Of a stretch of 44,274 nucleotides of DNA, positions 1 to 44,274 are shown piece by piece. This DNA is from a virus. The DNA is taken from IMG/VR virus record IMGVR_UViG_3300035701_000077, positions 1 to 44,274 of that record; one strand, given 5' to 3'. The translations under genes and the position numbers were made by a program. The stretch's first letter is position 1; each line of letters begins with the position of its first letter. The notes beneath the pieces are model-generated. The model was not told the origin of the DNA. It did not search any database and worked only from the letters and a program-made list of their open reading frames with translations.

Positions 1-127
1 CTATCTAAGGGTCGATTCATCAATCAGGAGGAGAGAAATCATGACACAGACCGCAACAAACCTGCCGGCAACCCTGCCGAGTTTGCCTAGCGTCAAATCA
101 CAGGATCAACTGAAGACCGCACTCCAG
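1..127. repeat. 127-bp terminal direct repeat, left copy
   Basis: Identical to the last 127 bases of the window. Exactly 127 bp is a common maximum assembler k-mer, so this most likely marks a circular contig and not a biological long terminal repeat. It holds the ribosome site (AGGAGG at 26-31) and the first 29 codons of the first gene. Apart from the ribosome site, nothing promoter-like is visible in the 40 bases before the start codon. Confidence 0.95.
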
Positions 128-1066
128 CTTTTCAGCCCGGAGAAATTCAACATCCTCGTACCAGCGGCGATGAACTTCAGTTCGCCGCTTCACAAGGTCG
201 CTTTCGAATTGGTTTTTATTAATCCCGAGGTCGACGCGAAGAACAACGGACCGGACATCTACAGCGTGGACGGCGGCAGGACATTCACGTTTCATGCCAA
301 GGCCGCCAACAAGATTGCCGGTGCAGCTGGCATCAACTGGCTCGAATCTAAGGCCGAGAAGGTAAACCACGGCGACGATGGCCGGATAACGAGCGTTGAG
401 CATCGAGTAGCCTGGAGTATCAAGCGGCCCAATGGCACGATGCGCGGCGGGGTGAGTACGGGATACTACAACCACGCCGAGGACAAGGCCCGCTTCGGCA
501 AAGATCAGGTCGAGTCCCGCAGGCATTTCGCCCTGCAGCTCGCGGAATCGAACGCCAAGTACCGGGGGATTTTCGATGCACTCGACATGCTTCCGCGTCA
601 GTTTCGACGAGAGGAATTTGCCAAGCCGTTCCTGGTTCCGTGCGTGATTGAGGACATCGGCGATCTCATTAAAGATGATCCTGAAGCAAGGCGCATGGTT
701 GTCGCGCATGCCATGGGCATTGTCGACAGGATCTACGGTCCCGCGGATCAGCAGCAAACAAAGATCGATCCGAATCTGGTTGCCGGCGTGAAAGCAGAGG
801 TTGTGGATGAGGGTGCCCGGGGGGAGCCGGTCCTGGATGTGAAGACGGAGGAGGGATTCAAAGCGTACTGGCTGCAGAAATCCACGGATGAGCGTGAAGT
901 GGAGTTGAAACGACTCCTCAAGGAGAAGGACGTGAAATTCCCGGTCGGTCATATCTTCGGGGAGATGGCGATTACCAAACAGATCGACGCGCTGTGGTAT
1001 TACGCCTCGCTGGCAGGTCCGAAGAAGGCGGAGCCCCTTCCCTGGGAGAAGGGAGGACAATCGTAA
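41..1066 (+). CDS. Conserved phage protein heading the recombination operon, function unknown
   Basis: 341 residues, soluble, with no signal peptide or membrane segment. The ATG follows AGGAGG with 9-base spacing. A central segment around residues 160-200 (ending in a KPFLVP motif) resembles conserved phage proteins encoded next to SbcC/SbcD-type or other recombination genes; I know the pattern but not a proven activity. The gene overlaps the SbcD-like gene by one base (TAATG), so the two are probably translationally coupled. The position suggests a DNA-binding or strand-annealing partner of the nuclease-ATPase pair, but no catalytic motif is visible and that role is inference. Confidence that it is a real gene is high; function is open. 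Confidence 0.85.
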   Translation: MTQTATNLPATLPSLPSVKSQDQLKTALQLFSPEKFNILVPAAMNFSSPLHKVAFELVFINPEVDAKNNGPDIYSVDGGRTFTFHAKAANKIAGAAGINWLESKAEKVNHGDDGRITSVEHRVAWSIKRPNGTMRGGVSTGYYNHAEDKARFGKDQVESRRHFALQLAESNAKYRGIFDALDMLPRQFRREEFAKPFLVPCVIEDIGDLIKDDPEARRMVVAHAMGIVDRIYGPADQQQTKIDPNLVAGVKAEVVDEGARGEPVLDVKTEEGFKAYWLQKSTDEREVELKRLLKEKDVKFPVGHIFGEMAITKQIDALWYYASLAGPKKAEPLPWEKGGQS

Positions 1067-2265
1067 TGTTCAAACTCATTCATTTGGCTGACGAGCATTG
1101 GGATCAGGAGAAGTTGGAGAAGTGTAAGGCGAGCGCAGCCTTCATCGAGCAGAAATGTTTCGAACTCAAGCCCGATCTCATAGTCATTGCCGGCGATCTA
1201 CAGAATCGACGCCAATATCTGGCCGGGTCGAGTGCAGTCCTGCCGATGATGAACCACATCATAGGGCTCGCGGATTGCGCGCCTGTCGCGATCGTGTACG
1301 GGAATGCAGAGCATGATCCTCCAGGCAGTCTGGATTTTTTGAAGTCACTCTATACACGACATCCCGTGTATGTCGCATCTCGCGCTGAAACAATCGCTCT
1401 TCATGAAGATGACTACCACTTCTGGTTTGGGCCCCACGGGGGAAGGACTGGAATCGCTAAAGCAATCCTTCATCTCTTCCCGTTCCCTACGAAACAGTTC
1501 TTTCTCCTCGCCGGTGAGCAGAATCTTTCGATCGACGAGTCGAACCAGCTCATCTGGGATGCACTGAGGAAGATCTTCACCGGCTTCGGAGTGATCTCGA
1601 TGGAAGTTCAGTGTCCCGTCATCTTCGTCGGTCACTGCAATGTGGTCGGCGCTGAGCTGTCGACCGGACAGATGCTCCTCGGGCAAGACATCATGGTCAG
1701 CAAGCATGATCTGGAGCTTGCCCGGGCTGATTACTACGCGCTTGGGCACATCCACAAGGCGCAGGAAGTCGGGCCTCGCATGTTCTATTCTGGCTCGATC
1801 TATCACTGCAATTTTGGAGAGACTGAATTGAAAGGCTTCAACTTCGTGGAGTTGGACCCGAGCATCGACACAGACATCAAATCAGATTGTTTTATCAGCC
1901 TACAGCAGATTGAAATTCCCTCCCGACCGCTGTCGCTGCACGATGCAGAGTGGGATGCAAAGAACGGCTGGAGCGATGAAGGCGGGGAGGATTGGAAGGA
2001 TACTGAACTCCGGATCCGGGTGCATTTGACGAAAGAATCCTCACAACTCATCACAGATGATCAGATCCGGTCGAATTACCCTGGCGCTTACTCCTATCAG
2101 ATCGAACGCATTGTTTCCCCGGAGGAGCGGATTCGTTCGACTGAGATCGTCAAGGCAAAAACCTTGCCGGAGAAAGTTACAGAGTGGGGTCGATCGATCG
2201 AAAAAGACATCTCACCGGAGGTCCTCAGCCTCGCCGGCGAAGTCGAAAGGAGCGTGATATCATGA
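1066..2265 (+). CDS. SbcD/Mre11-like metallophosphoesterase (recombination nuclease subunit)
   Basis: 399 residues from the ATG at 1066 (GGGAGG at 1051-1056 upstream); an in-frame GTG at 994 would run back into the previous gene and was not used. Calcineurin-type metal-binding motifs appear in order: D9-x-H11, G43-D44, G79-N80-x-x-H83-D84, a GH in VGHCNVV near residue 190, and GHIH near residue 228. These are the di-manganese ligands of Mre11/SbcD and T4 gp47. With the SbcC-like partner at 2552 it should form a double-strand-end-processing exo/endonuclease for recombination-dependent replication. The third motif is slightly unusual (GN-AE-HD instead of GNHD, a two-residue insertion). It overlaps the next gene by ATGA. 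Confidence 0.9.
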   Translation: MFKLIHLADEHWDQEKLEKCKASAAFIEQKCFELKPDLIVIAGDLQNRRQYLAGSSAVLPMMNHIIGLADCAPVAIVYGNAEHDPPGSLDFLKSLYTRHPVYVASRAETIALHEDDYHFWFGPHGGRTGIAKAILHLFPFPTKQFFLLAGEQNLSIDESNQLIWDALRKIFTGFGVISMEVQCPVIFVGHCNVVGAELSTGQMLLGQDIMVSKHDLELARADYYALGHIHKAQEVGPRMFYSGSIYHCNFGETELKGFNFVELDPSIDTDIKSDCFISLQQIEIPSRPLSLHDAEWDAKNGWSDEGGEDWKDTELRIRVHLTKESSQLITDDQIRSNYPGAYSYQIERIVSPEERIRSTEIVKAKTLPEKVTEWGRSIEKDISPEVLSLAGEVERSVIS

Positions 2266-2555
2266 ACATACTTCAACAGAACTTTATCATGCTGGCCAGG
2301 AAGAGGGAGGAGCTGGCGAAGCAGATCAAGCAGCTCAACGTGGAGCTAGCCAGCATAATGAGAGACCTTCCCCTTGGCGAGATGTTTCAGGATCCCGCTG
2401 ATGGCATCGTCTATCAGATCATCGCACCGAGCGGGACGTTCGTCGAGTACAAGAACGTCGATTACATCCGGACGCGGAGGGAAGGGGAGACGAAGGGCAC
2501 ATTGTCGATGAAGGAAGCACAAGCGGCCGGCTTCGTGCTGGGAGGGAAGGAATGA
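2262..2555 (+). CDS. Small coiled-coil protein between sbcD- and sbcC-like genes
   Basis: 97 residues. The start is the ATG in the ATGA overlap with the SbcD-like stop, and its own stop overlaps the SbcC-like start in the same way, so the three genes form a tightly coupled set. Residues 8-35 are a charged, heptad-like helix; the rest looks like a small alpha/beta domain. No recognisable motif. Position suggests an accessory subunit or regulator of the SbcCD-like complex, which is inference only. Confidence 0.8.
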   Translation: MNILQQNFIMLARKREELAKQIKQLNVELASIMRDLPLGEMFQDPADGIVYQIIAPSGTFVEYKNVDYIRTRREGETKGTLSMKEAQAAGFVLGGKE

Positions 2556-4966
2556 AACCACTCTCTCTCAAACTTCGTGGCGCCGTAGGTATTCACGATG
2601 GCCTTGGTCTGGATGAGATCTCGATCGACTTCGGCGGCTTCCAATCCGGGCTCGTTGCTCTCGTTGGTCCTAACGGATCCGGGAAGACGACGATTCTCGA
2701 TAACCTGCACCCATACCTGCAGCTCGCAAGCCGTGAAGGTTCTCTCTCCAATCACTTCCGCCTCCGTGATTCCTTCCGTGATTTCAAATTCGACCTTGGC
2801 GGTCACATCTATCGATCGTACGTGCTTCTGGATGCCCGCACCGCGAAGACCGAAGCCTATCTATACTGTGACGATCGGCCTCTCAATGACGGCAAGGTAA
2901 ACACGTACAAGGCCGAAGTCGAGAAGCTCCTTGGATCTCCGGAACTGTTCTTTCGATCGATCTTCTCCGCTCAGAATGCGGAAAGCATTACATCGCTCAC
3001 GGCCGGCAAGAGGAAAGAACTGTTCTTCGAGCTGCTCGGCCTGCAGCGGTATGAGGTGTATGCGGAGATCTGCAAGGCCCGGGCAGATGAGATCGAGAAA
3101 GGCGCCGAGCGGGATAGGGGAAGGCTCGATCAGATCAGGGCCGAGACCTCGAAGCGTGATATCATCGTGCAGGAGGTGGACCGTTGCCGGAAAGACCTGG
3201 ACGGTGTCAAGGTAGAGGAAAGGGATCTCCGGGCGCATATCGATGCGAGCATGAAGGACCTGGGTGAGGGCGAGAAAGCGATCGCCGAGGACAAGCAGAA
3301 ACGGATCCAAGTGCATGATATCAGGAACGAGATCAGCGTCCTCGGGGCGGAGAAGTGGAAGGCGCAGAAGGATCACGAGACCGCTGCACAACAACTGATG
3401 ATGCAGCAACAGGAGGTCCGGGTACAGATCGAGCGGAAGCAAAAGATCGTCGATCATCAACTCGAGATTGAAACGGCAAGCGAGCAGATACGTTCTATGC
3501 GATCTGAGGAGAAAGAACAGGCGGTTCGCAGAGAGGAATTGCTTACGATCGAACAGGCCGAACAAGCCCATGAGCTCGAGTTCCAGCGCAGTCTTCATCA
3601 GTATGAAGCCGCAGCATCTCTTGTCGAGAAGCATATCGAGGAATTGGAGACCGAAAAGAGAAATTTCATTCGTGACCTTGATCGTGAGGCCTCCGATTTC
3701 GAACGTCGGTTGATTGAAGCCCGCAGATCTGCCGGCCTCATCGATGAAGTGCCGTGCCGGCAAATAGGCGGTCTTCCTGAACGGTGCAAGCTCTTATCTT
3801 CCGCCCTGACTGCTCGTGAGACGGTCAGCGAAATCCAGGCGAAAATCGTTGAAGTGAGGTCCGACAAGTATCGCTGGAAGAATGGCCTTGCCGATCTGCA
3901 GGCGAGATTCAATTCCTTGCAGGAGCAGAAGTGTGCGCTGATCGTGCCGACGAACGGCTTTGCCGAGGAGTTCGTAGCGAAGAAACGCGCCGTGGGCTAT
4001 GACAAGGAGGCGCACCAGATCCTGAAAGCCGAGATTGCCGCAGTGGAATCGAAAGGCTGGGAGAAGCTCGAAGAGGAGCTGAAGATTGCTGTCAACGTCA
4101 TCGTTGAGAAGCAGGAGGGACTGAAGACGTCTCTGGAACACTCCCGGGCGTTGGAAGACCGGCTGAAGGCTCAGCTGGAGGAGCTGGATGCAAAGATCGC
4201 TGCGAAGTGGGAGAAGTGCAAAGCCATGGAGCGTTCGCTCCTCGTTCAGACCTTCTTCGATGCGCATGAAGAGAAGAAATCCGCGCTGAAACAACTCGAA
4301 GCTGAGCTGGCGGACCTCAATGAACGGGAATCCAAGATAGCCGGGAATGTCTCCTTCCGTGAATCGATGCTTCAACGCATCGATGAGATGATCAAAGAAT
4401 CGGAGGAACTGCACCAGGCTCTCTTGGGCTCGCTTCGAAGCCTGGAAAATTGGCGGCTGCTTCAACGGGCCTGCTCGAAGGACGGCATTCCTGCTCTCGA
4501 GCTGGACGCAGCGGGTCCTGCTGTCTCGAGGATTGCCAACGAGCTGTTGGCTTCCACGTTCGGGACCCAGTTTCAGATCTCGTTCGAGACGACAAAGATG
4601 TCGAAGGACAACAAGAAGCAGCTGGAGACCTTTGACATCCGCGTGTATGGTGAGGAAGGAGAGAAGCGCATCGAGGATCTCAGTGGGGGAGAGAGAGTGT
4701 GGATTGAGAAGGCCATCCAGGAAGCGATTGCGATCTACCTGAGCGAGAAGTCCGGGAAGGAGTACTTGACGAGTTATGCGGACGAAGCAGACGGGAGTCT
4801 CGATCCAGAGAACAAGGAACACTTCTTGGCGATGCTGCGTGAGTCGTTCAAGCTGGGGCGCAGGCACTTCACGTTTCTGATCACGCAGACGTCGGAGATA
4901 TGGGGGCAGATCCAGCAGCGCATTCACCTCGAGCCGGCGGAAGGCAAACTTGAATTCGTTTACTGA
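2552..4966 (+). CDS. SbcC/Rad50-like SMC-family ATPase
   Basis: 804 residues. An N-terminal P-loop GPNGSGKT lies at residues 39-46. A long region of roughly residues 170-640 is rich in E, K, R and Q and is coiled-coil. The C-terminal half-ATPase has the ABC signature LSGGE near residue 710 and an acidic Walker B/D-loop segment near 738-750. At the coiled-coil apex two cysteines (about residues 401 and 411) occur as C-x9-C in place of the Rad50 C-x-x-C zinc hook. It is shorter than E. coli SbcC (about 1,050) and longer than T4 gp46 (about 560). It should pair with the SbcD-like subunit to bridge and process DNA ends. Confidence 0.92.
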   Translation: MKPLSLKLRGAVGIHDGLGLDEISIDFGGFQSGLVALVGPNGSGKTTILDNLHPYLQLASREGSLSNHFRLRDSFRDFKFDLGGHIYRSYVLLDARTAKTEAYLYCDDRPLNDGKVNTYKAEVEKLLGSPELFFRSIFSAQNAESITSLTAGKRKELFFELLGLQRYEVYAEICKARADEIEKGAERDRGRLDQIRAETSKRDIIVQEVDRCRKDLDGVKVEERDLRAHIDASMKDLGEGEKAIAEDKQKRIQVHDIRNEISVLGAEKWKAQKDHETAAQQLMMQQQEVRVQIERKQKIVDHQLEIETASEQIRSMRSEEKEQAVRREELLTIEQAEQAHELEFQRSLHQYEAAASLVEKHIEELETEKRNFIRDLDREASDFERRLIEARRSAGLIDEVPCRQIGGLPERCKLLSSALTARETVSEIQAKIVEVRSDKYRWKNGLADLQARFNSLQEQKCALIVPTNGFAEEFVAKKRAVGYDKEAHQILKAEIAAVESKGWEKLEEELKIAVNVIVEKQEGLKTSLEHSRALEDRLKAQLEELDAKIAAKWEKCKAMERSLLVQTFFDAHEEKKSALKQLEAELADLNERESKIAGNVSFRESMLQRIDEMIKESEELHQALLGSLRSLENWRLLQRACSKDGIPALELDAAGPAVSRIANELLASTFGTQFQISFETTKMSKDNKKQLETFDIRVYGEEGEKRIEDLSGGERVWIEKAIQEAIAIYLSEKSGKEYLTSYADEADGSLDPENKEHFLAMLRESFKLGRRHFTFLITQTSEIWGQIQQRIHLEPAEGKLEFVY

Positions 4967-5072
4967 TCATCAGATCAAACAGCGCAGACATGGGGATCGA
5001 ATTGGCGCCGTCATTCTCGCCGTGATTCTGAGTTATCTATTCGCCGCGCTCATTGACCGTCTATGCCAGTAG
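4950..5072 (+). CDS. Candidate 40-residue membrane protein with TTG start
   Basis: An open frame of 41 codons starting TTG at 4950, 6 bases after GGAAGG (4939-4944) and overlapping the SbcC-like gene by 17 bases. The translation has a basic N-terminal part (KQRRHGDR) followed by one hydrophobic helix (AVILAVILSYLFAALI) and a short tail, the layout of a small inner-membrane protein. It would otherwise be an 86-base gap in a tightly packed operon. TTG start and small size keep confidence moderate; function unknown. Confidence 0.5.
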   Translation: MNSFTDHQIKQRRHGDRIGAVILAVILSYLFAALIDRLCQ

Positions 5073-5085
5073 GCAAACAACAAAA

Positions 5086-5391
5086 GTGGTAAACGCTGGA
5101 AAAAACCTCACCACGCGGGCTGTACCGTATGATCTGGGGGCTCTCCGACATCTCTATCGAAGGAAAGTCCGCCTGCTCCTACGGCGATTTACGAACGGAA
5201 AGTCAGCCCGGGCGATTGCGCAGAGCGTTAAGTTGTCACACCCGACGATCCTAGCCATTTTAGACGATCCCGACCGTGTGGTATCGAGGAAAACAATGAT
5301 CAAGATCATTCAGGCCACCACAAAAGGCAAGTCGGAACCCAAGAACGCACCGTCCGGAATCCGCACGATGTGGTTTCCGGATGTTTTTTAA
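5086..5391 (+). CDS. Small helix-turn-helix DNA-binding protein
   Basis: 101 residues from GTG at 5086. A TTG at 5053 would add 11 residues but overlaps the previous small frame; neither start has a good ribosome site. The basic segment (YRRKVRLLLRRF) is followed by a helix-turn-helix around ARAIAQSVKLSHPTILAIL. It resembles small XRE/HTH proteins and probably binds DNA near the ParB-like gene that follows 19 bases downstream. Start uncertain; regulatory target unknown. Confidence 0.7.
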   Translation: MVNAGKNLTTRAVPYDLGALRHLYRRKVRLLLRRFTNGKSARAIAQSVKLSHPTILAILDDPDRVVSRKTMIKIIQATTKGKSEPKNAPSGIRTMWFPDVF

Positions 5392-5410
5392 CTCAAAGGA
5401 GACTCATTCT

Positions 5411-7165
5411 ATGACACCACAAGAACTGCGCTCGCTGGAAATTGGCCAGCTCGTACCATCCAACACCAATCCGCGCAAGACGTTCGATGCCAAACAGGAC
5501 GAGGAACTGGCGGAAAGCATCAAACTCCAGGGGTTGATAGAACCTCTTTTGGTCCGTCCGCTTGCGGTTCCCCCCCCGCCCCAACTTCAGAAGTACGAAG
5601 TTGTGAGCGGTCACCGTCGATTGAAAGCCTGTCAGAAGCTCGGTGCTCGTGTCGTGCAATGCATCATTGAAAAGCTCTCAGACGAAGCAGTCCTGGAGCT
5701 GCAACTCGTCTCATTCCTGCAGCACGCCGACATTCATCCGCTCGACGAAGCCGAGGCGTACAAGTCACTCATCGGCCCGAAATACAACGTCGCACAGATC
5801 TCGGCAAAGGTGAGCAAGCCGCGGTCATACGTCGCGAAGCGGTTGCAGCTTGCATCATTGATCGAGCCGGCGAAGAAGGAATTGCGAGATGGGAGGATTT
5901 CACTCGGCCACGCCATCGAGATCGCCCGCCTTCCCGCCGATCGTCAGAAAGAGGCGCTTGGGGCGATGTTCTACGACTTGATGACCGTTGAGGAGTTGCA
6001 TGAGTGGATTCAAGGAGAGATCCTCCTGAATCTCGACGCGGCATCGTTTCCGAAGGTCGATCCGAACCTTGTGCCGAAGGCCGGGGCCTGCACGACTTGC
6101 CCGAAACGCACGGGCAGCAATCCCGATTTGTTTGGCGATCTCTCCAAGAAGGGGAACAGCTGTCTCGATGCGGCATGCTTCCGATCGAAGATCGAAGCGT
6201 TCTTCGATGTCAAACAAGCCGAAGCGGAAGCCGAGGGCAAAGAGCTCCTGCGCATCACGGACGATTATCAGTCATCCGTGAAGAAGAAAGCACTGGGAAC
6301 CGCGAGCTACAACGTCGTGGCCAAGAAGGATGCGACTGCCCGGGGCATGTACATCGATGGACGCAACAGCGGACAGATTGTGCCGATCAGAGTTGTAGGA
6401 GCCAAAGCCGAAAAATCGGCAACCGGGTCGAAGGCAGTCGTCCGTCATCTGTCGAAGGAGGAGCTGCAGAAGCGGTACAAACGGCGCCTTGAGATCTTCG
6501 GCGACAAAATCGAACAAGGTGTCAGGGCGAAGCTCTACAAAACGATCCTCTTGCGAACGAAATGGCCTTTGAGTCGCAAGGAATTCAATCTCCTCGTGCC
6601 CGAGCTGATGAAACGGTGGGGAGAATCACCCCATGCGGACGAGCAGGATAGAATATGCGATGCGGTTGGCATCAAACGTCCGACCCGTACCGGATGGTCG
6701 TTCGACTTTCAGGTGTACTTGGAGAAACAGTTGAAGACCTTCTCCGACCAGCAAGCTGCGCAGCTCGCGCTTGCGATCATATTGGACCAGGAGCTTGTCC
6801 ACGACCCGACAGCCGGCACACCGGAGGATGACCGGCTCAAGTTGCTATTGTCGATTCACAAAGGCGTGGATCGGAAGAAGTTCGAAGCAGAAGTTGCGAA
6901 GGAGCTGGCACCAAAGAAGCCGAAGCCTCCGAAGGTGGAGAAGCCGGCAACGAAGGCGAAACGAAGAAATGCTGGTTCCATTCCCGTGCGTGGCATCTGT
7001 AGAGTATGTGGCTGTACCGAAAAGTCGGCCTGCACACTCCGACCAGCCGGTAGTAAAGGGGTGCGAGCCTGCAGCTGGACCGACAAGACGCAAACGCTTT
7101 GCGACAACCCAAAATGTCTCACGGCAGCGAAGAAGAGGAAGAAGGTCAAGAAGGCGAAGAAGTGA
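5411..7165 (+). CDS. Large ParB/Srx-domain protein with cysteine-rich C-terminal half
   Basis: 584 residues from ATG 5411, preceded by AAGGAG at 5397-5402. The N-terminal 110 residues form a ParB/RepB/Spo0J domain: NTNPRKTF, LAESIKLQGLIEPLLVRP and SGHRRLKA, the CTP/nucleic-acid pocket. A ParB-type HTH follows around residues 115-175. A first cysteine cluster (CTTCPKRTG...CLDAACF) lies near residues 220-255 and a second (CRVCGCTEKSAC...CDNPKCL) near 530-570, both zinc-binding in appearance, then a lysine-rich tail. It is about twice the length of chromosomal ParB. No ParA is present, so partitioning is unlikely; phage ParB-like proteins of this type are usually thought to act in DNA metabolism or as nucleases. 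Confidence 0.88.
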   Translation: MTPQELRSLEIGQLVPSNTNPRKTFDAKQDEELAESIKLQGLIEPLLVRPLAVPPPPQLQKYEVVSGHRRLKACQKLGARVVQCIIEKLSDEAVLELQLVSFLQHADIHPLDEAEAYKSLIGPKYNVAQISAKVSKPRSYVAKRLQLASLIEPAKKELRDGRISLGHAIEIARLPADRQKEALGAMFYDLMTVEELHEWIQGEILLNLDAASFPKVDPNLVPKAGACTTCPKRTGSNPDLFGDLSKKGNSCLDAACFRSKIEAFFDVKQAEAEAEGKELLRITDDYQSSVKKKALGTASYNVVAKKDATARGMYIDGRNSGQIVPIRVVGAKAEKSATGSKAVVRHLSKEELQKRYKRRLEIFGDKIEQGVRAKLYKTILLRTKWPLSRKEFNLLVPELMKRWGESPHADEQDRICDAVGIKRPTRTGWSFDFQVYLEKQLKTFSDQQAAQLALAIILDQELVHDPTAGTPEDDRLKLLLSIHKGVDRKKFEAEVAKELAPKKPKPPKVEKPATKAKRRNAGSIPVRGICRVCGCTEKSACTLRPAGSKGVRACSWTDKTQTLCDNPKCLTAAKKRKKVKKAKK

Positions 7166-7260
7166 CGATCACCCGGCACAAGGTCCTCAAACTTTATCGA
7201 AGCGGGATCCACTCGGCGAGAGGGATTGCCAGGAAACTCGGCAAGAAGACGCGCGAGTAG
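7162..7260 (+). CDS. Short HTH reading frame ending in an in-frame amber codon
   Basis: 32 codons starting GTG in a GTGA overlap with the ParB-like stop. The translation (VLKLYRSGIHSARGIARKLG...) reads as the first helices of a small helix-turn-helix domain. It ends at TAG 7258-7260, and the same frame continues open into the HNH gene. The residues after the amber (QLLVQTILID) look like the missing recognition helix, so this may be the 5' part of an interrupted or read-through gene. It may also simply be a small protein. Confidence 0.45.
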   Translation: MTITRHKVLKLYRSGIHSARGIARKLGKKTRE

Positions 7261-7269
7261 CAGCTCCTC

Positions 7270-8013
7270 GTGCAGACAATTCTGATCGATGTCGAGATCC
7301 CGGCACGGAGACGATGGACAAAAGAGGAGCAGGAAAAGCTGCGAAGACTCTATCCGGAGTTCTCAGCCAAAGCGATTGCTGAGTGGCTGACGCGAAGTCT
7401 GACGGCCATCTATGGACAAGCACACAAAATGAAACTACATCCACTCACGGTTCGAGGAACGTTTGAAAAGGGGGTCCGCTCCAATCCGGCGACGGAGTTC
7501 AAAAAAGGCCATCAGACGTGGAACAAGGGGATGAAGGGACTGAAGTTTCCTGGTTCCGAGAGAACGCAGTTCAAGAAAGGCCACGCGCCGGCAAATACGC
7601 TCTACGATGGCGCCATCACAATTCACACAGACTGGAATGGGCGCCACGATTATCGCAGGTACAAATGGATCCGGATCGGAAAGATGAAATGGAAGATGCT
7701 TCACGTCTTCATCTGGGAACACTTCTACGGGCCCGTTCCTCCCGGGTACATCGTGGTTTTTGCTAACGGGGATTCGATGAACTGTCGGCTCGACAATTTG
7801 CGCTGCATCAGTCGGGTGCAGCACGCGGCGGAGACCTGGCGGAAAGATGGATACATTGCCAAATGTTTGGCAGCCGTCCGTGGCTTCGGCAAGGGAGGAT
7901 ACGATCGAGATCTGTACGTTGAACTGCTGAAGCATCCGGAATTGCTGGATGCAAAGCGCAAGGAGCTCGAGCTGAGACATCTTGTTGAAAAGGAAGAAAA
8001 TGCCAGCGCCTAA
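7270..8013 (+). CDS. HNH endonuclease with N-terminal Myb/SANT-like DNA-binding domain
   Basis: 247 residues from GTG 7270, which has no visible ribosome site. Residues about 12-60 (RRRWTKEEQEKLRRLYPEFS...) are a SANT/Myb-like three-helix DNA-binding unit. Residues about 125-180 contain an HNH-3 type nuclease core: LHVFIWEHFYGPVPPGYIVV followed by N-x-x-LDNLRCIS. This is the family of free-standing homing or phage packaging-associated HNH nucleases; a homing role is likelier here because it sits among replication genes. It is in the same frame as the upstream frame 7162-7260, separated only by the amber codon and three codons. Confidence 0.85.
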   Translation: MQTILIDVEIPARRRWTKEEQEKLRRLYPEFSAKAIAEWLTRSLTAIYGQAHKMKLHPLTVRGTFEKGVRSNPATEFKKGHQTWNKGMKGLKFPGSERTQFKKGHAPANTLYDGAITIHTDWNGRHDYRRYKWIRIGKMKWKMLHVFIWEHFYGPVPPGYIVVFANGDSMNCRLDNLRCISRVQHAAETWRKDGYIAKCLAAVRGFGKGGYDRDLYVELLKHPELLDAKRKELELRHLVEKEENASA

Positions 8014-8389
8014 GAAGATGATCGGCAAGACCTTCTTGTATATGGGCACGGAGTACGTCGTGAAGGAGATCACGAAAGTGGAGCCCGATCTTTACCGGCT
8101 CGTCACCGATAAGCGCATCATCCGTCTGACCTGGTCTGAGCTTCAGAAAGACTTCATGCCGGTCATGACGGCGAAAGAGAAATCGACCGGAGTTGTTCTC
8201 TATCGCGGGCTGCAGCTCGAGACGGCCCAACTCAGAGATCTGGGGACCGTTCTGATGGACAATATCAGAAAGGTGCAGGAGAATGCTGCGTATATCAATC
8301 AAGCCAAATCGGTCAATGAAAGTGCCCGGACCTTGATCGACCTGAAGCGGACCCAGATCGAAATGGTCAAGCTGGTCAAGGACAAGTAG
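8000..8389 (+). CDS. Conserved small phage protein, unknown function
   Basis: 129 residues from ATG 8000, with AGGAAG at 7991-7996 upstream; overlaps the HNH gene end by 14 bases. The first 55 residues are beta-rich, the last 60 an amphipathic helix pair (LRDLGTVLMDNIRKVQENAAY...LIDLKRTQIEMVKLVKDK). The C-terminal helical part could mediate oligomerisation. I do not recognise the family. Confidence 0.8.
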   Translation: MPAPKKMIGKTFLYMGTEYVVKEITKVEPDLYRLVTDKRIIRLTWSELQKDFMPVMTAKEKSTGVVLYRGLQLETAQLRDLGTVLMDNIRKVQENAAYINQAKSVNESARTLIDLKRTQIEMVKLVKDK

Positions 8390-8395
8390 AACGCT

Positions 8396-8809
8396 ATGAA
8401 CCGGCCGCGAGTGATTGACGAAATCTTTCTGAGGAAGTACACACGGATGCTGGAGCTCATCCGGGAGGCGGATCGCGAGCATGCGGTGAGCACCGCGACC
8501 TTGATGCGAGTTCTTGGAATCTCCGAGCGGGTTGTGCGCGGCTGGGTAGAGTACGCGAGATCGCAAGGCATGCCGATCGCCAAAGGTCCCGCTGGCGGGT
8601 ACTACTTCGCGGGGAACTGGCAGGAGTTCGCAGAGACGTTCCAAAAGAACTGCAATCAGGCGTTGACGACGCTTCACACGATGAGCATCCTCCGCCGGAA
8701 TCTTCTTCACCAGGAGCAGCTGAGCATCTTCGACGTGCAGACCGAGTTCGATGGGCTGATCGAGTACACTGATCGTCTTATCACACTTCCATCAGACAAA
8801 GCAGCGTAA
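8396..8809 (+). CDS. Winged-helix-turn-helix DNA-binding protein, replication module
   Basis: 137 residues. A winged-helix motif spans about residues 30-70 (STATLMRVLGISERVVRGWV, then a wing ending in KGPAGGYYFA). The C-terminal half is helical and basic/hydrophobic, possibly for dimerisation. The last base of its stop codon is the first base of the replication initiator start, so the two are co-translated; it may be an origin-binding partner or regulator of the initiator. Confidence 0.8.
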   Translation: MNRPRVIDEIFLRKYTRMLELIREADREHAVSTATLMRVLGISERVVRGWVEYARSQGMPIAKGPAGGYYFAGNWQEFAETFQKNCNQALTTLHTMSILRRNLLHQEQLSIFDVQTEFDGLIEYTDRLITLPSDKAA

Positions 8810-9732
8810 TGCCTGACCTGAATCTGGATCTCGACTACTTTACTCATCCGAAAACGACGCGACTCATCGGCCTGCTTGGGAAAGGGGCAGAAGTGTTGCC
8901 AATCAGACTGTGGTGCTACTGCGGTAAGTACCACGCTGAGGCTGGCAAGCTTACCGGCTATTCTACACAGGAGATCGAGTCCCTTGTCGGGTGGTGGGGT
9001 AACTCGGGAGAAATGATTCAGGCGATGCTGAAGGTAAGGTTCTTGGAGCAGGATGATCAGGACTATGTCTGTCATGACTGGAAAGAGCACCAGGGGCATA
9101 TTCAAGCGCTCAAAGAACGTAATCGCAAGGTCGCGAAGGCTCGCTACGATAAATTGCGCAATCCCTCAGAATCTACCAGTGGTGTACCAGGTGGTATACC
9201 AGAAACGAATTCTGGTGTACCCCAACCAACCAACCAACCAACTAACCAACCAGAGAGAACTGAACCCCCGACTCCATTGGATTTATTGAACGACAGAATG
9301 GATCTTGAGACGTTTGTCCGGATCTGGTGGGGTGCAAAGGAAGGGAATCTCTCCTACCCGATCCTGGTGCAGATGGTTCAGCTCGGGAACCAATACGGAA
9401 AGGACAAGCTGGGAGAGGCAATTATCCAGGCCGCAAGGCAAAACGTCCGACGCCTGGCATACGTGCAGGGCATCCTGAGACCGAAAGGAACGGAGATCCC
9501 GGTTGATCGATCGGCACCTAGGACGGTCAAGTCTACCGCCATTGGAGAGGTTATTCCCCGCGTCCTGAAACATCCCTGCGTGGCTCATCCGGAGACTCTC
9601 GTTGGGGACGACGAGCTGTGTCTGAAGTGTTTCCCGATGTGTGACAAATGTAGATATCAGCATGCGGCCGATGAATCGTGCGATGAGTGGAAGACAAGGC
9701 TGCCTGGCATCAAGAAGAGCATTCAATCATAG
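8809..9732 (+). CDS. Phage replication initiator (replisome organiser-like)
   Basis: 307 residues, ATG in a TAATG overlap. The N-terminal 100 residues (DYFTHPKTTRLIGLLGKGAEVLPIRLW-type segment, then GYSTQEIESLVGWWG) match the winged-helix origin-binding domain common in phage replication proteins. A low-complexity linker of P, T, N and Q follows at residues 123-148, then a helical domain (150-225). The C-terminus has a zinc-ribbon-like set of cysteines and histidines (CVAHP...CLKCFPMCDKC...C). By analogy with lambda O, the repeated DNA inside the linker-coding part may be the origin. No helicase or loader gene is recognisable nearby, so host DnaB/DnaC-type proteins are probably recruited. Confidence 0.85.
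   Translation: MPDLNLDLDYFTHPKTTRLIGLLGKGAEVLPIRLWCYCGKYHAEAGKLTGYSTQEIESLVGWWGNSGEMIQAMLKVRFLEQDDQDYVCHDWKEHQGHIQALKERNRKVAKARYDKLRNPSESTSGVPGGIPETNSGVPQPTNQPTNQPERTEPPTPLDLLNDRMDLETFVRIWWGAKEGNLSYPILVQMVQLGNQYGKDKLGEAIIQAARQNVRRLAYVQGILRPKGTEIPVDRSAPRTVKSTAIGEVIPRVLKHPCVAHPETLVGDDELCLKCFPMCDKCRYQHAADESCDEWKTRLPGIKKSIQS
9175..9252 (+). repeat. Iteron-like GGTRTACC repeats and AACC tetranucleotide tract inside the initiator gene
   Basis: Three copies of the self-complementary octamer GGTRTACC lie at 9181-9188, 9193-9200 and 9214-9221; the first two sit in near-tandem CCAG-x-GGTRTACC units. They are followed at 9222-9252 by seven AACC/AACT tetranucleotides encoding the PTNQPTNQP linker. Iterons inside the initiator gene are the classic lambda-type origin layout, so this is a candidate replication origin. 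The tetranucleotide tract could also vary in length by slippage. Confidence 0.5.
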
Positions 9733-9743
9733 GAGGATTGCCA

Positions 9744-10265
9744 ATGTACGAGAAGAGCTTTCAGATCCTGATCAACTCGGCTATGCCGTATGCGAAGGAC
9801 TTCAAGGGCAAGGTCGAAAAGGGGATCAAACTCACCGGGATTGTCTCGACGGACGATGAGACGTTCCTCAATGATATCGAAGTCACAGATGCCGGCCGGC
9901 AGGGTCTGAAGGAGCTCTGTTCCGGCAACCTGCCGATCGACGGAGAAGTCGGATTGAAGTTTGCCAAGCGCCGGGATCTCGCGGTGCAACTCGGCGAGCT
10001 GCCGCCGGAGAAGGTCGTGATGAAAAAAATCGGTCTTCGCACGCCAGGGGACATCCGAAAGTTTGACATCAAACTCACGATGCTCATCCCGAACGTAAAG
10101 CAGCGGACCGTGGCTCGCATCTATGACAAGTTCAGGGAATTCGAGCAGGTGAAGATTTCGCAAACGCAGCTTGATCTTCCCTTGATGGAGAAAAAGAAAA
10201 AGGAGAAAGTGTCCTCCAAAGGCGCGGGAGCTCAGATCACGCCGGAAGGAAATCTTGTCGATTGA
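9744..10265 (+). CDS. Conserved replication-module protein, unknown function
   Basis: 173 residues from ATG 9744, with a perfect AGGAGG at 9731-9736 (an upstream in-frame start at 9687 lies inside the initiator gene). The body is an alpha/beta domain and the C-terminus (KKKKEKVSSKGAG) is lysine-rich and likely disordered or DNA-contacting. No family recognised. Confidence 0.8.
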   Translation: MYEKSFQILINSAMPYAKDFKGKVEKGIKLTGIVSTDDETFLNDIEVTDAGRQGLKELCSGNLPIDGEVGLKFAKRRDLAVQLGELPPEKVVMKKIGLRTPGDIRKFDIKLTMLIPNVKQRTVARIYDKFREFEQVKISQTQLDLPLMEKKKKEKVSSKGAGAQITPEGNLVD

Positions 10266-10557
10266 CCGGATCGCCGATCGCTTCGAGAGAAGCGAAACGC
10301 AAGCTGTGAACACCGCCCGGGTACAGCTGGACATGATCCTGGCGAATGAGGATTGCGTTCTGAAGGTCCGGAATGGCGCGGAGAAGGTGAAAGCAGCTCG
10401 AGATTTCGACGCGTTGCTCAAGCATGGGGAGGCGCTCACGCCTGGGCAGCTCAGTTACATCGACGGCATTTATGAGGCAACGTGGAAGGGCGCCGGCTTT
10501 GATTCGGTGAACGCGCATCACGACAAACCAACAGGAACGTTGAGGCATCCGAAGTGA
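10255..10557 (+). CDS. Small soluble phage protein, TTG start
   Basis: 100 residues from TTG 10255, 4 bases after GGAAGGA, overlapping the previous gene by 11 bases. Mostly helical (ARVQLDMILANEDCVLKVRNGAEKVK), with the segment LTPGQLSYIDGIYEATWKGAGF near residue 62, a pattern often seen in small phage recombination/replication-cluster proteins. No catalytic motif. Overlap with the next gene is GTGA. Confidence 0.7.
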   Translation: MSIDRIADRFERSETQAVNTARVQLDMILANEDCVLKVRNGAEKVKAARDFDALLKHGEALTPGQLSYIDGIYEATWKGAGFDSVNAHHDKPTGTLRHPK

Positions 10558-10718
10558 AGATCGGGATCGGACAATCAGAGAAGGCATTCGGAAATTTCTC
10601 GCCCGGCCGTTGGGCATGGCAACTCGAGAATCTCTACCAGCTAAAGAAACCATTCTCGGTGAGAGGCCACCAAGGATTTTTTGAAGTAGACGTGGAGGAA
10701 GTGGGGAATCTCGAATGA
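10554..10718 (+). CDS. Truncated ASCH-like domain protein (54 residues)
   Basis: 55 codons from GTG 10554 (GTGA overlap) to TGA 10716-10718 (ATGA overlap with the next gene). The segment FSPGRWAWQLENLYQL followed by PFSVRGHQGFFEVD matches the C-terminal strand-loop-strand part of phage ASCH-type domains (consensus GRWAW-x5-V-x-P-x-P-x-x-G-x-x-G). The usual N-terminal half of the domain is absent, so this is either a minimal version or the remnant of a larger gene. The perfect overlaps on both sides suggest it is still translated. Confidence 0.65.
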   Translation: MKIGIGQSEKAFGNFSPGRWAWQLENLYQLKKPFSVRGHQGFFEVDVEEVGNLE

Positions 10719-11044
10719 CCGTCACAAACCTTCTCAAACGGCTGATCATCAGCGATCTCAACTCCCGGGGACACCTGGCATGGAACAACAACACCCTCGG
10801 CGTGTACGATCCTACGAAGGGATGCTTCCGTCGAAACGCCGACCGCTCGGCCATCGGTACGGCGGACGTCATCTGCTGCTTGAAAGGCGGCCACTACCTC
10901 GAGATCGAGATCAAAATCGGGAAGGACACACAGAGCGCGGATCAACAGAGGCATGAAGCCAGGGTGAAGCAGTCCGGAGGCAAGTACTTCATCGCGAAAG
11001 ATTTCAACGACTATAAAGCATTGAGACAATCGGAAGGATGGTGA
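10715..11044 (+). CDS. VRR-NUC family nuclease
   Basis: 109 residues, ATG in an ATGA overlap. It carries a PD-(D/E)xK nuclease core of the VRR-NUC type: G-T-A-D-V-I at about residues 48-53, then Y-L-E-I-E-I-K (about residues 61-67), then a conserved Q-x-x-H/R segment (SADQQRHEARVKQSGGKYF). The length is typical for the stand-alone phage form. The expected role is branched-DNA or Holliday-junction cleavage during recombination and packaging. Confidence 0.87.
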   Translation: MTVTNLLKRLIISDLNSRGHLAWNNNTLGVYDPTKGCFRRNADRSAIGTADVICCLKGGHYLEIEIKIGKDTQSADQQRHEARVKQSGGKYFIAKDFNDYKALRQSEGW

Positions 11045-11250
11045 CCGTGGGAGATGATCGCCAGCGAGTTGTCGTACACCTCAACAGCGGTGACTACCAA
11101 GGCTATCTCAATGGTAGGGTGGCCTCTCGCGAGGGGAAAGAGTTCGGTCGCCGTTACGAGGTGGAACTGATCGACCATCCGACGCTAAAGAAAATCACCG
11201 TACAGCGGAACCAATTCCGGCCAATCAACAATCCAGAGGAGGCTGAATGA
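11038..11250 (+). CDS. Small beta-rich phage protein
   Basis: 70 residues from ATG 11038; GTG codons at 11041 and 11047 are possible alternatives because GGAAGG directly abuts the ATG and fits 11047 better. Composition suggests an SH3-like beta barrel (VVVHLNSGDYQGYLNGRV...RRYEVELIDHPTLKKITVQ). Function unknown. It is followed by the HTH-like gene with a 4-base overlap. Confidence 0.65.
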   Translation: MVTVGDDRQRVVVHLNSGDYQGYLNGRVASREGKEFGRRYEVELIDHPTLKKITVQRNQFRPINNPEEAE

Positions 11251-11441
11251 AAGCAGCTCTCCTGCGAGAAATAGAGCAGATCCGCAAACTTTACCCACGG
11301 CTGAAGGAGAAGCATGGAGCGGAGATGGCAAAGGAGCTGCTGGCTGAGAAATTTCAATGCAGCGTCGAACGCATCCGACAGATCATCGTGCTCAAGTCCC
11401 GGCCGTATGAGTCACGGTACCGGCCATGCAAGAAAGGATAG
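11247..11441 (+). CDS. Small HTH-like protein
   Basis: 64 residues, ATG after GAGGAGG. All helical; the segment AKELLAEKFQCSVERIRQII resembles a helix-turn-helix with the recognition helix at residues 39-48. It may regulate the promoter/terminator region that begins two genes downstream, which is inference. Confidence 0.7.
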   Translation: MKAALLREIEQIRKLYPRLKEKHGAEMAKELLAEKFQCSVERIRQIIVLKSRPYESRYRPCKKG

Positions 11442-11448
11442 TCACAGA

Positions 11449-11619
11449 ATGAAGACGATTATATCTTTTGCAAGTCCAAACGTCAAAGCAAAATGCAATT
11501 CTTGTGGATGGAAGGGCAGCAAGTACGAGGTGAAAATGACTTTGACGGCTACGTATTGTCCGAAGTGCGGATCAGACAAAGTAGAACTATACATTTCGAA
11601 GAAACGGTTAAAATTCTAA
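11449..11619 (+). CDS. Zinc-ribbon protein, 56 residues
   Basis: Starts ATG 11449 after AGAAAGGA. Two CxxC knuckles (CNSC near residue 16 and CPKC near residue 37) are separated by about 18 residues with short beta strands between, the layout of a single zinc ribbon. It is the last gene before the control region at 11620-11743. Such small ribbons in phages often modulate transcription or translation; the role here is unknown. Confidence 0.75.
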   Translation: MKTIISFASPNVKAKCNSCGWKGSKYEVKMTLTATYCPKCGSDKVELYISKKRLKF

Positions 11620-11703
11620 CTTTCGCCCCCCCCGGGGAAAACGTATCTTGTCACCGTGCCAGCTGACCCCTGGCATTGTATGATATCTCCTCCTTTCCAG
11701 AAA
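11620..11703 (+). promoter_or_regulatory. Control region between replication and packaging modules
   Basis: Non-coding. It holds a run of eight C then four G (11626-11637), a hairpin/dyad TGCCAG-7-CTGGCA (11657-11662 with 11670-11675), and a possible -10 hexamer TATGAT just after it with no convincing -35. The pyrimidine run TCTCCTCCTTTCC follows and then the terminator. The dyad beside a -10 could be an operator for late-gene control. Promoter call is weak. Confidence 0.35.
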
Positions 11704-11738
11704 GCCCGTTGCCGTCGACGGCGGTAGCGGGTTTTTTT
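11704..11738 (+). terminator. Rho-independent terminator ahead of the methyltransferase gene
   Basis: Stem CCCG / CGGG closing an inner GCCG-TCGA-CGGC stem, followed by seven T's (11732-11738). The T run ends only five bases before the methyltransferase ATG, leaving that gene without a ribosome site. Transcripts from the early operon should stop here unless antitermination occurs. Confidence 0.85.
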
Positions 11739-11743
11739 ATGCT

Positions 11744-13096
11744 ATGACAACTACCATCGAAGACCTCAAAGCCTGGGATCGCAATCCCCGCAGCATCAAG
11801 AAGCAAGCGCTAGAGGGACTCAAGAACTCCCTCGAGGAGTTCGGAGACCTGGGAGCGATCGTGTACAACGTGAGACTCCGGGTCCTTGTGGGTGGACACC
11901 AGCGGAGATCTCTCCTGCCGGCAGAAGCACAAATCGAAATCGACCGACGATATGAAACGCCGACGCGGACGGGCACAGTCGCGGAGGGAAGCATCCTCAT
12001 CAAAGGTGAGCGCTACAAGTACCGGGAGGTCGACTGGGATGAGGAAAAGCATAAGGCAGGCAACATCACGGCGAACAGTCAGAAGATCGCCGGAGATTTC
12101 ACGCCGGAATTAAGCGCTTTGCTTGATGAACTGAACATGTCGATGCCGGAGCTCGCAAAGGATCTGAGGTTTGATGATCTGCGGGCGGAATTCAAAGAAT
12201 TGTGGGAGACAGAAACCAGGGAAGACGAAACACCGCCGATACCGAAGATGCCGAGGAGCATGCACGGGGATCTGTACGAGCTTGGCGAACACCGGCTCTT
12301 GTGCGGAGACTGCACGGTGAAGGAAGAGGTCGACAAGCTGATGAAGGGAGAACGGGCGCAACTGATCTTCACCGATCCGCCGTACAACGTGAATTACAAG
12401 TCGGCCGCCGGAACGACCTACAGCTCGGAGAGGTTTGGCGGGGATGGATCCGAGATCTTCAATGACAACAAATCTGATGAAGACTGCATCATTTTCTTCA
12501 CCAAAGCACTGAAGAATCTCTGCGACGCAAGCTTGGACGATGCAGCAATCTATTGGTGGTTCGCCAACAACAATCACCACCTCAGCAGACAGGCATTTCT
12601 TAACAGTGGCTGGCACATCTCGCAGATCGTCATCTGGATCAAGGATCATTTCGTTCTGAGTCATGGACAGGATTATCATCGATGTTATGAGCCATGCCTG
12701 GTCGGCTGGAAGGAAGGACAAAAGCACTACACGAACAAGGCATTGAATGCGTTGTCGGACATCTTCTTGCTCGATAAAGTGGACTTCCAGGAGCAGTTGG
12801 ACGTCTGGTACGAACAAAGAGGTGCAACGAATCAATATCTTCACCCGACACAGAAACCTGTGAGGCTCGCGGAAAGGGCGCTCAGGAAGAGTAGTCGAGT
12901 GGGGGATCTCGTAACAGATTTCTTCGCCGGCAGTGGAAGCAGCTTGATTGGCGCCATTCAGCTGCGTCGCCGCTGTTACTCAATGGAGATTGATCCGAAG
13001 TTCTGCGACGTTATCGTGACTCGTTACTGCAACTTCACAGGCAACACTGTCGTGCACCTTAATGGACAAGAACTTGAATGGAAGGCATCAGTCTAG
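11744..13096 (+). CDS. DNA methyltransferase with N-terminal ParB-like domain
   Basis: 450 residues. The first 90 residues are a ParB/sulfiredoxin-like domain (DLKAWDRNPRSI...LVGGHQRR). The catalytic motif DPPYNV lies at about residue 211 and the SAM-binding motif DFFAGSGSS at about 391. The order DPPY before FxGxG marks a beta-class amino-methyltransferase (N6-adenine or N4-cytosine). No partner restriction enzyme is present, so it is probably an anti-restriction or packaging-linked modification enzyme. The ATG at 11744 fits the start of the ParB-like domain, but no Shine-Dalgarno is visible because the terminator's T run lies there. Confidence 0.92.
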   Translation: MTTTIEDLKAWDRNPRSIKKQALEGLKNSLEEFGDLGAIVYNVRLRVLVGGHQRRSLLPAEAQIEIDRRYETPTRTGTVAEGSILIKGERYKYREVDWDEEKHKAGNITANSQKIAGDFTPELSALLDELNMSMPELAKDLRFDDLRAEFKELWETETREDETPPIPKMPRSMHGDLYELGEHRLLCGDCTVKEEVDKLMKGERAQLIFTDPPYNVNYKSAAGTTYSSERFGGDGSEIFNDNKSDEDCIIFFTKALKNLCDASLDDAAIYWWFANNNHHLSRQAFLNSGWHISQIVIWIKDHFVLSHGQDYHRCYEPCLVGWKEGQKHYTNKALNALSDIFLLDKVDFQEQLDVWYEQRGATNQYLHPTQKPVRLAERALRKSSRVGDLVTDFFAGSGSSLIGAIQLRRRCYSMEIDPKFCDVIVTRYCNFTGNTVVHLNGQELEWKASV

Positions 13097-13115
13097 TTTG
13101 TATCTAGGAATTTGT

Positions 13116-13691
13116 ATGGCCGCACCGAAACGAAAGCCTTTTCAGATTCACAAGGATCGAGTTGAGATTGCAACTCTCTACCTGCAGGGGAAGCTACAGT
13201 TCGAGATTGCACAGATTCTTTCCACAGATCAAGCGCGTGGGTACACCCTGACCCAACAGACGATTTCCCGCGATCTCAAGATGATTCAGCGAGATTGGCA
13301 GAGAAGTACCATTGTCAAGTTCGATGAGGCACGCGCGCAGGAGCTGGCAAAGATCGACAATCTTGAGAGAGAGTACTGGAGGGCCTGGGAGCGGTCGAAG
13401 ACGGAGAAGAAACACAGTGAGAAGGAAAAGACCGAAGGCATGCAATTGAAAGAGGTTACGCGTGTTGAAAAGTGGGAGCTGATTGGTGACCATCGTTTCC
13501 TCGAAGGTATTCAGTGGTGTATCAACCGGCGCTGCGAGCTGCTCGGGCTGGATGCTCCCAAGCGGATGCATATTTTTGAGGAAGATCTACTGTCCAAGAT
13601 CAACTGGGATTCTCTCACAAGAGAACAAATGCAGCGGATTGTGAATGGGGAAGAACCTACCAAAGTCATCCCCGGTTTTAAGTTCAACTGA
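13116..13691 (+). CDS. Terminase small subunit
   Basis: 191 residues from ATG 13116 (AGGA at 13106-13109); an earlier in-frame start overlaps the methyltransferase. An N-terminal HTH (about residues 15-50, ending in TLTQQTISRDLKMIQ) is followed by a long charged helix, then a C-terminal helical part (DLLSKINWDSLTREQMQRIVNGE). This layout and the position directly before the large terminase fit a DNA-recognition small terminase. The assignment is mainly from context. Confidence 0.8.
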   Translation: MAAPKRKPFQIHKDRVEIATLYLQGKLQFEIAQILSTDQARGYTLTQQTISRDLKMIQRDWQRSTIVKFDEARAQELAKIDNLEREYWRAWERSKTEKKHSEKEKTEGMQLKEVTRVEKWELIGDHRFLEGIQWCINRRCELLGLDAPKRMHIFEEDLLSKINWDSLTREQMQRIVNGEEPTKVIPGFKFN

Positions 13692-15171
13692 TCTGCTCAG
13701 AATCCGTGCCCGGGCATCACTGGAACTCAAAAACCGAGAGACGCATGGTTTCCGGTCCTTTGTCGACAAAGTCAACCCGCATTTCATCTGGTACCGGGTG
13801 TCTGTCGTTCTGGGGAACGTTCTCGAGCGCGTTGCAGCCGGCGAGCTGAAGCGAGTAATGATCTTTGAACCACCACGACATGGAAAAAGTGAAGAAGCCA
13901 GTCGACTGTTTCCGGCCTATTACATGTATCGATATCCCGAGAGGAAGATCGGGATCTGCTCCTATGGTGCCGATATCGCCTGGGGACTCAGCCGGGATGC
14001 TCGCGACTATTACCTGCGGTCCGAACGGAGCATTCGGGCGGACGTATCCGCCACCCGGGAGTGGCACAATCCCCGGGGAGGAGTCCTCTGGGCGGCCGGC
14101 GTCGGAGGACCTATCACTGGCCGGGGATTCGATCTCGGGATCATCGACGATCCGATCAAGAATGTGGAAGAGGCCTACTCGCTCACCATCAGGGAGAATG
14201 AGAAGCAATGGTGGCGGTCGACATTCTATACCCGGGCGGAGCCGAACGCAGCGATTGTCATCATACAGACCCGATGGCACGAAGACGACTTGTGCGGGTG
14301 GTTGCTGCAACAGGAACGCGATGAGCCGCAACATTGGCATATCGTTATCCTCGAAGCGTTGAAGGAATCGGTGAAGCCGAAGATTCCGGAGACGTGCACG
14401 ATCGAGCCGGATTGGCGGAAGCTTGGACAGGCGCTTTGTCCGGAGCGGTACGACGAGAAGCTTCTGGCGACGATCAAGGGACAAGTTGGTTCACAATTCT
14501 GGAGTGCACTCTACCAGCAGCGGCCGACCGCTTTGGAGGGCGATGTGTGGAAACGGCAATGGTTCAAGAAGTTCAAATCGATCAGGAACCTTGAGGTCGA
14601 AGACGTCGGCTATGACTGGGATCTTGCATATACCGAGAATGAGCGGAACAGCGCCTCGGCATATGTCAAGGCCGGCAAGGACAAATTCAACAACGTGTAT
14701 GTCTTCGATCTCGATTTCCGCTGGTTGCAGTTCCCGGATCTCATCCGTTGGATGGAGGAATGCGAAGGTCCGCATTTTGTGGAAGCCAAGGCAAGCGGCA
14801 AGTCTGCCGTGCAGTCATTGAAGAAACAGGAAATTGCGGCCGAGGAGGTTGAGATCCAGGGCGGAGCGGACAAGATTGCTCGGGCTCGATTGGCAAGCCC
14901 GGCAGCGGAAAGCGGTCACATCTTTGTTCACGAATCCATTTTTGAGAAACTGCTCGACGATCCCCGACAAGGATTGCTACACTTTCCGAGCGGCGTCTAT
15001 TCCGATGTCAACGATGCGTTCGTGCAAACGATCAATCGATTGTACCGGCCCGGTCCGCCTGCGGCAGCAGGTGGCATCAGGATGAAAGATGGCAAAGACC
15101 ACAAAGAGAAGTCCAAGAAACCTCATCAGTATGATCCCAAGTTCCGCCAACGACGTCAACGATCATTTTAG
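13645..15171 (+). CDS. Terminase large subunit
   Basis: 508 residues. Walker A EPPRHGKS lies near residue 74, Walker B LGIIDDP near 165, and the coupling motif QTRWHEDDL near 208. A C-terminal RNase-H-like nuclease domain starts around residue 325 (YDWDLAYTENERNSASAYV). It cuts and pumps DNA into proheads. The ATG at 13645 overlaps the small subunit by 47 bases and has no clear ribosome site, so coupling is likely. Confidence 0.95.
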   Translation: MGKNLPKSSPVLSSTDLLRIRARASLELKNRETHGFRSFVDKVNPHFIWYRVSVVLGNVLERVAAGELKRVMIFEPPRHGKSEEASRLFPAYYMYRYPERKIGICSYGADIAWGLSRDARDYYLRSERSIRADVSATREWHNPRGGVLWAAGVGGPITGRGFDLGIIDDPIKNVEEAYSLTIRENEKQWWRSTFYTRAEPNAAIVIIQTRWHEDDLCGWLLQQERDEPQHWHIVILEALKESVKPKIPETCTIEPDWRKLGQALCPERYDEKLLATIKGQVGSQFWSALYQQRPTALEGDVWKRQWFKKFKSIRNLEVEDVGYDWDLAYTENERNSASAYVKAGKDKFNNVYVFDLDFRWLQFPDLIRWMEECEGPHFVEAKASGKSAVQSLKKQEIAAEEVEIQGGADKIARARLASPAAESGHIFVHESIFEKLLDDPRQGLLHFPSGVYSDVNDAFVQTINRLYRPGPPAAAGGIRMKDGKDHKEKSKKPHQYDPKFRQRRQRSF

Positions 15172-15183
15172 GGGAGAACCACA

Positions 15184-16665
15184 ATGAAGAACAGTCAGCC
15201 GTTTTCAATCCGCTTGGTCGGCGCACTTGATGCGCTTATCGGCGGCAAGATCTCAGCACACTACCTGCAGGCGGCCGTTGGCCTCGAGGGGACGGATCAG
15301 GCCGATGAAGCAAAGTACCGCAGGTTCTCTCAGAAGAATGTTCGAGACCTCTCGCCGCTGCAGTTTCAGAAGATCCAGAAGATGTCGTTCTATCAGTGGC
15401 AACGATACCCCCTGGCGAAGCGGATCATTGACATCCTGGTCGACTTCATTGTGGGCGAGGACCTTGCTGTCAAGGTGAAGATTATGAAACGAGAGGACGC
15501 CGGCGATGTGGATACTACAAAAGCAGATGGCCAGCAAGTGTGGGATGACTTCTTCGAGGATCCAATCAACCGGCTCGACGAGGATCTGTCGACGATCATC
15601 TCGGACTATCTCATCAATGGTGAGCTCGTCCTTCCGACGTTTGTGAACGACACAACGGGAAAGGTGCGTCTGGGGTATATCGATCCCGCGTTCATCAGGG
15701 AAGTGAAGTCAGTGCCGAAGAATGCCAGAGAGATCGATATGCTGATCCTCATTCCTCCGGAGGACACGAAAGAAGTCCCACTCAAGGTGATCCGCTACGA
15801 CAATGATGCAAATTCCCAGACGTTTGGAAAGCTGGCCGGCGAAGGGTTTTTCTTCCGGATCAATTATGTCACGACTCAGACCCGGGGCCACGGGGAACTG
15901 ACGCAGCATCTGGACTGGATCGATGCGTTCGAACAGTTTCTCTTCGGTGTGCTCGATGGATTCGATGCGCGCAACACGTTTTTCTACGATCTGAAGCTGG
16001 AGGGTGAGAAGCAGGAGAAGATCGACAAGATGGAGGTCCCACGGCCGCAGAGCGGAGAGGTCAAAATCCACAATGAAAAAGCGGAGTGGAGTGTGAAATC
16101 TCCTGATCTCAAGGCCGTCGACGCGAGCGAAGCAACAAGGCTCATCAGGAATTTCATCGTGGGAACGAAAGGATTCCCCGATCATTGGTTTGGAGAAGGA
16201 TCCGATGTCAACCTGGCAACGGCACAGGTGATGAGCAAGCCCACCGTTCGCATGATCAAGCGGAAGCAGCAGACCGTGAAGATCATGCTGAGGACGATCG
16301 CTGAGTACGTCCTTCAATGCGCGGTCGACAAAAAGCAGATTAAGCTCGAGACGAATGAATACTTCGACGTTGAAGTTTCGATGTTTGATGTCGAGCGGCA
16401 GGACTCGGCTGTCATCGGCAATGCTTTTGTCCAGATCGTCACTGCGCTGAAGATCGGGACTCAGGCTGGATGGATATCAGACGAAACCGCGAAGAAGATC
16501 ATCGACGGTATCGTCGGCATGCTGGGAGTGGAAGTCGATGCGAACGAGAAGGTCGAGGACATCAAAGCGAAAAACAAAACGCAGCAAGATGAGAGTGCGC
16601 TCGGTGGGGCTCCGCCAATCAATGAATTCTTGAAGCAAGGACAACAGAAAGGTCAGGCGGCCTGA
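15184..16665 (+). CDS. Portal protein
   Basis: 493 residues after GGGGAG with good spacing. Sequence and position (between the large terminase and an F-like head protein) fit a dodecameric portal: a helical N-terminus with PLAKRIIDILVDFIVGEDL, a beta wing region near 150-230, a long stem/crown helical section (SEATRLIRNFIVGTKGFPDHWFG), and a Q/K-rich tail. It forms the DNA entry vertex and contacts the terminase and connector. Confidence 0.9.
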   Translation: MKNSQPFSIRLVGALDALIGGKISAHYLQAAVGLEGTDQADEAKYRRFSQKNVRDLSPLQFQKIQKMSFYQWQRYPLAKRIIDILVDFIVGEDLAVKVKIMKREDAGDVDTTKADGQQVWDDFFEDPINRLDEDLSTIISDYLINGELVLPTFVNDTTGKVRLGYIDPAFIREVKSVPKNAREIDMLILIPPEDTKEVPLKVIRYDNDANSQTFGKLAGEGFFFRINYVTTQTRGHGELTQHLDWIDAFEQFLFGVLDGFDARNTFFYDLKLEGEKQEKIDKMEVPRPQSGEVKIHNEKAEWSVKSPDLKAVDASEATRLIRNFIVGTKGFPDHWFGEGSDVNLATAQVMSKPTVRMIKRKQQTVKIMLRTIAEYVLQCAVDKKQIKLETNEYFDVEVSMFDVERQDSAVIGNAFVQIVTALKIGTQAGWISDETAKKIIDGIVGMLGVEVDANEKVEDIKAKNKTQQDESALGGAPPINEFLKQGQQKGQAA

Positions 16666-17501
16666 TGTCTCGAAGAGATATCACGAGAGTCATTCAGACC
16701 TACATCAAGAAGGCCGAAGGCCTCGCCGATTCCTCGAGCGGCGATTTTCTCAAAGTGATCGACGAGTGGCGCCAGCGAGTTGTCCTGGTCCTCGTGGAGG
16801 CGGGAGAAGTGAATCCGATCACAGACGACATGATCAAGCAGCGCATCGATCAGATCAATGAGCAGTTCCGGCAAAAGCTCGAGCCCGTGCTCACCGACAA
16901 TCAGCGTCGGCTTTTCATCAAGGGAATCCAGCTCGTCGACAAAGCGCTCGAGGCGGGCAACATCAGGACGGCGATGCCGTACCTGTCGGAGCAGAAGCTC
17001 CAGCGGCTGAATGAGTATGGGGCCGAGCACATCAAAGGCTTGGCAAACTACGCCAGGAGCAAGATCGCCCAGGAGATCGATCTCGCGGTCCTTGGTCAGA
17101 AGCCGCAGCAGCAAGTGATCGAGGCAATCGGCCGGAAGCTCGATTCAGCTTCAGTCTTCGGCACAATCGCCAAGCGGGCGCAAGTTATCCTCAAGACCGA
17201 GGTGAACAGGATCAACCAGATGGCGACGGCCGATCGGTTGAAACAGGTTTCCATCCAAGTGCAGGACCTGAAGAAACGCTGGATCCACTCGCATATCGGG
17301 ATCCCCCGGCCCGGGCATCTGATGCTCCACCTGGTCACGATCGAGGTCAAGGAGAAGTTCGAGCTGTTGGGCGCTGACGGCAAGATCTACTATGTCGATA
17401 GTCCCTTTGATCCGGTGCTGCCGGCGGGGGAGGTGGTGAACTGCAGGTGCAAGGTGATCCCGGTCGTTGAAAGGTTTGAGCCGGCAAACGCGACGGGTTA
17501 A
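16665..17501 (+). CDS. Head morphogenesis / minor capsid protein (Mu gpF-like)
   Basis: 278 residues, TGATG overlap with the portal gene. Mostly helical N-terminus; the C-terminus has the family signature (VILKTEVNRI..., then LPAGEVVNCRCKVIPV with the paired cysteines). Members associate with the portal and prohead interior and may be injected. The gene ends before a 190-base gap that carries a promoter-like element and a terminator. Confidence 0.87.
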   Translation: MSRRDITRVIQTYIKKAEGLADSSSGDFLKVIDEWRQRVVLVLVEAGEVNPITDDMIKQRIDQINEQFRQKLEPVLTDNQRRLFIKGIQLVDKALEAGNIRTAMPYLSEQKLQRLNEYGAEHIKGLANYARSKIAQEIDLAVLGQKPQQQVIEAIGRKLDSASVFGTIAKRAQVILKTEVNRINQMATADRLKQVSIQVQDLKKRWIHSHIGIPRPGHLMLHLVTIEVKEKFELLGADGKIYYVDSPFDPVLPAGEVVNCRCKVIPVVERFEPANATG

Positions 17502-17510
17502 ATTTCTCAC

Positions 17511-17540
17511 TTGTGCATGATTCTGTACAGGGTATCTTTG
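17511..17540 (+). promoter_or_regulatory. Promoter-like element upstream of a terminator
   Basis: TTGTGC-16-TATCTT can be read as a weak sigma-70 site. The same bases also give TTG-N19-TATCTTTG, matching the TAnnTTTG element of Bacteroidota-type promoters. Whichever reading is right, a transcript from here would hit the terminator at 17606-17663 after about 110-120 bases. Unproven. Confidence 0.35.
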
Positions 17541-17605
17541 TATCAACTTTAGTCACGCCCGGGATGACCGGTGCTCCTTGATCGATCCAGCGATGGACGG
17601 TCCTG

Positions 17606-17663
17606 AGGGCAAGTGAAACAGGAACATGCTGAGACGTGTTCCGCTTTCGCTTGCCCTTTTTTT
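17606..17663 (+). terminator. Long, strong rho-independent terminator
   Basis: Stem from AGGGCAAG (17606-17613) to CTTGCCCT (17650-17657): 21 pairs with two mismatches and G-T wobbles, loop CTGAGA, then seven T's through 17663. It separates the head morphogenesis gene from the coiled-coil gene. The ATG at 17626 lies inside the stem and is not a start. Confidence 0.9.
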
Positions 17664-17691
17664 GTTGCACACACAATTGGAGGATTTGGTT

Positions 17692-18105
17692 ATGACAAAG
17701 CCGAAACTCGACGAGCTCGTCGAAAAGTACAAAGCTCTTCAGGAGAAACTGGAGAAGCTTCAGTCCACTTCTAGCACGACTCCCGAGAAGTTCGATGAGG
17801 TGAAGAAGGAACTCGAGACGACGTCGATGCTCATCACGGAGCTGCAGAAGGAAGAGGACTTACAGAGAGCCAAGAAGGCGCCAGTCAGCAAGATCACACA
17901 GGAGATCTTCGCTGCACTCAAGCGCCAACTCCTCGAGGTCGCGCCCCGGGTGAAGAACCAGAAGAAGGAGCTCGTGCCGGATCCGAAAGCTGCAACTGCG
18001 ATCGACGCTCTCAAGGTGAGCGATTGTGAGATCGTCTCATCGAAGGGCAACGTCATCGTGTTGCATGCCGGATCGTTCGGCATGAGGAAAGTGGTCATCG
18101 AGTAA
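17692..18105 (+). CDS. Coiled-coil structural-module protein
   Basis: 137 residues from ATG 17692 (TTGGAGGA upstream); the upstream in-frame ATG 17626 falls in the terminator stem and was rejected. Residues 1-65 are a heptad-rich coiled coil (LDELVEKYKALQEKLEKLQ). The C-terminal 55 residues are beta-rich. Position before the protease-capsid gene could suit a head accessory or scaffold helper. Family not recognised. Confidence 0.75.
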   Translation: MTKPKLDELVEKYKALQEKLEKLQSTSSTTPEKFDEVKKELETTSMLITELQKEEDLQRAKKAPVSKITQEIFAALKRQLLEVAPRVKNQKKELVPDPKAATAIDALKVSDCEIVSSKGNVIVLHAGSFGMRKVVIE

Positions 18106-18125
18106 ACGCGCGAAAGGAAGAAGCT

Positions 18126-18407
18126 ATGCCACACTACAAAGACGGCACGCCAGCGCAAGCTGGGGACATCGTCAAAGGCCAAGGTTACAACACCAAGCAC
18201 GAGATCATCGGCGTCGTGCTGTACGTCAACCCGGGTACTGAGCAATGCAACATCAGCGTGGCACACGTTATGCCGGCGGGGGAGAACGAGAGAGGCATCG
18301 TGTTTCAGCAGCCACTCTCAGACAACCAGGGCAAGATCGTCGGGATCGCCCGCGCCAAGATCGACGTCGAATATGGTCAGACGGACGCGTTCGAAAAGAT
18401 CGGCTGA
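18126..18407 (+). CDS. Small beta-barrel-like head-module protein
   Basis: 93 residues after GAAAGGAAG. The sequence PHYKDGTPAQAGDIVKGQGY...EIIGVVLYVNPG has the look of an SH3-like barrel as found in small phage head proteins. A decoration or accessory role is possible. It lies 12 bases before the capsid gene. Confidence 0.75.
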   Translation: MPHYKDGTPAQAGDIVKGQGYNTKHEIIGVVLYVNPGTEQCNISVAHVMPAGENERGIVFQQPLSDNQGKIVGIARAKIDVEYGQTDAFEKIG

Positions 18408-18419
18408 TTGAGGTAAGAC

Positions 18420-21020
18420 ATGCGTTGGAAAGTTTATCATATCAACGGCAAGTATTGCGTCTATAAATGTGATGCGCAGGAGAACCGCATCGGTGATGCA
18501 CTCGGCTCTCACGATAAACCCGAGGAAGCCAATAAGGAAATCCGGGCCCTTTATGCCGGAGAATCATTAGATGAGCAAAGCTCGAATGTCCGCAATGCCT
18601 TTTACGATCAATTCCAAAAGCAGTCAATGCCCCCGTCGAATACGATTTATGTACGCGAGGTTTTCGACGACTATGTAATCGCGGATGGCGGTTCCGAGGG
18701 TATGTTCAAGATCGGTTATCGGACAACGGACTCGAAGATCGAGTTCGATCCGCGCGACAAATGGACCAAGGTCGAGGTTCAATACGTAAAAGCGGCTGCC
18801 GATCTGAAGCTGATGATAGCGTCGAATTTCCGAGCGCAGTCAAATCGAGAAAGCCAGCCCAAGGGGACCTCGTGGGACGTGACAATCATCAAAACTGGCA
18901 AAACGCAAACGGATCCGCCGATCTGGATCACGGCCGAAGCGCTCGAGGCATCGAAGTCGATATTCAACGGCGCCAAGGTCTATGCCGTCCTGGAAGGCGA
19001 TCGGAACGGGCATAAGTCGGACCCGAACAAGAAAGTCATCCGTGAAGTCGTCGGCGTGCTCGAGAATCCTTACGTCGATGGCGATGAATTGAAAGCGACG
19101 CTGCACATTCTTCCCTCAGAACAATGGCTGCGCGACAACCTACTTTTCCTCGAAAGCAAGAACAAGCTACACGTCTATCAGCTGAGCGTGGACTCGATCA
19201 TTGCGACGGAGAAGAAGAATGTACCGGAGCTCGGCCAGGAGATGCTGGTAATGAAGAAGATGGTCCGGGCCGATCTGGACATTGTCAGTGAAGCGGCAGC
19301 CGGGGGAAAGTTCAACAAGTTAGTAGCATCGAAACAACATTCACAATCGGGGGATTCCACCATGTTGAAACACAAACTTCTCACACTCTTTCTGCTCGTG
19401 TATCCGACATTCCTCGCGAGCAAGAACATCGACGTCGTGAAGATCGATGAGAACGAACTCTTCACGCACCTGCTCGCGGCCGACAAGCCACAGTCGCGGC
19501 TGCATCTGCCGGACGGGGCTCAGCTCGATGAGAAGGTGATCGATGAAAAGCTCGCAGAGTTCAGGGCTTCCATCGACAAAGACCAGAAGCCTGCGGATAG
19601 CGCCAACCAGGATCTGAACAAGGATAAGGACAAGAACAAGCCGGACGATAAAATCCTCCAGGCTGCTCTTGATCCCATCCAGAAGGAAATGAAAGAACTG
19701 CGGCTCCAGGCCTGCGCTGGCATATTGGCCACAAAGCTCGCGGAGAGCAAGCTTCCCCAACACCTGCAGACGAGCATTCAGAAGCGGTGGAAGGATAAGC
19801 TCTTCACCTCAACGGAACTGGATGAAGACATCAAGTCCATCCGGGATATGTTCGCACCCTTCACGCAGCCGGGAGTGAACAACCGTGGCATGGATATCCA
19901 GCCGGGACAGGACGAGCAGGACAAATTCCAGGCGGCTCTCGACGGATTCTTCCTCTGCTCATCGCAGGCTCTGAAACCGGTGAAGGCCGGAACGGAAGAG
20001 TACAAGCAGCTGCTCGGGGGAGTGGACCCATTCCGTTCGATCAAGGAGGCCTACATCCAGTTCACGGGCGATACCAGAGTCACGGGGCAGGCGCCGAAGA
20101 ATTCCCGCTTCACCGCGTCGCTCTCGACCACAGATTGGGCGAACATCCTGGCCAACACACTGAATCGCAGATTGGTCCGGGATTACGCTCAGCTTGGTCT
20201 CGATACCTGGAGAGCGTTCTGCGACATCATTCCGCTGAACGATTTCAAGGAACAGACACGAGTCCGGTTTGGCGGATATCCGAACCTGGCCATTGTGGGT
20301 GAGCGGGATCCCTATCCTGCGCTCGTTTCTCCGACCGACGAGAAAGCTATTTACTCGCCGGCGAAGCGTGGCGGGACGGAAGATATCACACGGGAGATGA
20401 TCCTCAACGATGACGTTGGCTCCATCCAGAAGATCCCGATCAGAATGGCCCGGGCTGCGGGTCAGACCCTGCACGAGTTCGTCTACGACTTCCTGCGGCC
20501 TGGAGTGAATCCGACGATCTACGACAACAAGGCGCTCTATCACAACGATCACTTGAATATCGGCTCAGCTGCACTTGCAGCCGACGGCGTTGCCTTTGCC
20601 GCTGCTCGTCTTCGGATGAAGAAGCAGATGATGAAGGATAACCTCAAGCGGCTGGGGATCCGGGCGGGATACTTGCTCTCGCCATCCGATTTGGAGGCGA
20701 TTGCCTATGGATTGCTGACGCCAGCATTCAACAAGAGCAACACAGTGCCGGAATTCCTGCAGCAGATCGGTGTCACGCCGATCGTTGTCGATTACTGGAC
20801 GGATGCCACCGACTGGGTGATCACGGCTCGGCGAGAGGATCTCGTGGGCATCGAGATCGGCTTCATCAACGGCCAGGAGACGCCTGAGATCTTCGTTTCG
20901 GATCTGCCGAACGTCGGTTCGTTCTTCACGAACGATGTGAATACGTTCAAGATCCGGCACGAGTACGGCGGCAATGTGACGGACTTCCGGGCATTCGACG
21001 GATCGATCGTCGCAGCCTAA
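18420..21020 (+). CDS. Prohead protease / scaffold / major capsid protein fusion
   Basis: 866 residues, GAGG upstream. The N-terminal ~95 residues are a small leader domain. Residues ~140-290 resemble a prohead protease, with H198 (in NGHKSD) and S256 (in VYQLSVDSI) as the likely catalytic pair. Residues ~315-500 are charged, helical and scaffold-like, including the very polar stretch DKDQKPADSANQDLNKDKDK. Residues ~510-866 form a major capsid domain (LVRDYAQLGLDTWRAF..., ending in KIRHEYGGNVTDFRAFDGS). Such fusions are known in other phages. In-frame ATG 19362 (residue 315), after a G-rich run, could give a scaffold-capsid product. Self-cleavage should release the coat protein. Confidence 0.9.
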   Translation: MRWKVYHINGKYCVYKCDAQENRIGDALGSHDKPEEANKEIRALYAGESLDEQSSNVRNAFYDQFQKQSMPPSNTIYVREVFDDYVIADGGSEGMFKIGYRTTDSKIEFDPRDKWTKVEVQYVKAAADLKLMIASNFRAQSNRESQPKGTSWDVTIIKTGKTQTDPPIWITAEALEASKSIFNGAKVYAVLEGDRNGHKSDPNKKVIREVVGVLENPYVDGDELKATLHILPSEQWLRDNLLFLESKNKLHVYQLSVDSIIATEKKNVPELGQEMLVMKKMVRADLDIVSEAAAGGKFNKLVASKQHSQSGDSTMLKHKLLTLFLLVYPTFLASKNIDVVKIDENELFTHLLAADKPQSRLHLPDGAQLDEKVIDEKLAEFRASIDKDQKPADSANQDLNKDKDKNKPDDKILQAALDPIQKEMKELRLQACAGILATKLAESKLPQHLQTSIQKRWKDKLFTSTELDEDIKSIRDMFAPFTQPGVNNRGMDIQPGQDEQDKFQAALDGFFLCSSQALKPVKAGTEEYKQLLGGVDPFRSIKEAYIQFTGDTRVTGQAPKNSRFTASLSTTDWANILANTLNRRLVRDYAQLGLDTWRAFCDIIPLNDFKEQTRVRFGGYPNLAIVGERDPYPALVSPTDEKAIYSPAKRGGTEDITREMILNDDVGSIQKIPIRMARAAGQTLHEFVYDFLRPGVNPTIYDNKALYHNDHLNIGSAALAADGVAFAAARLRMKKQMMKDNLKRLGIRAGYLLSPSDLEAIAYGLLTPAFNKSNTVPEFLQQIGVTPIVVDYWTDATDWVITARREDLVGIEIGFINGQETPEIFVSDLPNVGSFFTNDVNTFKIRHEYGGNVTDFRAFDGSIVAA

Positions 21021-21031
21021 ACCGACATTCA

Positions 21032-21061
21032 AGAGCGGTCCTCAAGAGAGAGGACCGCTCT
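21032..21061 (+). terminator. Terminator hairpin after the capsid gene
   Basis: Perfect 12-base-pair stem AGAGCGGTCCTC / GAGGACCGCTCT with loop AAGAGA, followed by a pyrimidine-rich AATCTTTCTTTC tail. The U tract is broken, so it may act as a partial terminator that lowers expression of genes beyond the abundant capsid gene. Confidence 0.8.
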
Positions 21062-21091
21062 AATCTTTCTTTCACATCTCGGAGTAATGAC

Positions 21092-21553
21092 ATGAAAGCG
21101 ATCAAACTTCTCATTGCGGCTGCAGTGATTCTGACCCTCCTGACCCCAGCTGCACAGGCACAGACGATTGCGTACAACCTTAACACGCCGGTCTACCCGG
21201 TTGCATTCTACCGCGACTCAGTGACGATCAATTCGGGCTTTGCCGCGGACTCAATCTTCGTGTCGTTTCACGCGCCGTTCAAGCTTCGACTTGCAAAAGT
21301 CGAAGTATACATGTGCACGATCGACACGGGATCTGCAGCCGTTGTCCGAAGATTCGTGTTGAAGAAATCAACGTCAGGCACGGCTATAGCGACGATCAAT
21401 TTCACATCGACGGCGGCAGATACATGGGCTTACAATATAGCGCCTTCGCTGTCAACACTGAATGCGGGTGAAACTGTTCGTGGAATCTGGACTTGCGGAA
21501 CGGGTGTAAGGTTCAAGCAGGTCATCGTGCTCTTATGGTACCTGCGTATTTGA
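21092..21553 (+). CDS. Signal-peptide-bearing protein in the head/tail module
   Basis: 153 residues after CGGAG. A classic signal peptide opens the protein: MKAIK, a hydrophobic core (LLIAAAVILTLLTPA), then AQA cleavage before residue 24. The mature part is a beta-rich domain of about 130 residues with two cysteines in the middle and C-terminal region. It is predicted to be exported to the periplasm, strange for a gene between the capsid and connector genes. A secreted virion decoration, receptor mask or lysogenic factor are all possible; none is proven. Confidence 0.75.
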   Translation: MKAIKLLIAAAVILTLLTPAAQAQTIAYNLNTPVYPVAFYRDSVTINSGFAADSIFVSFHAPFKLRLAKVEVYMCTIDTGSAAVVRRFVLKKSTSGTAIATINFTSTAADTWAYNIAPSLSTLNAGETVRGIWTCGTGVRFKQVIVLLWYLRI

Positions 21554-21597
21554 TCTGACATCCGCTCGCGTTGCTGAACGAGACCCGATAGGTCGAA

Positions 21598-21624
21598 ATC
21601 CCGTCCTCAGGGGAAGGGCGGGAT
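21598..21624 (+). other. Intergenic hairpin ATCCCG...CGGGAT
   Basis: Six-pair stem ATCCCG / CGGGAT with an inner CCT...AGG pairing, in the 97-base gap before the connector gene. No T run follows, so it is not an obvious terminator; it may be an mRNA processing or stability element. Confidence 0.4.
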
Positions 21625-21650
21625 CCAACGCTAATCGATAAGAGAACTCG

Positions 21651-22643
21651 ATGAGTTCAAAGTATCTTTCCGCCGGCACTGCCAGCTACGTCGCATCGTC
21701 ACGTACGATCGCCGGGGCAACGATGACGCCGGTGTTCGAGCAAACCGATGCCGACGAACAGCGACAAGTCTTTTTCCGGATCGGTGCGAACATTTTCTGG
21801 GGATGCGTTACAACGTTCGTTTCCGGATCGTCAGTAATACTTCTTGCAATGGGGAATCTGCCGGCCGGCGATGGAACGATTGCTGAGCTGCTTCTCCTGG
21901 ATTTCTCAGAAGCGCATTCCTACCAGGATTACATCGAGGAGCTCCAGTCCCTGATCAAGGATGATCCTCCGAAACTCACGACGACATCCGGCGGAGATCT
22001 GGACAAGATCCTCGCAAAGGCGATTCGGGACTATTCAGGCCACCGGCCGTTCGTGGTCCGGAAGAAAGTTCAAGGGAATGGGACCTCGGAATACCTGCTT
22101 TCCACAATCTTCGGCAGCCTGTGGAAGCATGGGTACTCGAGCATCAGAGAGATCGAATATCCGATCGGGAGCAAGCCGAAAGAGATCCTGGATACCTCGC
22201 TATACGAGATCTACGATGATGGGACTGCCCAGGATGGATCGAATCTCAAACTGCGATTCGTGGATTCCCAGCCTTTAGCAAGCGTCTACTTCATCGTCGA
22301 AATATCGCTCGAGATGGACCTGCCTCGAGCTGGCGTTCAGAACTTTCCGGACACAGATGAGAACTTTTCCAATATCACCGTCCTGGCTGCCGCTTACGCC
22401 TGTCAGCGCCTGGCTGCAGCCTACGCTCAGTCAAGCGATGCGACGATCTCGGCGGACGTGGTGAATTACCACGACAAGTCCTCGCGCTATCAGAGTCTCG
22501 CGCGTCAATACCTGAAGCAGTACAACCTCGCTGTCTTCGGGACGGAAGAACCGGAAGCCAGCGTGGGAGCTGCAATGGCATCGAAGCCGATGCGACCGAC
22601 TGATATGGAAGGCGGATCCTATATGTTTCATCGGAGGAAGTGA
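21651..22643 (+). CDS. Head-tail connector-like protein
   Basis: 330 residues; the ATG has only a weak AAGAG ribosome site. The C-terminal half resembles head-completion/adaptor proteins: DYSGHRPFVV near residue 126, then a helical segment (LAAAYACQRLAAAYAQSSDA...ARQYLKQYN). The first ~70 residues are different in composition, with a hydrophobic stretch, and may be an added domain; an internal ATG near 21850 could also be a start. Position between capsid and tail genes supports a connector role. Confidence 0.75.
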   Translation: MSSKYLSAGTASYVASSRTIAGATMTPVFEQTDADEQRQVFFRIGANIFWGCVTTFVSGSSVILLAMGNLPAGDGTIAELLLLDFSEAHSYQDYIEELQSLIKDDPPKLTTTSGGDLDKILAKAIRDYSGHRPFVVRKKVQGNGTSEYLLSTIFGSLWKHGYSSIREIEYPIGSKPKEILDTSLYEIYDDGTAQDGSNLKLRFVDSQPLASVYFIVEISLEMDLPRAGVQNFPDTDENFSNITVLAAAYACQRLAAAYAQSSDATISADVVNYHDKSSRYQSLARQYLKQYNLAVFGTEEPEASVGAAMASKPMRPTDMEGGSYMFHRRK

Positions 22644-22837
22644 TGATTACTAATTTGTGTCCACACTGCGGGGGACAGAAGCTTGTCGCGATACGCAAGA
22701 CTTATGGGGAAGCGCCAGAGCAACAAGTTTACTATCAGACAATGATGTTCCCATGCTATCCGCTTCCGAACGAGATCATCTTGCAGATTTATTGTGAGAA
22801 CTGCGAAACGCTCTTCAGGATACAGGAAAACAGATAG
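22643..22837 (+). CDS. Small zinc-binding protein
   Basis: 64 residues from ATG 22643, 5 bases after GGAGG; a GTG one codon earlier is an alternative. CPHC near the N-terminus and CENC near the C-terminus bracket a short domain, the layout of a zinc ribbon. TGATG overlap with the connector gene and a one-base overlap with the next gene suggest coupling. Confidence 0.75.
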   Translation: MITNLCPHCGGQKLVAIRKTYGEAPEQQVYYQTMMFPCYPLPNEIILQIYCENCETLFRIQENR

Positions 22838-23469
22838 TGGAAACTTCACCTCCGCGATCAACAGCACAAGGCTCGATGCTCTTTAACGATTACTGGAGCA
22901 ACGTCAAGAAGGAGATCGAGCAGGAACTGCTGGCGCTTGTGAATCATCTTACCGGATTGATCCAAAAGAACGCACCGGTGGCCACCGATGCACTCGCGCC
23001 AAGTTTCGAACCGATCTCCGAGTTCCAACCGATGAAGACTTTCATCGGCGTTGGCTCACCCCTATGGTTTGGCCAGGGCGGATACGGAGCTTACATGGAA
23101 CTGGGAACGAAGCCTCACTGGGCGCCGATCGCACCGATCGCACGATGGGTGGAACAGAAGATCCAGCCGCACGTCCTTGCAGTCGGAGTCGAGTTCTCGA
23201 CTGGCAAAGCATTGCCAGCGAGAGCGGGAACGAAGAAATTGACAGGCGATGCTCGGCAGCGGGCGATCCAGGCTGTCGCCCGGGCGATCCAGGTCAAAAT
23301 CGCAAAGAAGGGAACCGAGGCCAAGCTGTACGTCAAGCGATCGCTCGAGGAGCTGGGGCTGCAGTCCACGCTTGTTCTGGCGACGGATCAGGAGCCTTAC
23401 TACGAGATCGATATCGGCGCTTGGCTCGAGGGCAGGCTGCCGGCAATCCTTGACAGGGTGAATGCGTGA
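22837..23469 (+). CDS. HK97 gp10-like neck/tail-completion protein
   Basis: 210 residues from GTG 22837. The central segment YGAYMELGTKPHWAPIAPIARWVE is the characteristic part of the gp10-like minor tail family, which acts at the head-tail joint. The remaining parts are an amphipathic helical N-terminus (residues 15-50) and a C-terminal alpha/beta tail. It overlaps the next gene by 4 bases. Confidence 0.82.
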   Translation: METSPPRSTAQGSMLFNDYWSNVKKEIEQELLALVNHLTGLIQKNAPVATDALAPSFEPISEFQPMKTFIGVGSPLWFGQGGYGAYMELGTKPHWAPIAPIARWVEQKIQPHVLAVGVEFSTGKALPARAGTKKLTGDARQRAIQAVARAIQVKIAKKGTEAKLYVKRSLEELGLQSTLVLATDQEPYYEIDIGAWLEGRLPAILDRVNA

Positions 23470-23945
23470 ACTATGCGACGGTCCGTGACGAGATCAAGGC
23501 GCAACTCAATGCCGTCTCCGGAATCGGCAAAGTGTACAAGCATCGCCGGCATTCGGCAGACTGGGGAACCTTCCTCAGCCGATTCAAAGATCCAACCGGA
23601 CTGATCAACGTCTGCTGGTTCAGCCGGGTAGACGATACTGAGACGGCAACCGGAACAGGATCGACCGACGAGGCGGGAGAAATCACCTGGGTGCAGGAGG
23701 ACGAGTATTGGGAGATCGAGCTCTATCACGGTTTCAAAGACGATGAGGATGACGGGACCCCGAGCGAGTATGCTTTCAATACTCTCGTTGACGCGATCGA
23801 AACGAAATTCCGTTTTCTGCAGAACCTGAATGGGAAGGCACGGTACAGTTTTCCACTGAACCGGACGAGCTGCACCTTCGGAGCTCTCGGCGACGTTCTC
23901 TGTCACAGAGCGGTCTGGAGATTGAAATTGCAGCACCGAATTTGA
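23466..23945 (+). CDS. Probable tail terminator/completion protein
   Basis: 159 residues from GTG 23466 in a GTGA overlap. An alpha/beta protein with an N-terminal helix (YATVRDEIKAQLNAVSG), central strands (EDEYWEIELYHGF) and a helix (YAFNTLVDAIETKFRFLQ). It sits exactly where lambda gpU-like tail terminators are found, after the gp10-like gene and before the tail-tube genes. The family call is from position and general fold. Confidence 0.65.
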   Translation: MNYATVRDEIKAQLNAVSGIGKVYKHRRHSADWGTFLSRFKDPTGLINVCWFSRVDDTETATGTGSTDEAGEITWVQEDEYWEIELYHGFKDDEDDGTPSEYAFNTLVDAIETKFRFLQNLNGKARYSFPLNRTSCTFGALGDVLCHRAVWRLKLQHRI

Positions 23946-23971
23946 TCACAATCAACCGAAAGGATACACCG

Positions 23972-24628
23972 ATGAAACAGTTCAAAGTTGCACTCCGTTG
24001 GACAGGGATTGCGTGCCTGTTCCTGGCATGCTTGTTCCTCATGCCGCTTGCACTGCCCTTCGTTGCAATGGCGCTGGCGCGCGATCGTCTGCGTCAGGAT
24101 GTGAACGGCGGCGGTCTGCTCAAGATCAGAGAGATCTCGCCAACTCCAGCCGACCCGTGGCTTGATCTTGGCTTTCTGGGCGGGACTGATTTTGGCGATG
24201 AGCATAGCATCATCAAGTGGATCGACGAAGTGGGGAACGTCATCAATGCTCAAAGCGGCCAACGGGAGGCGGGAATCAAGTCGGTCCTGTTCCAGACGTC
24301 GATCGATGAGATCAACCTCCTGAAGAATGCCCGAGGCAAGTATTACGATCTATACTACTACAAGAAGAACCTCGAGACAGGGAAGATCCAGGAAATCAGC
24401 GCGTGCTGCTGCAAGTTGAAACCGGGCCCCGTGCTCTCGATGAAGGCCAACTCGCAGCGCACGCTCGCCCTGGAGATCTACTTCCTGGCGCCGAAGGCAG
24501 CATTTACACGAACGCCGACCGGCTTCAACGTCGTGGCCGATGAACCGTACGTGATTGCTGAGCAAACCACAACGCCGCTGGGCGCTCCAACGGATACCGC
24601 TTCCTCACTGGCCACCGCCGTTCTTTAG
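23972..24628 (+). CDS. Tail-tube-like protein, copy 1, with N-terminal hydrophobic leader
   Basis: 218 residues from ATG 23972 (GAAAGGA upstream). Residues 1-36 look like a signal peptide or anchor (hydrophobic core WTGIACLFLACLFLMPL, then PFVAMALA). From Met33 on it aligns with the start of the next gene without gaps for 25 residues, sharing RDR, REISPTP and later (I)DEINL-K-N. Met33 (ATG 24068) has no ribosome site, while the upstream ATG does, so the leader appears to be translated. Either this tube paralogue is membrane-targeted or the leader is a late fusion. A CCC run lies near residue 149. Confidence 0.8.
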   Translation: MKQFKVALRWTGIACLFLACLFLMPLALPFVAMALARDRLRQDVNGGGLLKIREISPTPADPWLDLGFLGGTDFGDEHSIIKWIDEVGNVINAQSGQREAGIKSVLFQTSIDEINLLKNARGKYYDLYYYKKNLETGKIQEISACCCKLKPGPVLSMKANSQRTLALEIYFLAPKAAFTRTPTGFNVVADEPYVIAEQTTTPLGAPTDTASSLATAVL

Positions 24629-24640
24629 GAGGGCTGCATC

Positions 24641-25813
24641 ATGGGAGTGCTACGAGACAGAACAAGATTCTGGTCGCACGGTCTTGGAGTGATGGAACTG
24701 AGAGAAATCAGTCCCACGCCCGGGACCGATCACAGCGACATCGGCTATCTCGAAGAATCCACGATCGAAGATATCTCCGAACTCGAGAAGCGATTCGACG
24801 AGCGCGGCAGCCTCACAGACGTGCTGGAAAAGACCCGTACGGCTGCCGTCCGAACGAAGCTGATGCAGGTCGGAATCGATGAGATTAATCTCATCAAGAA
24901 TTCGGCCGCCAAGCGTTATTCGCTCCGTTATCACGGAGTGAACAAGGACAGCGGCAAGTTCCAGTACAATGCCTTCGACAAGGTCGTTCTCAATCGATCC
25001 TTGGCCCGGGAGTACAAGACAGGGCCGCAGGGCATTCCGTTGGAAGCCTTCGTGATAGACCTTTCAGATGATCTCGGCATCGACGATCCCCTGGGTTATG
25101 TCTATGAGTCCGCCGGTCAGATCCGGACCGCCGGGCTGCAACTCTGGATGGATGCACGGCTGGGGTACGGTAACGCGCTAGCGAAGATCCTGGAGATCTC
25201 CGGTTTTGCCAGGCACGGCACGCTATCGGCCGACTATGCAACCATCTGGCAGACCGGAACAAATCCCGATCGATTCCTACGCTTCGATGGCGCCAACGAT
25301 GAGGTGAATTTTGGGAACGTCCTGAACGATGATGCTTCCGGAGACTTCATCATCGAGATCTGGCTCCAGATGAAGGCAGCCAACGGGACTCTAGAGGAAA
25401 TCCTCTCGAAGAAGTCCCTTGTCTCAGGCAACACTGCGGGCTTTGCCGTCTATCGCACGACGGGCAACCTGATGGCATTCTGCCTCGGCAGTGGGACGGC
25501 AAATGCATTAGCAACGACTTCTGCCACAGTTCTGCAAAACGTCAACAAACACTTTGCCGTGACGGTCGACCGCAACGGCAATGCCCAGACCTATCTCAAC
25601 GGGGCAGCAGATGGGAACCCGGTGAGTGTCGCAGCGATCGGTACGGGAACGAATGCCCTGTATCTCTATCTCGGTCGCGATGGGACAAATTTCGGTCAGT
25701 ACGATGTGACGGTCCTCCGGATGTACCGGTACGCTGCGGGCAACCTGCCGGCAAATGCGGCCACGATGATCGCGAATCACTACAACGCTGAGAAGGCATT
25801 CTTTGGACTCTAA
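24641..25813 (+). CDS. Tail-tube protein, copy 2, with C-terminal LamG-like domain
   Basis: 390 residues after AGGAGGG. Residues 1-150 are the tube domain shared with the previous gene (RDRTRFW..., REISPTP, GIDEINLIKN). Residues ~175-385 are a concanavalin/LamG-like sandwich: RFDGANDEVNFGN, then EIWLQMKAANGT, and HFAVTVDRNGNAQTYLNGA, the hallmarks of LamG-3. The lectin-like domain would be displayed along the tail surface and might bind host glycans. Probably the main tube subunit. Confidence 0.85.
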   Translation: MGVLRDRTRFWSHGLGVMELREISPTPGTDHSDIGYLEESTIEDISELEKRFDERGSLTDVLEKTRTAAVRTKLMQVGIDEINLIKNSAAKRYSLRYHGVNKDSGKFQYNAFDKVVLNRSLAREYKTGPQGIPLEAFVIDLSDDLGIDDPLGYVYESAGQIRTAGLQLWMDARLGYGNALAKILEISGFARHGTLSADYATIWQTGTNPDRFLRFDGANDEVNFGNVLNDDASGDFIIEIWLQMKAANGTLEEILSKKSLVSGNTAGFAVYRTTGNLMAFCLGSGTANALATTSATVLQNVNKHFAVTVDRNGNAQTYLNGAADGNPVSVAAIGTGTNALYLYLGRDGTNFGQYDVTVLRMYRYAAGNLPANAATMIANHYNAEKAFFGL

Positions 25814-26341
25814 ATGACGACTGATAAGACCGTCTATTCCATCGCTGGAACGCGGTGGTATCAAGAGCAGCTGACGTACGAAGAGATCGGCAGGGCGGGC
25901 GATATCCTTTCTCAGTTTTCCAAGATGTTCGAGGAAGAGAAGCTCAAGTTTTCTGACGTGGCGAAAAGAATCTACGAAGCCGGCCTGGTCCCGAATCTCT
26001 TTGCTATCATCCTGAAACCCCATTGCCCCACTCCCTGGACCTTCACCGGCCACTGGTTCTTCCGGATCCTCCATCGAATAAGTCGCAAGAACCTCGCTCG
26101 CACGATGAAACTCGAGGAGATGTTCGGCGTTCTTGCAGACTTTTTTTTTATCAACACCGAATGGATCGAGAGATTGATCAGTTCAAGCGAGCAATCGGAT
26201 ACGAGGAGGAAAGCGCTCACTATGATGCAAACGATGATGGGGATTCTCTTTCCATTGAAGACGTTGCCATCATCCTCTCCAACGGAGACGTCAGCCGAAT
26301 CGAAACCGCCAGGCGTTTCATCCTCCGATCAAAAGCAGTAG
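25814..26341 (+). CDS. Tail assembly chaperone, frame-0 product (lambda G-like)
   Basis: 175 residues, starting directly after the previous stop. Helical protein between tube and tape-measure genes, the position of lambda gpG. The frame crosses nine T's at 26141-26149 (codons 110-112, three Phe). Its last 50 residues are serine/proline-rich and low in structure, as expected of the out-of-frame tail of a programmed-frameshift pair. Function is inferred from synteny. Confidence 0.75.
   Translation: MTTDKTVYSIAGTRWYQEQLTYEEIGRAGDILSQFSKMFEEEKLKFSDVAKRIYEAGLVPNLFAIILKPHCPTPWTFTGHWFFRILHRISRKNLARTMKLEEMFGVLADFFFINTEWIERLISSSEQSDTRRKALTMMQTMMGILFPLKTLPSSSPTETSAESKPPGVSSSDQKQ
26141..26149 (+). promoter_or_regulatory. 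Slippery T9 sequence, probable -1 ribosomal frameshift site
   Basis: Nine consecutive T's contain the ideal heptamer T-TTT-TTT. The frame-0 chaperone reads TTT-TTT-TTT here. The -1 frame is open from 26023 to 26445. A nine-base homopolymer can also be a sequencing error or allow transcriptional slippage. Confidence 0.7.
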
Positions 26342-26445
26342 GCGTCAAGAAGTTGATTCTTTTGCGAGCACAGATGGCGAAAGCCCCGAAATGGCCATCA
26401 AGCAGTGAGATCCCCGACGAGATAAGACGAGAACTCCATGGGTAA
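26149..26445 (+). CDS. Tail assembly chaperone, frameshift extension (lambda T-like)
   Basis: This is the -1-frame extension entered after the T9 site; a product starting at 25814 would be about 210 residues. The 98-residue extension (DREIDQFKRAIG..., then EDVAIILSNGDVSRIETARRFILRSKAVGVKK) is a compact acidic-to-basic domain. An independent ATG at 26161 has no ribosome site, favouring frameshifting. The stop overlaps the tape-measure start by 8 bases. The G/GT pair is a conserved siphophage feature needed for tail-length-controlled assembly. Confidence 0.65.
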   Translation, partial: YQHRMDREIDQFKRAIGYEEESAHYDANDDGDSLSIEDVAIILSNGDVSRIETARRFILRSKAVGVKKLILLRAQMAKAPKWPSSSEIPDEIRRELHG

Positions 26446-28420
26446 CACAAAAGTCGCGACGTTCGAGATCGATTCCGAGAAAGCGGAGGTTGCCGTTCAG
26501 CGGATGCAGAAGCTCATGCAACTGATGAACAAGACTGCCGAAGAAGCCCGCAAGGAACTGAGTCAGATCTTTGTGGATGTCCATGGACAACTCGGAGCCC
26601 CGCTTGATAAAACGAAGCAGAAAGTCGAGGACAATACCAAATCGCTGAGAGACTTCCGGCAGGAACAGCGGATGCAGAATTTCGTCTTGCGTGAAGGCTC
26701 GCAGGCCATGATGTCGCTCCTCTTCGCCTATGCTTACCTGCAGCAGGGACAGGACAAAACAACGGGCACAACGAAGAAGATCACCGACGCGCTGCTCACT
26801 GGTTTCATGGCAGCAAACGCAACACAGTTCGCCTTCTTCACTCTCGGACAGGTCGGAGAAAAGATGGGAGGCAAGGTGGGTGCGGCCTTGAGCAAAGTCG
26901 GCAGCTATGGGGGAGAAATCGGAATCGTGGTTGGGACGATCATTGCCGCGAAACAGGTTTTTGACGAGCTGATGCGATCTGCAGATCGTTTTGCCACGCG
27001 AGATCTGAAGTTCTTCGGCGAGCGGACCCCGAAACTCTCGCTCGAGGCTCTGCTCGAGGAGCGGAGAAAGGTGATGACAGAGATCAAGTCGATCGTGGAT
27101 TCCAGTCCATTGAAATCGATGATGAGAGCCCTTGTGACTGGCGATTATGCCACGTTTACCATTGCGGTGCAGAACGAACAGAAGCTCTTCAGTCTGCGAG
27201 AAAAGGAAAAGGTCCTGAACGAGGCAGTTGCTGAACGATCGAAGGTACAACTGGGCACAATCGAGGCCATCAACATCCAGATCGCGGAGCTCGTGGCGAA
27301 GAGGGATCTTGAGGCGAAGAGCATGCAGGAGGCGGCAAAGTATACCGATCAAATTGTCAAGCTGGAACAGGAAAAGGCGCGACTGCTCAAAACCAGCAGA
27401 GAGATTCGGCTCGCGGAAGCGGCCATAGCTCTCTCCGTCCTGGAAGCCGGCACAAAGGCGGAGCCGGATCAATTTCGCCGACAGCAGCTGGAAGCCCAAC
27501 TCGAGCTCCAGAAGGAGTTGGCTCAGATCGAAGAGAACAGGAAGAAAGCAATCTTGGAAGGCGGCAACAGAGAGTGGATCAATGCCAAGGCCAGAGAGCA
27601 ATCCGAGAAAGCCCGGCTTGCGTACGCATGGAAGGCTGACGAGATCTACTATACTCGAGAGCATGACCTGGCACTCCTCAAGGCCGAGAATCTGGCAAAC
27701 AACGTAAGACAAGTCGAGGCAAGATATGACGCGGAGGAGGATTTCGTCAGGAGAACGGTCAAGGACGAAGAACTGCGGCGGGAGAAACTCTTTGCTCTCC
27801 GCCGGCAACGGGAAACCGAACTTGCGGATCTGGAAATCAGAACTCTGAGCGAGCTTGCACAGGGATTCCAGGCCATCGAACAAGGCTTAACCTCGATCGG
27901 CGTGAAAGCCGATAGCACGTTGTCTCGCATGATTCAAATGGCGCAGATCGCGCTCAGGATTGCACAACTCGTCAACGCGATGAATGTCCGGCCGGAAGGT
28001 GCGACGACGGCGGATTATCTGAGCATCTTCGGCAACATCCTGGGCTTCATCGGTTTATTCGACACCGGGGGATGGACGGGTCCTGGATCCCGGAATCAGA
28101 TCGCCGGCTACGTGCACAAGGACGAGATCGTCTTCGAGCAGCCGCTCGTGCAGCGTTATCGCAACGAGCTGCTCGGGCTCAGGAGATCGATGCAGATGGG
28201 GATCCCGACGACGGGAATGTTTCCGACCGCAGACAATGGAAATCTCAACACGGCCATCCTGGTCAACGAGCTGCGCTCGCTTAAGCAAGTTGTGAGAACT
28301 CTCGAGATCCAGGTTCCGGTCATCTTTCGCAACGTGCTCAATGCACAGAAGATTGTGCGCGAGCAGTTGCCGGCCGCCCAGCAGTACTACTCGAAGAAAT
28401 CCGTGGATCCGACGTCATGA
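26438..28420 (+). CDS. Tape measure protein
   Basis: 660 residues. Long helical/coiled-coil body (residues 1-90 and 200-450), hydrophobic segments near residues 110-180 (including GEIGIVVGTIIAAKQ) and around 540, and the typical C-terminus GGWTGPGSRNQIAGYVHKDE followed by EIVFEQPLVQRY. At the usual 0.15 nm per residue it would set a tail of about 100 nm, typical of siphoviruses. The start codon is inside the chaperone extension, so the two are coupled. Confidence 0.92.
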   Translation: MGNTKVATFEIDSEKAEVAVQRMQKLMQLMNKTAEEARKELSQIFVDVHGQLGAPLDKTKQKVEDNTKSLRDFRQEQRMQNFVLREGSQAMMSLLFAYAYLQQGQDKTTGTTKKITDALLTGFMAANATQFAFFTLGQVGEKMGGKVGAALSKVGSYGGEIGIVVGTIIAAKQVFDELMRSADRFATRDLKFFGERTPKLSLEALLEERRKVMTEIKSIVDSSPLKSMMRALVTGDYATFTIAVQNEQKLFSLREKEKVLNEAVAERSKVQLGTIEAINIQIAELVAKRDLEAKSMQEAAKYTDQIVKLEQEKARLLKTSREIRLAEAAIALSVLEAGTKAEPDQFRRQQLEAQLELQKELAQIEENRKKAILEGGNREWINAKAREQSEKARLAYAWKADEIYYTREHDLALLKAENLANNVRQVEARYDAEEDFVRRTVKDEELRREKLFALRRQRETELADLEIRTLSELAQGFQAIEQGLTSIGVKADSTLSRMIQMAQIALRIAQLVNAMNVRPEGATTADYLSIFGNILGFIGLFDTGGWTGPGSRNQIAGYVHKDEIVFEQPLVQRYRNELLGLRRSMQMGIPTTGMFPTADNGNLNTAILVNELRSLKQVVRTLEIQVPVIFRNVLNAQKIVREQLPAAQQYYSKKSVDPTS

Positions 28421-30216
28421 CCGTCACACTGGAGCTAGAGAGCCAGAACATCGACATCACTGATTATCTCGACGATGAGTCCGACATGGAGATTGGACAA
28501 GAACTGGAAGCGAAAATGTTTCAGCGCACCGTCGACGACGTCCAGTTGCATTGCTCGAATCTATGGGAGGAATTTTCCCAATGGCTCTCAACACCCGGCG
28601 CCAGGAATCGAGTGGTGATCCGGGAGGATGGACGAGTGCTCTTTCGCGGCGAGGTTGAGAGTCCCGTGAATTTCGACGCCAGGGAAGAATGGGTCTCACT
28701 GGATTGTTTCTCACTGACGAAACGCTTCTGGGACATCTGCAAACAGACGAGGATATCAAAAGCCACCCCGATCGGGAAAGAGGACGATCTGTGGACGACG
28801 GTCGAGGAAGTAATCAAGAGAGAGGTGACCTTCGATCGATTCGACAATCTCTTCGTCGGCTATCAGATCAACGCTCTCTACGCGACCCGGAGGATCCGGT
28901 TCTGGGGTTACACGGCCGACGAAAGTATCGGCAACAACGGCCGATACAAGGACCTAGATCCACGCTTGACGCTGGACGAACTGCTCAAAGCGATGACCGT
29001 CTACTACAACGCCGATATCTTCATCGATCCGGAGACACAGGTTCTCGTCATGCAGCCTCGAGACGAAGTGCTGAATGACCTGAACCATCAACTGGACGAT
29101 ATCATCGAGGAGGATGATGAGGAGACGATTCACCTCTACGATGAGAAGATCGACTACCTTGGATTGAGTCTGAACTTTGCGAAACCAACAGCTCCCGCCG
29201 TAAGGAAAACGGAAGGTGTCCAGGCAGGTAAGGGACTTCAGCCAGGCCGGTACAAATGGGCGGCGACTTTCATCTATCGGAGCGGCGGTCTTGAGGTTGA
29301 ATCAATGCTCGGAGATGAATCTGATCCTCTCGATCTTCTGGCATTACCCAGTGGTGGCGCGTACAATGTGTCCGTTGACGTTCCGTTCGGTCCCGGGGGC
29401 TGCGTTGCCAGGAAGCTTTACAGAACGAAGAACGGAGGTGTGGGGAATCTGTACCTGGTCGGGAGAATCGACAACAATTCGGATGTCAGTTTCAATGATA
29501 CGGTACCGATCGAGCAGCTGCAAGTGCCGGCGCCAAAGCGCTCACAAGGGGGAACGATCTGGCTGCGCTTTGATGAAGAGACTGGGCTGTGGGATGATCC
29601 CATCATAGGTGATGAAGATGGCCTGAACATGCCTTTCGGGGAGATCTTCGATGTGACGCCTCGTTTGCACTTTCTTGCCAAACCCTTCGGCTACGGAATC
29701 GAGATCGCCGCGATCTATCCCTACGCAGGAAAAACCCGCATCCGCACCAAGGGCGAGAATGGTTTCAGTCGCGGCTTGGGAGTGAAGATCAATGACACGA
29801 ATTGCGTCCCTCCGCTCGAAGGTTTCTACATCATATCAGAAGTCTTTGACGACAATCAGACTTTCTCGATCGACGGACCGCTCGTCACTGCTTCGGGAGT
29901 TGGAGGAACAGCCGTTCGGTGGTACGACCAGGATAAGGACGAACTTCTGGATGTGGGTACAGAGAGTTTGTTTGACGTCTTCGCCTTCTTCGGAAACGAG
30001 AAGGATCAGCTGGACAAGATCCAGGAGCAATGGCGGAAGCTGTTTGTGTCCAGAAAACGTGTCAGGATGACCGCCAAGGGCCTCAATTTCCGTGTAGGGG
30101 ATAGTGCATCGCTGAACCGGCGTATCAATGGTCTGACTGTGGGCAAATGCGTGATCAAACGAGCCAAGAACAATCTCACGAAGGAACGAACAACTTTAGA
30201 GCTTCTGACTCTTTAA
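28417..30216 (+). CDS. Distal tail / baseplate hub protein
   Basis: 599 residues, ATGA overlap with the tape measure. Beta-rich; the N-terminal 230 residues resemble distal tail or hub proteins (VLFRGEVESP...WVSLDCFSLTKRF). A central inserted domain of about 100 residues (LQPGRYKWAATFIYRSGG...KLYRTKNGG...DNNSDVSFNDT) is the fibronectin-like repeat often found in such hubs. The C-terminus is alpha/beta. It should cap the tail tube and anchor fibres. Confidence 0.75.
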   Translation: MTVTLELESQNIDITDYLDDESDMEIGQELEAKMFQRTVDDVQLHCSNLWEEFSQWLSTPGARNRVVIREDGRVLFRGEVESPVNFDAREEWVSLDCFSLTKRFWDICKQTRISKATPIGKEDDLWTTVEEVIKREVTFDRFDNLFVGYQINALYATRRIRFWGYTADESIGNNGRYKDLDPRLTLDELLKAMTVYYNADIFIDPETQVLVMQPRDEVLNDLNHQLDDIIEEDDEETIHLYDEKIDYLGLSLNFAKPTAPAVRKTEGVQAGKGLQPGRYKWAATFIYRSGGLEVESMLGDESDPLDLLALPSGGAYNVSVDVPFGPGGCVARKLYRTKNGGVGNLYLVGRIDNNSDVSFNDTVPIEQLQVPAPKRSQGGTIWLRFDEETGLWDDPIIGDEDGLNMPFGEIFDVTPRLHFLAKPFGYGIEIAAIYPYAGKTRIRTKGENGFSRGLGVKINDTNCVPPLEGFYIISEVFDDNQTFSIDGPLVTASGVGGTAVRWYDQDKDELLDVGTESLFDVFAFFGNEKDQLDKIQEQWRKLFVSRKRVRMTAKGLNFRVGDSASLNRRINGLTVGKCVIKRAKNNLTKERTTLELLTL

Positions 30217-30217
30217 A

Positions 30218-30691
30218 ATGGAATCCACGAAAGTCATATCCGGAGTCGGCTTGCCCCGGCTCATCGTGGTCAAAGGTACGACGGAAACCACGATTGACCT
30301 TCCGCGCTGCCAGGAGATGACGGAGATCTTCACGCCCGATCAGTTCATCCACAAGCTTCGTCGATCGAGGAAAGACACAAAGTTCTACGGCTGGGAATAT
30401 CGATGCATTCTGGACTATTCAACGTACACGACCGGAGACATGCTCGACGACCTTCGTCCCGCTTTGAACCTGGGAGAGGACGATCGCTTGATCTTGATTC
30501 CCCGGAAAGATGCGCCTGAGTTTCAGTATAACGTTCTGTTCGTCGATCCAATTAACCTCAGCCTTTACGGCAAGAGTCCCGGTTATCGCAAGCCGGTCTT
30601 TGTGTTTGACGCGAAAGAATTGGTCGCTTCATTTCCAATCCGAGACGGATACGGAACTCACTATGCGACAAACTACGGGTACTGCCTCTAA
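30218..30691 (+). CDS. Baseplate-associated protein, unknown function
   Basis: 157 residues, 1 base after the previous stop and with only a weak ribosome site. Alpha/beta, with a central acidic segment (DDLRPALNLGEDDRLILIPRKD). Placed in the tail-tip cluster; likely a structural accessory. No recognised domain. Confidence 0.7.
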   Translation: MESTKVISGVGLPRLIVVKGTTETTIDLPRCQEMTEIFTPDQFIHKLRRSRKDTKFYGWEYRCILDYSTYTTGDMLDDLRPALNLGEDDRLILIPRKDAPEFQYNVLFVDPINLSLYGKSPGYRKPVFVFDAKELVASFPIRDGYGTHYATNYGYCL

Positions 30692-30702
30692 GGAGCGATG
30701 CA

Positions 30703-31008
30703 ATGCCAATACAACTCAAAATTCCCAAACGATATTTGATCGCATCGGATTCTGGGATTATCAACCGTATCAAAGGCTATCTTCTGCGAGCGATATCTGA
30801 TCCAGAGCTTGAGATACCGAACGTCACTTTTGAGATCGGCGAAAGCCTAATCATCCATAGTACGGCAGGCATCGACAAAAGCGTAGCCGTGCGTTGCGAG
30901 CCGGATGGGAGATTGCGGGTTTTCCTTTCGCCGCCGAGTGTCGATAAGAATTTCATCGACGTCATCGGGCAGGGTACGATTGTACCTCCTGATCGGAAGG
31001 AGGAGTAA
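30703..31008 (+). CDS. Small tail-tip protein, unknown
   Basis: 101 residues after AGGAG with 7-base spacing. Beta-rich (VTFEIGESLIIHS...VRCEPDGRLRVFLSP). Its end overlaps a hairpin that hides the next gene's ribosome site, so its translation probably controls the next gene. Confidence 0.75.
   Translation: MPIQLKIPKRYLIASDSGIINRIKGYLLRAISDPELEIPNVTFEIGESLIIHSTAGIDKSVAVRCEPDGRLRVFLSPPSVDKNFIDVIGQGTIVPPDRKEE
30985..31003 (+). promoter_or_regulatory. Hairpin sequestering the ribosome site of the fibre gene at 31010
   Basis: CCTCCT (30985-30990) pairs perfectly with AGGAGG (30998-31003), the Shine-Dalgarno of the next gene, across a 7-base loop. The element lies inside the last codons of the preceding gene, so a ribosome finishing that gene would melt it. 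A simple translational-coupling switch is likely. Confidence 0.6.
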
Positions 31009-31009
31009 T

Positions 31010-31927
31010 ATGGCACGCGTAGGAACTCCTCTTCTTAATCTAGGCTGTTGGCTTGATGGCGAGAATCCCGGTGCTGGGTCTCAAACGGTCGACAATACCG
31101 GCCTGAATGGCAATTGGATCAAGCTCGACACCGCCACCGGAGTTGGGCACAATTCAGATGGCTCTCACAAGGCGGATTCGATTGACGGACCGTCTCTGAA
31201 AACATCAGCATTCGACGGTTCGTCACTGGAATTGGTCGGGAGTCCTCGCAAGGGGCAGGTGAAGCCACTGGGAATCCACAAAGGCCATATTCACAGTGAT
31301 GTTGCTGATGGTGATTCCCTACAGAAGAACGGAACCTCCGGTCAGCTCGAGATCAAGGCAGTAAAGGCGGGAAAGCTCCTGGGGACCGGCACGGGAAAAG
31401 CCGTTGATGATAGCACGATCAATTTGAATGCTTCGAACGAGTTGCAGGCCAAGCCTCTCGGGATCACCATGGGCCACCTCGCGGCGGTCCTGCAGCAATC
31501 GTGGTCCTATCTCATCTATTGTCCATGGCAGGAAGCGGCAAGCGTTGTCGGCGATACGATTGGTTGGCATCCAGGATGGGCGGAGACGAGCGCGACGGAC
31601 GTTATCAAGATCCGGGCAATGTTTCGGAAACGGCCGATCGATAAGTATCTGAAGGTGGTTGCTCGTGCACGGATTAGCACTGGATCAGCAACTTGGAAAA
31701 TCAAAGTCGACACCTATCAGCTCCTTGGCGGCGGTGGAAGCGCATCGGGACAGGCAACGGGCAACAACACAAACTATTCAGTGACAGTAGAGGATTTCAG
31801 CGTCTCGATCGATATCAGCGCACTGACGGATGACCGCGTGCACGCTGTCGATATCAAACTCAGTGTGGGCACGGGTGCCGGCACGGCAGAAATGATCGGC
31901 GTTGTGGCATCAGTTCATGGTGGATGA
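31010..31927 (+). CDS. Tail fibre / tail-tip structural protein
   Basis: 305 residues from ATG 31010 behind GGAAGGAGGAG; a longer frame starting at 30905 overlaps the previous gene and was rejected. Glycine/serine/threonine-rich, with short repeats (KPLGIHKGHIH near residue 85 and KPLGITMGHL near 148) and a beta-sandwich-like C-terminal half. The first 25 residues also look low-complexity. Fits an elongated trimeric fibre component. Confidence 0.75.
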   Translation: MARVGTPLLNLGCWLDGENPGAGSQTVDNTGLNGNWIKLDTATGVGHNSDGSHKADSIDGPSLKTSAFDGSSLELVGSPRKGQVKPLGIHKGHIHSDVADGDSLQKNGTSGQLEIKAVKAGKLLGTGTGKAVDDSTINLNASNELQAKPLGITMGHLAAVLQQSWSYLIYCPWQEAASVVGDTIGWHPGWAETSATDVIKIRAMFRKRPIDKYLKVVARARISTGSATWKIKVDTYQLLGGGGSASGQATGNNTNYSVTVEDFSVSIDISALTDDRVHAVDIKLSVGTGAGTAEMIGVVASVHGG

Positions 31928-32523
31928 TGGTCAGCATCCTCAAATACCTGCAGCTGCTTGAACCGGGCGGCGAGATCCGGATCGGCAGTGGAGCTCCGGG
32001 CATCAATTTCACAGGTCTTCGCCTCTTCAAGGCGAACGACGTCGACAGCTGGGGACTCGAAACCTACAACGAGGATGTGCTCCAATGGCGTATTGCCCCT
32101 GACGGAACGCTGCGTGACGCACAAGACAACGTCATCCTGGATGCGGACGGTCTTCATTTCCCACAGTCCGGACAGAGTCCAGTCCTTGGTGCTTTGCTGA
32201 GAGACGTCATACTCGAAGGTCTGACGCAGGTCAAGGGCGATATGCTCTTCGCCTTGGATTCCTTTGTCGGATCGGACGATTTCGAGCGGGGATTGGCCAG
32301 CGGAGGAAAAGGCTGGGGCATGCGACGGGAAAATGGTATTACGGTCCTTCATATCGATGCACTGGCGGTTCGCAAGTACATCGCCGTCACCGAGTTCTTG
32401 ATTCAACAAATCCGTGCTCACAATGGAACGCTTCTTGTGACCGATACTGGATCGGGCAAGGTGGATGATTTCCTTTTTCTCGACGGCACAGCTTCGACCG
32501 AGTCAAAGTTTCAAAATCTATAG
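31924..32523 (+). CDS. Tail-tip/fibre protein with coiled-coil-like end
   Basis: 199 residues; ATG codons at 31924 and 31927 are both possible. The segment LHIDALAVRKYIAVTEFLI followed by QQIRAHNGTLLVTDTG matches a recurring region of phage central tail-tip and fibre proteins. The N-terminal half is glycine- and asparagine-rich. Probably part of the receptor-binding apparatus. Confidence 0.72.
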   Translation: MMVSILKYLQLLEPGGEIRIGSGAPGINFTGLRLFKANDVDSWGLETYNEDVLQWRIAPDGTLRDAQDNVILDADGLHFPQSGQSPVLGALLRDVILEGLTQVKGDMLFALDSFVGSDDFERGLASGGKGWGMRRENGITVLHIDALAVRKYIAVTEFLIQQIRAHNGTLLVTDTGSGKVDDFLFLDGTASTESKFQNL

Positions 32524-32538
32524 CGAAAGGACAACACG

Positions 32539-33018
32539 ATGGAGAACATTCTGGTAGGCTTACTCATCCTGGCGCTCATTCTGCTAGGGAAAAAATATGG
32601 CTTCATCCCGGGCGGATTCGCGCTTCTCGTCCCGGATGTTGGCGAGGTTCAGGTCTTGACGATGGCGCTGAAGAAAGCGACTGTTGAGGTTCAGACTCTC
32701 AAGTTGTACGTCAACGACAAGACGCCCGCAGAAGGAGATACCGCCGCGAGCTATACTGAGATGTCCACGCACGGCTACGCTGCGAAGGCGCTCGCTCGTG
32801 CGGACTGGACGGTGAGTTCGGCCGCAGGCATCACAACCGCTTCACAACCACAACAGATCTGGACCTTTACGGCCGCTGGTGCGGTAACAGTTTATGGTTA
32901 CTTCATCATTGAGGCGACATCGGGCGTGATACTGTGGGCTGAGCGTTTCGCAACGCCGCAGGTGATCCAAAACGATGGCGATCAGATAAAGGTGACGCCG
33001 AAGTTCACGGGTGAGTAG
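32539..33018 (+). CDS. Fibre-associated protein with N-terminal transmembrane leader
   Basis: 159 residues after GAAAGGA with 8-base spacing. Residues 4-20 form a membrane segment (ILVGLLILALILLG). From about residue 28 it follows a family of small phage structural proteins that normally begin at the LVPDVGE-type motif (VPDVGEVQVL..., KLYVNDKTPAEGD, YGYFIIEATSG). The hydrophobic leader is therefore an N-terminal addition. It is similar in kind to the leaders at 23972 and 21092, although the sequence is different. Confidence 0.75.
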   Translation: MENILVGLLILALILLGKKYGFIPGGFALLVPDVGEVQVLTMALKKATVEVQTLKLYVNDKTPAEGDTAASYTEMSTHGYAAKALARADWTVSSAAGITTASQPQQIWTFTAAGAVTVYGYFIIEATSGVILWAERFATPQVIQNDGDQIKVTPKFTGE

Positions 33019-33022
33019 CACG

Positions 33023-34399
33023 ATGCGAGAGTTGATTGAAAAACGGACAGCGACAGCCAAGCATTTTGACCTCGACAATGGGATCTATCGCCTTGAGGCG
33101 CACATCGGGCAGATCCATTACCGGGATGGCGCCCTGAAGGATGGCGCCTTCCGCGAGATCGACACGACGCTCGAGTACTATGAAGCGTCGCGTGGCTTCG
33201 GCGTGACAAGGGCTTCCTACGAGGCGCAGATCGGCCTCTACGGAGACGTGCGTTTCTTCAACGTCGATCATTCCCTCGAGTTCCGTTTACCAAATCCCAA
33301 CAGGATCGAAGCAGAGCCTTATGCTGGCTCCGAGTTCGGACGGTTGCAGAAAGCACTCATCTGGCGTGACATCCTGCAGCCGGGCGGACATCAGATCGTC
33401 GAAGCCCGGAACAGTTCTCTTGTCAAACTCTTCCGGTTCGAGCAAAAGCCTCTATCGAATGTCATAGAGTTTCAGGCGATCGCTTCTGCCGGCGTAAAGT
33501 TTTCGGACGGGACGAGTGACTTTGATCTCACCAAAGAGGTGGGCCGATCGATCAAAGGAAGGCAAGGACTATTTCATTCCGACGGCAGGCTTTCGTGGAT
33601 CAGGCAGCCGCGCGCGTGGAATCATCGCGGTGAGGTTGTTGATGTTGAGCTGCAGTTCTTCCGGCGCGGGAATCAAATTTGGTTGCGCAAGGTCATCCCA
33701 CAGGACTTTATCGATCACACGTTCGATGAGGCCGGTGCGTGGCTCGAGACAGATCTCACGACAAGTTTTTACGTGGGGTCGGGTGATGGGTACTATTACC
33801 GATATGTAGGAACGGAGACCTGGGCGGTGATTCGTGCTGGCGCGGAAACGGGTAATATGTTGGCTTCCGATTCTTCGTTGACTGGTCTCAAGTCTCACCT
33901 TTCAAATAGTGCCCGTTACATCGAGGACTATCGGGCGGTTTCGCCCGTAGATACATCTGGACTCGGTTCAAGCGCTTCAATCTCAAGTGCGACACTTAAC
34001 TTTTATGGTATTTCAAAGCTTAATGGACTCGGAAGCTCGAATCTTACTCTCGATCGGTACACGTCGCTCGGATTCGCGATCGCGAATTATGTCGCTGAAC
34101 GACAGGCGATAGACATCGCCTACGCGTCATTCAATACCAGTGCTTGGAACGCGTGGAGTTTGAACGCGACTGGACTCGGCAATATCGACAAGGTTGGCAC
34201 AACGAAGCTCGCCCTGCGTTATACCTACGATGTTGATAATACGACACCAACCTGGGCGGCTAACTCACAAACGAATTTCCAATTTAGAACATCTGAATAT
34301 ACTGGCACGGACTATGACCCGTATTTGAGTGTTGTCTATCAATTAGAATTCTATTTCTTCAATAGGAATCAGATCAGCAAACCACACTATCGCATGTAA
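33023..34399 (+). CDS. Large tail fibre / receptor-binding candidate with DNRLRE-like domain
   Basis: 458 residues from ATG 33023 (ribosome site GGTGAG); a GTG four codons earlier overlaps the previous stop. The N-terminal 220 residues begin with the KRT-x-x-x-KHFDL motif (EKRTATAKHFDLDNGIYRLE) shared by many environmental phage tail proteins. The C-terminal half is a DNRLRE/carbohydrate-binding-type sandwich (SISSATLNFYGIS, then SYDVDNTTPTWA-type region and TDYDPYLSVVY). A candidate for host recognition. Confidence 0.72.
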   Translation: MRELIEKRTATAKHFDLDNGIYRLEAHIGQIHYRDGALKDGAFREIDTTLEYYEASRGFGVTRASYEAQIGLYGDVRFFNVDHSLEFRLPNPNRIEAEPYAGSEFGRLQKALIWRDILQPGGHQIVEARNSSLVKLFRFEQKPLSNVIEFQAIASAGVKFSDGTSDFDLTKEVGRSIKGRQGLFHSDGRLSWIRQPRAWNHRGEVVDVELQFFRRGNQIWLRKVIPQDFIDHTFDEAGAWLETDLTTSFYVGSGDGYYYRYVGTETWAVIRAGAETGNMLASDSSLTGLKSHLSNSARYIEDYRAVSPVDTSGLGSSASISSATLNFYGISKLNGLGSSNLTLDRYTSLGFAIANYVAERQAIDIAYASFNTSAWNAWSLNATGLGNIDKVGTTKLALRYTYDVDNTTPTWAANSQTNFQFRTSEYTGTDYDPYLSVVYQLEFYFFNRNQISKPHYRM

Positions 34400-34410
34400 G
34401 GAGAAACAAC

Positions 34411-34872
34411 ATGGGCAGAATGTATACGGTCACATTTGACGGCGTTGCCGTAGCTGCGGCGCAGGATCTGTTCGAGCTGACGCCCGCGGACGACAAACCG
34501 ATCAAGATCCATCAGATCGTCATCACCAATGGCGCCTCCGAGACATCGGATCAGCTGCGCTTCACGATCAAGCGATTCACCGGAGCGTACACAAGCGGAT
34601 CGGGAGGCAGCGCTCCGACGCCTCAACCGCTCGCCGCGATCGATGCTGCGGCTGGCTTCACAGCGGAGGCGAACAACACAACGCGGGCAACGGGCGGCAC
34701 ATCTGTCATCCTCTGGAGCGAAGGACAAAACGCCTTGAATGGGTGGAACTATTTCCCGACGCCGGAGGGTCGGATCATCTCGCGTCAGGCGGAGGCGATC
34801 ATCGTTGGTCTTGAGAATGCGCCTGTAGCGTCGACAACGATCTCCGGCGTTATCCTAGTTGAAGAAGACTGA
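34411..34872 (+). CDS. Conserved small virion protein
   Basis: 153 residues after AAGGAG. The whole sequence (MYTVTFDGVAVAAAQDLFEL..., HQIVITNGASETSDQLRFTI, GWNYFPTPE) is typical of a widespread small phage structural protein encoded near fibres. Beta-sandwich is likely. Exact position in the virion is not known to me. Confidence 0.75.
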   Translation: MGRMYTVTFDGVAVAAAQDLFELTPADDKPIKIHQIVITNGASETSDQLRFTIKRFTGAYTSGSGGSAPTPQPLAAIDAAAGFTAEANNTTRATGGTSVILWSEGQNALNGWNYFPTPEGRIISRQAEAIIVGLENAPVASTTISGVILVEED

Positions 34873-34883
34873 GCTGAAAAACA

Positions 34884-36440
34884 ATGAACTGGATTTTTCG
34901 ACGGCCGTTTGATTTCGGCGCTCGTGCGCGCCGGTGGCGGACTGCAACGTTGCCCATAGTGCTGGAGTTTGTCGCTTCTGGTGGAATGGTCTTCGGCGGT
35001 TCGGCAGATGTCGCGTTCACTACCGCTCCCGTTGCATCCGGTGGAATGGTCTTTGGCGGGGCGGCCGGTATAGCGATAACGCGCGTTTATGTCGCGTCTG
35101 GAGGCATGATCTTCGGCGGCTCGGCGGCCGTGAGCTTTACAGTAGCACCGCCGGTCGGGGGCGACATTGTCTTCGGAGGTGCGGCCGATGTAGCATTCAC
35201 CAAAGCCATAGTGGGCTCGGGAGGAATTGTCTTTGGCGGCCGGGCGTACATCGGAGACGTGATTGGATCCAAGTTCTGGCTGAATGGTCCCGGGTTCGAG
35301 CTCGGGGATCTTCTCCGCGCGCAACAGGTGGACTTTGATAAGGACCACAATCCGATCGGCGTTTACTCGATCGATGCGGAGGTCGTGGAGATCCGGTCTG
35401 GCCAGAAGATGGTTCTGGAAGTCAAGGCAGGAAAAGAATATCTCACGTCTGCGCTGAAGGGGCAGATCGAGTTCGTCCGTCTCGGTAATCGTCTTGATTC
35501 GGCCCGTCAAGGATCGGTAATGGTCACATCGCAGCCGGCCTGTGTTGCAGTGATCGACGGCGTTGATGATTTCTCGAAGTGGGGAGTGCTCAGCACATAC
35601 AAAGGAGTTTTCGGGAAGCTCAGTTGGATCAACGATCCGGACTTCGGGCAGCTCAGCGGCTGGGGAGCGTTCATCCCGAATCTCTACGCCAAGGGGAACG
35701 TCATCCTCGGGCCGTATAGCTCGATCCAGTGGGCGAATGTTGCAGGCACGGGCAAACCAGCCGACAATGCGACGGTTGGGGCTACGTGGGGAAGTGATCT
35801 CACGGGCATACCAATCCGTTTCGCTGATGCGCCAAGCGGCGCAGGTCTGTATATCTGCTCGTCGTACATGGGATACTACACGGGGAGCGCATGGACAACC
35901 TATATGGACAGCTCAGGCAACTTCTACCTGGGCGGAACATCGGGCGCATTGCAATGGAATGGCGTATCATTGACGCTCAGCACCGTTGGTAATCTGAGTG
36001 GTGCTCAGGGCAAGGCTGTTCTTATGGGGGGAGAGATCCTTTTTTACGGATCAAAGAATGGCGGAGCGAATTACATGCAAACCGGATATATGGCGGGGGA
36101 ATACTCTGCTAGTTCTACGAAGTATCTGAACATCGTCTACGAAAATTACTTACGCGTTTCACAGAACGATCTCTCGTATTGGCAACTTGTGCTAATTGAG
36201 AACGAGATCATGGAACTGCGTGGTTATTATACGAAGTTTTTGAACCGGAGTACCGGCGCTGTGACTATCTTGATTGATCATTCGTCTGGATTTGCGTCAG
36301 GCCTCGACGCTGATATGCTTGACAGTCTCCATCTATCAAGCGTTGCCAATGCTGGCGGGTCCTCGGCGGCGACTAATCCGACCCTCAAACGAACGGTCAC
36401 TCTTGGCGGGGTGACATTTGATGTCGCATGTTTCAACTGA
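34884..36440 (+). CDS. Tail fibre with GG-VFGG repeats
   Basis: 518 residues. Residues 30-125 consist of five ~20-residue repeats with core GG(M/I)(V/I)FGG(S/A)A. The middle (residues 130-260) is a mixed domain, followed by a glycine/tyrosine-rich fibre body and a C-terminal segment (DADMLDSLHLSSVA, then NPTLKRTVTLGG) recalling fibre tips. The ATG has only a weak ribosome site. Likely a host-contacting fibre; the repeats could set length or be targets of recombination. Confidence 0.75.
   Translation: MNWIFRRPFDFGARARRWRTATLPIVLEFVASGGMVFGGSADVAFTTAPVASGGMVFGGAAGIAITRVYVASGGMIFGGSAAVSFTVAPPVGGDIVFGGAADVAFTKAIVGSGGIVFGGRAYIGDVIGSKFWLNGPGFELGDLLRAQQVDFDKDHNPIGVYSIDAEVVEIRSGQKMVLEVKAGKEYLTSALKGQIEFVRLGNRLDSARQGSVMVTSQPACVAVIDGVDDFSKWGVLSTYKGVFGKLSWINDPDFGQLSGWGAFIPNLYAKGNVILGPYSSIQWANVAGTGKPADNATVGATWGSDLTGIPIRFADAPSGAGLYICSSYMGYYTGSAWTTYMDSSGNFYLGGTSGALQWNGVSLTLSTVGNLSGAQGKAVLMGGEILFYGSKNGGANYMQTGYMAGEYSASSTKYLNIVYENYLRVSQNDLSYWQLVLIENEIMELRGYYTKFLNRSTGAVTILIDHSSGFASGLDADMLDSLHLSSVANAGGSSAATNPTLKRTVTLGGVTFDVACFN
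34971..35258 (+). repeat. Five diverged 60-bp tandem repeats in the fibre gene
   Basis: Codons 30-125 of the fibre gene repeat every 60 bases, with conserved TTCGGCGG-type cores (for example around 34990, 35050, 35110, 35170 and 35230). The repeats are diverged enough to be stable but could still recombine. Confidence 0.8.
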
Positions 36441-36465
36441 CGTTTACCACTATGAAGGAGGATAT

Positions 36466-36699
36466 ATGCCGAAAGAATTCACACTGCGTGAGATAACCCA
36501 GGATAGAGCAAGGGCTATATTGTTCGACGAGATTGAACGAGCAATCGATTATTGCCACCGTGTGAAGTTCAGGGCGCAGGCAGCTCGCATCGCCGGCAAC
36601 CAGGTCGCGTTGGACAACCATACGAAAGAACTTGAGACCTCGATGGCTCTCTTGGCGGGGCTGCAGCAGCAGCTGGCAGAACTGGAGGAAAAGCCCTGA
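36466..36699 (+). CDS. Small helical protein opening the lysis cassette
   Basis: 77 residues from ATG 36466 after GAAGGAGG; an earlier in-frame start lies in the fibre gene. Almost wholly helical, with a C-terminal coiled coil (LALLAGLQQQLAELEEK-like). TGATG overlap with the next gene. Function unknown. Confidence 0.75.
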   Translation: MPKEFTLREITQDRARAILFDEIERAIDYCHRVKFRAQAARIAGNQVALDNHTKELETSMALLAGLQQQLAELEEKP

Positions 36700-37079
36700 T
36701 GCAACCGTATAGCGCCGAATACCAGAAACTTCTCGAGATCGGGACGATGCTCGGAGGCGTCTCGAGCGTAGGCATCATCGCCTTCATCGTCAAAGCCTTC
36801 ATCGATGGTGCGAAAAGGAAAAAGAATGCCGATAACAACCCGAACTCCATCACGCTGATGCTTCTGCAACAGCAATCCGAGACGCTGAAAAGTCTCACTT
36901 CGAATCTCACAACGATGGTCGCGCTGGACAGCCAACAGGCCAACATTCTCTCTAGCATTGCAAATGGAATGCAAGAGATCAAGGTCGATACAAGCAATCT
37001 GCCAACGATGGGGAAACAGTTGCAGGACATCGACCGATGCCTGGCGGTGGTCAAGGACAGACTCAAGGATGGAGGTTGA
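36699..37079 (+). CDS. Single-span membrane protein, holin/lysis candidate
   Basis: 126 residues. One transmembrane helix (residues ~17-37, LGGVSSVGIIAFIVKAFI), a basic stop (KRKK), then a long helical Q/S/L-rich domain. The layout resembles phage hemolysin/XhlA-like or class III holin-type proteins, which have a cytoplasmic coil and one membrane span. Position before the endolysin supports a lysis role. Confidence 0.65.
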   Translation: MQPYSAEYQKLLEIGTMLGGVSSVGIIAFIVKAFIDGAKRKKNADNNPNSITLMLLQQQSETLKSLTSNLTTMVALDSQQANILSSIANGMQEIKVDTSNLPTMGKQLQDIDRCLAVVKDRLKDGG

Positions 37080-37080
37080 G

Positions 37081-37491
37081 ATGCTGACGGAAGTTCTCAT
37101 AGTCCTTTTTGTTTACTTGCTCGCAAAGGCGTTCGGCGATACGGCGAGAGATGAGAAAAGCCTTAGCTGGCTATCGTGGTTCTTTGATCTTGTCGGAGCC
37201 GAGGAATGGTTCCTCGGCGGCGACAACGTCAGGTGGAACCCATCGCTTTTCTGGACGGCGGACTTTTGGCACTTGATGGAGCACGTCAAAGCGTGGTGCT
37301 TGGTATACCTCGCTGTCGTGTTCCTTCCGGTCTTCTGGCTATTCAAAGTCGTTCTAGCCGTCGTGTTGCTCTGGCTGATCGGCCAGTTGTTCGAGTTGCT
37401 TTATGGATATGTTCTGCCGTTTGAAAAGAAAGGAACGTTGATACAATGGGCAAAGAGAGCGATTCTGTTCTGGAAGAGGGAAGTGCCATAA
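37081..37491 (+). CDS. Multi-span membrane protein, holin candidate
   Basis: 136 residues from ATG 37081, 4 bases after GGAGGTTG. Hydrophobic segments at residues ~3-17, ~72-90 and ~90-110 (VYLAVVFLPVFWLFKVVLAV...) separated by a tryptophan-rich loop. The C-terminus is basic. Two or three spans and position suit a holin. No clear family match. Confidence 0.65.
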   Translation: MLTEVLIVLFVYLLAKAFGDTARDEKSLSWLSWFFDLVGAEEWFLGGDNVRWNPSLFWTADFWHLMEHVKAWCLVYLAVVFLPVFWLFKVVLAVVLLWLIGQLFELLYGYVLPFEKKGTLIQWAKRAILFWKREVP

Positions 37492-37763
37492 CAACAGCCG
37501 TGAAGCGCAGATGCTTTGACCCGACGAAACCGCTCTGGCTTCCCGAGGGATCTGTCCGGGCGATTCTGATTCTGATGCTCTCCGGAACCCTAGCCGGCAT
37601 CATGATCAAGTTCGCTGCCGCCCACGAGGAAATTCCCTCGAGCGTTGAGAAGATCATGATGGCGTTGCTGCCGGCGCTTGTGCTGCTCATCGATAAGTAT
37701 ATCTCGACCCGGGCAACAGAGAAGGCGAATGGCGGGAAGATTAACGGAGGCCAAGATGGCTGA
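37446..37763 (+). CDS. Two-span membrane protein, lysis cassette
   Basis: 105 residues; overlaps the previous gene by 46 bases. PLWLPEGSVRAILILMLSG opens a first membrane helix (~35-55) and LLPALVLLIDKYI forms a second (~72-87). This 'W-LP-x-GSVRAIL' pattern is known in phage-associated membrane proteins of unclear function. Could be a holin partner or antiholin. Confidence 0.7.
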   Translation: MGKESDSVLEEGSAITTAVKRRCFDPTKPLWLPEGSVRAILILMLSGTLAGIMIKFAAAHEEIPSSVEKIMMALLPALVLLIDKYISTRATEKANGGKINGGQDG

Positions 37764-38340
37764 CTTCGAGAAGGCTCTGCTCAAGATCCTGCGGCATGAG
37801 GGCGTCTCTTTCCTCCCGGACGGACGACCGGATCCGGCCAGAACCGGATACGTGAATCATCCGAATGACCCCGGGGGCGAGACGAATTATGGCATCACGA
37901 GAGCCGTGGCTGCCGAGTTTGGGTACAGCGGCTTGATGAGGGACATCCCTTTTGGGACCGTGAAGCAGATCTACAGGATGCGATACTGGGACAAGCTGCT
38001 CGGGGATATCATCGTGGATCAAGATGTGACAGAAGAGATGTTCGATACGGCCGTCAATTGCGGGCCGGAGGTTGTCATTCTTTTCGTCCAGCGAACACTC
38101 AATGTTCTCAACAAGAACGAGACGCTATATGCTGACGTCTCGGCTGACGGCGTGTGCGGCCAGCAGACTGTCGGCACCCTCAACAAGGCGCTCAGCGCCA
38201 CGAGCTCACACAAACTCTGCATTCTCCGGGCCCTCGATTCATTGCAATGCGTGCGCTATATCGAGCTTGCCGAGCACAAGAAGAAATTTGAGACCTTCAT
38301 GCCCGGGTGGTTGTTCAACAGGGTAGGAGTGAAAGACTGA
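37756..38340 (+). CDS. Endolysin, GH108-type N-acetylmuramidase with peptidoglycan-binding domain
   Basis: 194 residues from ATG 37756, after GGAGG at 37746-37750. The N-terminal domain has the catalytic HEG (E15) and the signature YVNHPNDPGGETNYGIT, followed by a PG-binding-3-type C-terminal domain (VTEEMFDTAVNCGPEVVILF...LNKAL). There is no signal peptide, so a holin must release it. It cleaves glycan strands of peptidoglycan; this family is common in phages of Gram-negative bacteria. Confidence 0.92.
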   Translation: MADFEKALLKILRHEGVSFLPDGRPDPARTGYVNHPNDPGGETNYGITRAVAAEFGYSGLMRDIPFGTVKQIYRMRYWDKLLGDIIVDQDVTEEMFDTAVNCGPEVVILFVQRTLNVLNKNETLYADVSADGVCGQQTVGTLNKALSATSSHKLCILRALDSLQCVRYIELAEHKKKFETFMPGWLFNRVGVKD

Positions 38341-38858
38341 TGGGAAAACTCACAGCATCCTTTCCGCTCATTGCCGGCATCTGCATCCTCCTGGTCCTCG
38401 CCGGCATCTGGATTGATCGGACAATCCTCAGGACGCGGATCCAGCGCATCGAATATCAAATCGTCGAAACGCCGATCGAGATTCCCGCCAAAAGCGAAAC
38501 GAAGAAGGGGGTTATTTCGGCGCCGACAGCGGAGACAATGAAACGGGATACCGTTTTCTTGACCGCGCCATGCGACTCACTCCGCAAGTGGGCGATGGAA
38601 CGTTTGAAGCCATTCAGACAGAGCTTCATCGATACAGTCGACGTCAAAGCAGACACGACCGCGAGCTTCTGGGCCCGGGAGATCACGCGGATTGAAGTGG
38701 ATCCCTGGACTCAGGTCATCACGAAAACGCGCACGTATCAGGATGCGGTTCTCCGTGCTACGAAGGTCACTGTGTATGACACGGAGCTCATTGCGTCTCC
38801 CTGGTGGACGGCCGTCGCATTCGTGGCAGGGTTTGTTCTCGCTCTCCTGATAGGTTGA
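38340..38858 (+). CDS. Membrane protein with N- and C-terminal spans, spanin-like candidate
   Basis: 172 residues from ATG 38340 (TGATG-type overlap with the endolysin; GGAG upstream). One membrane helix at residues ~8-26 (PLIAGICILLVLAGIWI) and another at ~155-171 (WWTAVAFVAGFVLALLIG), with a periplasmic-looking middle rich in K, E and T. Position right after the endolysin is where spanins sit. The double-span form recalls u-spanins, but no strict lipobox is present. Role uncertain. Confidence 0.65.
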   Translation: MGKLTASFPLIAGICILLVLAGIWIDRTILRTRIQRIEYQIVETPIEIPAKSETKKGVISAPTAETMKRDTVFLTAPCDSLRKWAMERLKPFRQSFIDTVDVKADTTASFWAREITRIEVDPWTQVITKTRTYQDAVLRATKVTVYDTELIASPWWTAVAFVAGFVLALLIG

Positions 38859-39231
38859 CCTGGGCGCTTCCTTTCGCGTAGACTTTTCTCATCGTCCCTA
38901 CCGTGAGCTTTATTCCAAGCCTTTCGCTAACGATCCCCGTCTTTATGTGGATCCTGCTCGAATGGCGATGTTTGAAGACGTAGGGATCGAACTCTCTCGA
39001 ACATTCTCTGAGCAGATCAATCGCATCTTCATTCAAGGCGTACTTCTTGCCTCTGATGTCAACCTGTCCGTTTTCGAGATCGATGTTGTTCCATTTGACT
39101 GAACATGATTCTGTGATTGTGCATTGCACGAAGACGATGAAAAAAACCTGAAGCGCGAATTGCCGATCGAGTTGTGAAGCCTGGCCGAGGATCGAGTACA
39201 GATCTTCGATTGTGAGGTCTTCTGTGGGCAC
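38788..39231 (-). pseudogene. Degenerate tyrosine-recombinase catalytic fragment
   Basis: Open minus-strand frame, up to 147 residues from GTG 39231 (no ribosome site), overlapping the last 71 bases of the spanin-like gene. It resembles the core of a phage integrase: SCSVKWNNIDLENGQVDIRG parallels the usual 'LRW-DID---G-I-IRG' box and LTVGTMRKVYA parallels 'TPHTLRHTFA'. The first catalytic Arg is Lys, the box-II His is Gly, and no N-terminal arm domain or nucleophilic Tyr segment follows. Probably a remnant of a second recombinase, or a non-catalytic partner. Confidence 0.5.
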
Positions 39232-39311
39232 ACTTTTTCTGAGGATCTCGAAGAAAAGAAATAATCTTGGGCAGGATCTGGGCACGCGTACAGAAAAATC
39301 CCCGAAATTCG

Positions 39312-39355
39312 TGCACCCAGGGGGAGTCGAACCCTCAACCCTCAGATCCGAAGTC
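39312..39355 (-). other. Candidate attP core: 3' half of tRNA-Arg(UCG)
   Basis: Read on the minus strand this is a tRNA 3' half: anticodon loop CTTCGGA (anticodon TCG), 3' anticodon stem TCTGA, variable loop GGGTT, T arm GAGGG-TTCGACT-CCCCC, acceptor TGGGTGC and discriminator A. The 5' half is absent (pairing fails beyond 39355) and CCA is not encoded. It lies 147 bases past the 3' end of the integrase gene. This is the classical layout of an attP core that rebuilds the host tRNA on integration. The neighbouring non-coding bases 39356-39501 hold loosely repeated GCGAGAC-like words that might be arm sites. Confidence 0.75.
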
Positions 39356-39501
39356 GTTGAAAAAGCCTTTTGGTGGAGAAGAATCGTTGAATTCATTCCA
39401 AAGAAGGGACTGCGCGAGACTGAGCGAGACCCTCCGCGACACTGATGGGCACATTCCGGGCGCACTGGAAGTGTACAGATTTTCTTGTGAGAATCGTCAC
39501 G

Positions 39502-40524
39502 TCAGTTGGAGCTGATCAAGAGATCTATCTTGCTCAGTGAGCGAATGACGTCTTCGTTGAGACCGAAGTAGTAGGTATCTGTTGTGGCGAAATCGGCGTG
39601 GCCGAGAAGTTTCTGAACAACCTCCCGGGGAACTCCGGAGCTGAGAAGATTACTCCCGAAGGTCCTTCGGAGATCATGCAGCTTGGCAGCGATGCCGGCC
39701 TGTGTCGCGATCTTCGTGAATTTGTCCGTGACATAGTCAGGCTTGAAGCTGAACGGGCGGGGCAGTTCACGGCGGGCGAGAAGGATCTCCCGCGCCTTAG
39801 GAAGGATGGGAACTATACGGACGCGCTTCGCCTTGGTACGCCGGACAATGAGGATGTTCTTCTCGAAATCGACGTCCGTCCATTGGAGCCTTAGCGCTTC
39901 GCTCCGACGCAGGCCGGTGAGGAGATAGATATGGAAGAGGTCAACCAGGTGCGGGTAATGATGCTTGGTGGTCATGATAAGTGACGCGATCTCGCGTTGA
40001 TTGAGGACCCGGGGGAGCCCTAGCTCCACCTTGAGCAGTTTCACCTCTTTGAAAGGATTCTCAATCAGGTACTTCCACTTGACGGCCGTGGAGAAGATCG
40101 ATCGGAGCGTCCGGATGTAGTAATTCACGCCGGCCGGACTCATTGGTATGTCGGGTTTCTTCTTCGAGCCGCGCGCAGGCGCTTTCGCCTTGGCGATTTC
40201 AGCGATGAACCAATCGGCTTTTTTGACCGTGAGTTGATCGAGTCGTGTGATGTCCAGCGTTTTCCGAAGCCTCTCCAGACAAGATCGATCAGCCTGGATG
40301 GTACCCTTCGCCTTTCGTGTTTGCGCCCACACGAGATATTCCTCAGCAAAATCCTGCAAAGTGATCGGCTTTGAGTAGGCCCCGCCAAGCAGCTCTCGCT
40401 CGCGGATCTTTGCCTTGATTGCGGCGACACGCTTGTCTGAAGTACCAAGTGATTCGCGGATGCGCTTCTCACCAATACGCACATCGAGAAACCAGATCTT
40501 GCCTCTCTTCCGGATGGAGCTCAT
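39502..40524 (-). CDS. int: Tyrosine-recombinase integrase
   Basis: 340 residues on the minus strand. N-terminal arm-binding domain (1-55), core-binding SAM-like domain (~56-160) and catalytic domain with R206 (TGLRRSEAL), K231/K233, H283-x-x-R286 (HDLRRTFG), H309 (LLGHADF) and the nucleophile Y318 or Y319 (TTDTYYFG). All essential residues are present, so it should be active. The tRNA-like attP core is 147 bases downstream. Translation is coupled to the upstream gene by ATGA. Confidence 0.95.
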   Translation of the reverse strand: MSSIRKRGKIWFLDVRIGEKRIRESLGTSDKRVAAIKAKIRERELLGGAYSKPITLQDFAEEYLVWAQTRKAKGTIQADRSCLERLRKTLDITRLDQLTVKKADWFIAEIAKAKAPARGSKKKPDIPMSPAGVNYYIRTLRSIFSTAVKWKYLIENPFKEVKLLKVELGLPRVLNQREIASLIMTTKHHYPHLVDLFHIYLLTGLRRSEALRLQWTDVDFEKNILIVRRTKAKRVRIVPILPKAREILLARRELPRPFSFKPDYVTDKFTKIATQAGIAAKLHDLRRTFGSNLLSSGVPREVVQKLLGHADFATTDTYYFGLNEDVIRSLSKIDLLISSN

Positions 40525-40781
40525 GTCTTCCCTCGCTTTTTCTTACCTGGAACGAACCGCAGGCCTTTCTTCTTTCCCTTTCCGATTTCTATCAGCTCTT
40601 TGATCGTCCTCTTATAGTTTGCATTGATCTCTTCCGATGTCTGGCCGTCGATAGTGTACGTGCCGTCCGGAAGGATCTTGATATCCGGATTGAACTCGCG
40701 GAGCAGTTCAATCTCTGCTTTGGAAAACCCTTTGCCTTTGACGGTGGGGAGGAACAGAAATTTCTTGTTGTTCGAATTCAT
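40521..40781 (-). CDS. Small basic protein upstream of int, unknown
   Basis: 86 residues, minus strand. Its C-terminal third is lysine-rich (GKGKKKGLRFVPGKKKRGK). The middle (SKAEIELLREFNPDIKILPDGTYTIDGQTSEEI) looks like a small alpha/beta domain. Overlap with the int start by 4 bases and with the upstream gene by 1 base suggests one lysogenic transcript. It might bind DNA; no family known. Confidence 0.7.
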   Translation of the reverse strand: MNSNNKKFLFLPTVKGKGFSKAEIELLREFNPDIKILPDGTYTIDGQTSEEINANYKRTIKELIEIGKGKKKGLRFVPGKKKRGKT

Positions 40782-41194
40782 CAGAGCTGAAGTGTGATCG
40801 AAAGGTTCAATTCTGGGCGTAATGATTTTGTGAGGAATGCCAGCCCGATGTTTGCGCGAAGTTCGCGGTTATAGGAGTCAACTGCTTTCAAACTGAATCC
40901 AATATCCAGGGCACGGGCGATCGTCATTAGAATACTGATCGTCCTCAATCGGCCCCAGTCTCTTTTGTCCAGCGCGTTGAAGAAATCATAACCGAGATAC
41001 AGGTTCGCCGCAAAAGAACTCAGTCCTCCGAGGTTGTCCCCAGCGTACACCAGGCCGGCGCCTGGACAGAAAAGAGATAGTGCAAGCGCATCAGCCTTAT
41101 CAAGCTTGCTCTCTTCATACTGAGCCAGTTTTTTCTCCAAGGATTGACCGAAGAGAGTGCTTGCCAGAAGCATCAGTACTGCTAAAGTCTTCAT
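40781..41194 (-). CDS. Exported small membrane/outer-envelope protein, lysogeny cluster
   Basis: 137 residues from the ATG at 41194, minus strand. A signal peptide (MKTLAVLMLLASTLFG, cleavage near Q17) is followed by a region with glycine-rich and hydrophobic segments (LSLFCPGAGLVYAGDNLGGLSSFAANLYLGYDFF near residue 40, and a helix with TISILMTIARALD). The PGAG-x-VYAG pattern recalls the 'PGLGQ-x-Y-x-G' motif of DUF5683-like small membrane proteins. Expressed with the repressor and integrase genes, it could be a lysogenic-conversion factor. Confidence 0.65.
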   Translation of the reverse strand: MKTLAVLMLLASTLFGQSLEKKLAQYEESKLDKADALALSLFCPGAGLVYAGDNLGGLSSFAANLYLGYDFFNALDKRDWGRLRTISILMTIARALDIGFSLKAVDSYNRELRANIGLAFLTKSLRPELNLSITLQL

Positions 41195-41403
41195 CTCGAA
41201 TTTTGGTCCTCTTCTCGAAAGACAACCAAGCGAGAAGAATTCTTTCGATGCCATCGCTTGCATTTCCAGACGAACTTTGCGCGCGTTGCCAGCGAAAGCC
41301 TTGTTGCTATCAGGATGACATCAAAGCATTTCACTTTCAAGCATATCGCGTCTGCGCTCTTCAATTCGCATTCAACGACAATCGGCTCCCTTCGTTTTCC
41401 CAT
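41191..41403 (-). CDS. Small basic protein in the lysogeny cluster, unknown
   Basis: 70 residues on the minus strand with a strong GGGAGGAG ribosome site 5 bases before the ATG at 41403. Its stop overlaps the next gene's start (ATGA). Basic, with several cysteines and a beta-like N-terminus (REPIVVECELKSADAICLKVKC). Strong ribosome site and coupling support translation; function unknown. Confidence 0.6.
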   Translation of the reverse strand: MGKRREPIVVECELKSADAICLKVKCFDVILIATRLSLATRAKFVWKCKRWHRKNSSRLVVFREEDQNSR

Positions 41404-41459
41404 CGCATCTCCTCCCTCAAGCCATGCTGATAAGCTAAAGAGAGGAGGAGTTCAGCGCA

Positions 41460-41477
41460 ATACCGTATTCTCGGTAT
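41460..41477. other. Inverted repeat ATACCG-6-CGGTAT
   Basis: Perfect six-base arms with a TATTCT loop in the 104-base gap between the repressor and the next minus-strand gene. On the plus strand it is followed by TTTT. It could be a weak rightward terminator or an mRNA-stability hairpin on the repressor transcript. No promoter is evident in this gap. Confidence 0.4.
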
Positions 41478-41507
41478 TTTGCGAGCGCGTGATGCAGAGC
41501 AAGCCGA

Positions 41508-41912
41508 TCATTTGGGAAAAATGGTTTTGATGATTTTGATGGCCTTTTCTCGATCGCCCTCCTTCAACTTACTCAATTCGTTGATGAGGCGCACAATCTG
41601 CCTTCGTTCTTTTCCGGTGAGATCCGGAGGCAGATTGTACCCAGGCGGCGCTTCCGCCAATCTGCTTTGTGTTCCAGGATTCTTGCCATAAGAAGTCTTG
41701 CCTGTCATCAGCCACTCGATGTCGCAACCGAGTTCCCGAAGTCTTGTTTGGAGTTTATTGCCCGGGATGGATGAGCCTTGGAGATACGGATTCAATCCTT
41801 GAAGGGTCATACCAAGTGCACGGGCAAACTTCGCCTTCCATCCAAAGTCTCCTCCGAATTTTGACTTGCCAAACTCTATCAAACGTGCAGTGATTTCAGG
41901 TGTTTTCTTCAT
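41508..41912 (-). CDS. Phage repressor, XRE-type HTH (CI analogue)
   Basis: 134 residues, minus strand. N-terminal HTH: FGWKAKFARALGMTLQGLNPYLQGSSIPGNKLQTRL, residues ~22-57, followed by the segment LGCDIEWLMTGKTS, which is typical of XRE/CI-family N-terminal domains. The C-terminus (residues ~95-134) is a short charged helix and lacks a LexA-type self-cleaving peptidase, so induction is likely not by simple RecA cleavage. Its own promoter and the early rightward promoter overlap in the adjoining 86 bases. Confidence 0.85.
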   Translation of the reverse strand: MKKTPEITARLIEFGKSKFGGDFGWKAKFARALGMTLQGLNPYLQGSSIPGNKLQTRLRELGCDIEWLMTGKTSYGKNPGTQSRLAEAPPGYNLPPDLTGKERRQIVRLINELSKLKEGDREKAIKIIKTIFPK

Positions 41913-41914
41913 AG

Positions 41915-41928
41915 TAGAAAATATTCTA
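41915..41928. promoter_or_regulatory. Candidate operator, TAGAA-4-TTCTA
   Basis: Perfect dyad with five-base arms, 3 bases upstream of the repressor start codon. It could allow autoregulation of the repressor by blocking initiation or elongation. Confidence 0.5.
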
Positions 41929-41933
41929 TTTTT

Positions 41934-41965
41934 CTCTTGACAAGAGTAGAGGATTTATATATATT
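41934..41965 (+). promoter_or_regulatory. Rightward early promoter with overlapping dyad operator
   Basis: A canonical sigma-70 promoter: TTGACA (41937-41942), 17-base spacer, TATATT (41960-41965). The 13-base perfect dyad CTCTTG-A-CAAGAG (41934-41946) covers the -35. This is the expected early promoter for the Cro-like gene at 41999, with a repressor/Cro operator on its -35. Confidence 0.85.
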
Positions 41966-41981
41966 CTCCCCATCAGGTAAA
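41954..41981 (-). promoter_or_regulatory. Leftward repressor promoter candidate
   Basis: On the minus strand: TTTACC (41981-41976), 16-base spacer, TATAAA (41959-41954). Its -10 lies next to the rightward -10, so the two promoters would exclude each other, as at many phage switches. Matches 4/6 and 5/6 to consensus. Confidence 0.55.
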
Positions 41982-41998
41982 GCGAGTGAGGAAGTAAA

Positions 41999-42316
41999 AT
42001 GAATGAATCAACGCAGAATCTTACCGAAAACAAAGCCGAAAATCAACCCCTCGATCCCAAGGCCGTGAAGCTGCGATTCCTCGAAATGCAACTCGACGGC
42101 GATTATCCGATGCTGGAGCAACAATACCTCGCCAGAAGGCTCAACCGCAGCAATGGGGCTATTTCTCGCGCATTCAAGGGCGAGATCCCGAGTTTGCTTG
42201 CCCGCATTTCCCGCCATCTTGATTGGCTCCAGCGACGAAGAGCAAAGAGGATTGCTACTAAGATACTCACTGCCGTCAATTCACAGAAGCACGAAAAGGA
42301 GGCAGTCTGTGCATAG
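41999..42316 (+). CDS. Cro-like or early HTH regulator
   Basis: 105 residues after GAGGAAG, first gene of the rightward early operon. An HTH-like segment (YLARRLNRSNGAISRAFKG, residues ~42-60) is followed by a basic helix (LQRRRAKRIATKI). Position across the switch from the repressor suggests a Cro analogue. Overlaps the next gene by 8 bases. Confidence 0.75.
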   Translation: MNESTQNLTENKAENQPLDPKAVKLRFLEMQLDGDYPMLEQQYLARRLNRSNGAISRAFKGEIPSLLARISRHLDWLQRRRAKRIATKILTAVNSQKHEKEAVCA

Positions 42317-42764
42317 TTTCAATGAGGAAACTCAGCGTCTTGGCGAAGATTTCAAAATCAAATGCCTTCAAGTCGGAACCGATCTCGGCATTACCCGGCA
42401 GCAGATAGCCGACGCCACCGGCTACAATCACACGACGATCTCCCGTTGGTTCGCGACTGGCGATCTCCATTTCCCCGCCTTCCTCGTTTCTCTCCTGAAC
42501 ACTGAGCAGCTCCTTCCGCTTGCAAGAGCAATGATCGAGTTCCAGGCGAGCCGACTCGGATTCATCTTGACCCGTTCTTCCTGTGCATCTGCGAAGCTCA
42601 ATCAAAGCATTGAGGACGAGGCCGCTGAAATTGTCGTCTCCTTGGGGAAGGCCATTGATGTCGCCCGTCGGAATCCCTCTCAGAAGGTCCGGATACTCGG
42701 GTCGCTTGATTCTGTCATTGAAGCTGCGCAGCGGGCAAAGCTCGAGGTGGAGAAGATGCAATGA
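42309..42764 (+). CDS. HTH transcription regulator (CII-position)
   Basis: 151 residues from GTG 42309, 6 bases after AGGAGG. N-terminal HTH (LGITRQQIADATGYNHTTISRWF, residues ~25-47), then a helical C-terminal half probably for oligomerisation. Position second in the early operon recalls CII-type activators, but no functional claim can be made. A longer frame from 42153 overlaps the Cro-like gene and was rejected. Confidence 0.8.
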   Translation: MHSFNEETQRLGEDFKIKCLQVGTDLGITRQQIADATGYNHTTISRWFATGDLHFPAFLVSLLNTEQLLPLARAMIEFQASRLGFILTRSSCASAKLNQSIEDEAAEIVVSLGKAIDVARRNPSQKVRILGSLDSVIEAAQRAKLEVEKMQ

Positions 42765-42964
42765 CGCAGGAACTTGCCAACAAACTGAACGCTGATGCCT
42801 ATCTCTCAAAGAAAGAGGCCGCGGAATATCTGGGCTACAGTAAGAAGACTATTGACAGATTTATGCGAGTAGGATTGCGGCATTATGTCATGACCGGCAT
42901 GCCACGCTTCAAGAAAGCAGATCTCGACGATTTCGCTCAACAATTTCTCAAAGGTGCCGCGTGA
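42761..42964 (+). CDS. Excisionase-like HTH-17 protein
   Basis: 67 residues, ATGA overlap. Winged-helix MerR/HTH-17 domain: YLSKKEAAEYLGYSKKTIDRF, then R-x-G...YVMTGMPRFKKADLDDF. Proteins of this type serve as phage excisionases (recombination directionality factors) or small regulators. Expressed with lytic early genes, it fits an excisionase for the integrase at 39502. Confidence 0.8.
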   Translation: MTQELANKLNADAYLSKKEAAEYLGYSKKTIDRFMRVGLRHYVMTGMPRFKKADLDDFAQQFLKGAA

Positions 42965-43164
42965 AAAGCTTTGTTACGATTCTCACGGAGTGCGAGTTCC
43001 TCCGTTCAATGGCTATGCTGAGGAGGATCTATCGGTTCGATTATTCTAGCCGACCTTGTGTCGATCTTTCGCTGACTGAAGCGAAAATCAAAAGATACGA
43101 GCTCAAGTCGGTCTTGATGTCGCAACTTGTCAGCGATTGGCAAAGAACGCATTACATCTCATGA
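42961..43164 (+). CDS. Small early protein, unknown
   Basis: 67 residues from GTG 42961 in a GTGA overlap. Basic, helical, with two cysteines (C11 and C33). Its stop overlaps the next start by ATGA. No recognised domain. Confidence 0.65.
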   Translation: MKSFVTILTECEFLRSMAMLRRIYRFDYSSRPCVDLSLTEAKIKRYELKSVLMSQLVSDWQRTHYIS

Positions 43165-43601
43165 ATCGGATCTCAATCATATCGGATCGGCCAGACTATC
43201 ACAGCGTTTTGGTGCGCGATGGTTCTGATCTTGTTGAGCTCGCCGGCAAGCGTCCATGGTTAACATTGTTCAAAGCGATCGTGCGGTTAAAAGTCAAGAA
43301 GCTCAAAAGGAGAATCCGTCATGGGACAATCACAACGGGGGAAACAAACCACACGCATCCCTTGGCCTCTATCCTTCCACTTCATGGATATGATCAATCA
43401 ACTCAATCGTTTCATTTTCCGCATATCGAGGTTACGGCAGCAATTCGACGGAAGCCACAAGGGCTCCTTCTCATCCAAGGTGAAACGGTGGATGAACTCT
43501 CAGCGACATCAGGAGCGAGTCGCAAGACGTGCGGAACACAGGAAGAGAAAGGAACAGGAAGACCGGGAGATCAAGAGAGCGATCGCGAACCGGCTGCTTA
43601 G
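43161..43601 (+). CDS. Small early protein, reading frame overlapping the next gene
   Basis: 146 residues from ATG 43161 (ATGA overlap). The first ~55 residues (to KKLKRRIRHG) look like a real basic protein; the rest runs out of frame through the gene at 43321-43611 and has the composition of a shadow. The gene may once have ended near 43320, or a frameshift may have joined the two. Confidence applies to the 5' part. Confidence 0.45.
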   Translation: MNRISIISDRPDYHSVLVRDGSDLVELAGKRPWLTLFKAIVRLKVKKLKRRIRHGTITTGETNHTHPLASILPLHGYDQSTQSFHFPHIEVTAAIRRKPQGLLLIQGETVDELSATSGASRKTCGTQEEKGTGRPGDQESDREPAA

Positions 43602-43611
43602 GGAAAGCTGA
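43321..43611 (+). CDS. Small very basic early protein
   Basis: 96 residues from ATG 43321, 6 bases after AAAGGAG. Arginine/lysine/glutamine-rich, with a long basic helix near the C-terminus (SQRHQERVARRAEHRKRKEQ and beyond). May bind nucleic acid. It overlaps the preceding frame by 281 bases in another frame; the strong ribosome site makes this the better-supported one. Confidence 0.65.
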   Translation: MGQSQRGKQTTRIPWPLSFHFMDMINQLNRFIFRISRLRQQFDGSHKGSFSSKVKRWMNSQRHQERVARRAEHRKRKEQEDREIKRAIANRLLRES

Positions 43612-43615
43612 ATTG

Positions 43616-44131
43616 ATGAGTAATTTCATAGATCTGACTGGGCGGAAATTTGGAAGACTGATCGTGCTGGAATTCCTTCGCCGAGATGTCTGGCGGGTTG
43701 CTCTCTATCGCTGCATCTGTGATTGCGGAACTGAGAAGATTATTAGGGGACCAGATTTGATTCGCGGTTACAAAGGAACAAGAAGTTGTGGATGTCTCTG
43801 TCGAGAGTTGAGTCGTGAGAGGGCACGAGCGAGAAAACTCAATCTCAAACACGGAATGAGACACTCAACAGAATATGGAACATGGTTTAATATGAAAACT
43901 CGTTGCCTGAACAAGAAGACAAAGAAGTACAAGGATTATGGTGGCCGAGGAATTCGAATCTGTGAAAGATGGCTGAACAGCTTTAAAAACTTCTTTGCTG
44001 ATATGGGTTGCAAACCAGGACCCGAATACTCAATTGACCGGATCAACAATGATGGGAACTACGAACCTGGTAATTGTCGATGGGCGACTTCAAAGGAACA
44101 GCGAAACAATCAAAGGAATGTAAGGAACTAG
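43616..44131 (+). CDS. AP2/HNH-type homing endonuclease
   Basis: 171 residues from ATG 43616. N-terminal zinc-knuckle-like part (CICDCGTEKIIRG...CGCLC) followed by the family signature HGMRHSTEYGTWFNMKTRCL, YKDYGGRGIRICERWLNSF and the nuclease core YSIDRINNDGNYEPGNCRWA. These are phage HNH nucleases that may carry AP2 DNA-binding parts. It lies between modules, as mobile homing genes do. 16 bases separate it from the repeated end. Confidence 0.87.
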   Translation: MSNFIDLTGRKFGRLIVLEFLRRDVWRVALYRCICDCGTEKIIRGPDLIRGYKGTRSCGCLCRELSRERARARKLNLKHGMRHSTEYGTWFNMKTRCLNKKTKKYKDYGGRGIRICERWLNSFKNFFADMGCKPGPEYSIDRINNDGNYEPGNCRWATSKEQRNNQRNVRN

Positions 44132-44147
44132 AACTAGCCGCATAACA

Positions 44148-44274
44148 CTATCTAAGGGTCGATTCATCAATCAGGAGGAGAGAAATCATGACACAGACCG
44201 CAACAAACCTGCCGGCAACCCTGCCGAGTTTGCCTAGCGTCAAATCACAGGATCAACTGAAGACCGCACTCCAG
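44148..44274. repeat. 127-bp terminal direct repeat, right copy
   Basis: Exact copy of bases 1-127, including the ribosome site and the first 29 codons of the first gene (ATG at 44188). That gene is truncated here only because the circle was cut; it is complete at 41-1066. Confidence 0.95.

Follow-up and report, generated by a model that had tools for sequence, protein, structure and literature searches.

On balance, we favour an account in which the hydrophobic leaders on three late genes of an uncultured tailed phage have three separate histories and are not one phenomenon, a preference that covers the explanations given below for all three genes taken together. For the gene at 21092 (gene A), the best reading is a secreted phage protein of an ordinary kind, and not a membrane copy of a virion protein. 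The gene at 23972 (gene B), which probably encodes the tail-tube protein, carries a leader that has been kept by selection in part of one lineage. A common origin of the three leaders was rejected, as that of A is found throughout its family, that of B is lineage-specific, that of the gene at 32539 (gene C) is private to this phage, and sequence similarity among them is absent.

The late operon and its three leaders

The window, meaning the whole stretch of DNA analysed, comprises the 44,274 bases of record IMGVR_UViG_3300035701_000077, in which the late operon is ordered as in siphophages. The late genes run from a protease/major-capsid fusion (18420-21020, PF25209 match) through A, 21651, an HK97-gp10-like gene at 22837 (a weak match, under the curated cut-off), 23466, B, its paralogue B', 25814, a tape-measure-like gene at 26438 and the tail-tip and fibre genes to C at 32539. 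An integrase-like gene (39502-40524) was identified by eye. The closest relative of the window was locus L002 (capsid 94% and B core 96% identical), and L001 was more distant. A scan of genome contigs returned a sole match, a remote capsid relative in an Omnitrophota bin, and no match to A or B was found in the known phages searched.

Hydrophobic openings had been predicted for the three genes and were present in the open reading frames 21092-21553, 23972-24628 and 32539-33018. When leader hydrophobicity was ranked on a membrane scale against same-length six-frame stop-free segments of the window, only 0.35% of segments matched the leader of B and 0.12% that of C. Topology was judged by hydropathy, charges and motifs, and the leaders differ in type: A has a short h-region and an AxA site followed by Gln, B is hydrophobic over 23 residues, and C is hydrophobic over about 15 residues, followed by KK. 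Each leader has its own ribosome site, as predicted, GGAG for A and GAAAGGA with a 7-nt spacer for both B and C. The likeness of the latter two sites had also been pointed out and is real, but it does not link the two leaders. The GAAAGGA motif is common in these phages: a site of this type also precedes the leaderless B of L002, the leaderless C of locus L005 and other genes of the window, and the likeness is therefore no evidence of a shared leader. Searches with the leader peptides alone as queries returned nothing usable.

The capsid fusion contains an internal hydrophobic segment followed by IDENELFTHLL, which is kept in remote relatives and is scaffold-like. Its hydrophobic stretch LLTLFLLVYPTFLASK was rejected as a further leader, as it is part of a conserved internal region resembling a scaffold, and L035 lacks a Met at this point. 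A fourth leader on the gene at 17626 was rejected because GGAGG precedes an internal ATG at 17692.

A predicted secreted protein behind the capsid gene

Gene A (+ strand) is preceded by the Shine-Dalgarno GGAG (21081..21084) and opens with a predicted signal peptide, MKAIKLLIAAAVILTLLTPAAQA (21092..21160), which is followed by a mature part of 130 aa (21161..21553). The signal peptide has a Lys/Arg n-region, a short h-region, small residues at -3/-1 and Gln at +1, and its hydropathy is favourable over only about 15 residues. An HMM search of the fetched loci placed homologues of A directly behind the capsid gene in L001, L002, L033 (truncated), L041-L043, L044 and L045. Every homologue found opens with a signal peptide that ends in a small residue followed by Gln, and this +1 Gln is invariant in the six aligned homologues; identity to the window copy drops to 20-29%, yet the signal and the Gln are kept. 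Since the predicted signal peptide is conserved across the whole family, targeting of A for export is well supported. The dN/dS of the signal peptide was about 0.5 and that of the mature part 0.10 versus L002; signal peptides generally evolve fast. Further genes close to the capsid gene in L035, L041, L043, L044, L045 and L061 also carry signal peptides, most of them with Gln at +1.

The model of mature A was all-beta (pLDDT 78, pTM 0.73). The best matches to this model in the viral library were phage fibre-like and collagen-type proteins, and those in the PDB were TNF/C1q-like proteins and viral jelly rolls; A is therefore most likely a secreted jelly-roll protein. We propose that A would leave the cytoplasm through the host Sec system, that signal peptidase I would cleave it ahead of Gln24, as in Bacteroidetes-type hosts, and that the mature jelly roll would be released into the periplasm or onto the cell surface. 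The Q-rule applies to nearly all Bacteroidetes and to some others, e.g., Ignavibacterium (PMC5837995). Precedent exists for a phage-encoded Q-rule secreted protein such as A: Porphyromonas gingivalis phages have been reported to encode Q-rule signal-peptide genes, and A resembles these in being a phage Sec signal-peptide gene with predicted cleavage exposing Gln (PMC10367356). The same study notes major capsid proteins with predicted signal peptides, and its available text makes no mention of a tail-tube leader (PMC10367356). Unlike the cases described there, A comes from uncultured siphophage-like phages, where it directly follows a protease-capsid fusion, and it is modelled as a jelly roll. 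The A family would represent a conserved secreted gene adjoining the capsid gene in uncultured phages.

Other genes with signal peptides were observed in these loci. The head-tail block of L035 contains an 859-codon gene (5699-8278) that combines a signal peptide with a GDSL lipase domain (PF13472), and in L061 two more signal-peptide genes, of 766 and 120 codons, lie directly behind the capsid gene (11311-13991). In the window, a gene on the - strand near the integrase-like gene (40781-41194) has a signal peptide ending in LFG followed by QS, with Gln at +1, and gave no Pfam match.

The leader of the probable tail-tube protein

The core of B, from Met33 on (24068..24628, +), is a probable tail-tube protein, an assignment based on gene order, homologues and a weak model. 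The order terminator - tube - chaperone - tape measure is seen around B, the neighbours being named by order and weak profile matches, and B thus lies, like siphophage major tail (tube) proteins, between tail terminator-like and chaperone/tape-measure genes. The core gave no Pfam or PHROG tail-tube match and its model was weak (pLDDT 49), with several phage tail tubes among the PDB matches, none below E 0.001. In end-to-end alignment the core was 89% identical to L001, 96% to L002, 33-34% to the B' paralogues and 25% to L036. B' (24641..25813, +) is a leaderless paralogue fused to a Laminin_G_3 domain, and a second copy with an extra surface domain is again a feature shared with siphophage tail tubes; the domain is lectin-like. 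The L042 record holds a pair of further leaderless B-type copies. What sets B apart from siphophage tail tubes is a 32-residue leader of membrane length, which was found in the window and L001 and was absent from L002 and every other B homologue found.

This leader (23972..24067, +) follows the GAAAGGA at 23958..23964 (+), and no Shine-Dalgarno was seen ahead of Met33. As this sole ribosome site precedes the leader, every copy of B should carry it. Met33 had been proposed as the start of the soluble protein, and it does correspond exactly to the start of the paralogue at 24641 and of the leaderless B of L002. Between the window and L001 the leader has 16.5 synonymous and 11.5 non-synonymous changes (dN/dS 0.09, Fisher p ~1e-5), with synonymous change near saturation. 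The 28 differences are distributed 7/2/19 over the codon positions, a pattern that is reversed in the other two frames. The low dN/dS shows that the leader is translated and has been kept for a long time as a useful element in the lineage of the window and L001. That the leader is a start-site artefact, with translation beginning at Met33 and the upstream frame untranslated, is consistent with L002, where B begins at the corresponding Met behind a dedicated ribosome site, but the selection on the leader and the good GAAAGGA ahead of it, with none before Met33, make this reading scarcely credible.

A stretch of 13 residues in the leader, FKVALRWTGIACL, is identical in the window and L001. Such sequence-specific conservation exceeds that of the signal peptide of A (dN/dS 0.09 vs ~0.5, a difference that is itself not significant) and would suit a hydrophobic N-terminal arm that is never inserted into a membrane and in the virion lies packed against the tape measure or within the tail tube. 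We consider an arm of this kind rather doubtful, because both phages keep 23 membrane-favourable residues and because it is absent from the other members of the B family seen, whose tails presumably work without it. We prefer to regard the leader as a conserved membrane-length segment. Positive charges flank both its ends and Pro25 and Pro29 are conserved, giving an ambiguous topology, and its sequence would suit a signal that is cleaved, a stable anchor or a re-entrant segment. A lipoprotein signal (TGIAC) was rejected on inspection, the charged residues being too close and the context of the second Cys not being kept in L001. A match of the leader to PHROG_37624 (E 8e-4 for the window, 0.12 for L001) likely reflects hydrophobic bias.

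In phages carrying the leader, tail subunits would be made at the inner membrane, and B would then either be freed by cleavage near Met33 (between VAMALA and R) or be used uncut, leader included. Unless removed, a membrane leader carried by all tail subunits would hinder tail assembly. Since the leaderless form of L002 is presumably functional, a precursor that is cleaved, or a leader that is tolerated, is favoured. The B core is more constrained than B' (dN/dS 0.068 and 0.127, respectively), which speaks for a continued role of B in the virion. The original prediction had described all three genes as membrane-targeted copies of virion proteins. For B a membrane-targeted virion protein is plausible, given a leader under purifying selection and a highly constrained core; for C the description is conceivable, and A it does not fit. 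Tail-tube subunits are normally regarded as soluble and cytoplasmic. If one of them bears a selected membrane leader in only part of a lineage, this would provide a natural with/without pair (window or L001 versus L002) for testing membrane-tied tail assembly.

In L002 the space between the upstream gene and the start of B, the exact position of the leader in the window and L001, is occupied by an HNH homing endonuclease-type gene of 159 codons (L002:4666-5142; phrog_374, E 3.6e-65), and B starts behind TGAAAGGATATAATC. Along the upstream gene, codon divergence between the window and L002 increases from 0.10 to a final 0.74; over the first ~127 codons of B it lies at 0.2-0.45, and over the last 60 it is zero. 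Parts of gene 22837 show raised divergence as well, which leaves the tract without sharp edges. From these alignments the divergence peak looks like a homing conversion tract, the HNH gene and the peak together forming the pattern expected if homing copied the nuclease gene and its flanks from a leaderless donor. The DNA copied in would have brought the L002 lineage both the HNH gene and a start without a leader, and the B leader would have been lost in the process. As L001 is more distant from the window yet has the leader, a loss in L002 is the more economical sequence of events, but with only two leader-bearing B sequences known, gain, loss and exchange cannot be ordered firmly.

Nuclease genes at boundaries of exchange are known, and as with free-standing homing endonuclease genes the putative nuclease gene of L002 adjoins a virion gene and lies at the centre of a divergence peak (PMC10448857). 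In contrast to these, it is inserted just where the protein next to it can have an N-terminal leader, which is optional. At the L002 junction, a homing gene would have altered the N-terminus of an adjacent virion protein. The placement of the HNH gene exactly where the leader sits in the window and L001 would also be expected if the two were alternative occupants of one site, the leader interrupting the nuclease target and protecting against homing. This is very unlikely, as selection acts on the protein sequence of the leader, which protection of the DNA does not require, and the target sequence is hypothetical. Returning to the membrane precursor, we suggest, as a tentative and rather improbable extension, that a siphophage tail tube is made as a membrane-inserted precursor with a selected, removable leader, so that tail building takes place at the inner membrane, and that the leader is a cassette open to exchange, with a homing endonuclease gene competing for its site.

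The leader of the gene at 32539

The core of C, from Phe27 on (32617..33018, +), probably belongs to a head/fibre-type family, with matches to PF23140 Gp80 (E 1.5e-4, under the curated cut-off), PHROG_10467 (E 4.3e-14) and PHROG 8123 and 240. It is 86% identical to L005 (114/133 residues), with 53 synonymous and 18 non-synonymous codon changes. Homologues at 28 loci, L005 included, start leaderless at MALLV, and most phage matches to C begin at residue 27. The usual start of the family had been placed internally in C, and it is indeed internal, but it falls at Phe27 and not at a Met: the family N-terminus (M/F)ALLVxxxGE lies at residue 27, where Phe replaces Met in the window, and Met42 sits inside the family core. 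As Phe27 is no start codon and Met42 is within the core, no start codon of the window yields the usual C protein. From residue 27 C resembles the head and fibre proteins of these families; it differs from them in a leader of 26 codons ahead of the family start (32539..32616, +; GAAAGGA at 32525..32531, +), which is unique to the window contig. Residue 2 of the leader is a glutamate and its hydrophobic stretch is followed by two lysines, which would leave the C core cytoplasmic if the leader inserts.

It had been proposed that the leaders of B and C make a second, membrane-anchored version of a virion protein that aids assembly, blocks superinfection or acts at the cell surface. The hydrophobic strength of both leaders and the selection on that of B are in line with this, and the leaderless B' could supply the tube. 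However, a start for a soluble copy was found neither in B, with no Shine-Dalgarno before Met33, nor in C, with no start codon at Phe27; the B core, more constrained than B', is unlike a part released from virion duty; and the C leader is conserved in no relative. We therefore regard a second, anchored version as unlikely, and found no evidence of a second, soluble copy for any of the three genes or of superinfection blocking for any of the three leaders. Absence of the leaders in close relatives, which had been named as an observation that would count against the proposal, was half borne out for B, as L002 lacks the leader, and fully for C.

We favour instead a recent acquisition of the C leader, probably by a 20-nt insertion that displaced the old start and joined C to an upstream hydrophobic frame. 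Such an insertion is suggested by an out-of-frame ATGGCT (32597..32602, +), the candidate ancestral start, directly followed by the candidate insertion (32603..32622, +). Skipping these 20 nt joins the ATGGCT to the frame of C, to read MALLVPDVGEVQ, and the protein would then open with MALLVPDVGEVQVLT. An ATGGC-like motif arises in 4.5% of shuffled C leaders.
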